Part shown: piece after piece, positions 1-64,000 of the stretch | Position numbering within the stretch: the stretch's first letter is position 1 | Layout of the letters: the number at the start of each line of letters is the position of its first letter | From: Maribacter arcticus | GTDB taxonomy: Bacteria > Bacteroidota > Bacteroidia > Flavobacteriales > Flavobacteriaceae | Assembly: GCF_900167935.1 (NCBI RefSeq) | Contig: NZ_FUYL01000007.1 | Coordinates: 1 to 64,000, forward strand | Direction: 5' to 3' | DNA: 64,000 nt | The notes under the pieces: generated by a model | Database searches by the model: none | Seen by the model: only the letters and a program-made list of their open reading frames with translations | Told to the model about the DNA's origin: nothing | Position numbers and translations under genes: made by a program

Positions 1-432
1 TATTTAGAGAACCTTATCAGTGACCGCAAGCTAATAGCACATTGTTCAATGCGCTTAGATATTTTGTATTTCATAGGCTATGATATAGATGAAGAGTTAC
101 CCTGGCACAGTACTATAAGTAGAACCCGTCAACTATTTCCAGAATCTGTTTTTGAAGAGGTTTTTACTACGGTATTAGAGAAGTGTATAGACAAAGGCAT
201 GGTGAGTGGTCACACTCAAGCTATAGATTCAGCACCTGTAAAAGCGAATGCGAGTATGGATACTTTGGAGCTCAAAGTACCGGAGGAAGAACTTGAAGAG
301 CATCTAAAAAAGATACGTGCGATAAGTTCGATAGATAAACAAGCTCCGCACCGTAAATCTAAGAACAATAAGTCAGATAAAGGCGGTCGTAGCATTACCG
401 CAAGCAATAAAGAGTGGACTTACTATATTTAA
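1..432 (+). pseudogene. Truncated IS1182/IS5-like transposase (N-terminal part)
   Basis: The frame is open from the first base, so the 5' end lies outside the window. It encodes a DUF772-type transposase N-terminus (ELPWHSTISRTRQLFPE, then SGHTQAIDSAPVKANASMD). Family members run to roughly 450-500 residues with a C-terminal DDE catalytic domain. Here only about 143 codons remain, and the frame stops soon after an SKNNKSDKGG linker. The catalytic half is missing, so this is a dead remnant. It abuts the next ORF directly, which suggests it broke the 5' end of that gene. Confidence 0.85.
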
Positions 433-728
433 CTGGACATATCATCCATGACGATGAAGTTGAAATTGGACCATTTCAACTCCGGTTGATGTTTGGGGAT
501 TCCTGGGAGGAAGACATCCATATTTTTATCCACTCCTTCTTTTGTGATTGTGAAGATGACAATAAAAAACTGGTCAATTATAAAAGTTATATCAACAATT
601 TAAATGATGTAACTTTAAAAGGATGGTGCAGCTCATCCAAGACAATTGCCACTAGATATATTGAAACTGGTGAGCGACCTGGAATTGAGAAAGTTAGCAA
701 CAGGATTAGGAAACTCAATAAGAACTAA
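414..728 (+). CDS. Hypothetical protein, probably lacking its true N-terminus
   Basis: The frame begins with GTG at 414 inside the transposase remnant; the first ATG is at 489 (residue 26). The residues between (VEIGPFQLRL) look like genuine protein, so the original start was probably lost when the transposase fragment arrived. The product would be about 104 residues, acidic in the middle (FFCDCEDDNKK) and basic at the C-terminus, with no family I recognise. The TAA stop (726-728) is the first three bases of the first clear cassette repeat, as in other units downstream. Confidence 0.5.
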   Translation: MDLLYLTGHIIHDDEVEIGPFQLRLMFGDSWEEDIHIFIHSFFCDCEDDNKKLVNYKSYINNLNDVTLKGWCSSSKTIATRYIETGERPGIEKVSNRIRKLNKN

Positions 729-744
729 AGTTCAAATAAAGGAT
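726..744 (+). repeat. Cassette-boundary repeat, copy 1
   Basis: Exact consensus TAAAGTTCAAATAAAGGAT. It contains the TAA stop of the gene at 414-728. This is the first of 13 clear copies, all in the same orientation, between 726 and 12418. Confidence 0.85.
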
Positions 745-874
745 AGTTTTAGTGCCACTTATGAAGATTGATATCTCTTTTAGGCATATGGGTTATAACC
801 GTATGTGGTCATCTAATTTTTCCTAACGCTTAAGTACTTGTTATTAAGAAGTTAAAACCATAAATGTTCAACAT

Positions 875-1696
875 ATGAAACAATCAACTTTAATATTGAT
901 TTTTGCGATTTTTAGCAACTGCGCCATATCTTTTGCACAAGATAACCAACAGTCAACTTATAGGGATAGCGTTGTGAAAAATGCTCATATAGAATTATTT
1001 AATGGGGAAAATTTAGACGGATGGTATACTTTTCTTCAAAATCGTGGCCGCGACAATGACCCAAAGAAAGTCTTTACGGTCCAAGATGGGATGATACGGA
1101 TTTCTGGAGAAGAATGGGGGTGTATTACTACTGATAAAGAATATAAAGATTATAGGCTTATCACAGAATTTAAATGGGGTATGGCAACTCACGCACCTAG
1201 GCTGGAAAATGCAAGAGACTCTGGTATTTTATTGCACTCACAAGGAGAGGACGGTAATAAGCAGGGAATATGGATGACCTCCATAGAATGCCAAATAATT
1301 GAAGGAGGTACCGGCGATTTTATAGTGGTGGGCGATGGGAGTGATAAATTCGAAATTACATGTGCCGTGGCAAAGAAAAAACAGGGAAGTTCATTTGTTT
1401 TTCAACCTAACGGCCGTAAGGTGACAATAAATGAAAATCGAATCAACTGGTTTGGCCGTGACCCAAATTGGAGGGATGTGATCGATTTTAGGGGCATAAA
1501 CGATGTTGAAAAACCAGTGGGGGAATGGAACCTTTTGGAATGTGAGGTCAAAGGTGATGAAATCACTATTTTTCTTAACGGGACCTTGGTAAATAAAGCA
1601 ACCAATGTAAAGCCTTCTAAAGGACGCATCCAAATACAATCTGAAGCAGCTGAAATCTTTTTTAGACGTGTAGAGCTCATACCATTATCAAAATGA
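875..1696 (+). CDS. Secreted DUF1080 (3-keto-disaccharide hydrolase-like) protein
   Basis: This 273-residue protein has a signal peptide (residues 1-21, cleavage near SFA/QD) followed by one DUF1080 domain. The domain opens with ELFNGENLDGWYTF and closes with AAEIFFRRVELIPL, the usual jelly-roll fold start and end. DUF1080 proteins are periplasmic or outer-membrane proteins linked to sugar oxidation and 3-keto-glycoside hydrolysis; the substrate cannot be told here. The gene is the first large cargo after repeat copy 1 and is followed by a decayed repeat at 1838. Neighbouring sugar-linked cargo (1868, 3025, 6014, 9081) fits a carbohydrate role. Confidence 0.85.
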   Translation: MKQSTLILIFAIFSNCAISFAQDNQQSTYRDSVVKNAHIELFNGENLDGWYTFLQNRGRDNDPKKVFTVQDGMIRISGEEWGCITTDKEYKDYRLITEFKWGMATHAPRLENARDSGILLHSQGEDGNKQGIWMTSIECQIIEGGTGDFIVVGDGSDKFEITCAVAKKKQGSSFVFQPNGRKVTINENRINWFGRDPNWRDVIDFRGINDVEKPVGEWNLLECEVKGDEITIFLNGTLVNKATNVKPSKGRIQIQSEAAEIFFRRVELIPLSK

Positions 1697-1837
1697 TAAT
1701 GCAGAATTACTTAAAAGTTCTTTTTTGCACCGTTAAACTATCTCTCCGTTTGAAGACATACACCTTGAATAGAGATATTGGACGCAACCATCGACCCCAT
1801 TGTCAATAGGCTCTGTAAATGGAAACTTTGAAGAGCA

Positions 1838-1856
1838 TAACGTTCGGACAAACGAT
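1838..1856 (+). repeat. Decayed cassette-boundary repeat
   Basis: TAACGTTCGGACAAACGAT matches TAAAGTTCAAATAAACGAT at 15 of 19 positions. It lies 11 nt before the ATG of the epimerase gene, the same placement as the clear copies, so I read it as a diverged boundary between the DUF1080 gene and the epimerase gene. Confidence 0.5.
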
Positions 1857-1867
1857 ATCAAATAAGT

Positions 1868-2827
1868 ATGAAAGCGATTGAAAAAAAAATTCTGGTTACT
1901 GGAGCCACCGGAAAGGTAGGAGAGGCTTTTATTAACGCCTTTTTTGGTGACCCAAAACAAAAAGGAACCATAAGAGCCTTATGTCATCAGCGCAGTTTAA
2001 CCCCCAATAACCGTTTGGAGGTTATCCATGGTTCAATATCCGACCGGCCAACTGTACAAAAGGCCATGAAGGATATCACTCATGTGGTCCACTTGGCCAC
2101 CACTAAGGAAGATTCTGAAACAATTATGGATGTTGCGATAAAGGGATTATTCTGGCTATTGGAAAGTTGTAGGAATACCAGTGGTTTCAAACGCTTTATA
2201 TTGATTGGAGGAGATGCAGCTTTAGGACATTATTTTTATCCGTACAAAAACCCGATCAATGAGCAGCAGGCCCATGCCGCATATCCTGGATGTTATGCAT
2301 TGTCAAAAGTGCTTGAGGAAACTATGCTGCAACAATATTACGTGCAATACAACCTTGATGGTACCTGTCTTCGTGCACCATGGATAATGCAAGGGGAAGA
2401 TTTAAAGAAGCACCTTACATTTGGGAAACAGGTATTTGGTGTACCTGTATGGCACAAAATGATTAAGGCCCAAACCGCGTTGGAATATCAAAAAGAGAAT
2501 ATCATTCCTCTCATGCTCGATGCAAATGGAAACCCAATGAAAAGGAATATTGTGCATATGAACGACCTTGTATCCGCTATATGCATCTCTTTGGATCACA
2601 TCGAGGCAAGACAGCAAACCTTCAATATATCCATGGACGAGCCATTTAATTATGGGAAAGCAGCCTATTATCTTTTAAAAACTCGTAAGATTAAATCGGT
2701 AAAGATGAAAACGAAATACCATTCTACATGGCTTGATAACACTAAAGCAAAATTTTTACTTGGATGGCGGCCAGAATACGGATTAGAGAAAATCATAGAT
2801 GAGGCTTGGGGGAATGTCTCCTTATGA
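1868..2827 (+). CDS. NAD-dependent epimerase/dehydratase family protein (extended SDR)
   Basis: The 319-residue product carries an N-terminal Rossmann fold with GATGKVG (residues 12-18) and an SDR active-site YxxxK motif in CYALSKVLEE. Its length and C-terminal FLLGWRPEYGLE region are typical of nucleotide-sugar epimerases and reductases. It has no signal peptide, so it is cytosolic. The substrate is unknown, but the flanking sugar-related cargo suggests a sugar or sugar acid. A possible decayed repeat lies 4 nt after the stop. Confidence 0.85.
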   Translation: MKAIEKKILVTGATGKVGEAFINAFFGDPKQKGTIRALCHQRSLTPNNRLEVIHGSISDRPTVQKAMKDITHVVHLATTKEDSETIMDVAIKGLFWLLESCRNTSGFKRFILIGGDAALGHYFYPYKNPINEQQAHAAYPGCYALSKVLEETMLQQYYVQYNLDGTCLRAPWIMQGEDLKKHLTFGKQVFGVPVWHKMIKAQTALEYQKENIIPLMLDANGNPMKRNIVHMNDLVSAICISLDHIEARQQTFNISMDEPFNYGKAAYYLLKTRKIKSVKMKTKYHSTWLDNTKAKFLLGWRPEYGLEKIIDEAWGNVSL

Positions 2828-2831
2828 CACT

Positions 2832-2849
2832 TTAGGTTCATTAAGGATG
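2832..2849 (+). repeat. Possible decayed cassette repeat
   Basis: TTTAGGTTCATTAAGGAT resembles the cassette repeat if a short gap is allowed (GGTTCA--TTAAGGAT). It follows the epimerase stop codon by 4 nt, which is where a repeat would be expected. The match is weak and could be chance. Confidence 0.25.
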
Positions 2850-2974
2850 GTGTACGTTAACTTCAATCACGATTCTTGGATCTTTTTGGTAACTTCGAAA
2901 TCCATCTTCTATGGAATACATTCGGTACACTTAAGCCTTAGGAAATAATGGAGATGTGATTCTTGAGAATAATT

Positions 2975-2993
2975 GAAAGTTCAAATAAGTGAT
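2975..2993 (+). repeat. Cassette-boundary repeat, copy 2
   Basis: GAAAGTTCAAATAAGTGAT, differing from the consensus at the first base and at two bases near the 3' end. It separates the epimerase unit from the TIM-barrel lipoprotein at 3025. Confidence 0.8.
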
Positions 2994-3024
2994 CAATAAA
3001 CTAAATACATAAACATGAATCAAT

Positions 3025-4137
3025 ATGAATTCAAATATTAAATTCTGTTCTCGATACATTTTACTTTGTGCTACTCTATGGCCATTATTATTTATGTCCT
3101 GCGAACAAAAAACTGCTGAAACCTTTGAAATTAGGGGTGTTTATGGTAATCCCAAACCTTTCTGGGATAAAGGATTCAGTCTTACTGAGCTTGGGGTTAA
3201 TGCTATTTTTGTCCACAGCGGATCGATCAACCATGATATGGTTAACAGGGCCAGATCTGAGGGAGTAATGGTATATGCTGAATTTGCCACCTTGAATGGT
3301 AAAAATTATGTAGAAACGCACCCTGAAGCCTGGGCAATCAATGAAAAAGGTAAAAAAGTGCAAGCTGCATCCTGGTTTATGGGGGTTTGTCCTACCGAAC
3401 CCGGTTTCCGTCAGTATCGTTTTGGCCAGTTGCAGGATTTACTTTTGGAGTATGACCTGGATGGTATTTGGATGGACTATGTGCATTGGCATGCCCAGTT
3501 TGAAGAACCTGAACCCATCTTGCCCGAAACCTGTTTTTGTGATCATTGTCTTGATGTTTTTTCAAAAGATTCCGGGATTGAAATCCCGGACGGAATCACC
3601 TCGGACAAGGCACAATGGATACTCAATAATCAGGATGAATCATGGCGTAATTGGCGATGCAAGGTGATTTATGATTGGACCTATGAAATAAAAAGCATTA
3701 TCAAGGAAATCAGACCAAAGGCGCTCCTTGGACTTTATCATTGTCCATGGGATGATCAGGAATTCAATGGTGCAAGACGCCGCATACTGGGACTCGACTA
3801 TAATCTATTAAAAGAAACTATCGATGTATTTTCTCCTATGGTATACCATGGTAGAATGGGAAGAGAGCCCGATTGGGTAAAAGAGAATATACGATGGTTT
3901 AGCAATCGACTAAATATCAAAAAGGATTCTTATCCAAAAGTATGGCCCATCGTTCAAGCATATAACAACCCAGGGGTCATTTCCAATGAGGAATTTGAAA
4001 TTGTTCTGAAAGGTGGCCTGGCAGGAGAATCTAGCGGAGTGATGATGTTCACAACTTCTGCCATAGCTGAGGATAAAGGTAAAACAGAAGTGATGAAAAA
4101 AGTGTATACCAACCTAACGGAAGAATCAGATAACTAG
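3025..4137 (+). CDS. Lipoprotein with putative glycoside hydrolase TIM barrel
   Basis: The product has 370 residues with a lipoprotein signal (LLFMSC, Cys26). The body reads as a (beta/alpha)8 barrel of the putative glycoside hydrolase (GHL) type. It has a strand ending DLDGIWMDYVHW that carries acidic residues where such enzymes place catalysis, then LLGLYHCPW and IDVFSPMVYHGRMGRE. I infer a periplasm-facing carbohydrate-active enzyme; neither substrate nor catalytic residues can be fixed. It is a single-gene unit between repeats at 2975 and 4215. Confidence 0.7.
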   Translation: MNSNIKFCSRYILLCATLWPLLFMSCEQKTAETFEIRGVYGNPKPFWDKGFSLTELGVNAIFVHSGSINHDMVNRARSEGVMVYAEFATLNGKNYVETHPEAWAINEKGKKVQAASWFMGVCPTEPGFRQYRFGQLQDLLLEYDLDGIWMDYVHWHAQFEEPEPILPETCFCDHCLDVFSKDSGIEIPDGITSDKAQWILNNQDESWRNWRCKVIYDWTYEIKSIIKEIRPKALLGLYHCPWDDQEFNGARRRILGLDYNLLKETIDVFSPMVYHGRMGREPDWVKENIRWFSNRLNIKKDSYPKVWPIVQAYNNPGVISNEEFEIVLKGGLAGESSGVMMFTTSAIAEDKGKTEVMKKVYTNLTEESDN

Positions 4138-4214
4138 ATTATACAAGTCTTTATCTAAACTAACAATTAATTTACATCATCATTTTCTTGGTAAGATGAT
4201 AGGGTGTCTATCAA

Positions 4215-4233
4215 AAAAGTTCAAATAAACGAT
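4215..4233 (+). repeat. Cassette-boundary repeat, copy 3
   Basis: AAAAGTTCAAATAAACGAT. The next gene's ATG (4239) begins exactly 5 nt after its last base. Confidence 0.85.
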
Positions 4234-4238
4234 TGTAT

Positions 4239-4442
4239 ATGAATTTGAAATCGATTGTATATAAACTAGTTTCTTATTTACTTGTAACCTTTATATTAAG
4301 TGATATCTTAATAATAGTAATCTACATATTAAAGGATTATGGAGAGCCTACAAGTCTAGAAAACATTAATAAGACCATATTGATTTTTCTGCCTATCACA
4401 ATCGTTCTTATTATCTTAGAAAGGATTTTCAGAAAAATTTAA
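4239..4442 (+). CDS. Small membrane protein, 67 residues
   Basis: I chose ATG at 4239 over the in-frame TTG at 4233, because 4233 is the last base of the repeat. The product is very hydrophobic with two predicted membrane segments (LVSYLLVTFILSDILIIVIY and IFLPITIVLIILERIF) and a basic tail (RKI). I recognise no family. It is the only gene of its unit: the start lies 5 nt after one repeat and the TAA stop (4440-4442) runs into the next. Confidence 0.65.
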   Translation: MNLKSIVYKLVSYLLVTFILSDILIIVIYILKDYGEPTSLENINKTILIFLPITIVLIILERIFRKI

Positions 4443-4459
4443 AAGTTCAAATAAAGGAT
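4441..4459 (+). repeat. Cassette-boundary repeat, copy 4
   Basis: AAAAGTTCAAATAAAGGAT; it overlaps the stop codon of the small membrane gene by two bases. Confidence 0.85.
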
Positions 4460-4485
4460 GAGTTAGGACACCGTGTCGTAAATCG

Positions 4486-4504
4486 TAGAGTTCAAATAAA
4501 GGAT
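4486..4504 (+). repeat. Cassette-boundary repeat, copy 5
   Basis: TAGAGTTCAAATAAAGGAT. Only 26 nt separate it from copy 4, so the unit between them is empty. Confidence 0.85.
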
Positions 4505-4597
4505 AGTTAAAACCCTGCCATCGATATAATAAGATGGCGTAATAGCCTCATTGATTGCTAAATGACTACCTTTCATTGTATAACCTCATATACCATC

Positions 4598-5020
4598 ATG
4601 TTCAACCTTGTGTATCGATCAAAGGTAAATCCCGTTTTCGTGCAGTCCCAGATTAAATATATGCTTGAACATGCTAGAACTTTTAATAGCAGTAAAAATA
4701 TTACGGGTTGTCTGCTCTTTCATCATGGGGTATTTTTACAATATTTAGAAGGAGATAAAGAAAAGGTATTAACCCTTTTTGAAAGCATCAAAAAAGACAA
4801 GCGTCATACGGAGGTATTTTTACTATCCTCTAGCCATATCTATTCAAGAGAGTTTGATAGTTGGAGCATGGCCTATGAGAATTTCCTTGGGGCAAATCAT
4901 CAATTGGAATATCTAAAACTCTTAATAAGCTCGTTTACGGAAGTTCCAGATATTGCCATAAATCCAAAACCAACTTCGAAAGGCTTTTGGACCGCTGCGA
5001 AAAAGTTACTACACTCCTAA
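4598..5020 (+). CDS. BLUF-domain (blue light, FAD-binding) protein
   Basis: The product reads as a single BLUF domain of about 140 residues. It has an N-terminal strand FNLVYRSK whose Tyr fits the flavin-contacting tyrosine, a helix with NITGCLLFHHGVFLQYLEGDKEKV, and the later strand FDSWSMAYENF. BLUF domains bind FAD and sense blue light. There is no output domain, so it is a short sensor that must act through a partner. I prefer ATG 4598 because BLUF proteins start just before this strand; an upstream ATG at 4562 would add 12 residues. It is the sole gene between repeats at 4486 and 5028. Confidence 0.85.
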   Translation: MFNLVYRSKVNPVFVQSQIKYMLEHARTFNSSKNITGCLLFHHGVFLQYLEGDKEKVLTLFESIKKDKRHTEVFLLSSSHIYSREFDSWSMAYENFLGANHQLEYLKLLISSFTEVPDIAINPKPTSKGFWTAAKKLLHS

Positions 5021-5027
5021 ACACAAG

Positions 5028-5046
5028 AAAAGTTCAAATAAAGGAT
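5028..5046 (+). repeat. Cassette-boundary repeat, copy 6
   Basis: AAAAGTTCAAATAAAGGAT, 7 nt after the BLUF gene stop and exactly 5 nt before the next ATG at 5052. Confidence 0.85.
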
Positions 5047-5051
5047 TACTT

Positions 5052-5429
5052 ATGATTGAAATAGCGGGTATTTGGAAAATCAAAAGTTCTTCGAAAAGAA
5101 TAGTGTTCCACGAGTCACACAACCACACCGGGGAATCGATTTTATGGAATATGGAAAAAATGACTTTAGAAATTGAAAAAAACTCTGAAGATTTTTACAT
5201 TTTCAATTTGAAAGGAGTTGCAAGTTTACAGTTTGCGGATAACAAAAAAAGGTTTGTAGCTGAATATCAAAAAACTATTGTAAGAATCGAAAAAGGGTTT
5301 TTCATTCATCATAATTATTGGTCTAGAGAATTCATTTTTAAAAAAGCTATAATCAACCAAACAAGGAATTCTTTTTCAACTGAAATAAATGACATGATGG
5401 TAACATTTGAAAAGAATTTGACGTCCTGA
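5052..5429 (+). CDS. Hypothetical protein, 125 residues, beta-rich
   Basis: I do not recognise this protein. It is soluble, has no signal peptide and alternates short hydrophobic strands with charged turns (EIAGIWKIKSSSKRIVF, DFYIFNLKGVASLQF, KTIVRIEKGFFIHH). This suggests a small beta-barrel or lipocalin-like fold, an inference from pattern only. The ATG lies 5 nt after repeat copy 6. A decayed repeat separates it from the gene at 5456. Confidence 0.6.
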   Translation: MIEIAGIWKIKSSSKRIVFHESHNHTGESILWNMEKMTLEIEKNSEDFYIFNLKGVASLQFADNKKRFVAEYQKTIVRIEKGFFIHHNYWSREFIFKKAIINQTRNSFSTEINDMMVTFEKNLTS

Positions 5430-5448
5430 ACAAGTTTTAATAATGGGT
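5430..5448 (+). repeat. Possible decayed cassette repeat
   Basis: The stretch around CAAGTTTTAATAATGG matches the 19-base repeat at about 13 of 19 positions, directly after one stop codon and 7 nt before the next ATG. It is probably a diverged boundary between the two small genes. Confidence 0.3.
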
Positions 5449-5455
5449 AGAAAAT

Positions 5456-5659
5456 ATGTCTGAGTTAGAATTAAAAAGTGGGAAAACTTTTTGCTTCATT
5501 GATCAATACGAAACTTTAGAAGCTAGGATAGTTTACGGCAAAACACTTGAAGGAACCAATGCATTCAAAATTTGGGTAAATGGTAAGCCCATATTAATAA
5601 CTAAAATATTCACATCCGTTGATGATAAACTAAAAGAATTGATTTCGAGATACAGTTAG
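5456..5659 (+). CDS. Hypothetical protein, 67 residues
   Basis: A small soluble protein (begins SELELKSGKTFCFIDQYETLE) with no signal peptide, no membrane segment and no family I recognise. It contains an FKIWVNGKP strand-turn and a charged C-terminal helix (DDKLKELISRYS). It follows the 5052 gene by 26 nt, and its stop lies 6 nt before repeat copy 7. Confidence 0.5.
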   Translation: MSELELKSGKTFCFIDQYETLEARIVYGKTLEGTNAFKIWVNGKPILITKIFTSVDDKLKELISRYS

Positions 5660-5665
5660 AAGAAG

Positions 5666-5684
5666 TAAAGTCTAATTAAAGGAT
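5666..5684 (+). repeat. Cassette-boundary repeat, copy 7
   Basis: TAAAGTCTAATTAAAGGAT, a variant with CT in place of TC after AAAGT and one further change in the centre. Confidence 0.8.
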
Positions 5685-5749
5685 GGGCAGCATAACACCT
5701 TGCCAAAGCCACATAGAAAATTTCTATTATCTAAAAAAATCAAATTGTT

Positions 5750-5878
5750 ATGGAAAAGAGCCGAAGTAAATTTGGACGATTTATATCTAAACCGAACAAC
5801 TTACAATTTTTATGGATATTTGTGATCGTGCTATTTTTTGTTGTCGTGGGTGTTTTTATGCTCTTAAAGTCCGATTAA
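5750..5878 (+). CDS. Tiny single-pass membrane protein, 42 residues
   Basis: ATG at 5750 opens 42 codons ending in TAA at 5876-5878. The N-terminus is basic (MEKSRSKFGRF), followed by one long hydrophobic segment (LWIFVIVLFFVVVGVFMLL) and a short LKSD tail. This is a textbook single-span small protein that is easily missed by length cut-offs. Its stop codon is the first three bases of the next repeat, the same stop-in-repeat arrangement seen at 726, and it is the only coding frame of its unit. Function unknown. Confidence 0.6.
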   Translation: MEKSRSKFGRFISKPNNLQFLWIFVIVLFFVVVGVFMLLKSD

Positions 5879-5894
5879 AGTTCAAATAAATGAT
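5876..5894 (+). repeat. Cassette-boundary repeat, copy 8
   Basis: TAAAGTTCAAATAAATGAT, containing the TAA stop of the 42-residue membrane gene. Confidence 0.85.
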
Positions 5895-5941
5895 TATATC
5901 TATACACTTATTTATTAATTTTTAACTTAGTCTTATAAACA

Positions 5942-5978
5942 GGATAGCATCATTGATGCTATCCCATTGTTAGCGGTA
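5942..5978. repeat. Perfect hairpin plus left copy of a 12-bp inverted repeat
   Basis: GGATAGCATCA (5942-5952) and its exact complement TGATGCTATCC (5954-5964) form an 11-bp stem with a 1-base centre. TTGTTAGCGGTA follows at 5967-5978; its exact reverse complement lies at 6983-6994, beyond the gene at 6014. The pair frames that gene like the ends of a nested insertion. Confidence 0.6.
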
Positions 5979-6013
5979 ATGATTTACATAACACCCAAAA
6001 ATTGATTGTAAGT

Positions 6014-6916
6014 ATGGATAAGAAAAGAAGAGATTTATTACGTAGCCTGGCACTAGCACCTATTTTATTAGGTTCTCCCAGCCTCTTCGCAAGCCCATTA
6101 ATTAAAACCTTAGCCCCGTCCAGATTACAATATAGCATCAATGCATTTACTTTCAATTCATTGCTAAGAAGTGGTGAAATGACATTTTTTGATATGATGG
6201 AGTTTGCCTCTATGCTTGGTTTAAATGCAGTTGACTTAACAGGCTATTATTTTTCTGATTATCCTAAAATACCCGATGATAAAACATTGTTTCAATTAAA
6301 GAAGAAAGCATTGCAATTAGGATTAAATATTTCATGGACAGGGGTAAGGAATAACTTTGTAAATCATGATAAAACTTCAAGAGAATCTGATATTGAATTG
6401 ATAAAAAATTGGTTGCAAGTATCATCAAAACTTGGAGCTTCAATTATGCGAATTTTTGCAGGAAATGGAAAACACGAAGGATATTCGAGAGACGAGGTTA
6501 AAAAATGGATGGTTTCAGACTTCCAAGAGTGTGCCAAATATGCAGAAGAAACAGGAGTTATTGTAGCCATGCAACATCATAATGATTTTTTATATGAAGC
6601 CGATGAGGTTATCGATATTTTAAAAAGAGTAGATTCGGAATGGTTTGGATTAATTTTAGATATTGGTAGTTTAAGAATAGGCGATCCTTATAAAGAAATT
6701 CAAAAATTGGCACCCTACGCAAATTACTGGTTTATAAAAGAACTGGTTTATGTTAATGGCATTGCGGAACCTGTTAATATGAAAAAAATCGCCAGAATAT
6801 TAAAAGATGCAAACTATACTGGTTACATTTCTTTCGAAAGCTTGACCGACGGCGACCCAAAACAAATTGTAACTTCTATGTTTAATGATTTTAGAACAGA
6901 GTATGAAAAACTCTAA
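6014..6916 (+). CDS. Tat-exported sugar phosphate isomerase/epimerase-like TIM barrel
   Basis: I chose ATG 6014 over an in-frame TTG at 6002 because it opens a clear twin-arginine signal (MDKKRRDLLRSLALAPIL). The mature part is an AP endonuclease 2/xylose isomerase-like TIM barrel of about 270 residues. Candidate metal and substrate ligands lie in GVIVAMQHHNDF, FGLILDIGSLRIGDP and YTGYISFESLTDGDP, in the order seen in family members. It is probably a periplasmic sugar isomerase or epimerase; substrate unknown. A 12-bp perfect inverted repeat brackets it (5967-5978 and 6983-6994). Confidence 0.8.
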   Translation: MDKKRRDLLRSLALAPILLGSPSLFASPLIKTLAPSRLQYSINAFTFNSLLRSGEMTFFDMMEFASMLGLNAVDLTGYYFSDYPKIPDDKTLFQLKKKALQLGLNISWTGVRNNFVNHDKTSRESDIELIKNWLQVSSKLGASIMRIFAGNGKHEGYSRDEVKKWMVSDFQECAKYAEETGVIVAMQHHNDFLYEADEVIDILKRVDSEWFGLILDIGSLRIGDPYKEIQKLAPYANYWFIKELVYVNGIAEPVNMKKIARILKDANYTGYISFESLTDGDPKQIVTSMFNDFRTEYEKL

Positions 6917-6982
6917 AAATGAAGGTAACCAAGCACATTCTACAAATGGAAATATTATTTTATAATCATGAGATTTGAAAAA

Positions 6983-7025
6983 TACCGCTAACAAAAAATA
7001 AACGCCATTAAAACGGACGTTTATT
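6983..7025. repeat. Right copy of 12-bp inverted repeat plus hairpin
   Basis: TACCGCTAACAA (6983-6994) is the exact reverse complement of 5967-5978. Just after it, AATAAACG (6997-7004) pairs with CGTTTATT (7018-7025). The mirror arrangement on both sides of the gene at 6014 suggests element ends. Confidence 0.55.
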
Positions 7026-7114
7026 CAAACCGTTTGCAGTAATTAATGCAACAACTAAACTAATAAAAAGTGTAGGACTTACTAAGAGTGTAGTTAGAAC
7101 GAGAAAACTTACAA

Positions 7115-8020
7115 ATGGCAGAACAAAAAGATTTAGATTTTACATATACCACTATTGACGAGATATTCCGTTTGAGTATGGGGGAATCAGGGGATTACAG
7201 TGGAGCGAAATATGATGGTAATTTTTCGATGTCATTGGAAGAAGCCCAAAAGGCAAAACACAAATTCATAGCGGATAGTCTCAACATTACCAAAGGCAGC
7301 AAAGTACTTGACATGGCTTGTGGTTGGGCGCCTTTCATTCGATATATTATACATGAAAGAAATGCAGAAAGTATAGGTTTGACACTCTCACAAGGGCAGG
7401 CGGATGCCTGTCAAAAGAATGGTTATAATGTGATGGTGAAAGATTGTCGCTATGTAAAACCGGAGGACTTTGGAACTTTTGATGCAATAACCTGTATTGG
7501 GGGATTGGAGCATTTCTGTTCGGTTGAAGAGTGGCAGGCAGGCAAACAGAAGGAAGTTTATCGCGATTTTTTTAAAACGGTCCACGATTTGTTGCCGGTT
7601 GGTGGGCGGTTTTATATGCAGACGATGACCTTCAGTAAGAATATGATCGAATTTGAGGAACTCGACGTAAATGCTAAAAAAGGATCTGCGGCCTATGTGA
7701 TGGCACTCATGGTAAAGGAGTTCCCAGGTTCCTGGCTTCCGTATGGCCCCGAAATGGTCATCAAATGTGCGGAACCCGGATTCAAACTAATATCCCAAAG
7801 CAGCGGAAGGCTTGATTATATTGAAACCATTGCTCAATGGCGGAAGAAATTCAGAAAATTTAATCTTAAAAAATATTGGCTTTACCTATCACTTATTCCA
7901 AGATATTTCACAGATATGGAATTCAGGCACCTTGTGGCTATTTTCAAAGTAAGCCCCAACAAGGTCTGTTTTGAAAAAGAGGTTATGGATCATTACCGAT
8001 TGGTTTTTGAGAAAGTTTAG
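7115..8020 (+). CDS. SAM-dependent methyltransferase, cyclopropane-fatty-acid-synthase-like
   Basis: The 301-residue protein has the class I methyltransferase glycine loop (KVLDMACGWAPFIRYI) and the CFA-type preceding region (GESGDYSGAKYDGNFSMSLEEAQ). The acceptor-side motif AITCIGGLEHFCSVEEW follows. CFA-like enzymes methylate unsaturated acyl chains or small lipophilic acceptors; this one is shorter than true CFA synthases (about 380-420 residues), so the acceptor is open. It is cytosolic. It lies between the inverted-repeat gene and repeat copy 9. Confidence 0.75.
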   Translation: MAEQKDLDFTYTTIDEIFRLSMGESGDYSGAKYDGNFSMSLEEAQKAKHKFIADSLNITKGSKVLDMACGWAPFIRYIIHERNAESIGLTLSQGQADACQKNGYNVMVKDCRYVKPEDFGTFDAITCIGGLEHFCSVEEWQAGKQKEVYRDFFKTVHDLLPVGGRFYMQTMTFSKNMIEFEELDVNAKKGSAAYVMALMVKEFPGSWLPYGPEMVIKCAEPGFKLISQSSGRLDYIETIAQWRKKFRKFNLKKYWLYLSLIPRYFTDMEFRHLVAIFKVSPNKVCFEKEVMDHYRLVFEKV

Positions 8021-8088
8021 CGATAAAAAAACCAAAAAAATAACAACTGCCAACAAAACCTCCTATGAAAAGCCTTAGTCCGGTTCTC

Positions 8089-8107
8089 TAAAGTTCAAAT
8101 AAACGAT
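8089..8107 (+). repeat. Cassette-boundary repeat, copy 9
   Basis: TAAAGTTCAAATAAACGAT; the next ATG (8113) begins exactly 5 nt downstream. Confidence 0.85.
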
Positions 8108-8112
8108 AACTA

Positions 8113-8298
8113 ATGAATAATTCACAGACGGGTGCATTAGGTCTATTTTTTATGGTAGTGGCTATAATAATACTTGGTATAAATGCCATATTTGGAGATT
8201 TAAGCAAGAATGGTTTTTTTGGGTTTATGATGCTAATTTTTTTAGTGGGTCTTGTATTATTTTGGAGCAGCGGAGGATTCAGTTCTAATAAAAAATAG
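8113..8298 (+). CDS. Small membrane protein, 61 residues
   Basis: Two hydrophobic segments (LGLFFMVVAIIILGINAIFG and FFGFMMLIFLVGLVLFW) are joined by a short charged turn (DLSKNG). The tail is GGFSSNKK. The topology matches the other tiny membrane proteins of this region (4239, 8768), but the sequences are not evidently related. No family recognised. It is the only gene of its unit; the start is 5 nt after one repeat, and one base separates its TAG stop from the next. Confidence 0.65.
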   Translation: MNNSQTGALGLFFMVVAIIILGINAIFGDLSKNGFFGFMMLIFLVGLVLFWSSGGFSSNKK

Positions 8299-8299
8299 A

Positions 8300-8319
8300 T
8301 GAAGTTCAAAATAAAGGAT
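8300..8319 (+). repeat. Cassette-boundary repeat, copy 10
   Basis: TGAAGTTCAAAATAAAGGAT, with one extra A in the A-run. It heads the cassette that is partly duplicated at 12401. Confidence 0.85.
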
Positions 8320-8337
8320 CAATAATATAATGATATA

Positions 8338-8703
8338 ATGGAAACCAATAGCCCTAAAGATGAATATATTGTAAGCCTTAAGTTTTTCATTTCATCCGCC
8401 TTAGCAGATATTGATATAGTGCTTTTACAAAATTTGAGTCAAACGGGGGATAAAACGGAAGTCTTTACAGTTCAGCAAATAAGAGACCAATTGAAAGATA
8501 CAGCACTAAAAATAAGCGAGGTTGCTGATAAATTCAACATCAACAATGAAGCAAGCTTACTTGGTCCATTTGGCTTATGTCCAGAGCACTTATTAACTAA
8601 TAAAGAAAAAGAAACTGCAATTAAGAAATACTTATTGAGCCTAAAAAAAGACCCAAATAGAAGTCTATTTAACGAATTAGGTGGTGCTGAAACGTTACTT
8701 TAA
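8338..8703 (+). CDS. Hypothetical protein, 121 residues (full copy of the duplicated cassette)
   Basis: A soluble, mostly helical protein with no recognised family. Its features are KFFISSALADIDIVLLQNLSQ near the start, then QQIRDQLKDTALKISEVADKF, and a low-complexity ending LFNELGGAETLL. The start is the second ATG after the repeat; an ATG at 8330 hits a stop after one codon. The first 14 codons and the leader are repeated almost exactly at 12419-12477, where the copy is cut off. Confidence 0.6.
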   Translation: METNSPKDEYIVSLKFFISSALADIDIVLLQNLSQTGDKTEVFTVQQIRDQLKDTALKISEVADKFNINNEASLLGPFGLCPEHLLTNKEKETAIKKYLLSLKKDPNRSLFNELGGAETLL

Positions 8704-8721
8704 TATTAATCAAAACTCAAT

Positions 8722-8740
8722 TAAAGTCTAAATAAACGAT
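8722..8740 (+). repeat. Cassette-boundary repeat, copy 11
   Basis: TAAAGTCTAAATAAACGAT, 18 nt after the preceding stop and 27 nt before the next ATG. Confidence 0.8.
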
Positions 8741-8767
8741 GAAATACCAGGTTACGAAAAATATAGA

Positions 8768-8986
8768 ATGAGCATCATTGGGAAGATAGCGTTTATATTG
8801 ACTGTCGGAATTGTCATATTTATTTGGAACAAATATGCAATTCAAATGATGATTGGCAAAGTTGTCAAGAAGAACCCTAAAAATAAATGGTTGGCCGAGA
8901 AAAAGAGTATAATTACTAAAGGCTTTCAAGGGTTCTACTGGTTATTTTATGTATTATTCACGATAGCTATATTATCTTCTGATTAA
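8768..8986 (+). CDS. Small membrane protein, 72 residues
   Basis: Two hydrophobic segments (IAFILTVGIVIFIWNKYAI and FYWLFYVLFTIAILSS) flank a strongly basic loop (GKVVKKNPKNKWLAEKKS). This suggests a hairpin in the inner membrane with the loop inside the cell. No family recognised. The TAA stop (8984-8986) runs into the next repeat. Confidence 0.6.
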   Translation: MSIIGKIAFILTVGIVIFIWNKYAIQMMIGKVVKKNPKNKWLAEKKSIITKGFQGFYWLFYVLFTIAILSSD

Positions 8987-9003
8987 AAGTTCAAATAAAG
9001 GAT
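8985..9003 (+). repeat. Cassette-boundary repeat, copy 12
   Basis: AAAAGTTCAAATAAAGGAT, overlapping the stop codon of the 72-residue membrane gene by two bases. Confidence 0.85.
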
Positions 9004-9080
9004 AATTAAACCCGTGAGAAACCGCCTTGAAGGTGTGCGTTTTTTCATTATTTTTAATCGGATTAAAATTCTTAAGTCGT

Positions 9081-12000
9081 ATGCAGCTATTAAAATCGTT
9101 CAAAGTCATTTTCACTGTTGGAGTACTACTAGGTATTGGGATACAAATTTCATGTTCTGAAAAGGCCACAAGAACAATCGATTATACCATGCTTTCCGAA
9201 AAGGAAAAAAGAAAGCCCGAAAATGCGCTTTCCTCGATGGAGGTTGCCGATGGATTAAAATTGAGCTTGTTCGCATCTGAACCAATACTGGCCAACCCAA
9301 CGAATATGGCCATTGATTCCAAGGGAAGGATTTGGATTTGCGAAGGCACGAATTATAGGGATTTTTCCAATCCCGATATATCGTATGATAATGAGGGAGA
9401 CCGAATTTTAATTTTGGAGGACACCGATCATGACGGGGTAGCCGATACTTCCAAAGTTTTTTATCAGGGTAAGGATGTAAATTCAGCCTTGGGGATTGCC
9501 GTTTTAGGGAGTAAAATCATTATTTCGGTAAGCCCGAATGTTCTTGTTTTTACAGATGAAAATGGTGATGATGTACCCGATTCCAAAGAAATTTTGTTTT
9601 CAGGCATCGAAGGCGTAGATCACGACCATGGTGTGCATGCTTTTGTTTTTGGCCCTGATAGCCGCCTCTACTTTAATTATGGTAATAACGGGAAACAGTT
9701 GTTGGATAAGGATGGGAATGCCATAAAGGACATCCATGGAAATAATATCATTGCCGACGGAAGTAACTATCGTGAGGGTATGGCCTTTCGTATGGAAATG
9801 GATGGTTCTAATATCGAAGTTTTAGGCCACAATTTTCGGAATCCCTACGAGCTTGCAGTGGACTCTTACGGCGGACTCTGGCAATCGGACAATGACGATG
9901 ACGGTAACCGAGGCACCCGAATCAACTATTTGATGGAATATGGTAATTATGGCTATAAGGATGTACTAACCGGTAAAAACTGGCGTGAAAGAAGAACAGG
10001 GTGGGAGGACGAAATCCCCAAAAGACATTGGCATTTGAACGATCCAGGTACGGTGCCCAATCTATTGCAGACCGGTTCAGGATCACCGTGCGGAATTACG
10101 GTTTATGAAGACGAGCTACTTCCCGAAAAATATCAAGGCCAATTGATCCATGCCGAACCGGGTCATAATGTGGTGCGAAGCTATATGGTGGAAGAAAAAG
10201 GTTCAGGGTATACCGCTATAGTCGAAAATCTGATCAAGAGTAAGGATGACTGGTTTCGACCAGACGATGTTACGGTAGCCCCCGATGGCTCACTATTTAT
10301 CTCCGATTGGTATGATGGTGGTGTGGGAGGCCACAAAGCGGAGGATATTCGACAGGGAAGAATCTATCGCTTATCAACAAAAGAAGGCTATACCCCCAAG
10401 ACCTTCGATTTCAATAGCGGAGCGGGTGCTGCGGAAGGTTTACTTTCGGGTAATATGGATGTATTCTACCAATCGTGGCAAAAATTAAACGCCATGGGAG
10501 ATGCTGCTGAGCCTTACTTAAAGGAAATGATTGCCAAAGGAGGAACAGGCAAGGCAAGGGCTTTATGGCTCGGGGCAAAAAACCCTTCAAAGACCAAGAC
10601 ATATATTGAAATGGCCCTGACGGATACGAACGCTAAATTTCGATTGCAAGGCATACGAATGGCGAGATATCTTGCCAAGAACGAGTTGGAGCGGTATTTG
10701 GAAATAGTAGCAACCGATTCCTCTCCTCAAGTACGAAGAGAAGCCGCAATAGCTTTACGGTATCTGGGAACGAAAAAGGCTGCCGAGTTGTGGGCTACAC
10801 TGGCCGAACAACACGACCCGGCAGATCGTTGGTCTTTGGAAGCTTTGGGAATTGGTTCCGACAAGTTTCCGAATCTGTATTTTTCCGCTTGGAAAGAAAA
10901 TACGGGAAATGATTGGATGGATGAAAAAGGAAAACAAATCGTATGGCGTACAAGGGCTTCGGCTACTATACCGCTTTTGGCGGAAATGATCAAGGATGAC
11001 GCTATATCCGAAGAGGATATGGCTTCCTATTTCAGGGCTTTCGATTTTAAGGATCACCCAAAAAAAGATGAAATATTACTTGCCTTGTTAAGCGAGGAAC
11101 ATCCTAAAATAAAAAGTATACAGGCGTATGTTGTTGGCCAATTAAATGAAGATTTTGTAAACAATTCCCGAAAACATACCCTGACGGTCAAAAATGTACT
11201 GCCCAAAATTGAAGGTACTGCGGAATGGCTGATGGCGGTTAAAAAACTTGGACTAAAAAATCAAACAAATAATATTTTCGAGTTGGTGCGGAAAGGTAAT
11301 GATGAAGCACTCCGGAAGGAGGCCGTCGTAGTTTTATTCGATTTTGATGGAGACCAACTCGTAGAAGACTACCTAAAATCCGATGCGCCGGAGGCCGAAA
11401 AGATGGAGGTGCTCGGTATTATGAGCGGTGTTTCCGGTCAGAAAGCCATTGCATTGCTAAAAGGCATATTGATGGAGGATACCTTGAACTACCCATTGAC
11501 CCGCAGGGTGGTGGAAGTTTTAGGAAATTCTGGTGGGGGACAAAAGGAACTTTATGAGTTGCTTGAAGCAGGAAAACTGCCTGATGCCCATAAGACGACA
11601 GCCGTATTGAAATTGATGAATAGTTGGAATTCGGAGATCAGGGAAAACGCCCCTAAGTTCCTAGAAGGTTCGGCTTCGGAAGATCTAGACGTAGATGCCT
11701 TGGTGGAACGCTCAGGCGATGCCGTACACGGAAAGGAGCTTTATAACACCTATTGTAGTTCGTGCCATATCGCAGGTCCTACTGGTGTTGAATTCGGTCC
11801 GGCCCTCTCCGATATCGGCAATAAGCTTTCCAAACAATTTTTGTATTCCAATATCATCTACCCAAGTGCCGGCATCAGTTTCGGGTATGAAGGCTATACG
11901 ATTAAAATGAGGGATGGTACGACCTATAATGGTTACATCTTAAGCCGTGCCGAAGACGAGCTGGTTCTGAAAATGATGGGAGGTGCACAGAGGGAAATCG

Positions 12001-12149
12001 AACTTGCCGACATAGTTGCCCAAGAAGCCATGGAAAAATCGTTGATGACCGAAGGTCTGAATAAAGTAATGTCGGAAGAAGATCTGGTCGATCTAGTGGA
12101 GTACCTAGGCACTTTAAAAGTTGAGGAGGATGTAGTGGATTTGAATTAA
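9081..12149 (+). CDS. Large lipoprotein: membrane-bound dehydrogenase domain, HEAT-like repeats and cytochrome c
   Basis: I chose ATG 9081, which opens a lipoprotein signal (IGIQISCSEK); an in-frame TTG at 9027 would place extra residues before it. The 1022-residue product starts with a beta-propeller sugar/sorbosone dehydrogenase-like domain (ANPTNMAIDSKGRIWICEGT, VTVAPDGSLFISDWYDGG). HEAT-type helical repeats follow (SSPQVRREAAIALRYLG), then a C-terminal haem c domain with CSSCH at residues 892-896. This PVC-type architecture is known from Planctomycetes and Bacteroidota and suggests periplasmic oxidation of a sugar or alcohol with electrons passed to a cytochrome. It is the largest unit of the cassette region. 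Confidence 0.85.
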   Translation: MQLLKSFKVIFTVGVLLGIGIQISCSEKATRTIDYTMLSEKEKRKPENALSSMEVADGLKLSLFASEPILANPTNMAIDSKGRIWICEGTNYRDFSNPDISYDNEGDRILILEDTDHDGVADTSKVFYQGKDVNSALGIAVLGSKIIISVSPNVLVFTDENGDDVPDSKEILFSGIEGVDHDHGVHAFVFGPDSRLYFNYGNNGKQLLDKDGNAIKDIHGNNIIADGSNYREGMAFRMEMDGSNIEVLGHNFRNPYELAVDSYGGLWQSDNDDDGNRGTRINYLMEYGNYGYKDVLTGKNWRERRTGWEDEIPKRHWHLNDPGTVPNLLQTGSGSPCGITVYEDELLPEKYQGQLIHAEPGHNVVRSYMVEEKGSGYTAIVENLIKSKDDWFRPDDVTVAPDGSLFISDWYDGGVGGHKAEDIRQGRIYRLSTKEGYTPKTFDFNSGAGAAEGLLSGNMDVFYQSWQKLNAMGDAAEPYLKEMIAKGGTGKARALWLGAKNPSKTKTYIEMALTDTNAKFRLQGIRMARYLAKNELERYLEIVATDSSPQVRREAAIALRYLGTKKAAELWATLAEQHDPADRWSLEALGIGSDKFPNLYFSAWKENTGNDWMDEKGKQIVWRTRASATIPLLAEMIKDDAISEEDMASYFRAFDFKDHPKKDEILLALLSEEHPKIKSIQAYVVGQLNEDFVNNSRKHTLTVKNVLPKIEGTAEWLMAVKKLGLKNQTNNIFELVRKGNDEALRKEAVVVLFDFDGDQLVEDYLKSDAPEAEKMEVLGIMSGVSGQKAIALLKGILMEDTLNYPLTRRVVEVLGNSGGGQKELYELLEAGKLPDAHKTTAVLKLMNSWNSEIRENAPKFLEGSASEDLDVDALVERSGDAVHGKELYNTYCSSCHIAGPTGVEFGPALSDIGNKLSKQFLYSNIIYPSAGISFGYEGYTIKMRDGTTYNGYILSRAEDELVLKMMGGAQREIELADIVAQEAMEKSLMTEGLNKVMSEEDLVDLVEYLGTLKVEEDVVDLN

Positions 12150-12399
12150 AAAACCGATTTGTCTCCTTTAAAAGCAGATTCAAGTTGAGTTGGATGAACA
12201 AAGAAAAGTGAATACCATACCGCTTGAGTACAATTTGTTGCAGATAAATTAGAATAACTAAATAATTCCGAGCAGAGGAACTTCACTCAAAAATAACTGC
12301 TGCGCTGGACCTTAGTCAGACGGAATAAAAATGAAAACGGAAAAGTATGTGCTTAAACCACGCGGCGCTTCTGATTACAACAAAGAATTGAGCTGTAAC
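12150..12399. other. Non-coding stretch after the large lipoprotein gene
   Basis: No convincing gene. A short frame from 12331 (begins MKTEKYVLKPRGASDYNKEL) runs into repeat copy 13 and may be a remnant of a lost cassette gene. No terminator hairpin was seen. Confidence 0.4.
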
Positions 12400-12418
12400 C
12401 AAAGTTCAAAAAAAGGAT
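12400..12418 (+). repeat. Cassette-boundary repeat, copy 13
   Basis: CAAAGTTCAAAAAAAGGAT, the last clear copy. It heads the truncated duplicate of the 8338 cassette. Confidence 0.8.
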
Positions 12419-12477
12419 CAATAATATAATGATATAATGGAAACCAATAGCCCTAAAGACGAATATATTGTAAGCCT
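12419..12477 (+). pseudogene. Truncated duplicate of the 8338 cassette
   Basis: Together with its repeat (12401-12418), this matches 8301-8378 at about 75 of 78 positions, including the leader and first codons (METNSPKDEYIVSL). Similarity stops abruptly after TAAGCCT. Upstream of the repeat, 12381-12400 shows no similarity to 8281-8300, so the left edge of the duplication is the repeat itself. Confidence 0.85.
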
Positions 12478-12983
12478 GTTTCAATCGGTACGCCATTACT
12501 TAGGGTTTCCTTAGAAAATTAGAAATGAAAGTCGTGCAGTTTCGCGAACTTGACCAGAATAAATAACGTCTTTCTCTTTCTAAACTCTTTGGTTTTGCGT
12601 TATTGGCATATATCTAAACCCCTATGTGTTTAATGTCTATTCACTATCCTTCTTTTTGATTGATTTATTAGCGATATGGAAATTTCATCTAGAATTTTGA
12701 TTCTACCATTTTTCTATGTCTAATTTGCATATCAGTTTTGCAAGAATTCCATAAATTGAAATTAAATAGGTTTTTGAAACACTTGACGAATAAATAATAT
12801 AGATTGATATGTTTTGTATCCATTTATTGAAGTACCTTTAAATATACGAATGATTTCGAGGCAAAAGTTACCTATTCGGTTACCTGATAAGTTTAAAAAA
12901 CCTGTAATTATTTGATAATAAGAGCATTGAGGTTTGGTGGGTTAGTTCTGTCATCCCGACGAAGTGGCTATCAAGGCGGACCA
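12478..12983. other. Gene-free stretch with likely decayed remnants
   Basis: About 500 bases without an open frame worth calling. The first bases after the truncated cassette can be read as FQSVRHYLGFP before a stop, possibly a scrap of another gene. The rest is AT-rich with no repeat copy. Confidence 0.4.
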
Positions 12984-13018
12984 AAACCCTGCTAATCGTA
13001 TGATTAACAGGGTTTTTT
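12984..13018. terminator. Intrinsic terminator-like hairpin
   Basis: AAAACCCTGCTAATC pairs with GATTAACAGGGTTTT around a short loop, with one mismatch, and is followed by a T-run on both strands. There is no intact gene immediately upstream on the + strand, so it may be left from a lost gene. A direct repeat GGTGTGCA (13063-13070 and 13075-13082) lies just beyond. Confidence 0.6.
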
Positions 13019-13225
13019 TATTTTCAATGTGTTTATTTGTATCGTTTTGAAACTATCTTTTTGGTGTGCAATTCGGTGTGCATAGCGGGACGCAATTTGT
13101 AATAAATTAAATTAGCATTTAGCCCATTTAGAGATTACTTTGTTCTCAAGCTTATGGTTAGTTAAATTCATTTGTTAAATGGTTGTTTTATAATTTTCTT
13201 CCTTATCTGCTCTGTTACGTCTCCA

Positions 13226-13260
13226 AAAACAAAAAACCAGCGAAGATCGCTGGTTAATTT
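13226..13260 (-). terminator. Terminator of the lipoprotein gene at 13278
   Basis: AACCAGCGA (13235-13243) pairs perfectly with TCGCTGGTT (13247-13255). Read on the minus strand, the stem is followed by a T-run, 20-50 nt past the stop codon of the gene at 13278-13856. Confidence 0.8.
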
Positions 13261-13277
13261 TTAGAAAAAAGAATTAT

Positions 13278-13856
13278 TCAATAAATAATAGTGCCAGCCC
13301 CAGTGTGCGATGTGGTCCCCTGGAACCCACCAATATCATTTGGGCCAATGATGGTGTATACTCCGTTGTCAATTTGCATGGATCCACCATTTTCTTCAGG
13401 AACTCCCGTAAACCTCCCAGTTCCACCTACAAAGCTAATAGTACCGGTGTAGGTAAAGCTAGTTGCTGATACTGGTACGAAAATCAGCGATGATCTGGAA
13501 AATAATTGATCACCGTTAGCAGCAATAACCACATCATCCTCTGTTGAGGTGAACGTAAAAGTACCATCCCCATTCGGTAGAAAGGTGCCGGCACCCACCG
13601 TGCCATGAATTTTGCCGAGATGTGTCATACGACCAGTAAAGGTGCCTCCTATTCCGTCTAAATCATCGATACCTTCAAGTACAATGGAAATTGGACGTTC
13701 AACTTTTTTGCCACTTTTTAATTCAACAGAGGTCAAATCGCCTTCTGAGAGGTCAGATATGCTTTCCGTTGAACAGGAAACCACCAATACAATACATGTT
13801 GTTAATAAAATCAATTTTAAAATCGACTTCATACTCTTGTTACGCTTTGTTTTCAT
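13278..13856 (-). CDS. Predicted beta-barrel lipoprotein of unknown function
   Basis: The product has 192 residues with a lipoprotein signal (VLVVSC, Cys28); the internal Met9 is an alternative start. The mature protein is rich in Gly, Thr and beta-strand pattern, with GGTFTGRMTHLGKIHG and FVGGTGRFTGVPEENGG. The GGTGRF loop recurs in small secreted barrel proteins of Bacteroidota, which resemble allene-oxide-cyclase-type barrels. Function unknown. It stands alone with its own terminator. Confidence 0.7.
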   Translation of the reverse strand: MKTKRNKSMKSILKLILLTTCIVLVVSCSTESISDLSEGDLTSVELKSGKKVERPISIVLEGIDDLDGIGGTFTGRMTHLGKIHGTVGAGTFLPNGDGTFTFTSTEDDVVIAANGDQLFSRSSLIFVPVSATSFTYTGTISFVGGTGRFTGVPEENGGSMQIDNGVYTIIGPNDIGGFQGTTSHTGAGTIIY

Positions 13857-14295
13857 ATTTATTTAATTTAATGGGTTATACAATAATTCAATCCAGAATC
13901 GCAAAAGCATAGGAACCATGCTACATTAATTAAATCTTAACGATGTTGTAAGTTCTTGCTATAAGGGGAATTTTAAATGATGTCGGTAAAATCAGAAGTA
14001 GGGAGAATTTGATATTAAATGACTTCTGAAGTATATTAAAAATAATTAATTTAGAAGAGTCAAGTAATGTAATAGGACGAATATGCATTTTTATTGTCCG
14101 AAAGCACCTAATTTGTTTTCAAACGCCTTAAGGTCAAATCGATAAAGCCAAAACTGCCGACGTAATACATGAATACTATTTTTGGGATGGTGTTAAACAC
14201 TAGGTCAATGACGGATGTCTTTATTAGTGATAAAGTATCTGAAAAGTAAACTGCTGGTTTAAAAAGCACATAGGCCATTACACTTAAAAAATTAA
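13857..14295. other. Non-coding stretch
   Basis: No frame of useful length on either strand and no repeat copy; AT-rich. It probably contains the promoter of the minus-strand lipoprotein gene near 13860-13930, but no clear TAnnTTTG element was assigned. Confidence 0.4.
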
Positions 14296-14421
14296 GTATT
14301 CATTTTATGGCTCAATATTGTTATTGAAAAGAACGGTCTTACACCAATTTACGTAAGGGTCAAGCTATCTAGGGTTCTTGTTTGGGCCTTACCATCTGTA
14401 ATTTGGCATCGAAAATTGTAG
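14296..14421 (+). pseudogene. Relic of a tyrosine recombinase (arm-binding domain)
   Basis: An open stretch without a start reads LWLNIVIEKNGLTPIYVRVK and then degenerates to VIWHRKL before TAG. The KNGLTPIYVRV pattern is the hallmark of the N-terminal arm DNA-binding domain of Bacteroidota tyrosine integrases (full length about 400 residues). The core-binding and catalytic domains are absent within reach, so this is a decayed fragment. Confidence 0.55.
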
Positions 14422-14687
14422 ATATAAAAACCTTCCTGGCGATTTAGACGCTTTCACCAGAAAGAAGATTTGAATTAAACAGGTAAAGCCTTTCTTACTA
14501 AAATATATTTTATAGGGGTAAGGTCATAGTTGATTCTTAATCATCCAATTTTTGTATTATGGTATTGAGAATACAGAAGACCTTTAAATCAGTTCGTATG
14601 TAGTATTATAAAACAAAGCCATAAGTTGAAGAAACTATTATCTAAAATTTCCTATCTTGAATTTCTTTCCTAGTTAAACGATAACCC

Positions 14688-15287
14688 TTGAAAACAAAAA
14701 TCGAAACTACACATCTAGAAAATCTGAAGCAAAAGATTTTGTCGTATACACAGGTAGATGATGAGATAGTACAAGAGCAGATGCAATTCTACCAAAGAAT
14801 AGATTTGAAAAAAGGCGATACTTTGCTAACCCCAGGGCAATTGGTCGATTACTTTTATTATGTGGCAACAGGGTGTATTTACTATTATAAGTTGGACGAA
14901 GGCGAGCAAAAAGTATTGGAATTCTATACCGATGATATTTTTTTCACAGATTTACCAGCCTATGTAAAGGGCACTCCATCCAATTACTACTTAAAAGCTT
15001 CAGAGGCCACGGTAGTTTATGCCATAAAAAAATTGGATGCAGAGAACTCCTTTAAAAGGTCCCACCAATTGGAGCGTTTTGGACGATTATCGATGCAAGA
15101 AGCATTTATAAAAATTTTCACGAGAGTCGAGCGTCTTAATAGTCGCACCAACGAGGAACGTTATTTACGTTTAATGAAAAAAAGACCAGACCTATTTCAA
15201 CGCGTACCCCAATATTTAATTGCTTCATATTTAGGGCTAACTCCAGTGGGTTTTTCAAAACTTCGGAAACGATTGGGAAAGGGATAG
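14688..15287 (+). CDS. Crp/Fnr-family transcriptional regulator
   Basis: The 199-residue protein has an N-terminal cyclic-nucleotide-binding-like jelly roll (IDLKKGDTLLTPGQLVDYFYYVATGCIYYYKL). Its C-terminal helix-turn-helix (QYLIASYLGLTPVGFSKLRKRL) is of the Bacteroidota Crp type. No Cys cluster for an Fe-S sensor is seen. The start is TTG at 14688; the next Met is residue 32, inside the conserved domain, so TTG is likely. The bases before it (TAAACGATAAC) resemble the 3' half of the cassette repeat, with 5 nt to the start. It is monocistronic. Confidence 0.8.
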   Translation: MKTKIETTHLENLKQKILSYTQVDDEIVQEQMQFYQRIDLKKGDTLLTPGQLVDYFYYVATGCIYYYKLDEGEQKVLEFYTDDIFFTDLPAYVKGTPSNYYLKASEATVVYAIKKLDAENSFKRSHQLERFGRLSMQEAFIKIFTRVERLNSRTNEERYLRLMKKRPDLFQRVPQYLIASYLGLTPVGFSKLRKRLGKG

Positions 15288-15477
15288 TTTTTAAAGATTG
15301 TTATCAAATTAGTAATTGGTTATGCAAGTGGCTAATTTTCTTAAGGAAAATACTATACTAAATGGTTAATTAGCAAAAATATTATAACAAAAGTAAATTA
15401 TTGATTTTTTCTTCGTTGTGATTCGTTTTGTTCTATTAAAATTCTTTAAGGCATTTCGTAGCAATATTATTTACATC

Positions 15478-16137
15478 TTAACCCTGCTTTCTTATTAACG
15501 AAAATGTGATACTTATGTGGGCTAGATAATAGGTTGGTAAAATCAAAAAATCCAACCTATTATATCCCAAAAATTCTGTTAGTGAAATTATTGTATCGGA
15601 AAAAAGAATTAAAAAAATTCCAAAGACATAAGTCCATTTTACTATATAATCACCTTTAATTCCAACAGATGCGCCTAAGGAAAAACAAGAAATAAGTAAA
15701 TAAATTAATGTTGCAAGCATAAGTATATTATCGTTAATGCTTGGGAATAACACTAGGAAATAAAACAATAAAAACAATGCTAGTAATATGCTTGTAAACC
15801 TCCACTTTATTTGTCCGTTAAGTGTGGCAAACAATAAATACCCTAAATGTGCAAGGAAAAATAAAGCAATACCCTTACTAAACATTGTACTATCGCCATT
15901 CATATTAGACATAAACCAATCACCAGCAATTGAAAACAAAAAAGCACCTATTATGAACCATGTAGCTTTGGAAGGTTTTACTTTTTTGAAATTGAGAATT
16001 AGGATGATTAAAATCCCTATACCAGCTGTTCCTGATTTAAAAATAAAGTTTGAAGTTAGTAACGCAAATATGGCCGATATAACTGATAAAAATAAAACAC
16101 CATAGATCCAATTGTTTTTTATCCACATACTTTTCAT
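15478..16137 (-). CDS. YhhN family membrane protein (lysoplasmalogenase-like)
   Basis: The 219-residue protein has about eight membrane segments. It carries the YhhN/TMEM86 signature in order: FLFSIAGDWFM with a membrane Asp, FFLAHLGYLLF, ILFSDTIISL and PTYYLAHISITF. Animal TMEM86B cleaves the vinyl-ether bond of lysoplasmalogen; in bacteria of this type the role is not settled. It stands alone on the minus strand. Confidence 0.8.
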   Translation of the reverse strand: MKSMWIKNNWIYGVLFLSVISAIFALLTSNFIFKSGTAGIGILIILILNFKKVKPSKATWFIIGAFLFSIAGDWFMSNMNGDSTMFSKGIALFFLAHLGYLLFATLNGQIKWRFTSILLALFLLFYFLVLFPSINDNILMLATLIYLLISCFSLGASVGIKGDYIVKWTYVFGIFLILFSDTIISLTEFLGYNRLDFLILPTYYLAHISITFSLIRKQG

Positions 16138-16324
16138 TTATTGTTAGTATTTATAAGTCATGCCTAAGTGATACTTATTCTTTCCTTCTTGCAACCGAAC
16201 ACTCAATTTTTCGGATTAAAAAAGAGCAGAATTTTTATTTTTCACTAGTCTATTTGCTGTTTGCTCGTTAAGGCACAAAGTTTACACTTTTTAGGTTATA
16301 ATTTGAGATTAAAATCAAATTATT

Positions 16325-16423
16325 ATGCCTTGGAAAGAAACAACAACTATGGAACAAAAAATTGAATTCATCTGTGAATGGCGTACAGGAAAATATACCA
16401 TTACAGAATTATGCAAAAGCTTT
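16325..16423 (+). pseudogene. N-terminal fragment of an IS481-like transposase
   Basis: ATG at 16325 opens a frame beginning MPWKETTTMEQKIEFICEWR and continuing GKYTITELCKSF, the helix-turn-helix start of IS481/IS3-group transposases. After about 33 codons the homology stops and the frame drifts into unrelated residues until TAA. The rest of the transposase is gone. It lies in an otherwise gene-free 400-base gap (16138-16536). Confidence 0.75.
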
Positions 16424-16536
16424 TTGTTTTGTTTAAATTTTTGTTGCCAGAGCAAAATCCTAAAGATTTTGCGGACACTTTAAATATACGCTTACTTTCG
16501 ATTAAACACCAAACTCCGCATTACTTATAGGTATTG

Positions 16537-17193
16537 TTATCTCTTGTTTTTATCGAGTTCGTGTAAATTAATAAACACATTTTTGGTTAAAGATTTACTG
16601 TCAATTGGAAGTTTCGTCCAAACCATTCGAGTACTATCAGGACTTTTTAATAAATCAATTTGTCTGAATTCAGTAAGTAGTCCAATTATTGTATCATTAT
16701 TGTTTTTAAAATCAAAATCCACGTAATTTTGATTTTTTGATTTAAAGGATATAACCTCTTTTTTGTCAAGTATTGAATTCACAAAATCTAATGTTAGTTC
16801 CTTTTCCGTTACCGAGTCTTTTATAGAGAAGTCCAATTCAGAATACAATGTTATTCGTCCTTTTATGATACTGTCTTTAGCCATTTTAGCTTCAAATTCA
16901 TAAAAGTTGCTTTTAGTAATGTCAAGAATACCGTTTTTATAAATTTTCTTATTCCAACAAAGTGTGTCTCCATACTCAGATATATACAATTCTAGTTCAC
17001 TTGTTATTACTCCGTTGTCATCAACGTATTTAACCCATTTTTTTTGATATTCAGTCAATTCAGAGTTGGTTGATTCAATTAGAGAGTCCTTAAGAATCTC
17101 TGCCTTATTTTCGCTTTTGGAATCGGATTTATTGATGCAATTCCAATTGAGAATTCCAATGACTAATATCGATATGTATATTTTATTTTTCAA
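16537..17193 (-). CDS. Putative lipoprotein of unknown function
   Basis: A 218-residue protein with a short hydrophobic N-terminus ending in NWNCINK; Cys19 is a plausible though unusual lipidation site (Asn at -1). The mature part is charged and beta-rich, ending in HELDKNKR. The start is TTG at 17193, with no ATG nearby. The bases spanning this start (TTCAAATAAAAGAT on the + strand, 17189-17202) resemble the cassette repeat, possibly by chance. No family recognised. Confidence 0.6.
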   Translation of the reverse strand: MKNKIYISILVIGILNWNCINKSDSKSENKAEILKDSLIESTNSELTEYQKKWVKYVDDNGVITSELELYISEYGDTLCWNKKIYKNGILDITKSNFYEFEAKMAKDSIIKGRITLYSELDFSIKDSVTEKELTLDFVNSILDKKEVISFKSKNQNYVDFDFKNNNDTIIGLLTEFRQIDLLKSPDSTRMVWTKLPIDSKSLTKNVFINLHELDKNKR

Positions 17194-17400
17194 ATAAAAG
17201 ATAACAATTGGCTAAACGTAATAGTAGGTTTATCGCTTTTAAACTAGTACTAAACTAAGGGATTTTAATAAACGATTTATATTCAGCTACGATTTACCAT
17301 AATCTTACGAGATCTACAATCATTTTATTAAACCAGTTTAACGAGATTCCTTTGAATAAATCCTAACTTCAATGGCACTAATTTTTTAAAAACAGATGTT

Positions 17401-19212
17401 ATGGCCAATACCTATATAGAGATGGAAACCCTTAAATTTTTATTGTTTAACGTACACGATCTTAAAACTGTACTAGAGCAAGAACAATTTGCGGAATATG
17501 ATGAAGAGTCTATTGCTATGATGCTCGATTCGGTAAAGGATTTTTCAGATAAGGAACTCTATCCTTATTATAGGGAGATGGACGAAAACCCAGCACACTT
17601 TAAGGATGGGGAAATTATTGTTCATCCACAAGTAAAAAAGTATATGAAAGCGGGGGGTGAAATGGGCTTTTTATCCGGACCATTCTCCTATGAAGCTGGG
17701 GGTATGCAAATGCCTTCGATGGTGGTACATGCTTCTGCTTTTATTCAGGAAACGGCAAATAACCACCTCCCTGGTTACATTGGTCTTACCGTAGGTTCTG
17801 CCGAATTGATCGTGCATTTTGGAAATCAATTTCTTAAGGATACCTACGTGCCCAAAATGATGGCCGGAGAATGGAGTGGTACCATGTGCCTCACAGAACC
17901 ACAGGCAGGTAGCTCGCTCTCGGATATTGTGACTACTGCTGTACCTAATGGAGATTCCTATAAGATAAACGGACAAAAAATATTCATCTCCGGAGGGGAT
18001 TATAAAGGAGCTGAAAATATCGTTCATTTGGTTTTGGCACGTATTAAAGGAGCACCTGCCGGAACCAAAGGAATATCACTTTTTGTTGTGCCTAAAAATC
18101 GACTCGATGCAGACGGTAATTTAGAATATAATGATGTTACTACGGTTGGTGATTTTCAAAAAATGGGACAAAGAGGGTATTGCACCACACACCTGTTTTT
18201 TGGAGATAAGGAAGACTGCACCGGTTGGTTGGTTGGTGAACCTAACCAAGGTTTGAAATATATGTTTTTGATGATGAACGGAGCACGGATTGCTGTTGGT
18301 CGGGGTGCTGCTGCAATTGCTACGGGAGCTTATCATGCCTCGGTTAGCTATGCTAAAGAAAGACCTCAAGGTCGTGAGCTGCAACGTACAGGAAAAAAAG
18401 ATGCCTCTCAAGAACAAACTCTTATCATCAATCACCCCGATGTACGTAGAATGCTGCTTTTGCAAAAGGTAATTACAGAAGGATCTTTAAGCTTGGTCTT
18501 TTTGACCTCTCGATACCAAGACCTATCGCAATCGCTTCCAGATGCAGAAAGTAAGGCGAAATATAAATTATTATTAGAAATATTGACTCCCGTTGTAAAG
18601 ACCTACCCTTCTGAAATGGGTATTACTTCTGTAAATAATGGGGTGCAAGTACTAGGGGGTTACGGTTTTTGTTCCGATTATATTTTACAACAGTATTTGC
18701 GAGATATCCGAATCTCGGCCATTTATGAAGGAACTACTGGCATACAGTCTCAAGATCTTTTGGGAAGAAAAATCACCATGGAAAATGGAAAAGCACTGAA
18801 ATTGCTCTCTGAGGAAATTATGAATTCTATCAATGAAAGTATGGCGCACGAATCGTTGAAACCTTTGGCAGAAAAATTAGGTAGTAAATTGGAACTTACC
18901 CAAAAAGTACTTCAATCACTTATGGGTTATGCAATGAAGGGCGATTATCAGCGATTCTTGGCGGATGCCACACCTTTTATGGAATTTTTCAGTACAATCA
19001 TCATGGCATGGCAATGGTTGGATATAGGCCGTGAAGCACAAAAAGCATTGGTCTCTGCTGATACTAGTTTTAGTACTGAATTTTATGAAAACAAAATTCA
19101 CGCCATGCAGTTTTATTTTAAATACGAACTTCCTAAAACAACAGGACTTTCTGAAATATTGATGGATAAACAGGCATTGACACTGAACACAGAGAAGCAA
19201 CTATTCGCTTGA
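17401..19212 (+). CDS. Acyl-CoA dehydrogenase, long DmdC-like type
   Basis: At 603 residues it is the long acyl-CoA dehydrogenase form, with an extra C-terminal helical domain as in DmdC and related enzymes. The FAD/substrate motifs are present: MCLTEPQAGSSLSDI, then IFISGGDY, and the region with the probable catalytic Glu, RISAIYEGTTGIQSQDLLGRK. It oxidises an acyl-CoA to the enoyl-CoA and passes electrons to ETF. It is the first gene of a 12-gene plus-strand run (17401-29507) of fatty-acid-type enzymes. Chain specificity cannot be read from sequence. Confidence 0.9.
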   Translation: MANTYIEMETLKFLLFNVHDLKTVLEQEQFAEYDEESIAMMLDSVKDFSDKELYPYYREMDENPAHFKDGEIIVHPQVKKYMKAGGEMGFLSGPFSYEAGGMQMPSMVVHASAFIQETANNHLPGYIGLTVGSAELIVHFGNQFLKDTYVPKMMAGEWSGTMCLTEPQAGSSLSDIVTTAVPNGDSYKINGQKIFISGGDYKGAENIVHLVLARIKGAPAGTKGISLFVVPKNRLDADGNLEYNDVTTVGDFQKMGQRGYCTTHLFFGDKEDCTGWLVGEPNQGLKYMFLMMNGARIAVGRGAAAIATGAYHASVSYAKERPQGRELQRTGKKDASQEQTLIINHPDVRRMLLLQKVITEGSLSLVFLTSRYQDLSQSLPDAESKAKYKLLLEILTPVVKTYPSEMGITSVNNGVQVLGGYGFCSDYILQQYLRDIRISAIYEGTTGIQSQDLLGRKITMENGKALKLLSEEIMNSINESMAHESLKPLAEKLGSKLELTQKVLQSLMGYAMKGDYQRFLADATPFMEFFSTIIMAWQWLDIGREAQKALVSADTSFSTEFYENKIHAMQFYFKYELPKTTGLSEILMDKQALTLNTEKQLFA

Positions 19213-19270
19213 TTAAAAAGTCAAAAGAATAAAAGAAATACTTTAAAAAACTAACAACCGACAACGAAAC

Positions 19271-20047
19271 ATGAGTAGTATAAAATCAAAATTTAACCTA
19301 ACCGGAAAAGTGGCTATCGTCACGGGATCAAGTAAGGGGATCGGACTTTCCATCGCTAAAGGGCTGGCTGAAAACGGGGCCAAAGTGGTTATTAGTAGCA
19401 GAAAACAAGAGGCTGTTGATGCAGTAGCGAAGGAGTTTAATGAAGCCGGGTTGCAAGCCATAGGTATCGAATGTCATATTGGGGATACCACCCAAAGGGA
19501 ACAACTGATAGCTAAAACGATAGAAGCCTATGGACGTATTGATATTTTGGTCAACAACGCTGCTATAAATCCGTTTTACGGACCATTAGAATCAGCAGGG
19601 GAAGAAGTGTTCGATAAAATCATGAACGTAAACGTAAAGGCACCTTGGTTACTTTCTAATTTAGCACAACCGCATATGAAAGCTAATGGCGGTGGAAGTA
19701 TTATCAATATTGCATCGGTAGAAGGTATACATCCCGGATTTCGATTGGGACTTTATAGTATGACGAAAGCTGCTGTGATTATGCTCTCTAAGAACCAGGC
19801 AAAGGAGTGGGGCAGATACGGCATCCGTTCCAATGCGGTCTGCCCCGGATTGATTAAAACAAAATTCAGTGAAAGTCTGTGGTCGGATGAAAAATTGGCG
19901 GCACAATATACCAGTATCGTTCCTTTGAAAAGAGTCGCAGAACCTGATGAAATGGCCGGAATAGTCATGTTATTAGCATCTGATGCAGGTTCCTATATGA
20001 CAGGTGGAGTGTATACAGCAGATGGAGGTTATTTAATATCAGGTTAA
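19271..20047 (+). CDS. Short-chain dehydrogenase/reductase
   Basis: A classical SDR of 258 residues with the cofactor loop GSSKGIG, the NNAAINP motif and the active-site YSMTK (Tyr and Lys four apart). It probably acts as a 3-hydroxyacyl-CoA dehydrogenase or 3-oxoacyl reductase in the acyl-CoA operon. ATG follows the previous stop by 58 nt. Confidence 0.88.
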   Translation: MSSIKSKFNLTGKVAIVTGSSKGIGLSIAKGLAENGAKVVISSRKQEAVDAVAKEFNEAGLQAIGIECHIGDTTQREQLIAKTIEAYGRIDILVNNAAINPFYGPLESAGEEVFDKIMNVNVKAPWLLSNLAQPHMKANGGGSIINIASVEGIHPGFRLGLYSMTKAAVIMLSKNQAKEWGRYGIRSNAVCPGLIKTKFSESLWSDEKLAAQYTSIVPLKRVAEPDEMAGIVMLLASDAGSYMTGGVYTADGGYLISG

Positions 20048-20059
20048 TAAAAAAGAACT

Positions 20060-21277
20060 ATGAATTTTGACTACAGTGATAAATCGATAGCACTTCAAGA
20101 AAAATTGAAGGATTTTTTGGAAACTCATGTTCACCCTATTGAAAAGGAGGTGGAGTTATTTCATCAAAATCCGGAAAATAGTTGGAAACGTTGGCCTGGT
20201 ATGGAAGCATTAAAGCAAAAGGCTAAGAATGCAGGACTTTGGAATGTTTTTCTTCCGTCTGCGTATGGAGAACTTAGTCCAGGACTTTCGAATTTGGAAT
20301 ATGCCCCTTTGGCAGAAATTATGGGGCGCATAATCTGGTCATCAGAAATATTTAATTGTAGCCCTCCCGATACGGGAAACATGGAAGTGCTTGCCAAATA
20401 TGGAAATCCAGAACAACAAGATAAATGGTTAAGGCCTTTATTGAACGGTGAAATTCGTTCGGCTTTTTTAATGACGGAACCCGACGTAGCTTCATCAGAT
20501 GCAACCAACATTGAAACTTCTATTATTTCTGACGGAAATAACTATGTCATCAATGGTCGAAAATGGTGGTCTTCTGGTGCGATGGATCCCAATTGTAAAA
20601 TTGCTATCGTGATGGGTAAGACCGATTTTGATGCGCCGAGGCATGTTCAACAGAGCATGGTATTAGTGCCTATGGATACCCCAGGCCTAAAGATTGAAAG
20701 AGCACTGAGTGTTTTTGGCTATACTGATTCTCCGGAGGGTCACGCTGAAATCATTTTAGATAATGTTCGGGTACCCAAATCTAATTTACTATTGGGTGAA
20801 GGTAGAGGTTTTGAAATCGCACAGGGCCGTTTAGGTCCGGGCCGTATTCATCATTGTATGCGATTGATTGGTATGGCGCAACGTTCTTTGGAAATCATGT
20901 CGAAACGTACTGTACAAAGAAAACCTTTTGGTAGAACCTTAGACACTTTTAGTAGTATACGACAAGATATCGCCCTTTCTGCCTGTGAGATAGAACAGAC
21001 CCGTTTGTTGGTATTGTCCGCAGCTGATAAAATGGATAAAGTAGGAAATAAAGAAGCTAAGGATTTAATTGCCATGATAAAAATTGTCACACCTCAAATG
21101 GCTTTAAGGGTTATTGACCGAGCTATTCAGATTTTAGGTGGAAAAGGGGTTGGGAGTGACACACCATTGGCACATTTCTATGCTGCGGCACGGACACTAC
21201 GTTTGGCCGATGGCCCAGATGAAGTTCATATGAGTCAATTGGGAAAAAGTACAATAAACAAGTATGTAAAAAAATAG
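20060..21277 (+). CDS. Acyl-CoA dehydrogenase (ACAD10/11-like)
   Basis: A standard-length acyl-CoA dehydrogenase (405 residues) with [15 protein letters not shown] for FAD contact and [23 protein letters not shown]. Its closing [17 protein letters not shown] is typical of the ACAD11 group. The gene ends one base before a phosphotransferase gene. This mirrors mammalian ACAD10/11, where the kinase and dehydrogenase domains are fused and act on 4-hydroxy fatty acyl-CoA. That parallel is inference for this organism. Confidence 0.88.
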
Positions 21278-21278
21278 A

Positions 21279-22358
21279 ATGTCTAACGAAAAAAACTTAA
21301 AACCGGTACGGGAAGGCGAGGAAATCAATGAGGTCAAACTCAAGAATTTTTTGCTAGAAAAAGGGTTAATAACCCGGGTGAATACCGAATTAAAAGTAAA
21401 ACAATTCACTAATGGTTATTCCAACCTAACCTACCTACTTCAAATTGAGGACAAGGAATATGTATTACGAAGACCACCCTTTGCGGCGCCAAAACGCGGG
21501 CATGATATGGGACGTGAATTTAAGGTGTTACAGCATTTAAATCCTGTGTACAATAAGAGCCCTAAAGTCTACGTCTTTAATGAGGATTCTAAAATTATAG
21601 GAGCTCCATTTTATATTATGGAGAAGGTAAATGGAGAGATTCTAACGGCTAAATCTGCCTTTAGTAAGCAAGTTTCTCCCGAGCAATTTAAAACCATTTC
21701 AGATACATGGGTTGATGCTTTTGTAGAATTTCACGATATTGATTATAAGACAGCAGGACTTTCAGAACTGGGAAGACCAGAGGGTTACGTTGAACGTCAA
21801 GTGAATAATTGGGGCAAGCAGTATCTGGCCGCAGTAACCGATGAAGTACCAGCAGCACAAAAGGTAATGATGTGGATGAGTGAAAATCAACCCAAAAAAT
21901 ATGACCATACCCTTATCCACAATGATTTCAAATATGACAATGTGGTTTTTGCAGATGATAGTTGGAAGAAGATTTCAGCTGTTTTAGACTGGGAAATGTG
22001 TACGCTCGGTGACCCTCTAATGGATTTGGGTACTTCATTAGGCTATTGGACAACGGCAGGTGACCCAGAGTTTATGAAACAAGGACTTCCTTCTCCAACG
22101 GTAATGAAAGGTAATCCTTCACGAACGGAAATTGTACAGCAATATGCTTTAAAAAGTGGTAGAAATATAGATAATCTTACCTTCTATTTTGCTTACGGCC
22201 TTTTTAAGATTGCTGTAATTGCCCAACAGATTTATTACCGATATAAACATGGCCATACAAGTGACCCCAAGTTTGCGAATTTAAATAAGGCTTCTGCTTT
22301 ATGTTGCAATACCGCATGGCAGGCCATTCAAAAAAATCAAATAGATAATTTGTACTAA
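21279..22358 (+). CDS. APH-family phosphotransferase (ACAD10/11 kinase-like)
   Basis: The 359-residue protein has the aminoglycoside-phosphotransferase/kinase fold. It has an N-terminal nucleotide-binding sheet (FTNGYSNLTYLLQIEDKEYVLRRPP), the catalytic loop LIHNDFKYDNVVF and the metal-binding SAVLDWEMCTLGDPLMDLG. In lipid operons this family phosphorylates hydroxyacyl-CoA, not antibiotics. Starting one base after the acyl-CoA dehydrogenase stop supports a joint step, probably phosphorylation and elimination of a 4-hydroxyacyl-CoA. Confidence 0.85.
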   Translation: MSNEKNLKPVREGEEINEVKLKNFLLEKGLITRVNTELKVKQFTNGYSNLTYLLQIEDKEYVLRRPPFAAPKRGHDMGREFKVLQHLNPVYNKSPKVYVFNEDSKIIGAPFYIMEKVNGEILTAKSAFSKQVSPEQFKTISDTWVDAFVEFHDIDYKTAGLSELGRPEGYVERQVNNWGKQYLAAVTDEVPAAQKVMMWMSENQPKKYDHTLIHNDFKYDNVVFADDSWKKISAVLDWEMCTLGDPLMDLGTSLGYWTTAGDPEFMKQGLPSPTVMKGNPSRTEIVQQYALKSGRNIDNLTFYFAYGLFKIAVIAQQIYYRYKHGHTSDPKFANLNKASALCCNTAWQAIQKNQIDNLY

Positions 22359-22360
22359 CT

Positions 22361-22759
22361 ATGGGTGAGCAACACTATGTAAACATGAATACAGAGCAAG
22401 TATCAGACTTTGCAAATAACCAATCCAAGGATTCTGTTGTCATGCTAAATATGGTAAAATATAAAGCTCTGGTGCCTGAAACGGGAATGACGGGAAAGGA
22501 ATACTACAAGGAATATATGCGACAAGCGACTCCTTTTTTTTTAAAGGCAAATGCAGAAATAGTGTTTTACGGTTCGCCCAAGCATATGTTAATTGGTCCT
22601 GAAGAGGATACTTTATGGGATGATGTACTTATCATAAAATACAATTCCGTTTCCGATTTCATGAACATGATAATGGCCGATGGATATCCTTCTGAATTAA
22701 GGGAGCAAGCATTGGAAGATTCACGATTAATTCATTGTACGCCTAATCAAAAAAATTAA
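22361..22759 (+). CDS. DUF1330-type ferredoxin-like-fold protein
   Basis: A 132-residue dimeric alpha/beta-barrel-like protein with SVVMLNMVKYKA near the start and SDFMNMIMADGYPSELREQALEDSRLIHC near the end, the DUF1330 pattern. Its biochemical role is unknown. It lies 2 nt after the phosphotransferase gene and 19 nt before an SDR gene, so it is co-transcribed. Confidence 0.7.
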   Translation: MGEQHYVNMNTEQVSDFANNQSKDSVVMLNMVKYKALVPETGMTGKEYYKEYMRQATPFFLKANAEIVFYGSPKHMLIGPEEDTLWDDVLIIKYNSVSDFMNMIMADGYPSELREQALEDSRLIHCTPNQKN

Positions 22760-22778
22760 ATCAAGCAAAAACGGAAAA

Positions 22779-23534
22779 ATGAATTTGAAAGACAAAGTAG
22801 TGGTGATTACAGGAGCTGGTAGTGGGATAGGGGCAGCCACGGCAAAGCTTTTTGGCGCACATAAGGCCATTGTTATTGTCTCTGATATCAATCTGGAAAG
22901 AGCGGAAAATGTGGCAGGTGAAATCAGAAATGATGGGGGTAGGGCCTTGGCCTTGGCAACGGATGTCACCCAGTTTGAGCAGGTGAAGGAATTATTGCAG
23001 AAAGTAATAGAAAAATATAGCAGTCTAGATGTTATGGTGAACAATGCAGGAATAGGGGGTAAAAAACAAGCAAAGACTGCAGATCACTCTCTTGACGACT
23101 GGCATAATGTAATAGCGGTGAACCAAACCGGAGTATTTTATTGTATGAAACTTGCAATACAACATATGCTAAAACAGGGATATGGTAACATTGTGAATGT
23201 TGCTTCTTTGGCGGGATTAAAGGCTTCGGGAAATAACCTTTCTTATTCCGCTAGTAAATTTGCAGTAGTGGGAATGACAAAATCGGCTGCCTTGGAGTAT
23301 GGAAGAAAGAAAATAAGAATCAATGCAGTGTGCCCCGGGTTTACCCATTCGGCATTGTTAGAACAATTACTCGCCGTAAGTCCGGATATGGGCGATAAAT
23401 TAAAACGAATGATACCTATGGGCAGGTTTGGGGAAGCGGAGGAAATTGCGGAAGCTATTTGCTGGCTGGCCTCTGAAAATTCCAAATTCATTACTGGACA
23501 GACCATAACCTTGGACGGAGGAACCTCCTTATAA
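22779..23534 (+). CDS. Short-chain dehydrogenase/reductase
   Basis: A classical SDR of 251 residues with cofactor loop GAGSGIG, NNAGIGG, active-site YSASK and the terminal TGQTITLDGGTSL. The Asp in SDINLERA at the end of strand 2 favours NAD(H) over NADP(H). Second of three SDRs in this operon, probably oxidising a hydroxyacyl-CoA. Confidence 0.88.
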   Translation: MNLKDKVVVITGAGSGIGAATAKLFGAHKAIVIVSDINLERAENVAGEIRNDGGRALALATDVTQFEQVKELLQKVIEKYSSLDVMVNNAGIGGKKQAKTADHSLDDWHNVIAVNQTGVFYCMKLAIQHMLKQGYGNIVNVASLAGLKASGNNLSYSASKFAVVGMTKSAALEYGRKKIRINAVCPGFTHSALLEQLLAVSPDMGDKLKRMIPMGRFGEAEEIAEAICWLASENSKFITGQTITLDGGTSL

Positions 23535-23543
23535 AACTAAATT

Positions 23544-24314
23544 ATGAATACATTAGAACTTACGGAAAAGGAAAACTATGTCATAGTTCAAATGAACCGG
23601 GGAAAGGTAAATGCCATCAATCATGAGATGGTGAACGAGTTAAAGGAGGTTTTCAAGAAGTTGGAAGAAGACCCTACGGTGATGGGCGTAATTTTAACGG
23701 GACAACCGCATTATTTTTCTGCAGGATTGGATTTGATTGAATTATATCAATATGATAAGAACCAGATTCAGGAGTTTTTTACGGCCTTTGGTTCGCTGTA
23801 TCTGCAATTGGTACAGTTTAAAAAACCTTTTATCTCAGCCATAACGGGGCATTCTCCAGCTGGGGGATGTGTTTTGGCCGTTACCAGTGATAATCGTTAT
23901 ATGGCGGAAGGTGACACCTATGTCATTGGCCTCAACGAGGTGGCCGTTAATATTCAAATCAGTCAAAACCTGACAGAAATTTATGCTTTCTGGATGGGTG
24001 ATGGGTTAGCACATCGCTATATAATGGAAGGAAAATTATTGAATGGAAAGGAAGCGTTGGCTGCTGGTTTGGTAGATGAACTGGTTCCTTTGGATACCGT
24101 TTTGGAACGTTCTGAAAAACAGATGAAGCACTATTTGAAAGCAAATCAGGAAATCCTGATAAATACCAAGAAAAAATTGAGAAAGCATCTATGGGATAAA
24201 CTAGATTTAAATGCGGAGAACTCATTGAAAGAAGCAACCATATTGTGGTGGAAACCCGAAATTAGGTCCAAGATGAAGGCTTATGTAGAAAGTTTTACCA
24301 ATAAAAATAAATAA
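23544..24314 (+). CDS. Enoyl-CoA hydratase/isomerase family protein
   Basis: A crotonase-fold protein of 256 residues. The two oxyanion-hole segments are visible (HYFSAGLDLIEL and ITGHSPAGGCVLAV). At the place where hydratases carry the second Glu it has NEVAVNI, so hydratase versus isomerase cannot be decided. It would process the enoyl-CoA made by the neighbouring dehydrogenases. Confidence 0.82.
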   Translation: MNTLELTEKENYVIVQMNRGKVNAINHEMVNELKEVFKKLEEDPTVMGVILTGQPHYFSAGLDLIELYQYDKNQIQEFFTAFGSLYLQLVQFKKPFISAITGHSPAGGCVLAVTSDNRYMAEGDTYVIGLNEVAVNIQISQNLTEIYAFWMGDGLAHRYIMEGKLLNGKEALAAGLVDELVPLDTVLERSEKQMKHYLKANQEILINTKKKLRKHLWDKLDLNAENSLKEATILWWKPEIRSKMKAYVESFTNKNK

Positions 24315-24331
24315 TTGTTAAATAATATAAG

Positions 24332-25336
24332 ATGAACAAACAACTCATATTTGTAAAGAGACCGGTAGGAGCGGCAGATGCTTCCACTTGGTCCTTAGAA
24401 ACGAACCCTATTCCGGAACTAGAGGAGGGGCAGGTCTTAGTAAAGAATCATTATATCTCTCTTGATCCCGCCATGCGTGGATGGATGAATGAGGGAAAAT
24501 CTTATATCGCACCGGTAGAAATTGGCGCTGTTATGCGCGCAGGTTCGGTGGGTGAGGTCATAAAAGTGAAAAATCATCCAACATTCAAGGTAGGTGATTT
24601 TATTTCAGGTCATGGAGGCGTACAGCAATATGTTGCGACGGATGGAAAAGGATATTATAAAGTAGACCCAAAGTTAGCGCCACTACCTACCTATATCGGC
24701 ACCTTGGGAATGCCAGGAATGACCGCTTATTTCGGAATTTTGGAGGTGGGTAAAATTAAGGAAGGAGATGTTGTCGTGGTTTCTGGTGCAGCTGGTGCAG
24801 TGGGCAGTATTGTTGGACAAATAGCAAAGATAAAGGGATGTACCGTAATTGGCATTGCCGGTGGCGCGGATAAGTGTAAATATGTGGTTGAGGAGTTAGG
24901 ATTTGATGCTTGTATCGATTATAAAAACGAAGATGTAAAGGAGCGATTAAAGCAAGAATGCCCAAAGGGATTGGATGTTTATTTTGATAATGTTGGAGGG
25001 GAGATTTTGGACGCAGCTTTGGGAAGATTACGAATGCACGCAAGAGTGGTTATTTGCGGTGCAATTTCCCAGTATAATAACAAGCAAAATATGAGAGGGC
25101 CAGCCAATTATCTTTCTTTATTGGTCAACAGGGCTACTATGCAAGGGATGGTTGTATTTGATTGGGCCGAAAGATATGGGGAAGCCGGTCAGCAAATGGG
25201 TAAATGGATGGCAGAAGGGAAGTTGAAAACCCGTGAGGATGTTTATGACGGAATAGAGAACTTTCCAGAGACTTATAATCGACTTTTCTCTGGTGACAAA
25301 TTGGGTAAATTAGTGTTAAAGGTTATTGAGGATTGA
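24332..25336 (+). CDS. NADPH-dependent MDR reductase (prostaglandin reductase/CurA-like)
   Basis: A zinc-free medium-chain reductase of 334 residues. It has the family N-terminus ISLDPAMRGWMNEGKSY, the nucleotide loop VVVSGAAGAVGSIVGQIAK, FDACIDYKNEDV and YFDNVGGEILDAAL. Relatives reduce alpha,beta-unsaturated carbonyls with NADPH. In this operon it may reduce an enoyl-CoA or detoxify an enone intermediate. Confidence 0.85.
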   Translation: MNKQLIFVKRPVGAADASTWSLETNPIPELEEGQVLVKNHYISLDPAMRGWMNEGKSYIAPVEIGAVMRAGSVGEVIKVKNHPTFKVGDFISGHGGVQQYVATDGKGYYKVDPKLAPLPTYIGTLGMPGMTAYFGILEVGKIKEGDVVVVSGAAGAVGSIVGQIAKIKGCTVIGIAGGADKCKYVVEELGFDACIDYKNEDVKERLKQECPKGLDVYFDNVGGEILDAALGRLRMHARVVICGAISQYNNKQNMRGPANYLSLLVNRATMQGMVVFDWAERYGEAGQQMGKWMAEGKLKTREDVYDGIENFPETYNRLFSGDKLGKLVLKVIED

Positions 25337-25376
25337 TGCAGTTCGGGATTCATCTCATATAATGAAAATATAGAAA

Positions 25377-26351
25377 ATGAAAGCAATACGATGTCAAACT
25401 TATGGTCCTCCATCTAATTTGAAGTTAGAGGAAATAGATTCCTTACATGCAGGTCCAAAGGAAGTAGTCGTGCAGGTAAAGGCCTGTGGATTAAATTTTC
25501 CAGATACGCTAATCATTCAAGGCTTGTATCAATTTAAACCGGAGCTACCATTTACTCCGGGAAGCGATATTGCAGGCGTCGTCAAAGAAATTGGGGAAGA
25601 GGTGAAACACTTGAAAATTGGTGATGAAGTTTTTGGTTTTGTGGCCTATGGAGGTTTAGCGGAAGAAGTTATCGTACCAGGAAACGCATGTTTTCCAAAA
25701 CCAACTCAAATGGACTATCCGGTGGCGGCCTCATTTATGATGGCTTATGGTACGTCTTACTATGCATTAAAAGATAGGGCAAAGTTAATGGAAGGGGAGA
25801 CGCTGTTGGTAATGGGGGCCTCGGGAGGGGTTGGCTTGGCTGCTGTTGAACTGGGGAAATTAATGGGAGCTAAGGTAATTGCAGCAGCCTCCACTCAAGA
25901 CAAGCTAGAACTTTGTAAAGCCTATGGCGCCGATGAACTAATCAATTACACTACTCAAGATTTGAAATCCACCCTAAAAAAAATAACGGATGGTAAAGGG
26001 GTAGATGTGATATACGATCCTGTTGGGGGTGACTTTTCAGAACAAGCACTAAGAGCTATCGCATGGAACGGGCGATTTTTAGTTGTAGGGTTTGCGGCTG
26101 GTACGATACCTAAGATTGCGTTAAATCTGCCCTTGTTAAAAGGAGCATCCATTGTTGGTGTTTTTTGGGGCGGTTTCGCGATGCAATATCCTAAGGAAAA
26201 TATGGGTAACACCATGACTTTAATGAAATGGCATGCGGAAGGCAAGCTTAAACCTCATATTCATAAAATAGTTCCCTTAGAAGATGCTAAAGAGGCTTTA
26301 GAAGAAATGATGAACCGAAGTGTGAAAGGGAAAATGGTTGTGCAAATCTGA
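25377..26351 (+). CDS. NADPH:quinone reductase-like MDR oxidoreductase
   Basis: A 324-residue zinc-free MDR protein with CGLNFPDTLIIQGLYQFKPELPFTPGSD near the start, the loop LLVMGASGGVGLAAVELGK and VIYDPVGGDFSEQALRAI. It differs from the preceding MDR gene in sequence type (quinone oxidoreductase 1/2 group), so the two are not a recent duplication. The substrate is unknown. Confidence 0.85.
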   Translation: MKAIRCQTYGPPSNLKLEEIDSLHAGPKEVVVQVKACGLNFPDTLIIQGLYQFKPELPFTPGSDIAGVVKEIGEEVKHLKIGDEVFGFVAYGGLAEEVIVPGNACFPKPTQMDYPVAASFMMAYGTSYYALKDRAKLMEGETLLVMGASGGVGLAAVELGKLMGAKVIAAASTQDKLELCKAYGADELINYTTQDLKSTLKKITDGKGVDVIYDPVGGDFSEQALRAIAWNGRFLVVGFAAGTIPKIALNLPLLKGASIVGVFWGGFAMQYPKENMGNTMTLMKWHAEGKLKPHIHKIVPLEDAKEALEEMMNRSVKGKMVVQI

Positions 26352-26386
26352 TAAAATAACGATAACAATTATTGAAATATAACGAT

Positions 26387-27124
26387 ATGAGATTAAAGGA
26401 TAAAATAGCGATTGTAACAGGAGGTTCACAGGGAATTGGAAAGGCAATTTCTGAGCTGTTCGCAAAGGAGGGTGCTACGGTGATTATTATGGATTTATTG
26501 CCCAAAGGTCAAGATGTAGCTAGTGGAATTATAACATCTGGTGGCAAGGCAGAATTCCATACTGTTTCGGTAACCGACAAATCTTCCGTAGAAAAACTTT
26601 TTGAACAGGTAAATTCAAAATACGGCAAAATTGATATCCTAATTAACAATGCTGGCATAACTCGGGATCGCACCTTAGAGAAAATGACTGAAGATGAATT
26701 TGACGCTGTTATCGAGGTGAACCTAAAAGGGGTATTTATTTGTACGCAAGCAGTTGCACCTTACATGAAGGCAAATAAATATGGAAGAATAGTTAGTGCT
26801 GCTTCCAATGTAGGGTTACGAGGTAATTTTGGACAGACTAATTATGCGGCTACCAAAGCAGGTGTCATTGCCATGTCCAAGACCTGGACAATGGAACTTG
26901 GTAAATATGGTATAACAGCAAATGCCATAGCTCCTGGCTTTACCATGACCGATATGGTCGACAAAATTCCGCAAGAGCATTTTGAGGCGATTAAGGCAAG
27001 CATACCTTTAAAAACGGTTGCACAACCCATCGATATAGCCTATGGCTATTTATATTTAGCATCTGATGAGGCACGTTTTGTCTCTGGAATTTGCTTGACC
27101 ATTGATGGTGGAATTTCAAGATAA
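26387..27124 (+). CDS. 3-oxoacyl reductase, FabG/PhaB-like SDR
   Basis: I chose ATG 26387 (MRLKDKIAIVTGGSQGIG); a TTG at 26372 is in frame but less likely. The protein has GGSQGIG, NNAGITRDRTLEKM and YAATK, and closes with SGICLTIDGGI. The NAGITRD segment is characteristic of FabG and acetoacetyl-CoA reductases, which use NADPH. It is followed by a MaoC-type hydratase, a pairing common in 3-hydroxyacyl-CoA metabolism. Confidence 0.88.
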   Translation: MRLKDKIAIVTGGSQGIGKAISELFAKEGATVIIMDLLPKGQDVASGIITSGGKAEFHTVSVTDKSSVEKLFEQVNSKYGKIDILINNAGITRDRTLEKMTEDEFDAVIEVNLKGVFICTQAVAPYMKANKYGRIVSAASNVGLRGNFGQTNYAATKAGVIAMSKTWTMELGKYGITANAIAPGFTMTDMVDKIPQEHFEAIKASIPLKTVAQPIDIAYGYLYLASDEARFVSGICLTIDGGISR

Positions 27125-27136
27125 ACGACAGACATA

Positions 27137-27601
27137 ATGGCTAAACTAATTTTAGATAATTTAAAGGAATTTAATACCTACGAGGGAAAAACATTACCGG
27201 CAGGTGAATGGATTACCATTACACAAGAAATGATAAATGATTTTGCAAAGGCCACCTTAGATTTTCAATGGATACATGTAGATGTAGAAAAGGCGACCCA
27301 ATATTCTCCGTTTAAAAAGCCAGTTGCGCACGGCTTTATGTCGGTTTCCCTACTATCTAAAATGCTCGGAGATCTTATACAGATTAAATCGGTAAAAATG
27401 GGGGTTAACTATGGCTTGAATAAAGTTCGTTTTCCAAATGCGGTTTTGGTAGATAGTAAGTTACGATTGCATGGAAAAGTTGCTGCTATTGAGGATTACG
27501 CCGAAAACGGTGTCAAAGTCACATGGCTCTGTTCGGTAGAAATTGAGGGTGCCGACAAACCGGCCTGCGTGGCTGAATTTATTAGTATCATGTTTGAATA
27601 A
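27137..27601 (+). CDS. MaoC-like (R)-specific enoyl-CoA hydratase
   Basis: A single hot-dog domain of 154 residues. It contains the hydratase-2 active-site region (TLDFQWIHVDVEKATQYSPFKKPVAHGFMSVSLL), with the catalytic Asp and His placed as in MaoC/NodN proteins. It would hydrate a trans-2-enoyl-CoA to the (R)-3-hydroxy form. The neighbouring FabG-like SDR could then act on that product. Confidence 0.85.
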   Translation: MAKLILDNLKEFNTYEGKTLPAGEWITITQEMINDFAKATLDFQWIHVDVEKATQYSPFKKPVAHGFMSVSLLSKMLGDLIQIKSVKMGVNYGLNKVRFPNAVLVDSKLRLHGKVAAIEDYAENGVKVTWLCSVEIEGADKPACVAEFISIMFE

Positions 27602-27683
27602 TACTTAATAAATACCTTAACTGCCTTTGTGAATTAGCAAGTTTTATTTTGTATTTTCAAGGTTGTCAAAATAAACCAAACCA

Positions 27684-29507
27684 ATGACCAGACTCTTCGA
27701 TTTAATCGACTACCAACTAAAAAATAATCCATTAGAAGCCTCCATTAGTGGAAGGAATAAAGATGGGAAATGGGAATCGTATAGTACTCAAAAATTAAAG
27801 GATACTGCAGAAAAAGCAGCAGCAGGATTATTGAAATTAGGTCTTGTACCTGGTGATAAGATAGCTATAGTAGCCTATAAAAATAGGCCTGAGTGGATTA
27901 TTATGGACTATGCCGTTCAAATGGCAGGAATGATTAGTATTCCCTTATATCCTACCATCAGCGTATCGGAATATGAATACATTTTAAATGAGGCCGAAGT
28001 GAAGGCAGCCTTCTGTGGGGGATTGGATTTATATGATAAACTATCAGAAACTCAAAAAGCAGTAGCTACCTTAAAACATATTTACACCTTTGATGGATTA
28101 AATGGTAATCCCTTTTGGGAAACTATTTTTGATACTAAAGGTATTTCAAGCTTAGAAAGCATCCAATCCAATATAAAAGGAGATGATTTAGTAACCATTA
28201 TCTATACCTCTGGAACTACGGGAAAACCAAAAGGAGTTATGCTGAGCCATGCCAATATCATGCATGTGGTTACAGCCACCTCAAGATTATTAGTTGTTAA
28301 ACCTGAAGAAAAGGTACTAAGTTTTCTTCCGCTTTGCCATGTTTATGAACGAGCTGTATCTTTTTGTTATTGCTATAAGGGAGTTTCAATATTTTTATGT
28401 GGTACAGATAACTTAAGTGGACCTAATGGAGATTTGGTAGCTGTCCGTCCAGTTGCTTTTACAACAGTTCCACGATTATTGGAAAAAATTTATGAAGCGA
28501 TTTACAATAAGGGTTTGGCTTTGAAGGGTGCTAAAAGAAAATTATTTTTTTGGGCTTTAGACCTAACGGATGATTACAAGTTAGACCAGCAGTTATCTTT
28601 TACAGCAAGTTTGAAATGGAAGTTAGCAGATACCTTGATTTTTAGTAAGTGGCGGGCAGCTTTAGGGGGTAATGTAAAACAGATTATTACTGGTGCCGCC
28701 CCATGTCCTGTTAAAATATTACGTGTTTTTTGTGCAGCGGGAATTCCTATTCGAGAAGCATACGGCTTAACGGAGACCTCACCGACCTTAACGGGTAATA
28801 CCTTGGATCCAAATGGAGCCATGATTGGAACCGTTGGGTATGCTATTGACGGTGTTGAGTTATATATTGATAAAACTTCTGGAGAATATAAGGAAGACGA
28901 GGGAGAAATTTTGGCCCACGGACCCAACGTAATGTTAGGGTACTATAAAAAACCGGAAATAAATGAACAGGTATTCCAAACAATCAATGGTAAAAAATGG
29001 TTTCGTACAGGTGATATCGGAAAACTGATCAAAGGACCTGACGGAAGAGAATTTCTTAAGATTACGGATAGGAAGAAAGAATTATTGAAAACTTCAGGCG
29101 GAAAGTACGTAGCTCCTGCACCCATTGAAAATCGGATAAAGGAAGATTTTTTGATTGAACAGATGATGGTTATAGGCGATAAGCAAAAATTTGTTTCGGC
29201 TTTGATTATACCTTCAGAAGTAGCATTGAAAAATTGGTGCCTCCATAAAAAAATGGAGTGGACTACATTAGAGGAAATGATACGAAATGAAAAAGTGATT
29301 CGTAAATATCAGAAAGTGATAGATAGTTATAATCCAGAATTTGGTCATATAGAACAGATAAAGAAATTTAAACTAATAGCAACACCTTGGCTGCCAATTC
29401 ATGAAGATGGTTCTTTGGCTGAACTAACGCCTACATTAAAACTTAAAAGAAGAGTAATAAGAGAAAAATATAGCGAGGAAATTGCTGCTATTTATAAGGA
29501 GTTGTAA
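27684..29507 (+). CDS. Long-chain acyl-CoA synthetase (AMP-forming)
   Basis: A full-length ANL-superfamily enzyme of 607 residues. It has the P-loop TIIYTSGTTGKPKGVMLSH, the adenine motif IREAYGLTETSPTLTG, the hinge WFRTGDIGK and the C-terminal Lys region KELLKTSGGKYVAPAPIE. It activates a carboxylic acid to the acyl-CoA with ATP, probably the entry step of this operon. It is the last gene of the run and lies 82 nt after the MaoC gene. Confidence 0.92.
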   Translation: MTRLFDLIDYQLKNNPLEASISGRNKDGKWESYSTQKLKDTAEKAAAGLLKLGLVPGDKIAIVAYKNRPEWIIMDYAVQMAGMISIPLYPTISVSEYEYILNEAEVKAAFCGGLDLYDKLSETQKAVATLKHIYTFDGLNGNPFWETIFDTKGISSLESIQSNIKGDDLVTIIYTSGTTGKPKGVMLSHANIMHVVTATSRLLVVKPEEKVLSFLPLCHVYERAVSFCYCYKGVSIFLCGTDNLSGPNGDLVAVRPVAFTTVPRLLEKIYEAIYNKGLALKGAKRKLFFWALDLTDDYKLDQQLSFTASLKWKLADTLIFSKWRAALGGNVKQIITGAAPCPVKILRVFCAAGIPIREAYGLTETSPTLTGNTLDPNGAMIGTVGYAIDGVELYIDKTSGEYKEDEGEILAHGPNVMLGYYKKPEINEQVFQTINGKKWFRTGDIGKLIKGPDGREFLKITDRKKELLKTSGGKYVAPAPIENRIKEDFLIEQMMVIGDKQKFVSALIIPSEVALKNWCLHKKMEWTTLEEMIRNEKVIRKYQKVIDSYNPEFGHIEQIKKFKLIATPWLPIHEDGSLAELTPTLKLKRRVIREKYSEEIAAIYKEL

Positions 29508-29569
29508 AAGCACTACTTAATAAGTGTGTAATTTTTTAAGGAGACAAAGCGTAAGATTAGCAATATTTT

Positions 29570-29593
29570 GACGGAGTAAACGTCTTTTTTTTG
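29570..29593 (+). terminator. Weak terminator candidate
   Basis: GACG pairs with CGTC 29570-29584 over a 7-base loop, followed by an uninterrupted T-run. The stem is short, but it lies 60 nt after the acyl-CoA synthetase stop and before a convergent minus-strand gene. Confidence 0.35.
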
Positions 29594-29788
29594 GGCCTTG
29601 AAAAACTATTTTTTTACTTATGAGTTAATCTTGTAAATTTTTCATTTTAACCTGTTTGTTTAAGATTTGTTGAATTCTGTCATTCCGAGTAACTTAAAAT
29701 TGAATAGTAATAAAGGCTTCAATTTTCACGAATGTTAGGTTGTCTAATGTTGTTTCTACAGGTAATCTTTGATATCGGGTAATTCTAA

Positions 29789-31063
29789 TTATCCGTTCGT
29801 AATAATAGAATATAAAATCCCCATGATTATGATGATTCCAAAGGTATAACCCACCAATTTCCCGGTAATTTTAGAACCCTTAAATACGGTAATACCTAAT
29901 TTAACCAACATGTTGCTCATGATTGCTACTACAATGACAGATGAAGCTAGTTTTAACCTTTCTCCATCTAATGCAAATTTCGCCAAACTTATAGTAATGG
30001 CATCAGTATCTGCCAAACCGGCTATTAAAGCCGAATAATACAAACCATTTTCACCAAAATATTTATTGCTATAAAAAACTGCAAATAAAATTATAACATA
30101 AATAAACCCAAATCCTATTGCGTTAAGAAGATTCATGGGGTTTCCTAACTTAAGATTCGTGTCAGACTTATTAGTACCTTCTTTTATTAAAATTAACGAC
30201 ATGATAAGACAGCCAAATGTAAATATGCTAAACGGTAGAGCCAAATAGTAAAGAAGTGAACTATTGAAGATATATATTAATAGGGCAAGTCTAGGGAACA
30301 TTATGGCCGAGGCGATAATAATACCTGCAGCATATTTTCGTGACAGTTCTGGAGATTCTATACTTCTAGAAGCATAACTCCATGTAACGGCAGTGCTAGA
30401 TATTAGTCCGCCAAGAATAGCTGTTAATAGAATTCCTCTTTTAGAACCTACAAATTTGACTAAAAAATATCCGATAAAGTTTAAGAAAGAAACAATAGCA
30501 ATGATGGATCCTATCTCAAACGGATTTACTAAATCATTTGGGCCATAGGTGTTATTTGGTAAAAAGGGCAATATTAAAAGAGCTATAATTGAAAATTTCA
30601 CAAATGCAAAAAGTTCTTCAGAGGTAATATTACTAATGACCGAATGAAATCGTGTCTTTAGAGAAAGTAAGGTGACGATTATGACTGCCGTTGCAACCGC
30701 ATTACGGTAGTATTCGGCAGAAACCATAAGACCTAACACAAAGGTAGCAATAAGGGCTAAATTGGTAGTAAAACTTCGTTCAAAGCTATGTTCTTCTTTA
30801 TAGAAATGATTGAACCCCAAAAAAAGAATAAAAGTACCTAAACCTACAATTGACAACCAAAAAGAAAACAGTTCGGTGAGGCTGCCTAGTGAAAAGCCCA
30901 AAATTGCCACAATGGGGAATGCACGTATGCCTGCAAACCCGCTTTCACGCTTAAGATTATTGTATTCCCGTTCCAATCCTACAATTAGACCAATACCCAT
31001 ACTAATGAAAACTCCTAGAATATAGGGGTCTAATGCTTCGCTTATGCTTTGATATTCGTTCAT
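29789..31063 (-). CDS. MgtC/SapB-family DUF4010 membrane protein
   Basis: This 424-residue protein has about 12 membrane segments. The N-terminal third carries the MgtC/SapB pattern (FISMGIGLIVGLEREYNN, with FAGIRAFPIVAILGF). The C-terminal two thirds are DUF4010 (GGLISSTAVTWSYASRS, IAGLADTDAITISLAKFA). MgtC-like proteins respond to magnesium or acid stress; the transport role of DUF4010 proteins is unproven. It lies 13 nt behind the UbiB-like kinase gene, so the two form an operon driven from the palindrome promoter at 32884-32926. Confidence 0.85.
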   Translation of the reverse strand: MNEYQSISEALDPYILGVFISMGIGLIVGLEREYNNLKRESGFAGIRAFPIVAILGFSLGSLTELFSFWLSIVGLGTFILFLGFNHFYKEEHSFERSFTTNLALIATFVLGLMVSAEYYRNAVATAVIIVTLLSLKTRFHSVISNITSEELFAFVKFSIIALLILPFLPNNTYGPNDLVNPFEIGSIIAIVSFLNFIGYFLVKFVGSKRGILLTAILGGLISSTAVTWSYASRSIESPELSRKYAAGIIIASAIMFPRLALLIYIFNSSLLYYLALPFSIFTFGCLIMSLILIKEGTNKSDTNLKLGNPMNLLNAIGFGFIYVIILFAVFYSNKYFGENGLYYSALIAGLADTDAITISLAKFALDGERLKLASSVIVVAIMSNMLVKLGITVFKGSKITGKLVGYTFGIIIIMGILYSIITNG

Positions 31064-31076
31064 ATAAATGGTTTAT

Positions 31077-32759
31077 TTAAAATTGATCATTCCTAAATAT
31101 GGATATGACAATATAAAACCCTAATAGGGCCGAGAGAACAAAACCTATGGCACCTAAAAGCGGAACTCCATTAATTAAAGGAGGCATTTTTGCCATAACC
31201 AGAAGAGATGATCCTATAGATAGTGCTGCTATAATTACGGCAAATACTAAACGGTTAACCGCCTTGATAGTAGATAATTGAAACTCTTTGAGCCCTTTGT
31301 GTTCATGTATAACTTCTAGTTTTCCATCTTTTATTTTTTTAATAATAGTATTGATATCCTCTGGCAGTGTGTCAACTAATTCATTAATATCTTTAATACG
31401 ATTTAGATTCTTTTTTAAAAGATATTTTAAACTAAAACGTTTGCGCGCTATTTTAGCTGTGTAAGGCTCTAAGTTATTAGTGATATTAAATTCAGGATCT
31501 AGTTTAAGACCTACGCCCTCTATTATAACAATACCGCGAATCAACATGTATAGGTAATGGGGCATAATAATTCTGTTCTCATATAAAATAGTCTTGAATT
31601 GAGTTAATGTATCTCCTAACCTAATGTTTTGAATTGCTGTATTGCTAATCCCATCGACTAACAAGTATAAATCTTGTTCTAATTTCGTATTATCGGGGAT
31701 ATCTGTTTTTATTGCAATTTTCTCAAGTAAAGAAATTATTTTTTTGATGTCTTTTCTTAAAAAGTTCAGCAGTAGGTCAACCAAAGCCTCTTTTTCTTTT
31801 GGCATGATGCTGCCCATCATACCAAAATCTAAAAAGCAGATTTGTCCGCTTTCAGGTAGCACAAAAATATTACCTGGATGAGGGTCGGCATGAAAGAAAC
31901 CATGGTCTAAAATTTGTTCTAGGTAAAGGTCTACACCAATTTTCGCTACCGCTCTTGGGTCAATATTCGAAGCTTTTAGCGTGGCTATTTCTGAAACTTT
32001 GATACCATCAATAAATTCCATGCAAATAATTTTATTGCTTGATAGTTCACGATATATGGCAGGTATATGAATAGCCTCGGTGCCTTTAAAGTTTTTAGTG
32101 AATCTTTCAGTGTTTTCCAATTCTCTTGCAAACTGAAGTTCTTCTTTAATACTTCGTTCAAAAGATTCTATAATTCGCATAGGTTGAAAAGCTTCAGCTT
32201 GGCTACTATATTTTTCAAGATTATGGGCAAGCTGTTTCATCACGAGTAGGTCAGATTCGATAATCTCTTTAATATTTGGACGTTGAATTTTTAAAACTAC
32301 CTCTTCACCATTTATCAATTGTGCGCGATGTACTTGTGCAAGAGAGGCTGCAGCTAACGGTTCTGTATGTATAGATGCAAAATATTTTAATTTATCTGCT
32401 CCCAGCTCTTCTTCAACGGTTTTATAAACATCGAAGTTTTCTAGCTTGGGTACATGATCCTGTAGCTTTTCTAATTCAATTATCAGTTCAAGAGGGAGCA
32501 TATCTTCTCTTGTGCTAAAAATTTGACCTAGTTTAATATACGTCGGTCCTAATTCTTCCAAAACCATTCGTATGCGCTCGAATTTTGAAAATGATAAATT
32601 TTGTTTGGTATCGGGGTGGTTTTCTAAATACTTTTTAGGGATTACCTTACTAAAACCACTCTTTACCAAGACATCGTCAAAACCATATTTAACCAGAACG
32701 TTAAATAGCGTTGCATACCTCGTTATTTCTTTTTGTGATGGAAGTTTTAAAATGGCCAT
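31077..32759 (-). CDS. ABC1/UbiB/AarF-family atypical kinase
   Basis: At 560 residues it has the UbiB signature KLGQIFSTREDMLP, the Ala-rich loop AAASLAQVHRA that replaces the kinase P-loop, the GFFHADPHPGNIF catalytic region and FLDFGMMG. Two C-terminal membrane segments (LVFAVIIAALSIGSSLLVMA and GAIGFVLSALLGFYIVI) anchor it. UbiB proteins support quinone biosynthesis or lipid homeostasis; Bacteroidota make menaquinone, so the exact target here is open. Its promoter has an FNR-like palindrome with a perfect -7 element. Confidence 0.92.
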   Translation of the reverse strand: MAILKLPSQKEITRYATLFNVLVKYGFDDVLVKSGFSKVIPKKYLENHPDTKQNLSFSKFERIRMVLEELGPTYIKLGQIFSTREDMLPLELIIELEKLQDHVPKLENFDVYKTVEEELGADKLKYFASIHTEPLAAASLAQVHRAQLINGEEVVLKIQRPNIKEIIESDLLVMKQLAHNLEKYSSQAEAFQPMRIIESFERSIKEELQFARELENTERFTKNFKGTEAIHIPAIYRELSSNKIICMEFIDGIKVSEIATLKASNIDPRAVAKIGVDLYLEQILDHGFFHADPHPGNIFVLPESGQICFLDFGMMGSIMPKEKEALVDLLLNFLRKDIKKIISLLEKIAIKTDIPDNTKLEQDLYLLVDGISNTAIQNIRLGDTLTQFKTILYENRIIMPHYLYMLIRGIVIIEGVGLKLDPEFNITNNLEPYTAKIARKRFSLKYLLKKNLNRIKDINELVDTLPEDINTIIKKIKDGKLEVIHEHKGLKEFQLSTIKAVNRLVFAVIIAALSIGSSLLVMAKMPPLINGVPLLGAIGFVLSALLGFYIVISIFRNDQF

Positions 32760-32883
32760 TTATGTTTTGATTGTTAAATGCATTTAAAAAGAATCTAAAA
32801 AAATGCTTAGTTTTTACCGTTAGCTTAATCATTTTAAGGCACAGTATTTCACAATTTATTAGCTAAATAACAGCTTATAATTT

Positions 32884-32926
32884 CAAAGCTATCTGAAATA
32901 ATGTACGTGATTTATGATATAAGTCA
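32884..32926 (-). promoter_or_regulatory. FNR-like palindrome plus -7 element (UbiB/MgtC operon)
   Basis: The palindrome TGATATAAGTCA (32915-32926) is followed on the minus strand, after exactly 23 nt, by TAGCTTTG (32884-32891), a perfect TAnnTTTG. The operon start is 125 nt downstream. Confidence 0.75.
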
Positions 32927-33391
32927 TATTTATATGGCAGCAACTGAATTCAAGTAGTTATTGTCTAGATTTCAATAATAACTTTCGATTGTAATAACCT
33001 GTTAGACCTACATTTAAAATGTTTGACAAGACCAATAACAATTTTTAAAATGATGAGTAAGACTTTGTGATAAATGAATTCTTTCTACCTAGAACCCTGA
33101 TCACTAACATAACTTAGCGTACGTATTGCTTCAATTAAAATAGCGTTCATAATGATTTAATATTAAGGGATGTAAAGTGGCGAATAACCATAATTTATAA
33201 TATGCCAGAGTAACCAATATATTGCTATAAATAGTTTTGTGTTGAGATTCAAAAATAGCTTTCTAAGATTGAGATAACTTCAGTTAAAAACTCTCTAATG
33301 TTTTCTTGTCCTTTATTTTTTTACATATGATTTTACTCATAGTATTCCTTTAAATTTTACATTTAATTTGAGGAATTACAATCAACTGTTT
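32927..33391. other. Intergenic stretch before the ABC exporter operon
   Basis: No coding frame and no palindrome of the 32915 type. It should hold the promoter of the plus-strand exporter operon, but no clear element stands out. Confidence 0.35.
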
Positions 33392-34474
33392 ATGCAAAAT
33401 TTGAAAATTTGTTTACTCTTTCTGCTTTGCCTTTCTTGTGGCAAAGACCGGGAAAAAGTACTTCCACAAAAAACGAAGCTAACATCATCTGTTTATGCTT
33501 CTGCTACTATACAGCCAGATAGTTTATATCAAATTTATGCCGTTGTTGCAGGTATTTTAGAGGATAACTTAGTCGAAGAAGGAGATTTGGTACGCAAGGG
33601 CGATGCGGTATTACAGATTAATGACCGTGCCCCAAAATTAAATGCAGATAACGCCTACTTGTCATTGCAGCAGTCTAAAGAAAACTTTCAAGGTGATGCT
33701 GCTATATTAAAGGAGATTGAAGATGAAATTTATTCGGCTAGACTAAAATTCAATAATGATTCCATCAATTATAGCAGACAAAAGCGCCTTTGGGAGCAAA
33801 ACATTGGGTCTAAAGCTGAGTTTGATACAAGAAAGTTAGCGTATGAGCTTTCAGCTAATCAGCTAAAACAACAAAGGGCTAGATATGCCCGAACCAAATA
33901 TGATTTAGAAACAAAAATGGCACAGGCTAGAAATAGCTATTCGACCACAAAAATAATAACAGATGATTATACGGTTAACAGCAAAATTAATGGAAGGGTA
34001 TATGCTCTTTTTAAAGAACCGGGTGAGCTTGTAAATACTTTAGAACCTTTAGGTGCAATAGGTAGTGCCTCGAATTTTAAAATAGTTATGCTGATAGATG
34101 AGGTAGATATCATTAAGATAAAAATAGACCAGCTAACACTTATAACTTTAGACGCTTACCCAAAAGAAGTATTTACCGCAAAGGTGAGCAAAATATATCC
34201 TCAAAAAGACGAACGTTCACAGACTTTTACAATTGAAGCACTCTTTACAGAACCCCCTTCAATATTATACCCCGGCTTAGCGGGTGAGGGTAATATTGTA
34301 ATTTCGGAAAAAGAAGATGCACTTACCATTCCAATAGAATATTTAATGGATGGTAATAAAGTAGAAACAGAAGAAGGTTTAGTGCGCGTTGAGGTAGGCC
34401 TTAAAAATTTAGAAAGGGTAGAGATTATTTCAGGTATAACGGAGAAGACATTTCTTTTAAAGCCAAAAGGATGA
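33392..34474 (+). CDS. HlyD/MacA-like periplasmic adaptor lipoprotein
   Basis: I chose ATG 33392 (MQNLKICLLFLLCLSC, lipid Cys16) over an in-frame TTG at 33368. The protein has a split lipoyl domain (VVAGILEDNLVEEGDLVRKGDAVLQIND), a long alpha-hairpin (about residues 85-190) and a beta-barrel (SNFKIVMLIDEVDIIKI). Such adaptors connect an inner-membrane transporter to an outer-membrane channel. Its stop overlaps the permease start by 4 nt (ATGA), so the two are translationally coupled. Confidence 0.9.
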   Translation: MQNLKICLLFLLCLSCGKDREKVLPQKTKLTSSVYASATIQPDSLYQIYAVVAGILEDNLVEEGDLVRKGDAVLQINDRAPKLNADNAYLSLQQSKENFQGDAAILKEIEDEIYSARLKFNNDSINYSRQKRLWEQNIGSKAEFDTRKLAYELSANQLKQQRARYARTKYDLETKMAQARNSYSTTKIITDDYTVNSKINGRVYALFKEPGELVNTLEPLGAIGSASNFKIVMLIDEVDIIKIKIDQLTLITLDAYPKEVFTAKVSKIYPQKDERSQTFTIEALFTEPPSILYPGLAGEGNIVISEKEDALTIPIEYLMDGNKVETEEGLVRVEVGLKNLERVEIISGITEKTFLLKPKG

Positions 34475-35733
34475 TAAACTGGAAGGTCATACTGAATATT
34501 GCAAAAACACATCTTCTTACCAAGATGAAATCTACTGCTACCGCATCTTTAGGTGTTACTTTCGGAATAGGTGCCTACATAACTATGGTTAGTTTTATGA
34601 CAGGTTTAAATAATATGTTAGATAGTCTTATTTTGAACCAAACTCCCCATATTCATTTATATAATGAAATAGAGCCAACGGTAAATCAACCAGTTTCGTT
34701 GTTTGAAGGTTTTGAAAATTCGGTATATATGATAAGCTCTATAAAACCAAAGCAAGGGCAAAATAAAATTCATAATGCCCTACCTATTCTTAACTATTTA
34801 AAGAAAAAGGACAAGGTAAAAGGGGCGACACCACAAGTACGCGCACAAATATTTTATCTATCTGGGGCCATTGAATTAGGTGGTACATTGGTTGGGGTAG
34901 ATATTATGGAAGAAGCCAGATTATCGAATATGCGTGACTATATTGTCGATGGTACCCCTGAAGCATTGAAAAGTACTGATAATGGTATTCTGTTAGGGTC
35001 TGGGTTGGCAAGTAAAATGTCATTATCTGTAGGCGATAGGGTCCAAATAAGCACTGTAAAAGGCGGTATTTTTCCTTTAAAAATTGTTGGTATCTACCAA
35101 AGCGGAATAGCGGATATCGATAATATACAAAGCTTCTGTAATTTAAAAACAGTACAACAGATATTAGGAGAGGCACAGAATTACGTCACCGATATCAATA
35201 TTAAACTTAATGCTATAGAAGATGCCCCTGCCATGGCACAAATTTTAGAAAAACAATTTGATGTAACCGCTACGGATATTAATGAAGCGAATGCCCAATT
35301 CGAAACAGGTACAAATATTCGAAATCTAATCACATACGCGGTTTCTATAACATTGTTAATTGTAGCAGGATTTGGAATTTATAATATTCTAAATATGCTC
35401 ATTTATGAAAAAATGAAAGATATCGCTATTTTAAAAGCAACCGGATTTTCAGGCCGAGATGTGCAGTTCATTTTTATGAGTCAAGCCATGATAATTGGTA
35501 TTATTGGTGGAATTTTAGGTTTGATTTTAGGGTTTGTACTATCTGTGCTTATTGATAGGGTTCCTTTTGAGACAGAGGCGTTACCCACCATTACTACCTA
35601 TCCTGTTAATTTTAATGTAGTATACTACATAATAGGAATTGTTTTTGCATTGGTTTCAACATTTATAGCAGGGTGGCTACCTTCTAATAAAGCAAGAAAA
35701 ATTGACCCGGTAAAAATCATTAGAGGTACTTAA
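34471..35733 (+). CDS. FtsX-family ABC transporter permease (MacB/LolCE-like)
   Basis: The 420-residue protein has the MacB/LolC topology. There is one N-terminal membrane segment, a large periplasmic domain (about residues 45-280), and three C-terminal segments (ITYAVSITLLIVAGFGIYNIL, IIGIIGGILGLILGFVLSVLI, YYIIGIVFALVSTFIAGWL). The coupling region YEKMKDIAILKATGFSGRD is typical. With the adaptor and the ATPase it makes a mechanotransmission-type exporter; the cargo is unknown. Confidence 0.9.
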   Translation: MINWKVILNIAKTHLLTKMKSTATASLGVTFGIGAYITMVSFMTGLNNMLDSLILNQTPHIHLYNEIEPTVNQPVSLFEGFENSVYMISSIKPKQGQNKIHNALPILNYLKKKDKVKGATPQVRAQIFYLSGAIELGGTLVGVDIMEEARLSNMRDYIVDGTPEALKSTDNGILLGSGLASKMSLSVGDRVQISTVKGGIFPLKIVGIYQSGIADIDNIQSFCNLKTVQQILGEAQNYVTDINIKLNAIEDAPAMAQILEKQFDVTATDINEANAQFETGTNIRNLITYAVSITLLIVAGFGIYNILNMLIYEKMKDIAILKATGFSGRDVQFIFMSQAMIIGIIGGILGLILGFVLSVLIDRVPFETEALPTITTYPVNFNVVYYIIGIVFALVSTFIAGWLPSNKARKIDPVKIIRGT

Positions 35734-35744
35734 GAGAATAGAGA

Positions 35745-36419
35745 ATGGATAACGTACTAGAGGCCAAAAACATCAATAAGCACTTTTTAAAACCTAAAGA
35801 TTTTCATGTTTTAAAAGATATTTCGTTCGCGATAAAACAAGGAGAGTTTGCTTCTATCATGGGTAAATCTGGTTCAGGAAAATCTACTTTACTCTATATC
35901 CTTTCTACAATGGATACAGATTATACTGGCGAATTATTTTTAAATAATGAATTGGTAACTGGTCGGTTATCTACAGAACTGTCAAGAATTAGAAATGAAC
36001 ACATTGGCTTTGTTTTTCAATTCCATTATTTGTTATCTGAATTTAGTGTGCTAGAGAATGTGATGCTCCCTGCTAAAAAATTAGCACGAAAATCTGTTCA
36101 AGAAATTGAACATGACGCCATTTTGAAATTAAAAATGTTGGGTATCGAAAATCTCGCAAAACAGAAAGCTTCCCGTATTTCTGGTGGCGAAAAACAACGA
36201 GTTGCCATCGCAAGGGCTTTGATTAATAATCCTTCTATACTTATGGGTGATGAACCAACTGGTAATTTGGATAGCTATAATTCTGATAATGTTTTTAATA
36301 TTTTTAAGCAGTTAAAAGAGGAGGAGGGGCTATCACTTCTAGTTGTTACTCATGATGAAGATTTTGCCAAGCGAACCGATTATATTATACAAATGGAAGA
36401 TGGCCGAATTATGAGTTAA
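35745..36419 (+). CDS. ABC transporter ATP-binding protein (LolD/MacB type)
   Basis: A 224-residue ATPase with Walker A GKSGSGKST, Q-loop FVFQFHYLL, signature SRISGGEKQRVAIARAL, Walker B ILMGDEPTGNLD and the switch His in VVTHDED. It sits 11 nt after the permease gene and completes the exporter. Confidence 0.93.
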   Translation: MDNVLEAKNINKHFLKPKDFHVLKDISFAIKQGEFASIMGKSGSGKSTLLYILSTMDTDYTGELFLNNELVTGRLSTELSRIRNEHIGFVFQFHYLLSEFSVLENVMLPAKKLARKSVQEIEHDAILKLKMLGIENLAKQKASRISGGEKQRVAIARALINNPSILMGDEPTGNLDSYNSDNVFNIFKQLKEEEGLSLLVVTHDEDFAKRTDYIIQMEDGRIMS

Positions 36420-36594
36420 ATATTCAAAGGCTATCTAAACCTAGTAGAGAATTTGTAATTAATTTGTGTCGTTTCATTGATGGATAAAAATAGTTTTAAT
36501 TTTAGACGGCTCTTGGTAGGTTTTTATCCTAATAAAAATTTAGTTTTGAAATTATCAGCACTATATTTTTCTTTCATTTTCAAAATTCATTGGT

Positions 36595-38859
36595 ATGCCT
36601 AAAAACGCTTTAAAAAGCTACAGCTATTTTCTAAGTATTTCTGTTTTGTGTTTGCTACTTGTTTCATGTGCCAATGTGGGTAAACAGAGTTTAGTGATGC
36701 AAACAGAAAATACAATGGCGCTCGATGTAGATGATACTCAAGATTCCACAAAGCTTAAAGCAACTCATGTTATTCCTTCTAAAAACCAATATAATGCCCT
36801 TAAAGATGAATTTATAGCCTTCGTCCATTTTGGACCAAATACGTTCAGTAGAATGGAATGGGGAAGTGGTATGGAAGATCCTGCTATTTTCAATCTTCAA
36901 AATCTCGATACTGATCAGTGGTGTAAGGTCATGAAAGATGCTGGTATGAAAAAAGTCATCATTACGGCCAAACACCACGATGGTTTTGTTTTGTGGCAAA
37001 GTAGGTATACCAAACATGGGGTGATGTCTTCACCATACAAAAATGGAGAGGGCGATGTTTTGAAAGAATTATCAGAATCTTGTAAGAAATATGATATTAA
37101 ATTGGGGGTTTACCTTTCCCCAGCTGATTTATTTCAAATTGAAAATGCAGATGGACTTTATGGCAACTTGAGTGAATACACAAAACGTACCATACCTAGA
37201 GAGATAGAAGGCAGACCCTTTGAGAACAAAACCACTTTTGAGTTCGAAGTGGACGATTACAATGAATATTTTTTAAATCAATTGTTTGAATTGCTAACGG
37301 AATATGGCCCTATGCATGAGGTTTGGTTCGATGGTGCCCATCCTAAGCGTAAAGGAAATCAGCAATATAAATATAGAGATTGGAAAAAAATAATTACCGA
37401 ATTGGCTCCTAATGCAGTAGTGTTTGGAAAGGAAGGTACGCGTTGGTGCGGAAATGAGGCCGGGGCCACAAGAGATACCGAGTGGAACGTAGTACCTTAT
37501 GAAGAGGATCCAAGAACAATGAACTTGTTCGCAGATATTACCGATGAAGATGTAGGAAGTTTGGAGAAATTGGCAGCTGGTAAATTTTTACATTATCAAC
37601 CTGCTGAGACGAACACCTCAATACGCGAAGGATGGTTTTATAGAGATGACACTGATCAAAAGGTGAGAACTACCGATGATGTTTTTGATATCTATGAAAG
37701 GTCTGTTGGTGGAAATTCTGTTTTTCTATTAAATATCCCTCCTAATCGTGAGGGTAAATTTTCAGGCCAAGATGTTCAGGTCTTAAAAGAAACCGGTCAA
37801 AGAATTAGGGAAACCTACGGGGTTAACTTATTGGAAGGTGCAGAGGGTCCAAAAGAACTTTTAGATAATGATCAAGAAACCAATTTGGTTCTGCAAGGGG
37901 AACAACCAATAGTTGAGATAATGCTTCCTAAAGCAACGAAGATCAATAGATTTCTTGTTCAGGAGAATGTGAATATATCTGGAGAACGTATTGCTAAACA
38001 TTCATTAGATGCCTGGGTAGATGATGAGTGGAAAGAAGTTGCAACTGCAACTAATATTGGGTATAAAAGAATATTACGGTTTCCTGAAGTAACGACAACT
38101 AAGCTTCGGCTTCGAATTCTTGAATCGAGATATATTCCTGTGCTACAAAATGTTTCAGCGCATTATTTTGAAAGCAGGCCACCACAATTACAATTTACTA
38201 GAAATAGTAAGGGAGAAGTTTCTATCGAACCTAAGGTGTCTGATTTTGGATGGAATCCTAATGGTGAAAATGCAGGCGCTAATTTAAACAAGGGAATGCA
38301 AATCTTCTACACTACAGATGGTCAAGAACCTTCTGCAGAATCTAGCTTGTTTACAGAACCATTTTTATTTGGTGAAGGAGAGTTAAAAGCTATCGCAATA
38401 AAAAATGAAGAAAAAGGAAGTGTAGCTAGAATTAATTTCGGAATTTCTAAAATGTCATGGAAATTGGTTTCAACCAGTAGTATACAAGAAAAGCATGATG
38501 CTAATTTACTTTTTGATGAAAATCTAAAAACCTATTGGCAGTCGCAAATGAAAGATGAAAACCAATTTGTTATTCTTGATTTGGGTAAGAAAATAGACAT
38601 CAAATCATTCGCGTATACACCGCCAACTTCGACTGCTGACGGAATGATCCAGAAAGGAACTATTTTCTCGAGTGATGATGGTGAAAATTGGACCAAACAA
38701 GACACCTTTACCTTTGGAAACCTGATCAATGACCCAACGCAACGCATGCATAAGTTTAAGCAAAGTTTTTCTACGCGCTTTGTTAAGTTACAGGCTGATG
38801 AAATTGCAGGTGATGGTAATTCAACTGCCATCGCAGAGTTAGATTTTTATATGCATTAA
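36595..38859 (+). CDS. Alpha-L-fucosidase (GH29) lipoprotein with C-terminal discoidin-type domains
   Basis: The product has 754 residues with a lipoprotein signal (LCLLLVSC, Cys25). The GH29 catalytic barrel runs to about residue 410: FVHFGPNTFSRMEWG, KKVIITAKHHDGFVLW, and the nucleophile Asp in HEVWFDGAHPKRKG. After it come an F5/8 type C-like sandwich, a chitobiase-type segment (FYTTDGQEPSAESSLFTEP) and a second F5/8C-like domain (ENLKTYWQSQM to the end). It should release L-fucose from marine polysaccharides or glycoconjugates at the cell surface. It is monocistronic. Confidence 0.92.
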   Translation: MPKNALKSYSYFLSISVLCLLLVSCANVGKQSLVMQTENTMALDVDDTQDSTKLKATHVIPSKNQYNALKDEFIAFVHFGPNTFSRMEWGSGMEDPAIFNLQNLDTDQWCKVMKDAGMKKVIITAKHHDGFVLWQSRYTKHGVMSSPYKNGEGDVLKELSESCKKYDIKLGVYLSPADLFQIENADGLYGNLSEYTKRTIPREIEGRPFENKTTFEFEVDDYNEYFLNQLFELLTEYGPMHEVWFDGAHPKRKGNQQYKYRDWKKIITELAPNAVVFGKEGTRWCGNEAGATRDTEWNVVPYEEDPRTMNLFADITDEDVGSLEKLAAGKFLHYQPAETNTSIREGWFYRDDTDQKVRTTDDVFDIYERSVGGNSVFLLNIPPNREGKFSGQDVQVLKETGQRIRETYGVNLLEGAEGPKELLDNDQETNLVLQGEQPIVEIMLPKATKINRFLVQENVNISGERIAKHSLDAWVDDEWKEVATATNIGYKRILRFPEVTTTKLRLRILESRYIPVLQNVSAHYFESRPPQLQFTRNSKGEVSIEPKVSDFGWNPNGENAGANLNKGMQIFYTTDGQEPSAESSLFTEPFLFGEGELKAIAIKNEEKGSVARINFGISKMSWKLVSTSSIQEKHDANLLFDENLKTYWQSQMKDENQFVILDLGKKIDIKSFAYTPPTSTADGMIQKGTIFSSDDGENWTKQDTFTFGNLINDPTQRMHKFKQSFSTRFVKLQADEIAGDGNSTAIAELDFYMH

Positions 38860-38924
38860 GCCTTATAATGGTTTGAAATTAAAAACCTATTAACATCGTA
38901 ATAATATTAATTGGATATTTACTT

Positions 38925-41900
38925 TCATCTTTTATAGTCAAAAGAAATCCAATCTGCATGGCAAATGTTTTGAGTTGTATTTTCTTTGTTTGTGAAGACT
39001 AAATATAAGTTAGCACTAATTTTAGTTGGAGAAACGGGTATGTTGTAGTAAACTGTTTCTTCCTTCCCATTATGGGCCAATATTTGTTCACCTATTATTG
39101 GACCATCTATGCGGTCTTCATGAATTTCAACTGCGCCTTTAAATTCTTGATCTAAATTATAGAAAGCCGCAAATTTTAAATGCTTTAGGCCTTTTAAATT
39201 AACGGCATTAAATTTTAAGTATGAACCATCTTGCAAAACCCCAACTACTCTTGATTTACTGGTGCTCCAAGTTCCGGTACCTTCCTTAATCTCATTTGCA
39301 TTTTCAGCTTCAATTTTCTGACTTCTGAAAATTATTTGCTCACTCACGGTAAGTTCAGAATTAGGTTGATTCAGATTGCCTTTATCGCGATAAGAAACCA
39401 TTAAAACATAGTTGCCTTCGCCTTGCTTACCTATATGTTCATTAAACGTTAGTGTACCTGTAAGAGGAAGTGATTTTTTAACTTTCTCATTTTGAGGTTT
39501 TAAGTCTAATATATAGTCTACCATTTGAGAAACCTCTTCAACAGTAAGTTGTGGGTGTGCAGACATAGCATTATCACCCCAAGCGCCACCGCCACCTTTT
39601 ATGATTTTTGAAACTAAATAACCTGTATCGTCTTTACTATATCGTTTTGCAATATCGGTATAGCTAGGTCCGTTCACTTTATCTAATACAGCATGGCATG
39701 CCTTACAGTCAGATGCTTCGATTGCTTTTTTGCCAAGTGGCTCAAGATTACGCTGATGACCTAAGGTCGCTTTTACAAAATCTCTACCTTCGGGTATATA
39801 ATCGAAAGTCACTTTTACATCATCTACAGAAATTGAGTTATTCTGGGTAGAACCATCTTGTTTGTCGGCTACAATGATTTTATAATTCAATTTCTTGCCA
39901 TCCCAATAAATTGAATCGTTGTTCGTGATATTAATTGCAAGGGTAGGAGTGTCATTGCCAACCAATATTTTTGAACTTGTTGTCGATGTGTTTCCATCAG
40001 TATCGGTAACCTTTAAAACAACATTGTAACTACCATCTTTAGTAAAAATAAATTCTGGGTTTTGCTCTTGAGATTGCGATATGTCTTCAGTGAAATACCA
40101 ATCGTAGGTAAGTGCATCGTGGTCAAAATCGATAGAGTTTTCTGCGGAAAATTTCACGGATAAAGGTGTGGCCCCAACAATTTTATCATGTTCTAATTTG
40201 GCAACCGGTTTTCTATTTCCTTTGATATAGGAAATGCTACTTAAACGGGCGTCTAAATTTTGCGAATTCCATTTTTGACCATATTCTAACACATACATAT
40301 TACCGTTAGATGCAAAGATCATATCCATAGGATGTGAAAATTCCTCATTGGGCATAAATGCATCAGCCTTTACATAATTCTGATTCTCATCTAGGGTGAT
40401 GACGTAAATCCAATCTCTCATCCATTCGTAAACAAACAATTTGTCTTCGAAATAGCTAGGCCAAAGATTTTCAGCATTTGCCATGTCCGATTCGTGAAAA
40501 ACTGGTCCAGCCATAGGGTTTATTCCGCCTTCGCCCATCCAAGGAAATTCTTCAGACCTAAAGTAGGTCATTGGTATCATCGATTTTTGTGCTGGTGGCA
40601 TCTCTTGAATTCCGGTATTGTTTGGAGAATTATTGATAAGGTGTTCTGGGTCAACTTTATCACCTGCAATATTGGTTGCAAAATCAAAATCATTATACGC
40701 CTCATTATATCCTCTGGTAAATGGCCAACCCCAGAAACCAGCATTTTTAGCCTGATTGTATTCTCCCATACCACTAGGGCCACGGTTAGGATCTGCCTTA
40801 CCGGCATCTGGACCAATATCGCCCCAATATAGAATACCTGTTTTGCTATCTATGGAATGTCTAAATGGGTTTCGTAAACCCATTGCATATATTTCGGGTC
40901 TTGTTTTGGCAGTGCCACTAGGAAATAGATTTCCATCTGGGATAGAGTAATTACCGTCTTTCTCAGGTCTTATTCGTAATATTTTACCTCTTAGGTCGTT
41001 CGTATTTGCAGCAGAACGTTGAGAATCCCATCCGGCTCTGTTAGGGCGTTCATCCATCGGGGCAAACCCAGAAGATTCAAAAGGATTAGTATTATCGCCC
41101 AGGGCAATAAATAGGTTTCCATTAGGGCCGAATTCTAATGCGCCTCCACTATGACAGCATTGACGGTCGGTAGGTATTTCTATTAAAATTTTCTCGGAAT
41201 CTAAATTTAGTTCATCACCTTTTAATGTGAAGCGAGAAACATGTTGTTTAGACATGTCACCTTTAACGGAGTATAAAAGATAGACCCAATTATTCTGTGT
41301 GTAGTTTGGATCTACGGCCAAACCTAAAAGTCCATCCTCATTACCATAAAACAAGTCTAGCTGCGCAATTGTTTTCGTTTTTTCAGTGTCGAATTCAAAA
41401 AGTTTTAAAGCTCCATGACGCTCTATGAACAAAATACCTCTGCCAGGTAGCTCATCTAACTCCATTGGCTCGTTCAGATTAAAGTCCAGTATTTTTTTAA
41501 CGAAACGGTCTTCAGGTGGAACTCTATCTGTTTTTGTCAAGGAATAGTTTAAGGTGCCATTACCGACGGCATAGGTGATACCACCTAATAAATGAGACAA
41601 GAATGTTGGGTTTACGAATGTTTCATCGGTATGTCCCATTTCGGTGTAGAAGGCTCTACCACCATTATACTCATGATACCAAGCAATAGGGTGACCTTCG
41701 GGGTTCGTGCCGCCTTCATAACTATTTTCATCAATGGAGATAAGCACATTTATATTAGGATTTATATTCTTGAAATTATACCACTCGTCGCTTTTGGTCC
41801 ATGATCCATCTATGTGCTGGGTAGATGAATGTGATTTATCGTTAATAATCAATTTGGCTTCTTGAATACGCGGATGGTCATTGAATAAAGCTCCAACTAA

Positions 41901-42290
41901 TTTGCTATACCACGGCCAATCGTATTCTGTATCTGTTGCTGCATGAATGCCTACAAAGCCTCCACCAGCTTGAATGTAACGTTCAAAATCTGCTTGTTGA
42001 ACATCGTTTAAAATATCTCTGGTTGTGTTATTGAATATGACTGCAGCATAGTTTTTTAAAGAATCTTCTACCATGTAATTGGCATCTTCGGTTGCGATAA
42101 CCTTATATCCGTTTTCCTCACCTAATTTCTTAATAGCTTCAACCCCAGCTTCTATAGAGCCGTGTCTAAACCCTTGAGTTTTGCTGAAAACTAATATGGT
42201 TTCTTTTTTTTTTGTGCAGTTTGTAAAAAGAGTAATACAGAGTAACACAGAACAAATTTGTATAATTGATTTGTTCGAGAAATTAGTCAT
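38925..42290 (-). CDS. Giant lipoprotein: ThuA, sugar dehydrogenase, PKD, cytochrome c and CBM-like domains
   Basis: The product has 1121 residues. In order: lipoprotein signal (Cys25); ThuA-like domain (ILVFSKTQGFRHGSIEAG to about 245); glucose/sorbosone dehydrogenase beta-propeller (ILFIERHGALKLFE, CHSGGALEFGPNGNLFIALGD, about 275-690); PKD domain (KFSAENSIDFDHDALTYDW); haem c domain with CKACH at 862-866; and a C-terminal CBM6-like domain (IEAENANEIKEGTGTWSTS). It couples sugar binding, oxidation and electron transfer in one periplasmic or surface protein. It is converged upon by the fucosidase gene, and its substrate is unknown. Confidence 0.9.
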   Translation of the reverse strand: MTNFSNKSIIQICSVLLCITLFTNCTKKKETILVFSKTQGFRHGSIEAGVEAIKKLGEENGYKVIATEDANYMVEDSLKNYAAVIFNNTTRDILNDVQQADFERYIQAGGGFVGIHAATDTEYDWPWYSKLVGALFNDHPRIQEAKLIINDKSHSSTQHIDGSWTKSDEWYNFKNINPNINVLISIDENSYEGGTNPEGHPIAWYHEYNGGRAFYTEMGHTDETFVNPTFLSHLLGGITYAVGNGTLNYSLTKTDRVPPEDRFVKKILDFNLNEPMELDELPGRGILFIERHGALKLFEFDTEKTKTIAQLDLFYGNEDGLLGLAVDPNYTQNNWVYLLYSVKGDMSKQHVSRFTLKGDELNLDSEKILIEIPTDRQCCHSGGALEFGPNGNLFIALGDNTNPFESSGFAPMDERPNRAGWDSQRSAANTNDLRGKILRIRPEKDGNYSIPDGNLFPSGTAKTRPEIYAMGLRNPFRHSIDSKTGILYWGDIGPDAGKADPNRGPSGMGEYNQAKNAGFWGWPFTRGYNEAYNDFDFATNIAGDKVDPEHLINNSPNNTGIQEMPPAQKSMIPMTYFRSEEFPWMGEGGINPMAGPVFHESDMANAENLWPSYFEDKLFVYEWMRDWIYVITLDENQNYVKADAFMPNEEFSHPMDMIFASNGNMYVLEYGQKWNSQNLDARLSSISYIKGNRKPVAKLEHDKIVGATPLSVKFSAENSIDFDHDALTYDWYFTEDISQSQEQNPEFIFTKDGSYNVVLKVTDTDGNTSTTSSKILVGNDTPTLAINITNNDSIYWDGKKLNYKIIVADKQDGSTQNNSISVDDVKVTFDYIPEGRDFVKATLGHQRNLEPLGKKAIEASDCKACHAVLDKVNGPSYTDIAKRYSKDDTGYLVSKIIKGGGGAWGDNAMSAHPQLTVEEVSQMVDYILDLKPQNEKVKKSLPLTGTLTFNEHIGKQGEGNYVLMVSYRDKGNLNQPNSELTVSEQIIFRSQKIEAENANEIKEGTGTWSTSKSRVVGVLQDGSYLKFNAVNLKGLKHLKFAAFYNLDQEFKGAVEIHEDRIDGPIIGEQILAHNGKEETVYYNIPVSPTKISANLYLVFTNKENTTQNICHADWISFDYKR

Positions 42291-42506
42291 TGGTTTTATT
42301 GGTGGTTAATAGTTTACCCTTCATAATCAGGGTTTTAGAATAATTGATATTTAGCCTTGGTAAAAGAGCTGGCTAAAGATAAGAAAATGGGATTGTTGTT
42401 CATTTAATGAATTTACCAAAGTTTAGTTTTTGGTTTATTACAGTTATTTTATGTTGAACAATTTAGTGTTATCTTGAAGTTTTATAAAAGCTCTTTTCGA
42501 ATAAAT

Positions 42507-43919
42507 ATGCCTATGTGGACCACAATTATTGTTGGTGTTTATATTGTTTTAACGCTGATTATAGTTTTATCTATTATTCTTTATGGCGCCAAACCAACAA
42601 AGAGTTTAGCTTGGCTTTTAGCGATTTTCGCATTACCCGTTGGTGGTATCATGTTTTATCTTTTATTGGGTCGAAATAGAAGAAAACGTAAACTTATACG
42701 CCTTAAGAAAAACATGTTCTCTAAGCTACCATGGCCTAATACAGAACAAAAAAATGTTTTCAATGGTAGGTATAGCAAATTGATGACGCTTTGCTATAAG
42801 AGCTCACATTTTCCTCCTACATCGAATAATAAACTACATTTATTGAAAGATGGAAGAACTACTTTTGAAGCTATATTTTATGCGTTAGAAAATGCAAAGG
42901 TTCAAATTCATATACAATATTATATTTTTGAGGATGGTGAGTTGGCCACTAAGCTGTTTGAGTTATTCAAGAAAAAAATAGAGGTAGGTGTTGTGATTAG
43001 ATTAATTTATGATGGTATTGGTAGTTTTTCATTAAGTAAAAAATATTTAAATGAATTAGTAGAAATTGGTGTTGAAGTATATTCATTTCTTCCTTTTAAA
43101 TTTGGACGATATTTCTCTTCACTTAATTATCGAAACCACAGAAAAATAATAGTGGTCGATGGCACTGTTGCTTTCACTGGCGGAATTAATATTTCTGATA
43201 AATACCTTAAAGGCCAAGTTGGACTTGGTAAATGGCACGACATGCACTTAAGGTTAGAGGGTCCTTCGGCCAAACAACTCGATCAAGTTTTTATGACAGA
43301 TTGGTATTTAGTGAGTACAGAACTATTACAGCCAATAGAACTCTCGCCACGCAATTTAGAATCTGTTTCGAATGAATTGGTGCAGATAGTGGCAGGAGGT
43401 CCTGATGATGATTTTCCAGTACTGGAACAGACCTATTTTTCTATAATTAACATGGCTAAAAAGTACATTTATATAACCAACCCATATATAATACCGGGTC
43501 AATCTCTTATACGTGCATTGCAGACCGCTGCCCTAAGCGGTGTTGATGTACGTTTGCTAGTGTCTGAAAATGCAGATAATAAAGTGGTTAGCTGGGCTGT
43601 TCATTCCTATTTTGAGCTGTTTTTAAAATCGGGCATTAAAATCTATCTTTTCCCTGACGGATTTTTACATAGTAAAATTATGGTGAGTGATGATGCCATT
43701 TCTTCAATCGGTACGGCAAATTTAGATGACCGTAGTTTTGAACAGAATTATGAGGTAAACGCCATTATGTATCATAAGGGGTTTGCCAAGCTTTTAAAAG
43801 AAGACTTTCTACAAGATTGTATGGGGAGTAATGAACTACGTTATGATGAATTTATTCAAAGATCTTGGGGCAAAAAGCTAAAAGAAGGTTTTGGTAAAGT
43901 TTTAAGTCCACTGTTTTGA
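42507..43919 (+). CDS. cls: Cardiolipin synthase (two-HKD phospholipase D type)
   Basis: ATG 42507 gives MPMWTTIIVGVYIVLTL, a proper first membrane segment; an in-frame TTG at 42474 would add 11 residues. Two N-terminal membrane segments are followed by two PLD domains with complete HKD motifs (NYRNHRKIIVVDGTVAFTGG and LHSKIMVSDDAISSIGTANLD). It joins two phosphatidylglycerols to cardiolipin at the inner membrane. It stands alone, convergent with the lipoprotein gene at 43929. Confidence 0.92.
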   Translation: MPMWTTIIVGVYIVLTLIIVLSIILYGAKPTKSLAWLLAIFALPVGGIMFYLLLGRNRRKRKLIRLKKNMFSKLPWPNTEQKNVFNGRYSKLMTLCYKSSHFPPTSNNKLHLLKDGRTTFEAIFYALENAKVQIHIQYYIFEDGELATKLFELFKKKIEVGVVIRLIYDGIGSFSLSKKYLNELVEIGVEVYSFLPFKFGRYFSSLNYRNHRKIIVVDGTVAFTGGINISDKYLKGQVGLGKWHDMHLRLEGPSAKQLDQVFMTDWYLVSTELLQPIELSPRNLESVSNELVQIVAGGPDDDFPVLEQTYFSIINMAKKYIYITNPYIIPGQSLIRALQTAALSGVDVRLLVSENADNKVVSWAVHSYFELFLKSGIKIYLFPDGFLHSKIMVSDDAISSIGTANLDDRSFEQNYEVNAIMYHKGFAKLLKEDFLQDCMGSNELRYDEFIQRSWGKKLKEGFGKVLSPLF

Positions 43920-43928
43920 ATAAGCTAA

Positions 43929-44567
43929 TTAATCAACTTGTGAAGTAAAAATTAAATCTTGCTCTTCCAAAGCTGTAATGACTAATTTTATATAGTCTTT
44001 AATGGCTTTTTCAACGTTATTTGGGTCGGTGATATCGATAACGCCTCTCCAAATCATAGCTCTTTCTTTACCCTCGCAGATACAGTATAAAGTAGTTTCA
44101 GCATGGTATACGGTAAATTTTTCATAATAATTATCATCATAGTAAATACCTTGATGTTCTAAATAATCATCATTAAAACGAGATTGATGATCATCCCAAC
44201 GAGAAATAGATTTCATAAAGTTCTCACGATTTTCAGAGCCTGTAATTTTAGTAAATAGAATGGCATCAAAATCTTTGTCCAAAAGACTTTGTTCAACTTC
44301 ATCTAATTCTTTCTCGGTTTTTCTTGAATTGGTTAGTGATAAATCAAAAACATCAATACTTCGCAATGCCTCGACATTTCTACTCGTGAATTCTTTTTTA
44401 AGTTGACTTTCAAAATGTTCTCTAGCTTCTTCACTTTGTGTCATACCTACCAATAAAACTTTGTTGGCATTGAACAAGACTATATCTGGGTTCTTCCAAT
44501 TTTCCACTAAACTTATAGAAGAACAACCCATTAATAAAAATGAGAATACAATGAATATCTTTTTCAT
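43929..44567 (-). CDS. Stress-cluster lipoprotein of unknown function
   Basis: A 212-residue protein with a lipobox (LLMGCSS, Cys15). The mature part opens VENWKNPDIVLFNANKVLLVGM and has an alpha/beta pattern similar to small outer-membrane lipoproteins with a DUF4136-like layout; I cannot name the family with confidence. Its promoter carries an FNR-like palindrome with a perfect -7 element (44596-44638), so it belongs to the local stress regulon. Confidence 0.65.
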   Translation of the reverse strand: MKKIFIVFSFLLMGCSSISLVENWKNPDIVLFNANKVLLVGMTQSEEAREHFESQLKKEFTSRNVEALRSIDVFDLSLTNSRKTEKELDEVEQSLLDKDFDAILFTKITGSENRENFMKSISRWDDHQSRFNDDYLEHQGIYYDDNYYEKFTVYHAETTLYCICEGKERAMIWRGVIDITDPNNVEKAIKDYIKLVITALEEQDLIFTSQVD

Positions 44568-44595
44568 GCTACAGGTATTTATTAAGAATATAATT

Positions 44596-44638
44596 CAAAG
44601 TTAAGATTTAGAAAATATCAAGCATATGATAATGGTCA
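44596..44638 (-). promoter_or_regulatory. FNR-like palindrome plus -7 element (lipoprotein 43929)
   Basis: TGATAATGGTCA (44627-44638), then 23 nt, then TAACTTTG on the minus strand (44596-44603), a perfect TAnnTTTG. The ATG follows 29 nt later. Confidence 0.75.
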
Positions 44639-44679
44639 GTTGTTAATTAATGAATAAGGAATTACTTATCATGAAGAAG

Positions 44680-46050
44680 TTATAACCATAAATCTATGGT
44701 TTCGTTTAATTTTGGTATGTGGCATTCCCAACCCTTAGTATCTCTAATTTTTACTTTGAAAGCATCTAGGGCACCTGGTTCACCATGAATTAAATAAACT
44801 TGTTCAGGTACATTTTTGATATCATCTATCCAATGTAAAAGTTCTGCTTGGTCTGCATGAGCAGACAGACTTTCTATTAAATGAATACTAGCTTTTACCG
44901 GATAATATTTTCCGAATATCTTAAGTTCATGTGTACCTTCCAATAATTGTCTACCTCTTGTGCCTTCAGCTTGGTAACCAACTAATAGTACATTTGTTTT
45001 AGGCTCATCAACTAACTGTTTAAGGTAGGTGAGAACCCTGCCGCCAGTTACCATACCACTACCAGCAATGACGATTTTAGGCCTGGGGTCGTCTATAGTT
45101 TTCCAAGTATCTGCGTATGATGTAATTATGGTAACATGGTTGCACATAGCTTCAAATTCGTTCATCGATAAATTGTGCCAATCTGGATATTGCTGAAATA
45201 CATTGAGTACATTATTACCCATAGGACTATCAATGAAAATTGGAATATTGGGTATTTTGTTCTTCTTATACATTTGCCATAATAAATACATAAGCAATTG
45301 TAGACGTTCAACTGCAAAGGAAGGTATAATCAAGGTTCCTCTGTCATTTATAGTTTTTTGAATAAGATTGCTTAAAACCTCGGTAATATTTTCCTCAGGA
45401 TGTAATTTATTGCCATAGGTGCTTTCTAAGAAAAGATAATCTGCCCATTTTGGTCTTTCTGGCGGGGATAAAAGCTCATCATTTAATCTACCAACATCAC
45501 CTGAAAAAACGAAGACCTTCTCGAACATTTCAAGATGTATAAAAGTTGAACCAATAATATGGCCATTATATTTAAACTGAAATCGTTTATTTTCTGAAAG
45601 CTCGATCCAATCATCCTTTTTGCACCCTGAGAATAACTTAATGGTGTTTTCAGCTTCTCTAAGATCGTAAAAAGGTAGAGCAACAGGGTGTTTAGAATAC
45701 CCTTCTTCATTTGCCTTTTTAGCTTGCTCTTCTTGAATTTTAGCACTGTCGAGTAAAATTATACGTGCAATTGCCAAGGTAGGTTCTGTAGCCAAAATGC
45801 TGCCCTTAAATCCTTCTTTCACTAAACGCGGTAAATAGCCCGTATGGTCTAAATGGCCATGCGTTAATAGAACAACATCTATTTTGCTGACATCGATAGG
45901 TAGTGGTTCCCAATTTATTTCACGTAACTCTTTAAGTCCTTGAAACATTCCACAATCTATAAGTATATTTATTTCAGGTGTTTCTATATAGAATTTAGAT
46001 CCAGTAACCGTACCTGATGCACCTAAAAATTTTATGCTAACTTTTTTCAT
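44680..46050 (-). CDS. Beta-CASP metallo-beta-lactamase-fold RNA-processing-type hydrolase
   Basis: At 456 residues it has the MBL metal site LLTHGHLDHTGYLP and FSGDVGRL. The beta-CASP insert (IFIDSPMGNNVLNVF) is followed by the RNA-specificity C-terminus (GSGMVTGGRVLTYL, LSAHADQAELLHW). Relatives are CPSF73-like nucleases that cleave RNA with two zinc ions. It is the last gene of a minus-strand operon that begins at 49145 (Usp, small eRF1-like protein, MscS, ATP-cone nuclease, this gene). Confidence 0.9.
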   Translation of the reverse strand: MKKVSIKFLGASGTVTGSKFYIETPEINILIDCGMFQGLKELREINWEPLPIDVSKIDVVLLTHGHLDHTGYLPRLVKEGFKGSILATEPTLAIARIILLDSAKIQEEQAKKANEEGYSKHPVALPFYDLREAENTIKLFSGCKKDDWIELSENKRFQFKYNGHIIGSTFIHLEMFEKVFVFSGDVGRLNDELLSPPERPKWADYLFLESTYGNKLHPEENITEVLSNLIQKTINDRGTLIIPSFAVERLQLLMYLLWQMYKKNKIPNIPIFIDSPMGNNVLNVFQQYPDWHNLSMNEFEAMCNHVTIITSYADTWKTIDDPRPKIVIAGSGMVTGGRVLTYLKQLVDEPKTNVLLVGYQAEGTRGRQLLEGTHELKIFGKYYPVKASIHLIESLSAHADQAELLHWIDDIKNVPEQVYLIHGEPGALDAFKVKIRDTKGWECHIPKLNETIDLWL

Positions 46051-46054
46051 AGTA

Positions 46055-46900
46055 TTAAGATTTACAGAGTTGTTCTATCTCATCTAAAATTTTTGTTTTT
46101 CTAGTATTGGATATGCCTAAATGGTCCAGAAAGAATTTATCTTTTATGAGTTGTCGACATAAGACTACATTTCTACTTAGTAAAAATTGCTTTTCTCTAT
46201 TAGATAGTAAACTAGAGACTGTAATAGGGTAAAGGCTTAATCGGTCAATTCTATCTTTAAGTCCATCATTAATGGGGTGGTCCCAGCTTAAAAGGTAGAG
46301 GTCGGCACATTTTCCATACTTAATTGCATCTTCGGTGAATCGAGTATTGGTAACTACCCATCCTTTATTAAGAGGTTTGGTATTATTACTATTAGTTTCC
46401 CAATGAGCTTTTACATCATTATATCTAGAATGAATGTACAGCGGTACTTTTACATTACAGTTTCGACCTTCTTCATTATGAAATTTGCATTCTATTATTG
46501 TAACCGTATTATTTTTCTCAGCCACTACATCAATTTCATGGGTAACACACGCACCATTTAAAACGATATTTACTTCAACGTTATACCCCGAGTATTGTAA
46601 AATTGCACCAACAAAACGTTCGAACGGAAAACCAGTAGGTCCCAATTCATAAATTGCCTTCTTAAGTTTATATTTTGAGGCATAAACGGATTTGTTTTTT
46701 TTAAGTAGGGAGTAAGCTCTATTGTAAATTTCATTGGTAGTTATACCTTCATAAAGTTCATCATAGACTTTCCCGACAATTTCTTCTACTAACTCATGAT
46801 TTGCACCGCTATGTTTTAAAGAATTACGTAGCTTATCTAACGAAAATTTTACTTTTTGTCCTGAAGATTTTATGATATCGATAGTATTGTAGGTATCCAT
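46055..46900 (-). CDS. ATP-cone plus Mrr-like (PD-(D/E)XK) nuclease-fold protein
   Basis: The product has 281 residues. The first 90 form an ATP-cone (IIKSSGQKVKFSLDKLRNSLKHSGANHELVEEIV), the nucleotide-sensing module of ribonucleotide reductases. The centre carries a restriction-endonuclease-like core, with CVTHEIDVVAEKNNTVTIIECKFH giving the D...ExK active-site pattern. A helical tail ends NTRKTKILDEIEQLCKS. I infer a nucleotide-gated nuclease; no methylase or specificity subunit is nearby. It is tightly packed between MscS (1 nt) and the beta-CASP gene (4 nt). Confidence 0.75.
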   Translation of the reverse strand: MDTYNTIDIIKSSGQKVKFSLDKLRNSLKHSGANHELVEEIVGKVYDELYEGITTNEIYNRAYSLLKKNKSVYASKYKLKKAIYELGPTGFPFERFVGAILQYSGYNVEVNIVLNGACVTHEIDVVAEKNNTVTIIECKFHNEEGRNCNVKVPLYIHSRYNDVKAHWETNSNNTKPLNKGWVVTNTRFTEDAIKYGKCADLYLLSWDHPINDGLKDRIDRLSLYPITVSSLLSNREKQFLLSRNVVLCRQLIKDKFFLDHLGISNTRKTKILDEIEQLCKS

Positions 46901-46901
46901 A

Positions 46902-47801
46902 TTACTTTTTTAAATTAATATCTATTGGCGGTATTTGAAGTAATTGTAACGTAGTAGAAGCCAAGTTTACTTTGCCATTCGTTTTTAATATAGCTTTTTC
47001 TATATGTTGAAAAAGGGTATGTTTTGTATTTCTTCTACGTTTATAATCTGTAATGTATCTTACATTTAATTGAATCCAGTTATCGGTTAGACTCATTGCT
47101 ATTGTAGGTTCTATGGTTGCGTTTTCTATATAGTAATGTTCTACCATCTCTTCCCATTTTGCCTTAGATTTTTCAGTGTAATCTGATAAAAGTTCAGTAG
47201 CACTATTCATTAGTATAGTTTTTGCAAGTTCAGTATCAGAACCGTAGGTGATAAGTATATTCAGTTCATCCCAAACGAAAGGGAAGTCCATAGAATAATT
47301 TTTGATAGGGCCCTTAAAAACAAAGGCATTGCTGATTTTAACAATTCTACCCGAATAATTATCGCTACTTACCCATTCACCCATTTCCATAATCGTGGTA
47401 TAAATACTGTCGATATCTATTACATCCCCTTTAATATTATTAATCTCAATTCGGTCACCAGGCTTATAGACTCGAACGAAGAAAATATAAAATGATCCGG
47501 CTATACTTAGTATTAATTCTTGAAGTGTAAAAGTGATACCCGCAGTAAACAGGCCTATTATAATGGTATAATCTTTTAAGCTATCTATAGTAATGGCCAT
47601 TAAAATTAAAAATATGATAAGTACATATCCAATAATTTCTACACCCTTTTGAGCTTTATATCTAATAGATATATTATCAATTCTTTTTTTTAGTGTTTTT
47701 CTAACTAGCCCAATGATTATGATGATGAATAAGATCCACATGATTAATTTAGCCACTTTAATGACCATCGGATTTTCAAAGAACTGTAAAAGTGAATCCA
47801 T
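46902..47801 (-). CDS. MscS-family mechanosensitive channel
   Basis: A 299-residue protein with three N-terminal membrane segments. The MscS pore-side helix and beta domain follow (TAGITFTLQELILSIAGSFYIFFVRVYKPGDRIEINNIKGDVIDIDSIYTTI). It releases solutes on membrane tension, an osmotic safety valve in line with the stress cluster. It starts 71 nt after the preceding gene; a hairpin in that gap may attenuate transcription. Confidence 0.9.
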   Translation of the reverse strand: MDSLLQFFENPMVIKVAKLIMWILFIIIIIGLVRKTLKKRIDNISIRYKAQKGVEIIGYVLIIFLILMAITIDSLKDYTIIIGLFTAGITFTLQELILSIAGSFYIFFVRVYKPGDRIEINNIKGDVIDIDSIYTTIMEMGEWVSSDNYSGRIVKISNAFVFKGPIKNYSMDFPFVWDELNILITYGSDTELAKTILMNSATELLSDYTEKSKAKWEEMVEHYYIENATIEPTIAMSLTDNWIQLNVRYITDYKRRRNTKHTLFQHIEKAILKTNGKVNLASTTLQLLQIPPIDINLKK

Positions 47802-47813
47802 AATTTAATTTTA

Positions 47814-47851
47814 AAAAACCGCCAATGAAATAACTTCTTTGACGGTTTCGA
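47814..47851 (-). terminator. Possible attenuating hairpin
   Basis: AAACCGCCAA (47816-47825) pairs with TTGACGGTTT (47839-47848) apart from one wobble pair; on the minus strand a T-run follows. It lies between the 47873 gene and the MscS gene and could partly end transcription there. Confidence 0.5.
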
Positions 47852-47872
47852 TTTTAGACATTAACCAACCAA

Positions 47873-48283
47873 CTATTTATGTCTAAAATAATTTCTAACA
47901 TAGGCCTTCGTTTGATTTTCGGTCATGCTATCTGCTTTCTCAACTGCTTTTAGCTTGCCAAATAACGATTTGCGATGTTCTGATAATTCCTTTTTAAATT
48001 TTTCATTAATATCAGCAGGCCCAAAAATCATTAATTCATCACAATCGACAACGGCTTCCGCTATAGAATTAAAATAGTTTTTAAACTGGGCTTTTTCTTT
48101 TTCTAAATATTTTCTTTCATGGGTTACATCTTGTGTAACGCCAGATTTTACACGAGTACCACCAGTACCTGTTCTATTGAAGAATTCAATGTCAGAATTT
48201 ATGGTTTCCAATGTTTCTTCTTCTTGTGCCAGACGAATAATATGTGCATGTTTACTATCCATCCAAATACCTACTTTTTTCAT
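47873..48283 (-). CDS. eRF1-domain-like/host-attachment-type small protein
   Basis: A 136-residue protein that starts KKVGIWMDSKHAHIIRLAQ. It then has a basic linker (HERKYLEKEKAQFKNYF) and CDELMIFGPADINEKFKKEL, the pattern of bacterial proteins resembling eRF1 domain 3 (often labelled host attachment or translational machinery protein). Their role is unclear, but they are often found with Usp genes. It lies in the Usp-headed operon. Confidence 0.6.
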   Translation of the reverse strand: MKKVGIWMDSKHAHIIRLAQEEETLETINSDIEFFNRTGTGGTRVKSGVTQDVTHERKYLEKEKAQFKNYFNSIAEAVVDCDELMIFGPADINEKFKKELSEHRKSLFGKLKAVEKADSMTENQTKAYVRNYFRHK

Positions 48284-48305
48284 ATTTTAAGTTTTAAGAT
48301 TAATA

Positions 48306-49145
48306 TTAGTGAAGTGCCAATATGGGCACTTTACTATCATAGCCAATTTCTTTTACAAGTGGTCTTGAAAATACACTACCAAAAAATAGATGTTTACGGT
48401 TAATAAAAGCGACCATGTCACTATTTCTACTCTCGACAAAAGTTTGTATTCCTTTGCCTAAATGACTTTCTGATAATGTATAAAAGTTATAGTTAACCTC
48501 GTCTAAAATGCTTTTTAGTAATTGCTGATTTTCTAATTGAGTTTCAGAAAGCTCTTTTTTCTTATTTAAATGTAAGATGGCAATTTCAGCATTGTGCATC
48601 TTTCCTATTTCAATAAGATAATTTAACTCTGCTCTTTTAAAGGAATCTTTATAGTCCGTCGGAAAAACAATTTCTTTTGGAGCTTGAAATGATATATTTT
48701 CTGGGATGGCCAATACAGGACATTCCCTTATTTTTTCCATAGCCATTACCGTGTTGCTGCCAAAAAGTACGCCTTTTGATCCTGTAGCTCCTTTAGTACC
48801 CATGGCAACCAATTCAATATCTTTTTCCGCTATCAATTTTTTGATAGCATCAGATAAGAAACCGTAAGTAGATTTAGTATAATAATTGTGTTTAGGGTTT
48901 TCGTTATGCAATGCAATGCTATCTAATAATTTTACAAAATTCTTTTCAGAAGCTGCTTTTGCGAGTTCAAATTCAGCGCTTCCTTCTGCAGGAATGTTTA
49001 AACTGTTGGTAGTATATTTTTCAAAATCATATACATTCAAAAAATAGAAATCACAATTTAATTTGGCATATAAATCAATGGTATAACGAATAGCATTCAA
49101 TGCATTCTTGGAAAAATCTGTTGGTATAAGAATACGTTTATTCAT
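48306..49145 (-). CDS. Universal stress protein, tandem domain
   Basis: I chose ATG 49145 (MNKRILIPTDFSKNA). Upstream Mets at 49154 and 49169 are in frame, but the -7 element ends at 49170, leaving no leader for them. It has two Usp domains; the first keeps the ATP loop MGTKGATGSKGVLFGSNT, while the second lacks it. First gene of the operon 49145-44680, with an FNR-like promoter at 49170-49212. Confidence 0.9.
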   Translation of the reverse strand: MNKRILIPTDFSKNALNAIRYTIDLYAKLNCDFYFLNVYDFEKYTTNSLNIPAEGSAEFELAKAASEKNFVKLLDSIALHNENPKHNYYTKSTYGFLSDAIKKLIAEKDIELVAMGTKGATGSKGVLFGSNTVMAMEKIRECPVLAIPENISFQAPKEIVFPTDYKDSFKRAELNYLIEIGKMHNAEIAILHLNKKKELSETQLENQQLLKSILDEVNYNFYTLSESHLGKGIQTFVESRNSDMVAFINRKHLFFGSVFSRPLVKEIGYDSKVPILALH

Positions 49146-49169
49146 AGTTAGCATAGTTACATTATTCAT

Positions 49170-49212
49170 TAAATATATTGTTCAATCTGATAAATAACTA
49201 TGATAAATATCA
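49170..49212 (-). promoter_or_regulatory. FNR-like palindrome plus -7 element (Usp operon 49145-44680)
   Basis: TGATAAATATCA (49201-49212) overlaps the stop codon of the upstream Usp gene. After 23 nt on the minus strand comes TATATTTA (49170-49177). It sets the translation start at 49145, 25 nt downstream. Confidence 0.7.
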
Positions 49213-50064
49213 GTCTTGAATAGGCAGTATTAAAAACGGTATTGTAGCATAAATACTTAAATCCATTACAACAGGTTCGTGTAATAGTCGTTCAAAGAAA
49301 TTTCTTCTGTGATAGGCCATTGCAAACATTTTAATGTCTTGCTGAGTTAAAAAATCATGAATTATATTGGCCTTATCTGAATAATTCCAGATATCATCAA
49401 AACTATGTTGGGTTTTTGCTAAACAGGTTTTCAATAATTTTTTATTGGAAACCTGAATAGGGTTCATTATTTCCTCTTCGTTGATATGTAATACCCTTAT
49501 GGCGGCTTTAGAAATTGAAGCAATCGATAAAAGCATTGCTAAGGTGTTTTTGGTACAACCTTTTTTATAGTCGGTAATAAAGGCAATTTCATCAATTGGC
49601 CGATAAGCAATCTCCTTTGGTACGGCTAGTATAGGGCATTGTGTAATAGTATTAGCTATTCTAATGGTGTTACTACCCATGAACAATTCTTTCGCGCCAG
49701 TTTTTCCTTTGTTACCCATTACAATTAGGTCTATTTGAAGATTATCTATAGTTTGAGAAATAATACTAGATATAGTTCCTTTGCTAGATATTGTATTGAA
49801 CTTGTGTAGTTTGTTGCCTGTGTCGAGAACAATTTTATGAACTGTTTCAGTAAGATTTTCTTGAGATGTAGTTCGCAATTTTAATAGTTCTTTTTTACCT
49901 ACAAATAATACATTTCTAGGGCTTGACGCTGCATTAAGGTCATCATATATATGCATAATATGAAAAGTACATTTCTTCGACGCAAAAATTTGTGTAGCGT
50001 AAAAGAGCGCATTATATGCCTCATTTGAAAAATCGGTTGCCACAAGAATGTTTTTAATTTCCAT
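49210..50064 (-). CDS. Universal stress protein, tandem domain
   Basis: A 284-residue Usp with ILVATDFSNEAYNALFYA at the start and the nucleotide loop MGNKGKTGAKELFMGSNT in the first domain; the second domain is degenerate. It lies 2 nt behind the next Usp gene (50067), forming a pair. No palindrome promoter was found directly upstream of this pair. Confidence 0.9.
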   Translation of the reverse strand: MEIKNILVATDFSNEAYNALFYATQIFASKKCTFHIMHIYDDLNAASSPRNVLFVGKKELLKLRTTSQENLTETVHKIVLDTGNKLHKFNTISSKGTISSIISQTIDNLQIDLIVMGNKGKTGAKELFMGSNTIRIANTITQCPILAVPKEIAYRPIDEIAFITDYKKGCTKNTLAMLLSIASISKAAIRVLHINEEEIMNPIQVSNKKLLKTCLAKTQHSFDDIWNYSDKANIIHDFLTQQDIKMFAMAYHRRNFFERLLHEPVVMDLSIYATIPFLILPIQD

Positions 50065-50066
50065 AA

Positions 50067-50903
50067 TTATAATTGTGGTATTACCATAAAAGGAACGGTA
50101 ACATGAAAACCTATTTTTTTAATTACGGGCTCAATAAATAGACGTTCAAAAAAAGTGTGTTTATTTTGAACCATTACCAATAAATTAATTTTTTGCTTCA
50201 CTTGAAAAGTATTTATCGCAGCAATAATTTCATTGCTCGATACTTCATGGAATAAGGCATTTTTCGATAACACTTTTTCAAGCTTTTCTTTATGTTTTAA
50301 TTGAACTGGGTTGAGGTCATCACCTGTATAAACATGCATAACATTTACTTGAGATACATGCGTATTAACGATTTTTAATAATTGCGATAAACTATTTTTG
50401 TTTAACTCAACTTCAAAGTCGTTCGGAAAAAGTATCTGTCCTGGAGCTTCATATTCAAAGCCAGAGGGAATTACCAAAACAGGACATTTAGAATTTTTAA
50501 TGACGTGCACTGTATTAGTACCAAATAATATTTCTTTCGCCCCAGTCGCACCTTGTGTGCCCATAATTACGATATCGATATCTTCTGCCTCAACAGTTCT
50601 TGTTACTTCACTAGAAAGTACATTTAAAGCAGAGTGGGTTATAAAAGTGTGCAAAGGGTTTTCAAAATCTTTTTCTAATTTTTTCTTTAAGTTATCAAGA
50701 TTATTCATTGAATTTTCTTGAACGATATCTCCAAGACCTATTTGTGCAGGGCTACCCATGAGGTACTCTGTATGATAAACAGGTGGCATATAGCTATTCA
50801 ATAGATAAAAAGTACATTTTATATCTTTATATAGATTTAGTGCGTAACGTATGGCAGTTAACGAGTTTTTAGAAAAATCTGTAGGTAATAAAATACGTGT
50901 CAT
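50067..50903 (-). CDS. Universal stress protein, tandem domain
   Basis: A 278-residue Usp beginning TRILLPTDFSKNSLTAIRYA, with nucleotide loop MGTQGATGAKEILFGTNT. It heads the two-gene pair 50903-49210 and is divergent from the thioredoxin gene, with a short gap. The six Usp proteins of this cluster share the same layout but differ widely outside the loop, so the expansion is not recent. Confidence 0.9.
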   Translation of the reverse strand: MTRILLPTDFSKNSLTAIRYALNLYKDIKCTFYLLNSYMPPVYHTEYLMGSPAQIGLGDIVQENSMNNLDNLKKKLEKDFENPLHTFITHSALNVLSSEVTRTVEAEDIDIVIMGTQGATGAKEILFGTNTVHVIKNSKCPVLVIPSGFEYEAPGQILFPNDFEVELNKNSLSQLLKIVNTHVSQVNVMHVYTGDDLNPVQLKHKEKLEKVLSKNALFHEVSSNEIIAAINTFQVKQKINLLVMVQNKHTFFERLFIEPVIKKIGFHVTVPFMVIPQL

Positions 50904-51016
50904 AATCTTATTTATTTAATGAAATGAAATTAAGTACAGTTGATGAATTACGGAATGATATTCGTCAGGTTCGGTACTTAAGAAATTATCTATTATTAAT
51001 AACCAAAAAGCACCCT

Positions 51017-51316
51017 ATGAAAAAGAGTTTCAAAAAAAATATAAATTCAGAAATACCTTCATTAGTACACTTTTATGCAAATTGGTGTACCCCATGCAAA
51101 TTAATGACGCCAATTCTTGAACAAATTGAAGAGGAGATGGGTGAAAGTTTAAACGTAGTAGAAATAGATGTTGAAGCCAAAAAAAAACTCTCTCGCAGAT
51201 ATAAAATTAAAAGTTTACCTACGCTATTGATATTTAAAAATGGCGAACCACTATGGCGACAATCGGGCATGATTCAAAAAAACGATATCAAAAAAGCTAT
51301 AATAGAATTTGCCTAA
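51017..51316 (+). CDS. Thioredoxin
   Basis: ATG 51017 gives a 99-residue thioredoxin (MKKSFKKNINSEIPSLVHFYA). An upstream ATG at 50924 would add 31 residues without homology. The redox site is WCTPCK, with Thr in place of the usual Gly, and the cis-Pro is in SLPTLLIF. It reduces disulfides in the cytosol. It is the only plus-strand gene inside the Usp block, so it has its own promoter. Confidence 0.88.
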   Translation: MKKSFKKNINSEIPSLVHFYANWCTPCKLMTPILEQIEEEMGESLNVVEIDVEAKKKLSRRYKIKSLPTLLIFKNGEPLWRQSGMIQKNDIKKAIIEFA

Positions 51317-51355
51317 ATTAAGTATTAAAGCAACTAAAATTAGGCAAAAATCATT

Positions 51356-52198
51356 TTAAGACTCGTGAATAACAAGAAAGGGTACTTTAGTGTGATAACT
51401 TATTCTTTCTACTGTAGGTCTAAATAAAATGCGTTCTAAGAAATTAAGATTTTTAGCAACCATAACCAACATATCAAGATTTCTACTTTCTGTAAAACAC
51501 TGAATAGAATCATCAATTTTCTTGCCCGTAACTACGTGAAATGAACATTCAATATCTTTATAATGTTCCATTAAAATTCTTTTGTTGTTTTCTTGAATAG
51601 GGCTCAATTTTTCATTTCTAAGAGATATATAAAGTAATCGTAAAGCAGATTTTTTAAGTAATAGAACATCTTTTAGAGTTTCTAAAATTTTATGGTCATA
51701 CGTTATTTGAAAATCTGACGGGAAGCCTATTTCTTTAATGCTAGAATAAACCGCGTGTTCAGGTACAGCCAAAACTGTACAAGGTACTTTTGTAATTACA
51801 TCGCCGGTGTTACTACCAATAGATACTGATTTTAATCCAGTTGCACCTTTCGTGCCCATAATAATCAGATCTATTTGTTTTTCTTTGACTTGCGATTTTA
51901 TGTGGTCGGTTAAAAAACCATAAAGCGCTAGAGGTTTAAACTCATGTTTTACATTTAAGGGTAAATGCTCTATTTTGCTCATTAATTTATGAAGCTTCTC
52001 TTTGCTTTCTACTAATAAACTTTCTTCTAAAACCTCTGGCGAAATAAACATAGCAGTCTCTCCGCTTACATTGGTGTTTACAGAATTTATATGTACAATA
52101 TGAAAGGTACAATGTGTTTTTTTGAAAAACGAAATTCCATAAAGTAAAGCGTTCCATGCGTTTTCTGAAAAATCAGTAGGGATTAATATATTTTTCAT
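51356..52198 (-). CDS. Universal stress protein, tandem domain
   Basis: A 280-residue Usp (KNILIPTDFSENAWNALLYG) with nucleotide loop MGTKGATGLKSVSIGSNT. It is third in the operon headed by the Usp gene at 53942 and converges with the thioredoxin gene. Confidence 0.9.
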   Translation of the reverse strand: MKNILIPTDFSENAWNALLYGISFFKKTHCTFHIVHINSVNTNVSGETAMFISPEVLEESLLVESKEKLHKLMSKIEHLPLNVKHEFKPLALYGFLTDHIKSQVKEKQIDLIIMGTKGATGLKSVSIGSNTGDVITKVPCTVLAVPEHAVYSSIKEIGFPSDFQITYDHKILETLKDVLLLKKSALRLLYISLRNEKLSPIQENNKRILMEHYKDIECSFHVVTGKKIDDSIQCFTESRNLDMLVMVAKNLNFLERILFRPTVERISYHTKVPFLVIHES

Positions 52199-52235
52199 TG
52201 TAATATTTATTAGTAATAGAAAAAGAGTTTAAAGT

Positions 52236-53078
52236 TTATTGCGGTAAAAAGATCACGGGAATATTAGAATGAAACGCTATTTTTTTTATAACTGCTTCTC
52301 CTATTATTTTTTCCCAGAAGGTATGTTGATGACGAATAATACTTAGAATACACGAATCTTTATTGCCAACATAGGCATCTATACTATGAGATATACTAAT
52401 TTCAAACGGTACATTTTTAAATTGATAATCTAACCCTGCAAACCTTTCCTTTAATATAGCCTTGTTGGTATTTTGGGTATCGTTCAAATTAAATTCTATG
52501 GCCACATGAACAATTTCTATTTGAGTTTTCCATAGAATGGCGAGTTCTATAATTTGGTTTAACTCATTCTTATTGAATGGTTTAGTGAAGTCAGTAGCAA
52601 AAATTATAGTACGCAGTTTTTGAAAATTGAAACCACTTGGTATAGCGAAAATTGGAATGTTTTTTATTGTCTTTAATACTTTCACCGTATTGCTTCCTAA
52701 GAAAACCTCCTTAGCGCCAGTTGCGCCTTGTGTACCCATCATTAATATATCAACATCATTCTGGCTAACTATTTCCTTAACGGCTTCCTCTAAAGTCTCA
52801 GATTTTGATATCGTGGTAAATTTATGTTTTGGGTTTTTATGGTTAATCTCAAAATATTTGAACATTTCCTCTAATTCTTGTTCAGAATGCTTTGAAAGTG
52901 AATCATAAATTACGCCTAATCGTTGTTGGCTTTTAGTTCCCAATAAGTTTAATGTAGAGGGCTCATATGCATGCAAAAGGAAAAAATGACAGTCTACATC
53001 GGCATATATTTTTAAAGCTGTAAAAATCGCATTCCAGGCATTTTCTGAAAAATCTGTTGTTAATACTATCTTCTTCAT
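52236..53078 (-). CDS. Universal stress protein, tandem domain
   Basis: A 280-residue Usp (KKIVLTTDFSENAWNAIFTA), loop MGTQGATGAKEVFLGSNT. It is second in the three-Usp operon; the spacing to the first is 18 nt. Confidence 0.9.
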   Translation of the reverse strand: MKKIVLTTDFSENAWNAIFTALKIYADVDCHFFLLHAYEPSTLNLLGTKSQQRLGVIYDSLSKHSEQELEEMFKYFEINHKNPKHKFTTISKSETLEEAVKEIVSQNDVDILMMGTQGATGAKEVFLGSNTVKVLKTIKNIPIFAIPSGFNFQKLRTIIFATDFTKPFNKNELNQIIELAILWKTQIEIVHVAIEFNLNDTQNTNKAILKERFAGLDYQFKNVPFEISISHSIDAYVGNKDSCILSIIRHQHTFWEKIIGEAVIKKIAFHSNIPVIFLPQ

Positions 53079-53096
53079 TTGATTTTTTTTTTAAGA

Positions 53097-53942
53097 TTAC
53101 CGAGGTAAATTTTGCATTACTAAAAATGGGACAGTAGGTGTTAGTCCTATTTCATCAATCGTAGAACGGTACAGCATATCTTCTAGAAATGAATGTCTAG
53201 AATTAACCATAACCAAAAGATCCATATCATTTTCATTAATATAGGTCATAATAGCTTTAGCTCTATTTTCTACAGCGGTCATAACAAAAGATAGCATGGC
53301 ACTTGGTAAGCATTCTTCTAATAACTTCTTATTATCTAATTGTCTTAGACTTAAATCTTCAAAATCAGAAATATATAAGCTGTGTACTTGTGCTTTAAAT
53401 TGTGCTGATAGTGTATCTAAAAGTTTAAGTTCTCTTCTTTTGTAGGGTAACATGTAGTTGCTAGGGAAAAGAATCTTTTTTGGTTGGGTGTATTCATACT
53501 CATCTGGAATTGCTAAAACCGGACATTTTACATATTTAAATACTTGAACTGTATTACTACCGAAGGTTATGCTAGAGCTGGCGGTTTTACCTTTTGTACC
53601 CATAATCATCAGGTCAATATTTTTGATGTTTACAAAATTATTGACAGCATCTACCAACCATTCAAATGAAGTGATTGCTTCGTAATGATGTAGCGGATTT
53701 TGGGTTCGCTCTTTAACTTCATTCACAAGTTTGCTTAATTCATTCTCACAATTTTTACCTATGGCTTGTTTTTCTTTTTCAAAAGTATCATTATTTACAT
53801 TATGAAAAGGACCATAAACTTCATCTGCATAAGCATGAATAAAATAAAAATTGGTGCGCTCACATTTAAAAAGATTTAGAGCGTACGATATAGCATGATT
53901 CGCATTACTTGAAAAATCAGTAGGAATAAGAATGTGTTTCAT
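53097..53942 (-). CDS. Universal stress protein, tandem domain
   Basis: A 281-residue Usp (KHILIPTDFSSNANHAISYA), loop MGTKGKTASSSITFGSNT; the second Gly of the usual G-x2-G is replaced, so ATP binding may be altered. It heads the operon 53942-51356 and is driven by the FNR-like promoter at 53960-54002. Confidence 0.9.
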   Translation of the reverse strand: MKHILIPTDFSSNANHAISYALNLFKCERTNFYFIHAYADEVYGPFHNVNNDTFEKEKQAIGKNCENELSKLVNEVKERTQNPLHHYEAITSFEWLVDAVNNFVNIKNIDLMIMGTKGKTASSSITFGSNTVQVFKYVKCPVLAIPDEYEYTQPKKILFPSNYMLPYKRRELKLLDTLSAQFKAQVHSLYISDFEDLSLRQLDNKKLLEECLPSAMLSFVMTAVENRAKAIMTYINENDMDLLVMVNSRHSFLEDMLYRSTIDEIGLTPTVPFLVMQNLPR

Positions 53943-53959
53943 AGTTTATTTTTGTACCC

Positions 53960-54002
53960 TAAAAGTATCTGAGGACAAAAAGAAAACCTATGATATATAT
54001 CA
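53960..54002 (-). promoter_or_regulatory. FNR-like palindrome plus -7 element (three-Usp operon)
   Basis: TGATATATATCA (53991-54002), a perfect palindrome, then 23 nt, then TACTTTTA (53960-53967) on the minus strand. The ATG is 18 nt downstream. Confidence 0.75.
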
Positions 54003-54037
54003 TGCGGTCAATATGAGACAAGAAATATTAGTGCAGA

Positions 54038-55087
54038 TTAGGTGACATATTTAAGAACCTTAAGTTCTTTTATGCGTATGTTTCTCCCTTCAATTTCAAT
54101 GAGGCCTTCTTTCTTAAAGCCTGATAATGTTCTAATTAGACTTTCAGTAGCGATACCTGCAACACTAGCAAGATCAGCCCGAGATATTTTTATAGGCTCA
54201 GAAGTATCTTTATTCATGATTTCAGCAAATTGTAATAAGGTTTGAGCAGTTTTTTTGCGAACCGAACTATATGCCATTTGTAAAAGTTGATGTTTAATAT
54301 CTGAAATATTATCAGATAAAAGAGCCATCAATTCTAAGGGAATGATATGGTTTTCTGAAACAATTGTATTTAGCTGTTCCTTCGTTATTGCTGCCAGCTC
54401 TACTGGTTCTAAGGCGGTAGCCGATTCTTGATAAAGAGCATTGTTCATTAAAGAAGCGAACCCTAGAAAATCATCTGCATTATATAAGGTTGTAATAAGT
54501 TCCTTACCATCTTGATCCATGGTATGGCATTTAACAATACCTTTTAAAATAAGGTAAACATTAATTGATCGAGCTCCCTCTTCATAAATGGTGTCTCCTT
54601 CTTTAACTTTTATAATTTCCCCGTTATCATCGAAATAGTTTTTAAGTTGGTTAAGATTGCCAATCTCATCAGGGTTATCAGTTAGTGAATTTTCATTATC
54701 ATTTCCTAACCGTAATAATTCTGCTTTTGCCAATCTACTTTCAATCGCACTCATTAAATCTTCTTCTTCAAAAGGTTTAGTAAGATAATCGTCTGCCCCT
54801 AAGTCCATTCCTTTCCTAACAGATTTATGTTCCGTTATTGCAGAAAGGAATATAAAAGGGATGTTTTTGGTTTGCTCGTCGTTAGACAATTCTTTTAATA
54901 CACCGTAACCGTCTACTTCTGGCATCATAATGTCAGATATGATAACATCAGGCAAATTTTCTTTAGCAATCGCTATTCCTATTTTACCATTAGGTGCAGT
55001 GAGTACTTTATAATTAGAGAGTTCCAGTAATTCTGCAGTATTCTCGCGTAGCGCACGGTCGTCTTCTATTAGTAAAATGGTTTTCAT
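54038..55087 (-). CDS. Receiver-Crp fusion response regulator
   Basis: A 349-residue protein that fuses three modules. The CheY-type receiver (residues 1-120) has acidic pocket EDD and phospho-acceptor Asp52 in VIISDIMMPE, plus LTKPF. The cyclic-nucleotide-binding-like jelly roll covers about 150-260 (GDTIYEEGARSINVYLILKGIVKCH). The Crp-type helix-turn-helix SRADLASVAGIATESLIRTLSGFKKEG holds Glu and Arg four apart, as in Crp/FNR recognition helices that read TGA cores. It is therefore the best candidate to bind the TGAY-N4-RTCA palindromes. It lies 4 nt behind the PAS histidine kinase gene. Confidence 0.88.
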   Translation of the reverse strand: MKTILLIEDDRALRENTAELLELSNYKVLTAPNGKIGIAIAKENLPDVIISDIMMPEVDGYGVLKELSNDEQTKNIPFIFLSAITEHKSVRKGMDLGADDYLTKPFEEEDLMSAIESRLAKAELLRLGNDNENSLTDNPDEIGNLNQLKNYFDDNGEIIKVKEGDTIYEEGARSINVYLILKGIVKCHTMDQDGKELITTLYNADDFLGFASLMNNALYQESATALEPVELAAITKEQLNTIVSENHIIPLELMALLSDNISDIKHQLLQMAYSSVRKKTAQTLLQFAEIMNKDTSEPIKISRADLASVAGIATESLIRTLSGFKKEGLIEIEGRNIRIKELKVLKYVT

Positions 55088-55091
55088 TATT

Positions 55092-56237
55092 TTATATTTT
55101 TGATGCCTTAGGAATTTGTATAGTAAATGTGGAACCTATATTTTCTTCACTTATAAAAGTCAAAATAGCTCCTAAATTTTCAAGATGCTGCTTCACTATA
55201 TTAAGACCAATACCAGTGCCTTGAATTAATAAGGCATTTTCAGCCCTAAAATAGCGGTCGAATATATGTTTTTGTTGTTCTTCGGGTATGCCTATACCCT
55301 CATCTATAACTTCCAAAATCAAGAATTCTTTTTCCACTTTAAAAAGAATTTTAATAATGGAGTCTTCAGACGAATATTTAACAGCATTATGCAGTAAATT
55401 GGAGAGTGCCAAGGCTAAAGTTTTTTCATCAAAGGTAATAAGCACCTCATCTATATTGTCTGGGTAACGAATATTTTGCCCAGTTTTTAATAGCATATTG
55501 GCATCATATACAACTTCATTAACTAATCTGCTTAACGGAAATTCTTCAATAGAATAATTGACCTTACCCAATTCTAGGCGTTCAACAGAAAGAAAGTCAT
55601 TGAGAATTGTATTTAACTGCCTTACTTTGGTTTTAATTGTATTTACGTGTTTATCACGTTTTTCTTGTTGCTCGGTTTCTGTGTATTTTGAGAGTAAGGT
55701 TGATGAGGTGAGTATACTACTCAAAGGTGTTTTAAACTCATGTGAAACCAAAGATAAAAATCTTGTTTTGAGCTCATTGAGCTCCTTTTCTTTTACTAAG
55801 GCATTTGTTAATTGTTTGGTACGTTCCTGAACAGTTTTTTCAAGTTTTTGAGTATAATTTCTACGTTCGGTAATATCGGTGATAAGGGCCATTATATAAG
55901 AGCTACCATAAAGTTTAAAAGGATTTAAGCCCGCTTCTACAGGAAATTCCTCCCCATTTTTACGTAGACCACTTAAATCACGGCCATTACCCATTTTTCT
56001 TTTTTCACTCTTTTCTATAAAACTAGAAAAGTGCCCTTCGTGTTTATCATGATATCGTTTTGGAATTATACAGTCTAATGATTTACCGATGAGTTCATCT
56101 TTATCATAACCGAACATTTCCTCGGCAGAAGAATTTGTAGAAACAATTTGTTGTTTGATATTCACTAAAATAATACCCTCAGAAATTCCTTCAGACAATA
56201 AATTGAAAATATCACTATTTTTTTCAAAAACGTTCAT
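55092..56237 (-). CDS. PAS-domain sensor histidine kinase
   Basis: The product has 381 residues and no membrane segment, so it is cytosolic. It has a PAS domain (residues 10-125), a short coiled coil, HisKA with His166 in SLVSHEFKTPLSSIL, and HATPase_c with LSNLLHNAVKYS, DEGIGIPEEQQ and GTGIGLNIV. There is no visible haem or flavin ligand in the PAS domain, so the signal is unknown. It is co-transcribed with the receiver-Crp regulator, its likely partner. Confidence 0.92.
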   Translation of the reverse strand: MNVFEKNSDIFNLLSEGISEGIILVNIKQQIVSTNSSAEEMFGYDKDELIGKSLDCIIPKRYHDKHEGHFSSFIEKSEKRKMGNGRDLSGLRKNGEEFPVEAGLNPFKLYGSSYIMALITDITERRNYTQKLEKTVQERTKQLTNALVKEKELNELKTRFLSLVSHEFKTPLSSILTSSTLLSKYTETEQQEKRDKHVNTIKTKVRQLNTILNDFLSVERLELGKVNYSIEEFPLSRLVNEVVYDANMLLKTGQNIRYPDNIDEVLITFDEKTLALALSNLLHNAVKYSSEDSIIKILFKVEKEFLILEVIDEGIGIPEEQQKHIFDRYFRAENALLIQGTGIGLNIVKQHLENLGAILTFISEENIGSTFTIQIPKASKI

Positions 56238-56257
56238 GTTTAAATATAATCCTTAAC

Positions 56258-56300
56258 TGATAATTATCATAATAAAGTTGATATTTTAAAAGTAATTTTT
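56258..56300 (+). promoter_or_regulatory. FNR-like palindrome plus -7 element (gene 56328)
   Basis: TGATAATTATCA (56258-56269), a perfect palindrome, then 23 nt, then TAATTTTT (56293-56300). The ATG of 56328 follows 28 nt later. It also lies 20 nt before the histidine kinase ATG, where it could act as an operator. Confidence 0.7.
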
Positions 56301-56327
56301 CAAAATATTAATTTCAATTTTTAAGAT

Positions 56328-56729
56328 ATGGTAAACTCACAAAAATTTGGTATTGAGCTTTATGAGAATTTAGGGAAGTTGTTCTATGCTATGGCAAGTA
56401 TAGATGGTACGGTGCATATAAAGGAGGTTGATCATTTACGATCATACATTCGTAGTTATTGGTTAGATATTGATGCTATTGAAGATGAATATGGTTCAGA
56501 TGCAGCCTTTAGGATTGAAACTACTTTTGACTGGTGTTTAGAGTATGAAAAAGAAGCTGACGATTGTTTTGATCAGTTTAAGGAGTTTTATAAGGAACAT
56601 GTGAAGATGTTTACACCTGATATAAAAAGGTTGACTTTAGATACAGCCACTGCAATGGCAAATGCCTTTGCAGGTAAAAATAAGGCAGAGTTGATACTTC
56701 TTTCCAAAATTGAAATCTTATTTAGATAA
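56328..56729 (+). CDS. TerB-like helical protein
   Basis: A 133-residue all-helical protein. The segment LFYAMASIDGTVHIKEVDHLRSYI matches the TerB/tellurite-resistance pattern of an Asp-Gly turn followed by an acidic helix. It has no signal peptide. Function unproven; it is in the regulon through the promoter at 56258-56300. Confidence 0.6.
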   Translation: MVNSQKFGIELYENLGKLFYAMASIDGTVHIKEVDHLRSYIRSYWLDIDAIEDEYGSDAAFRIETTFDWCLEYEKEADDCFDQFKEFYKEHVKMFTPDIKRLTLDTATAMANAFAGKNKAELILLSKIEILFR

Positions 56730-56764
56730 ACCAATTCAATCATTCCTTATTCAAAATTGAAGAC

Positions 56765-56807
56765 TGATATTGGTCATAGTAATTTGATAATCAACAGCCT
56801 ACTTTAG
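56765..56807 (+). promoter_or_regulatory. FNR-like palindrome plus -7 element (WG-repeat gene)
   Basis: TGATATTGGTCA (56765-56776), then 23 nt, then TACTTTAG (56800-56807). ATG 56832 follows 25 nt later, which supports that start over the TTG at 56808. Confidence 0.7.
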
Positions 56808-56831
56808 TTGAACAATTTAAATATAGAAATC

Positions 56832-57470
56832 ATGAAAAAAAGAATATTTCTATGGGTATTTACCATATTGGTGGCACTACCCATATCGGCACAGGTTTTA
56901 CAAAATATTGATGAAATAGCTCCTTTTAGTGAAGGCTTGGCAGCAGTACGCAAAGGTCAACAATGGGGTTTCATTAACGAAGAAGGCAAACTGGTAATTG
57001 AATTTAGAGATGACATTTACACGAACCCAAAAGTTGACGTAACTAAAAAAGATGTATTAGGTGTACAATTCCCCATGTTCAATGAAGGCTTATGCCTTAT
57101 TAAGCAAACCGTAGAAGATGGTGTACCAGTATATGGTTTTATTGATAAAACTGGTGCAGTTGTAATTAAGCCGCAGTTTTTAAATATATATCCTTTTAAG
57201 GATGGATATACCACAGGTGTGTTATTAGATAAGACTGTTAAGGGTGAAAACGAATTTAAATTAGATATTTATGAATATAAATTCTTTGATGTGAAGGTTA
57301 GCACATCTGGGGAAATAACTGATTATTTTGAAAATAGAGATCATATTTTAATGACTATAAGAAGATATACAACACCTACTATCAATGCCAAGCTTATAAG
57401 TACCGGACTTGTTGCACTGCACACTCCCGATAACGGATGGACAATTAAGAGTTTAATAGAGAAAAAATAA
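56832..57470 (+). CDS. Secreted WG-repeat protein
   Basis: ATG 56832 opens a signal peptide (MKKRIFLWVFTILVALPISA). The mature protein carries two WG/KWGF-type beta repeats (PFSEGLAAVRKGQQWGFINEEGKLVIEF and PMFNEGLCLIKQ...YGFIDKTGAVVIKPQF) and a non-repeat tail. WG repeats form beta-propeller-like binding surfaces; the role here is unknown. It lies 4 nt before the SDR gene at 57475, so both respond to the palindrome promoter. Confidence 0.8.
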   Translation: MKKRIFLWVFTILVALPISAQVLQNIDEIAPFSEGLAAVRKGQQWGFINEEGKLVIEFRDDIYTNPKVDVTKKDVLGVQFPMFNEGLCLIKQTVEDGVPVYGFIDKTGAVVIKPQFLNIYPFKDGYTTGVLLDKTVKGENEFKLDIYEYKFFDVKVSTSGEITDYFENRDHILMTIRRYTTPTINAKLISTGLVALHTPDNGWTIKSLIEKK

Positions 57471-57474
57471 AAAG

Positions 57475-58236
57475 ATGGGACGATTAAAAAATAAGGTAGC
57501 GGTAATTACCGGTGGCACAGGTGGTATAGGTTTAGCTACAGCAAATCTATTTTTAGAGCAAGGTGCTAAGGTTGTTCTTGTGGATAACAATAAGGAAGCT
57601 ATTGAAAAATCACGTGCTCTGTTAGATAACAAGAATGTATCCTATTTTCAGGCAGATGTTTCTAAAAAGGAGGATACAATTAAGTTTTTGAATCATTCTT
57701 TAAAAACCTTTGGAAAAATAGATATCTTTTTCGCTAATGCCGGTATAGAAGGGGTGTCAAGACCAATAGCTGATTACCCCGAAGATATATTTGATAAAGT
57801 AATAGCCGTGAATTTAAAAGGTGTTTGGTTAGGTTGTCAATATGTTATACCGAAAATGGAGGAGGGTGGTAGTGTCATCATCACATCTTCAGTTGCGGGT
57901 CTTAAGGGATTTGTTGGTTTAGGCGCATATGTTGCCACAAAACATGCAGTTGTAGGTGTTATGAAAGTTGCTGCTGCCGAAAATGCAAGACGAAAAATAC
58001 GAGTGAATACCATTCATCCTGGCCCAGTAGATAATGATATGATGCGCAGAATAGAAAGTGATATGTCTCCCGAAAGCCCAGATGCTGTTAAAGATGGTTT
58101 TACGGCAGCCGTGCCTTTTGGGCGATATGCTACTTCAAAAGAGATTGGTGAATATGCATTGTTTTTGGCGTCTGATGAAAGTAAATTCATTACGGGATGT
58201 AAACATCTAATTGATGGTGGTATGCTGAATGCCTAA
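57475..58236 (+). CDS. Short-chain dehydrogenase/reductase
   Basis: A 253-residue SDR with GGTGGIG, the strand-2 Asp in VVLVDNNKEA (NAD-type), FANAGIEG and active-site YVATK. The substrate is unknown. It is second gene of the operon with the WG-repeat protein. Confidence 0.88.
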   Translation: MGRLKNKVAVITGGTGGIGLATANLFLEQGAKVVLVDNNKEAIEKSRALLDNKNVSYFQADVSKKEDTIKFLNHSLKTFGKIDIFFANAGIEGVSRPIADYPEDIFDKVIAVNLKGVWLGCQYVIPKMEEGGSVIITSSVAGLKGFVGLGAYVATKHAVVGVMKVAAAENARRKIRVNTIHPGPVDNDMMRRIESDMSPESPDAVKDGFTAAVPFGRYATSKEIGEYALFLASDESKFITGCKHLIDGGMLNA

Positions 58237-58347
58237 ACGGTAATCTACAAAAACGTAAATAATATAAGACTTGAGTATATGAATGGTTTCATTGATATAT
58301 TCAAGTTTTGTATTTAAAATGGTACTTTAGAAATAAAATTAGCATTC

Positions 58348-59001
58348 ATGATAATTCATAATTTAGGAGAGGAAAATTCAGTTCTTAATCAGTTTATTTC
58401 AGAAATACGTGATTCGCAAGTTCAAAAAGATGCTATGCGTTTTCGACGAAATATTGAACGGATAGGGGAGGTTCTTGGGTATGAATTCAGTAAAGAATTG
58501 GAATATAGTCCGGCAATGGTAGAAACACCATTAGGCAGTAAGGAAATGAAGCTAAACCAAGATCAATTGGTAATCTGTTCAATTCTAAGGGCTGGTTTGC
58601 CACTTCATCAAGGACTTCTGAATTATTTTGATACTGCCGAGAATGGTTTTATTTCTGCTTTTCGTAAACATGAAGGCAATGAAGATAATTTTGAAGTAAT
58701 AGTAAAATATTTTGCAGCACCATCTTTAGAGGGTAAGGTCTTAATCTTAACAGACCCAATGTTAGCAACTGGTAGAACTTTAGAAAATGTACTATTGGCC
58801 TTGAAAGAGCATGGAACTCCATCCGCAATTCATATTATCTCGGTGATTGGGTCTCAGCAGGGTATTGAGTATATAGATAAAATCTTTCCAGAGTATACCC
58901 ATTTATGGATAGCCTCCGTTGATCTAGAATTAAATTCACGAGGTTATATATTGCCAGGTATTGGCGATGCGGGTGATTTAGCATTTGGTGAAAAGTTATA
59001 A
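58348..59001 (+). CDS. upp: Uracil phosphoribosyltransferase
   Basis: The 217-residue protein has the PRPP loop LILTDPMLATGRTLENVL, the flexible-loop region ICSILRAGLPLHQGLLN and the uracil-side segment SRGYILPGIGDAGDLAFG. It makes UMP from uracil and PRPP in pyrimidine salvage. It converges with the P-type ATPase gene. Confidence 0.93.
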   Translation: MIIHNLGEENSVLNQFISEIRDSQVQKDAMRFRRNIERIGEVLGYEFSKELEYSPAMVETPLGSKEMKLNQDQLVICSILRAGLPLHQGLLNYFDTAENGFISAFRKHEGNEDNFEVIVKYFAAPSLEGKVLILTDPMLATGRTLENVLLALKEHGTPSAIHIISVIGSQQGIEYIDKIFPEYTHLWIASVDLELNSRGYILPGIGDAGDLAFGEKL

Positions 59002-59007
59002 TATACC

Positions 59008-61515
59008 TTAATCACTATTTTTAGAGCGTTTCAACCATTTCACTAACTCATACCAAAGTACTGATAATCCGCCAGCTACAAAAGAAATTCCCAATTCATT
59101 AATGGATAGACTTTCAAATTCAAAGAAGTGAGAAAAAGGAGTGATATAAAGTAATATTAGTGAAAGTATTAGGGTAATGCCAATAATTAATGGAACCAAA
59201 GGATTTTTGTATTTTATAGTTGTGAAAATGGAATAATAAAAAGAACGATTGATTAAGGTTAAAAAGATATTTGCGAAAATTAGAACCATAAAAACCATTG
59301 TTCTTGTGATACTTTCTGAGAAACCAACTGCAACTGAATATTGATATACCGAAAGTGCGCCTAAGGTTATAGCGAGTCCTTGTATTACGCTTGTTGTTAG
59401 TTCTTTGTAGTTGAAAAATGTGGTGGAAAAAGGTCTAGGTTTTTTAAACATCAAATTCTTTTCCATAGGCTCATTTTCAAAAATTATAGAACATGTTGGC
59501 CCCATAATTAATTCAAGTAATATGACGTGCGAAGGAGAGAATATATTCGGATAAACCCATCGCAACGCTAGCGGAATAAATACGGTAAGAATTATAGGAA
59601 TGTGGATAGAAATGATATACTGTATCGCTTTCTTTAAGTTGGTGTAGATTTTTCTACCCATAGCAATGGCATCGACCATTTTTGATAGATCATCATCGAC
59701 CAAAATTAATGAGGCGGCTTGCTTAGCTATTTCTGTTCCTTTTTTACCCATCGCAATACCAATATGCGAGGCTTTTAAAGCTGGTCCGTCATTAACTCCA
59801 TCACCAGTCATCGCTACTACTTCATTATTTTTCTTAAGTGCATTTACGATTCTCAGTTTCGCATCAGGAAACATTCTTGAAAAGACATTAATGTCTTTTA
59901 CCTTCTCTTGCAATTCGGCATCGGAAAGTTGCATTAACTCATCACCAGACATAGACTTTTCATAACCTTTAAAGTTTATTTGCTTAGCAATAGCCATTGC
60001 GGTATTAGCATTGTCACCGGTGACTAATTTCACTTGTATTCCTGCTTTTTCAAAGTCTTTAAGCACTTGTGGTATATTTTCTTTTGGCGGGTCGTAAAAG
60101 GCAACGATACCTTTAAAGTCAAATTTAAAATCTTGCTGATGTTCAGGGTATGCTTGACCAGTAAAAATAGCCTTGCCTACTGCTAATAATCGATATCCTT
60201 CTTTTCCTAAACTATACATAGTTTCTTGAAGTTTATCTATTTCTAATGATGTTAAATTAGATACAGCAAAGATTGCTTCAGGTGCTCCTTTTGCGGCTAT
60301 GATGAGATTTCCTTCTACATTTTCAAATAGATGGGTCATCATAGGCGGTTTACCACCTAACGGATATTCATGTACCATCTTGTAGTTAGGGCGTTCGTCT
60401 ATAGATGTTGATTTACCATATGCGTTATGTAGTGCAATTTCCATAGGGTCGAAAGGAATAGGTTCACTTGCCCACATGGCCATAGTAACTAGGTCTTTTT
60501 CATTAGTTTCTAAGTTTTCATCAGCATTTACAACCTGTCCTGTTTCTAAAGTGAACAGCTTAGCTAAGGCCATTTTGTTCTGTGTAATGGTTCCGGTTTT
60601 ATCTGTACAAATAACGGTAGCACTACCCAATGTTTCTACTGTTTTCATTTGCTTAACAACAATGCCCATTTTCATAAGTCGCCAAGCTCCTAAAGCCATA
60701 AAAGTGGTAAATGCAACAGGAATTTCTTCTGGAAGAATACTCATGGCCAAGGTCAGGGCTTTCAACAAACTGTCGAGTATTATTCCTGAACGTAAGTAGT
60801 TAATTACCCATACCAGTAAAAAAACCACGCCTCCCCAAATGGACATCAACTTTACAAAATTTGAAATTTTTAGTTCTAAGGGTGTTTTTTCCTCGTTTAT
60901 ATCTTCTAGGCTTTTTCCAATTTTTCCAAGTTTCGTTAGATTTCCAATCGCGTTAATTTGTGCAATTGCCAATCCGCTGGCTACGGTACTACCCGTAAAA
61001 ATTGAATTATCAGAACTTTTAGAGTCCTTATAAATCGACAGCGATTCTCCTGTCAAAATAGACTCATCAACCGAAAAATCATTAGAGTGTACAATGGTAC
61101 CATCTGCAGAGATTGTACTTCCTTCTTCAGTCATAAGGAAATCGCCAATAACTAACTCTTCACTGTCAATTTCTAGTACCTTACCATTACGTATAACTTT
61201 ACTTTTCGGGTGGGTAAGATTTTTAAGATTTTCAAGCGCTTTTCTACTTCTAGAATCTTGGTATAGCGATATGGATCCTACAAGTATTATGGCCGAAGCT
61301 AAGAATATACCATCTCCCCAATTACCGGTAATGAAATAAATTGAAGAAGCGACTAATAATAATATTACCATGGGCTCTTTGGCAATACTCTTAAGCGCAT
61401 CTAAAAAGCTATTTTCTTTTTTGTAGTTAAAGATATTTGATCCAAATTTTTCTCGCGAGGTAGTAACTTCTTTATCGGTAAGGCCAGAAATTCCGAAATC
61501 TGTTAGGCTATTCAT
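59008..61515 (-). CDS. P-type cation-transporting ATPase (P2, Ca2+-ATPase-like)
   Basis: An 835-residue P2-type ATPase. It has the actuator motif VDESILTGES, phosphorylation site VICTDKTGTITQNK, nucleotide-site KGAPEAIF and hinge MTGDGVNDGPALK. Membrane helix 4 carries PEEIPV, like Ca2+ and Mn2+ pumps. It is slightly shorter than typical PMR1/PacL members (about 880-900). The likely substrate is Ca2+ or another divalent cation. Its promoter shares the palindrome at 61598-61609 with the divergent sigma-like gene. Confidence 0.9.
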   Translation of the reverse strand: MNSLTDFGISGLTDKEVTTSREKFGSNIFNYKKENSFLDALKSIAKEPMVILLLVASSIYFITGNWGDGIFLASAIILVGSISLYQDSRSRKALENLKNLTHPKSKVIRNGKVLEIDSEELVIGDFLMTEEGSTISADGTIVHSNDFSVDESILTGESLSIYKDSKSSDNSIFTGSTVASGLAIAQINAIGNLTKLGKIGKSLEDINEEKTPLELKISNFVKLMSIWGGVVFLLVWVINYLRSGIILDSLLKALTLAMSILPEEIPVAFTTFMALGAWRLMKMGIVVKQMKTVETLGSATVICTDKTGTITQNKMALAKLFTLETGQVVNADENLETNEKDLVTMAMWASEPIPFDPMEIALHNAYGKSTSIDERPNYKMVHEYPLGGKPPMMTHLFENVEGNLIIAAKGAPEAIFAVSNLTSLEIDKLQETMYSLGKEGYRLLAVGKAIFTGQAYPEHQQDFKFDFKGIVAFYDPPKENIPQVLKDFEKAGIQVKLVTGDNANTAMAIAKQINFKGYEKSMSGDELMQLSDAELQEKVKDINVFSRMFPDAKLRIVNALKKNNEVVAMTGDGVNDGPALKASHIGIAMGKKGTEIAKQAASLILVDDDLSKMVDAIAMGRKIYTNLKKAIQYIISIHIPIILTVFIPLALRWVYPNIFSPSHVILLELIMGPTCSIIFENEPMEKNLMFKKPRPFSTTFFNYKELTTSVIQGLAITLGALSVYQYSVAVGFSESITRTMVFMVLIFANIFLTLINRSFYYSIFTTIKYKNPLVPLIIGITLILSLILLYITPFSHFFEFESLSINELGISFVAGGLSVLWYELVKWLKRSKNSD

Positions 61516-61566
61516 AATCTGTTGTTAATATAGTATATATAGTTTTAAAACAACCCGTAATTAAGA

Positions 61567-61609
61567 CTAAATTAGATTAAAACCTACTTCAGTATACTGA
61601 CATTTATCA
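61567..61609 (-). promoter_or_regulatory. FNR-like palindrome plus -7 element (P-type ATPase)
   Basis: The minus-strand reading of the palindrome 61598-61609 is followed after 23 nt by TAATTTAG (61567-61574). The ATG is 52 nt further. Confidence 0.65.
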
Positions 61610-61640
61610 TATGAATTGCAGGAATAAGGTTGCACTTTTA
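61598..61640 (+). promoter_or_regulatory. FNR-like palindrome plus -7-like element (sigma-like gene)
   Basis: TGACATTTATCA (61598-61609), then 23 nt, then CACTTTTA (61633-61640), the weakest -7 match of the set. The ATG of 61671 is 31 nt further. Confidence 0.55.
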
Positions 61641-61670
61641 TAGTAGAATAAATCCTTTAAGTTTATAATT

Positions 61671-62429
61671 ATGGAAACAGAGATAAATGATATTCGAGTG
61701 ATAATGAAAGAAACGTATACAAGGTTGGTCTCATTTAAAAGTGAGAATAATCAAGAGTCGTTTAATAAAGAGTTTTTAAAAATTCTTCCAAAAATATATC
61801 GATATGTAGCTAAAAGATTAAATAGTGCAGTGTCAAACGGAAAATTGAATAAAGGCATGTTTAATCCTAATGATTTTACGGATCAACTATTTATTGAAGT
61901 CTATGATAATATAGCAGAAATAAAAGATGAAAATGAACTACATGCTTTTCTCTTTAAAAAAGTAGATCAGTTACTGGAAGACAGTTTGGTGGAAGAGGAG
62001 TTTGATCATGTGTTCTTTGAGAATATAGACACCTATTCTAAACCAGAATGGGATGCTATGGAAGAGAAATATAGTAGAGACGGTGATGGGGATTTTGTAA
62101 TGCTAGAAGAAATGGATGATAAATCCTTAAATAAGGATAACTATATACTTGACCATGTTTTTATTACTGATGAAGAAAAAGAACTTGCGGAAAAATTGGA
62201 TGCTTCTTTAAATAAAGAGCGTATTGAACGCCATGTACAATTGGTACTTGATAGGATGAATTTAGGCATGAGAACGGTTTTTCAGCTTTTCGCAAATGAG
62301 GGCTTTACTTTAAATGAGATTGCAAATATTAGAGACGCCACGATTAGTGAAGTGGAGAAAGATTTACAAAAAGCGCGTAAAATTTTGAGAAACAGTATTG
62401 AGAAACGATTCTTAATTGATAGTAATTAG
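61671..62429 (+). CDS. Sigma-70/ECF-like protein with acidic insert
   Basis: A 252-residue protein. The N-terminal half resembles sigma region 2 (FNPNDFTDQLFIEVYDNI). The C-terminal part resembles region 4 (MRTVFQLFANEGFTLNEIANIRDATISEVEKDLQKARKILR). Between them is an unusual acidic insert (about residues 100-165). It may be a stress sigma factor or a decoy; no anti-sigma gene is adjacent. It is followed by a strong terminator and driven from the shared palindrome at 61598. Confidence 0.65.
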   Translation: METEINDIRVIMKETYTRLVSFKSENNQESFNKEFLKILPKIYRYVAKRLNSAVSNGKLNKGMFNPNDFTDQLFIEVYDNIAEIKDENELHAFLFKKVDQLLEDSLVEEEFDHVFFENIDTYSKPEWDAMEEKYSRDGDGDFVMLEEMDDKSLNKDNYILDHVFITDEEKELAEKLDASLNKERIERHVQLVLDRMNLGMRTVFQLFANEGFTLNEIANIRDATISEVEKDLQKARKILRNSIEKRFLIDSN

Positions 62430-62444
62430 ACTATAATTAAAAAG

Positions 62445-62474
62445 CTCTCATTAAACAATGAGAGCCTTTTTTTA
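62445..62474 (+). terminator. Strong intrinsic terminator
   Basis: GCTCTCATT (62445-62453) pairs perfectly with AATGAGAGC (62458-62466) over the loop AAAC, followed by CTTTTTTT. It ends the sigma-like gene. The A-run before the stem allows use from the minus strand too (gene at 62505). Confidence 0.9.
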
Positions 62475-62504
62475 TTCTTTAGTCAAGCCTTATGTCATTA
62501 AGGT

Positions 62505-62966
62505 CTAGTTCTTATTATTTCGAACTTTACCAGTTAATTCGGTTATTTTAATACGAAAAACAATAGGTGCATCTTCAGCATCTATTTTAGCTGAAAACTC
62601 ACTAATATATTTTGGATTCTCACCATAATTTTCATGAATCACTTTTTTTACGCCTTTCGAAAACTCATGTAACATATGTTTTGCATCTATTCGAGTGAGC
62701 TCTTCATAAGTACCTTGAACCAAAACAGATTTCCAATTTCCGATAGAAGCTATTTCGTCTGCAGCAAAGCAAACAGAAGTATTTTTACGCATTTCCTTTA
62801 TTTTATGTCCTTCAGAAGAATAGCTGGTAATGGTATTCGTTTTTGAATCGTAGAAATAGGTAATGGGTACAATATGAGGAAATCCTCCTGAGATATACGC
62901 CAATCGCCCTATGTAGTTCTGTTCAAGGAGTGCTACACATTCCTTTTCATCCAAATTTCTTCTCAT
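62505..62966 (-). CDS. Pyridoxamine 5'-phosphate oxidase-like flavin/haem-binding protein
   Basis: A 153-residue split-barrel protein with CVALLEQNYIGRLAYISGGFPHIVPITYFYD and GHKIKEMRKNTSVCFAADE, the pattern of the PNPOx-like stress group (nitroimidazole-resistance-like) that binds FMN, F420 or haem. The cofactor is unknown here. Such genes are common partners of Usp genes under low oxygen. It belongs to the regulon (promoter 62992-63034). Confidence 0.82.
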   Translation of the reverse strand: MRRNLDEKECVALLEQNYIGRLAYISGGFPHIVPITYFYDSKTNTITSYSSEGHKIKEMRKNTSVCFAADEIASIGNWKSVLVQGTYEELTRIDAKHMLHEFSKGVKKVIHENYGENPKYISEFSAKIDAEDAPIVFRIKITELTGKVRNNKN

Positions 62967-62991
62967 GACCTATTGTTGTTTATTAATGTGA

Positions 62992-63034
62992 TAAATTTAT
63001 AAATCATTGAAATAGTGACACATGATATTGGTCA
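62992..63034 (-). promoter_or_regulatory. FNR-like palindrome plus -7 element (PNPOx-like gene)
   Basis: TGATATTGGTCA (63023-63034), then 23 nt on the minus strand, then TAAATTTA (62992-62999). The ATG is 26 nt further. Confidence 0.7.
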
Positions 63035-63160
63035 GTAGTAACGAAACTTAAATAATCAACGAATTCTAGTTGATACCCAACGAATACTAAAAGCCTCTAT
63101 AATTACCGATTGTACACAGTTAGATTTGACTTTAAATAGTACTAATCTAAAACAACGATT

Positions 63161-63775
63161 ATGAAATTACTTTACACTATTTTACTATACTTAACCTTCT
63201 TAACAGGTTTTTCTCAAAATGATAAAAGCCCATATTTGTTAGTATCTACCGAAAATGCCGTAATCCCTTTAAAATCTTCAAAAACAGGCGTAGAAATATC
63301 GGGTATAATTGCCCATGTTCGGGTAACACAAGTATACCAGAACGAAGGAAGTCAAACTATTGAAGCTAAATATGTATTTCCACTTTCTACTCAAGCCACA
63401 GTACATAAAATGCAAATGACCATAGGCATTAGAATAGTTAATGCTGAAATATATGAAAAACAAGAAGCCCAGAAAGTATATGAGAAAGCCTTATATGACA
63501 TTATACGATGCGAATCTGATAGTAATAACACCATTTTTCACCTTCAAGATAAACGTAAGATATTTGTAACCAAAACTTTAAAGTATTTTGCAGACCTTTT
63601 AAGTAGCCACGATTTTGTACGTGTACACCATAGTCATTTAGTAAACCTTCAATGTATAAGTACCTACATAAAAACAGATGTTGGTTATTTAATGCTCAAG
63701 AATGGCAAAAATGTTCAGGTATCTGTCCGTAAGAAAACGGAAATTATAGAGATTCTGGATAAGACGCATCGGTAG
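63161..63775 (+). CDS. Chimeric VIT-domain/LytTR-domain protein
   Basis: A 204-residue protein. Residues 1-18 are a signal peptide (LLYTILLYLTFLTGFSQ) and 19-110 are the first part of a VIT domain (GIIAHVRVTQVYQNEGSQTIEAKYVFPLSTQATV ... EKQEAQKVYEKAL). At about residue 111 it changes abruptly to the C-terminal part of a LytTR DNA-binding domain (YDIIRCESDSNNTIFHLQDKRKIFV ... VHHSHLVNLQCISTYIK). Both halves are incomplete: the VIT protein lost its C-terminus and the regulator its receiver. A secreted DNA-binding domain makes no sense, so it is probably a deletion-born fusion, with the frame intact. Confidence 0.7.
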   Translation: MKLLYTILLYLTFLTGFSQNDKSPYLLVSTENAVIPLKSSKTGVEISGIIAHVRVTQVYQNEGSQTIEAKYVFPLSTQATVHKMQMTIGIRIVNAEIYEKQEAQKVYEKALYDIIRCESDSNNTIFHLQDKRKIFVTKTLKYFADLLSSHDFVRVHHSHLVNLQCISTYIKTDVGYLMLKNGKNVQVSVRKKTEIIEILDKTHR

Positions 63776-63884
63776 GTAAAAAATAAATATTCAATTATTG
63801 ATTTCCTTTCCACGTTGTCATAAAAACAAAAAATCTTGAGTCAATTTTTATATTATTCTCAAAAACTTCATTTTTAGTTATATT

Positions 63885-63904
63885 TTATGTTAAGGTTAAC
63901 ATAA
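63885..63904. repeat. Perfect 9-bp-arm palindrome
   Basis: TTATGTTAA and its complement TTAACATAA are separated by GG. It lies in the gene-free end of the window and may be an operator of a gene beyond the edge. Confidence 0.45.
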
Positions 63905-64000
63905 TTGTTACAAAACCCTGTCTATTTTTAGAGAGCTAGAATTAAGGTCACGAATTCTGTGAATGATGATGTTGAATGATGCCATAAATTATAGCTGAAC

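What the first reader, a model, noticed from the sequence alone, without database searches (positions are those of the whole stretch)
8300..12477. Duplicated cassette whose similarity starts exactly at the repeat
12401-12477 repeats 8301-8378 at about 75 of 78 positions. Sequence upstream of the repeat is unrelated at the two places, so the left edge of the duplication is the repeat itself. This is the strongest evidence that the repeat is a recombination boundary and not merely a regulatory signal. The second copy is cut off after 59 bases of cassette body, so it is a dead end or the scar of a later deletion.
Basis: seen in the sequence. Interest (0 to 1): 0.75.

Follow-up and report, generated by a model that had tools for sequence, protein, structure and literature searches.

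The report
Integron-like cassettes with a serine recombinase
Marine bacteria related to this one carry rows of small mobile genes joined at a short DNA tag that looks like half of a binding site for a resolvase-type enzyme, which may be a second, independently evolved way of building the gene collections known as integrons.

Summary
The repeat is real: 8302-8378 and 12402-12477 match at 97%, the only two copies in the genome. Both begin with an 18-bp tag, AAAGTTYAAATAAASGAT, found 13 times on the plus strand in window 727-12418 (and by eye). The tag separates cassettes; homologous cassettes elsewhere start and stop at it. The segment after 12418 recurs at 99% in another species, joined to a different upstream sequence at the tag's last two bases, AT. 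So the tag is a recombination boundary, but the second copy is no dead end.

In Flavobacteriaceae a small serine recombinase (resolvase/invertase family) lies upstream of such arrays: tags follow 21 of 26 recombinase loci examined, 114 on the gene's strand and 0 on the other. Upstream of 22 of 26 genes lies the tag's 16-bp core, inverted; shuffling predicts 0.4. The tag thus looks like one half-site plus the 2-bp crossover core of that enzyme. I read this as an integron analogue built on a serine recombinase. Activity is inferred, not shown. The window's genome has no such enzyme at E<=1e-25; its array is an orphan.

The parts
727..744 (+). tag (16-bp half-site + AT), 0 mismatches
2976..2993 (+). 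tag, 2 mismatches
4216..4233 (+). tag, 0 mismatches
4442..4459 (+). tag, 0 mismatches
4460..4504 (+). 45-bp mini-cassette with its tag at 4487-4504 (1 mismatch)
   Evidence: similar units in G028 and G015
5029..5046 (+). tag, 0 mismatches
5667..5684 (+). tag, 2 mismatches; left edge of a cassette shared with G028 (5667-5896 = L013 7254-7481, 92%)
5877..5894 (+). tag, 1 mismatch
8090..8107 (+). tag, 0 mismatches; left edge of a cassette shared with G028 (8089-8319 = L013 6106-6335, 96%)
8300..8318 (+). tag with a 1-base insertion; start of the first copy in the finding
8319..8740 (+). first copy: cassette with a 121-aa ORF (8338-8703, no Pfam match) and its 3' tag at 8723-8740
8986..9003 (+). 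tag, 0 mismatches
9004..12418 (+). cassette with a large DUF7133/GSDH + HEAT + cytochrome c ORF (9081-12149) and its 3' tag
12401..12418 (+). tag, 1 mismatch; start of the second copy in the finding
12417..12964 (+). right-most segment (59-bp body stub plus further sequence), present at 98.9% in G015:C2:787-1337 after a different upstream sequence

Best explanation
The two copies are units of an integron-like cassette array. A cassette is a body (usually one or two genes on the array strand) with a tag at its 3' end. The tag is one 16-bp half-site (AAAGTTYAAATAAASG) of a small serine recombinase plus the 2-bp crossover core AT. The recombinase gene sits at the 5' end of intact arrays, behind an inverted copy of its own half-site. 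Recombination at AT between tags in direct repeat would release a cassette as a circle or insert it; recombination with a stray AT elsewhere would make new joints such as the one in G015. Shown here: tags bound cassettes, the same cassettes have different neighbours in different genomes, tags have one polarity, they accompany the recombinase, and inverted half-sites stand before it. Inferred: that this enzyme does the work, that AT is the core, and that circles are the intermediate. The window holds an orphan array without the enzyme.
For: Cassette homology between genomes runs from tag start to tag end, with different neighbours. The segment after 12418 is joined to another partner at AT in G015. 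Tags follow 20 of 26 recombinase loci within the stretch held and an array starts 11 kb downstream of one more (L164). Two of the 26 (L172, L103) were the discovery loci; of the other 24, 19 have arrays. There are 114 tags on the gene's strand and 0 on the other in 363,960 bases; the reversed pattern gives 0 and 0. The inverted half-site stands upstream in 22 of 26 at <=3 mismatches, 0.395 expected. All 21 loci with an array have it at <=4 mismatches; the 3 of 26 loci without it (L208, L213, L214) have no array; the other 2 without an array (L167, L199) have it and lie about 1 kb from a contig end. Four loci of a 40%-identical recombinase have no tag at all. L164 has a full dyad with a 2-bp centre. 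AT follows 77 of 80 near-perfect half-sites downstream of the gene. At joints without a tag AT occurs in 7 of 17, P 0.0007 for an AT frequency of 0.097. Recombinase-gene fragments begin right after tags in L071 and L067. The enzyme's nearest solved relatives are DNA invertase and gamma-delta/Tn3 resolvase.
Against: No circle, empty site or activity was seen; three attempts to find an empty site failed. The core at the recombinase's own site is AC (18), GT (3) or GC (2) of 23, not AT. Cassette tags show no second, inverted half-site on the right. Half-site bases follow the upstream body only weakly: 7 of 20 pairs identical, against 2 of 28 for the downstream body and 14.5% at random; Fisher P 0.02, pairs not independent. 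10 of 17 tag-less joints do not have AT. The window's genome has no such recombinase at E<=1e-25. Several array genomes of the genus lack it too. Three recombinase genes carry stops and L103 has lost one arginine of the KLDRxxRS motif. A perfect tag elsewhere in this genome arose by drift.
Confidence: 0.78

Rival explanations
1. Another enzyme acting in trans (a tyrosine recombinase or an IS91/IS607-type transposase) moves the cassettes, and the serine recombinase is only a neighbour or a first cassette.
For: Many arrays have no recombinase beside them, including the window's. Tyrosine recombinases are present in all 36 genus genomes. One array (L057) lies near a tyrosine recombinase and a protein that looks, by eye, like an IS91-type transposase.
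Against: Half-sites identical in pattern to the tag stand at a fixed distance before the serine recombinase gene, and tags are confined to its downstream side and strand. No common other recombinase was seen at array edges that I read.
Confidence: 0.09
2. Ordinary homologous or illegitimate recombination between 18-bp repeats shuffles the cassettes, without a dedicated enzyme.
For: Half-site bases are re-assorted relative to both flanks, as crossovers at several places inside the tag would do.
Against: 18 bp is short for RecA-dependent exchange (general knowledge). Joints to sequences with no tag share only AT. The recombinase association and the inverted half-sites remain unexplained.
Confidence: 0.07
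3. A canonical integron array (tyrosine integrase IntI, folded attC sites).
For: Same general layout: one-way array of small units, mostly one gene each, many toxin-antitoxin-like pairs, orphan arrays.
Against: Integron integrase model TIGR02249 over its cut-off in 0 of 36 genomes. Alignment of 118 sites shows information only inside the 18-bp block, with no paired flank.
Confidence: 0.02
4. The tag is only a regulatory signal (promoter, terminator or ribosome-binding region) that happens to precede genes.
For: It sits between genes on the coding strand, and AAAGGA resembles a ribosome-binding sequence (by eye).
Against: Cassette homology breaks at the tag on both sides. It bounds units without room for a gene, such as 4460-4504, and stands inverted before the recombinase.
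Confidence: 0.03

Closest known systems
Integrons and their gene cassettes (IntI / attI / attC), including orphan arrays without integrase
   Same: One-way arrays of exchangeable units with the site at the 3' end of each unit, recombinase at the 5' end, orphan arrays (integron features recalled).
   Different: Serine instead of tyrosine recombinase; an 18-bp site with no conserved flank or hairpin; the recombinase gene points the same way as the array.
Small serine recombinases: Tn3/gamma-delta resolvases with res sites, DNA invertases (Gin, Hin)
   Same: Enzyme family by sequence (PF00239); inverted half-sites around a 2-bp centre before the gene.
   Different: Those resolve cointegrates or invert a segment (recalled); here single half-sites punctuate long cassette arrays.
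IS607-type serine transposases and large serine integrases of mobile elements
   Same: Serine recombinases that insert DNA at a 2-bp core, in the IS607 case with little target sequence (recalled).
   Different: Different protein subfamilies by recall; not tested here by a tree. They do not build arrays of separate gene cassettes (recalled).
pdif (Xer) modules of Acinetobacter plasmids
   Same: Short sites flank exchangeable gene modules (recalled).
   Different: 28-bp tyrosine-recombinase sites in alternating orientation (recalled); here 18-bp tags, all in one orientation downstream of the recombinase.

Membership tests
Integron | Integron-type tyrosine recombinase (IntI) | tested here: not met
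   TIGR02249 over cut-off in 0 of 36 genus genomes; weaker hits are other tyrosine recombinases.
Integron | attC sites with paired R and L boxes (folded single strand) | tested here: not met
   In 118 aligned sites the flanks carry almost no information; I did not run a fold test on the sites.
Integron | One-way cassette array with recombination at the 3' site of each cassette | tested here: met
   114 of 114 tags on one strand downstream of the recombinase; half-site not linked to the downstream body (2 of 28).
Small serine recombinase (resolvase/invertase) | Resolvase catalytic domain with conserved serine and arginine motifs | tested here: met
   PF00239 at 1e-28 to 1e-42 for three proteins; alignment to 1gdt and 4m6f; YxRVST and KLDRxxRS motifs in most intact members (catalytic roles recalled).
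Small serine recombinase (resolvase/invertase) | Crossover site of two inverted half-sites around a 2-bp centre | tested here: inconclusive
   Met before the gene (L164 full dyad; right half in 23 of 26 at <=4 mismatches); not met at cassette tags, which have one half-site.
Serine-recombinase cassette array (proposed here) | Recombinase-dependent excision and insertion at AT | not testable with these tools
   Needs an experiment.
pdif (Xer) module | 28-bp dif-like sites in alternating orientation | tested here: not met
   Conserved block is 18 bp and 0 of 114 downstream tags is on the opposite strand.
IS607-type serine transposon | IS607-type transposase subfamily | not tested
   No tree was built; nearest solved chains are resolvases and invertases.

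The most novel reading that the evidence does not exclude
The integron design arose twice. Flavobacteriaceae have a cassette-capture system driven by a resolvase-family serine recombinase that recombines single half-sites at an AT core. The platform's own left site has a different core (AC, GT or GC), so the recombinase is not lost with the cassettes. The first cassette is joined at the 3' end of the recombinase gene, so each insertion there rewrites the enzyme's last residues. The arrays store anti-phage and toxin-antitoxin genes.
Probability: 0.55. Interest if true: 0.95.

Novelty: categorically new. Interest (0 to 1): 0.86.

Why it matters
Known integrons depend on tyrosine recombinases and folded single-stranded sites (recalled). 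A serine-recombinase counterpart would show that the integron design can arise from an unrelated enzyme. It would open a catalogue of mobile defence genes in marine Bacteroidota and an 18-bp one-way joining site for DNA engineering. It also asks how a serine recombinase can work where only one half-site is conserved, and it makes the old question of how cassettes are born testable: recombinase-gene fragments and stray AT joints are visible in the arrays.

Tried and rejected
Integron integrase: TIGR02249 over cut-off in 0 of 36. Rfam (gathering) and tRNA scans of the window found nothing. Phage origin: the 18-bp pattern hit 21 viral contigs, each with a single site; a longer pattern (tag plus NANTT) hit 49 genome stretches, 35 with two or more sites on one strand, so the viral hits look like chance.

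Lone perfect tag at G000:C12:453817: an alignment with three relatives shows an ancestral spacer that drifted into the motif, so it is not a cassette site (two further relatives were left out because they did not align on the same strand). Any-tag presence is a weak marker: 22 of 36 genus genomes have at least one match at <=1 mismatch.

Empty-site searches: the DUF2723 and GAF-gene loci are too variable; the flank of the G029:C39 platform has no strong relative in the genus. Recombinases 40% identical to the query (L168-L171) have no tag in 18-20 kb.

A first crossover test with looser pairs showed the half-site unlinked to either flank; the stricter one shows weak linkage upstream. One search kept only sites ending in AT, so it says nothing about AT; its pairs are not independent (one cassette gives 6 of the 28). 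In one search three of 20 rows were out of register and left out of the count of 17.

Literature: ten searches of the held PubMed Central library, listings only, no paper read. 'serine integron', 'Maribacter' + 'gene cassettes', and 'Bacteroidota' + 'cassette array' + 'resolvase' gave 0 papers; no listed title describes such a system. Most subscription journals and all preprints are outside it.

Dropped rows: one search scanned 91 of 130 ORFs inside arrays; 39 were left out by hand, chiefly those on the opposite strand and some shorter ones. One search scanned 78 of 81 flank ORFs. One family hit (G403:C13:405327, partial) was not fetched.
Full report
CHECK OF THE OBSERVATION. Window 12402-12477 repeats 8302-8378 at 97.4% over 77 columns. 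There is no third copy in the 4.21-Mb genome. Upstream the two places are unrelated; downstream the similarity stops at 8378 / 12477. The shared stretch begins with an 18-bp tag, AAAGTTYAAATAAASGAT. Within 3 mismatches the tag occurs 12 times on the plus strand in 727-12418, plus once with a 1-base insertion at 8300-8318 (by eye). With up to 3 mismatches to AAGTTCAAATAAACGATA the window has 11 matches against 0.28 expected in shuffles. In the whole genome 27 matches at <=2 mismatches compare with 9 for the reversed pattern.

THE TAG BOUNDS CASSETTES. Sixty genomes were searched for the tag at <=1 mismatch. In the window's genus the numbers range from none to 27 on one strand (G028); G029 has 19 and 15. 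G028 contig lengths 163,882 and 47,533 equal those of Maribacter litoralis SDRB-Phe2 contigs, so the genus is probably Maribacter (inference). Alignment of 118 distinct sites, chosen at <=1 mismatch, shows information in 18 positions and almost none outside. Cassettes shared between loci, with different neighbours, match from tag start to tag end: window 8089-8319 = L013 6106-6335 at 96%; window 5667-5896 = L013 7254-7481 at 92%; L016 10665-11607 = L023 7246-8188 at 96.5%. Not all shared stretches are bounded this way; several are chromosomal flanks. Units have a median length of 665 bp (325 units at <8 kb between sites). In units of 150 bp or more the longest ORF is on the array strand in 195, on the other strand in 80, and below 40 aa in 38.

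THE FINDING'S OWN TEST. No match listed from 36 genus genomes does so, apart from the window itself (list cut). Window 12417-12964 is found at 98.9% in G015:C2:787-1337, preceded there by a reading frame that looks by eye like an ABC-transporter permease, in place of the tag. The bases shared at the joint are AT, the last two of the tag. The truncated body is thus part of a longer segment known from two species.

WHERE THE BREAKS FALL. Among pairs of sites with the same downstream body (>=90% over 40 bp) and different upstream sequence, the five variable half-site bases agree in 2 of 28. With the same upstream body and different downstream sequence they agree in 7 of 20. Random pairs agree in 14.5% (sites pre-filtered for AT; pairs not independent; Fisher P 0.02). 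So the half-site does not travel with the downstream body, and a cassette is body plus 3' tag. Linkage upstream is weaker than one fixed crossover predicts: of the 6 pairs with identical upstream 40 bp, 4 have the same half-site, one differs at one base and one (L075 / L163) at four. I cannot explain this. A scan for bodies joined to something other than a tag gave 20 rows, 17 in register. AT stands at the joint in 7 of the 17 (AT frequency in these loci 0.097; P 0.0007); the other 10 have AC (2), GT (2), TT (3), TC, TA and AA. Two of the 7 and three of the 10 are copies of the recombinase gene; without them 5 of 12 have AT (P 0.004).

THE ENZYME. Two arrays, in G007 (L029, later L172) and in an Aquimarina genome (L103), have a small serine recombinase upstream, on the same strand. 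L071 (Arenibacter) and L067 carry fragments of the same gene, of which three begin right after a tag. A genus-wide search found the protein at E<=1e-25 in 6 of 36 genomes: G007, G029, G015, G028 and G009 at 50% identity or more, and G014 at 40%. All six have tag matches, but G009 has only three, and 22 of 36 genus genomes have at least one. The four 40%-identical loci fetched have no tag in 18-20 kb. In the family the protein occurs at E<=1e-42 in 15 of 397 genomes, 21 hits, of which 20 were fetched. I examined 26 loci: 2 discovery loci, 4 from the genus, 20 from the family. Tags (<=2 mismatches) follow the gene within the stretch held in 20; in one more (L164) the first tag is 11 kb downstream, at G028:C6:142131. 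So 21 of 26, or 19 of the 24 that were not discovery loci. Those without are L167 and L199, about 1 kb from contig ends, and L208, L213 and L214. Over 363,960 downstream bases there are 114 tags on the gene's strand and 0 on the other; the reversed pattern gives 0 and 0. Some loci come in pairs from one genome, so the 26 are not fully independent.

THE HALF-SITE. Upstream of the gene the tag's 16-bp core occurs inverted: in 22 of 26 loci at <=3 mismatches (0.395 expected from dinucleotide shuffles), and in 23 of 26 at <=4 mismatches, 124-187 bp before the matched start, with centre AC in 18, GT in 3 and GC in 2. L208, L213 and L214 lack it, and they also lack arrays. In L164 a good left half faces it: AAAGTATAAACAAACG-AC-CGTTTTTATAAACTTT. 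Elsewhere the left half is degenerate, and sequence further left looks unrelated between loci. This is the layout of a serine-recombinase crossover site, two inverted half-sites around two bases (family knowledge), and it suggests that the array tag is one half-site plus a core. AT follows 77 of 80 half-sites (<=1 mismatch) downstream of the gene and 297 of 328 in the wider set. To the right of cassette tags there is no inverted half-site: the score there is not better than at other offsets.

THE PLATFORM. Between recombinase loci, DNA similarity on the right mostly ends within about 30 bp of the recombinase stop codon (L209/L211 and L172/L199 run further, and L201 has an early stop). The last few residues of the protein differ between loci. 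I infer that the first cassette is joined at the end of the gene. The protein matches Resolvase PF00239; the nearest solved chains are DNA invertase 4m6f and gamma-delta and Tn3 resolvases. Three of the 20 family loci have stops in the gene.

CARGO. Against PADLOC at E<=1e-10, 91 cassette proteins match 389 models and 78 flank proteins match 54. Models are redundant, so these are not protein counts; 91 of 130 and 78 of 81 available ORFs were given. Pfam shows type I restriction subunits, OLD-like nucleases and Fic proteins, two to four members each. The window's own cassettes look metabolic (3-keto-disaccharide hydrolase, epimerase, CMAS-type methyltransferase) and include a BLUF protein.

MECHANISM. 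Proposed: the recombinase joins directly repeated tags at AT, releasing cassettes as circles and inserting them at other tags; occasional use of stray AT sites makes new joints and new cassettes. The platform's left site has another core, so it would not be excised with cassettes (inference). Shown: boundaries, exchange of neighbours, polarity, linkage to the enzyme, half-site identity. Inferred: catalysis, core, circles, and the end of the gene as entry point.

LIMITS. No empty site, circle or activity was observed. The window's genome has no such enzyme at E<=1e-25, so its array is an orphan. That no such system is in print rests on ten searches of open-access papers, listings only.

Noticed in passing
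window 4460-4504; L013 10588 and 12097; L163 15347: A 45-bp mini-cassette (GAGTTAGGACACCATGTCGTAATTCGT plus tag) with a small dyad recurs in arrays of several genomes; too short for a gene.
   Followed up: partly
window 8048-8107 and L020, L012, L085, L082, L092, L102: Different cassettes share the last 40-50 bp before the tag (ATGAAAAGCCTTAGTCCAGTTCTCT...), as if the 3' ends form families of their own.
   Followed up: no
window about 16280-16553: Stretches of about 125 bp match at 71-98% in most genomes of the genus, in many places: a dispersed repeat (query 7331-7604).
   Followed up: no
G000:C12:453817-453833: A perfect tag that arose by drift in an ancestral spacer upstream of a TlpA-like gene; a close relative has a near match.
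   Followed up: yes
L099 413-3843 and L074 60-2880: Arrays on opposite strands lie side by side in two genomes.
   Followed up: no
L016 9840-13206 (G014): An array lies just upstream of genes that look, by eye, like conjugation genes of an integrative element.
   Followed up: no
L103 145-774 (Aquimarina): This array-linked recombinase reads KLDRIVGS where the others read KLDRLARS, losing an arginine thought catalytic (role recalled); it may be inactive.
   Followed up: no
G007:C1, eight places: Eight copies of a 298-aa tyrosine recombinase with identical scores in one genome, probably a transposon-like family.
   Followed up: no
window 49-432: The window starts at the contig end (C20:1) with a partial reading frame that looks by eye like a transposase; the array's true 5' end is missing from the assembly.
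   Followed up: no
window 9081-12149: A large DUF7133/GSDH, HEAT and cytochrome c protein, of a kind I associate with Planctomycetes (recalled), travels in this array; 67% DNA matches in G023, G002 and G031.
   Followed up: no
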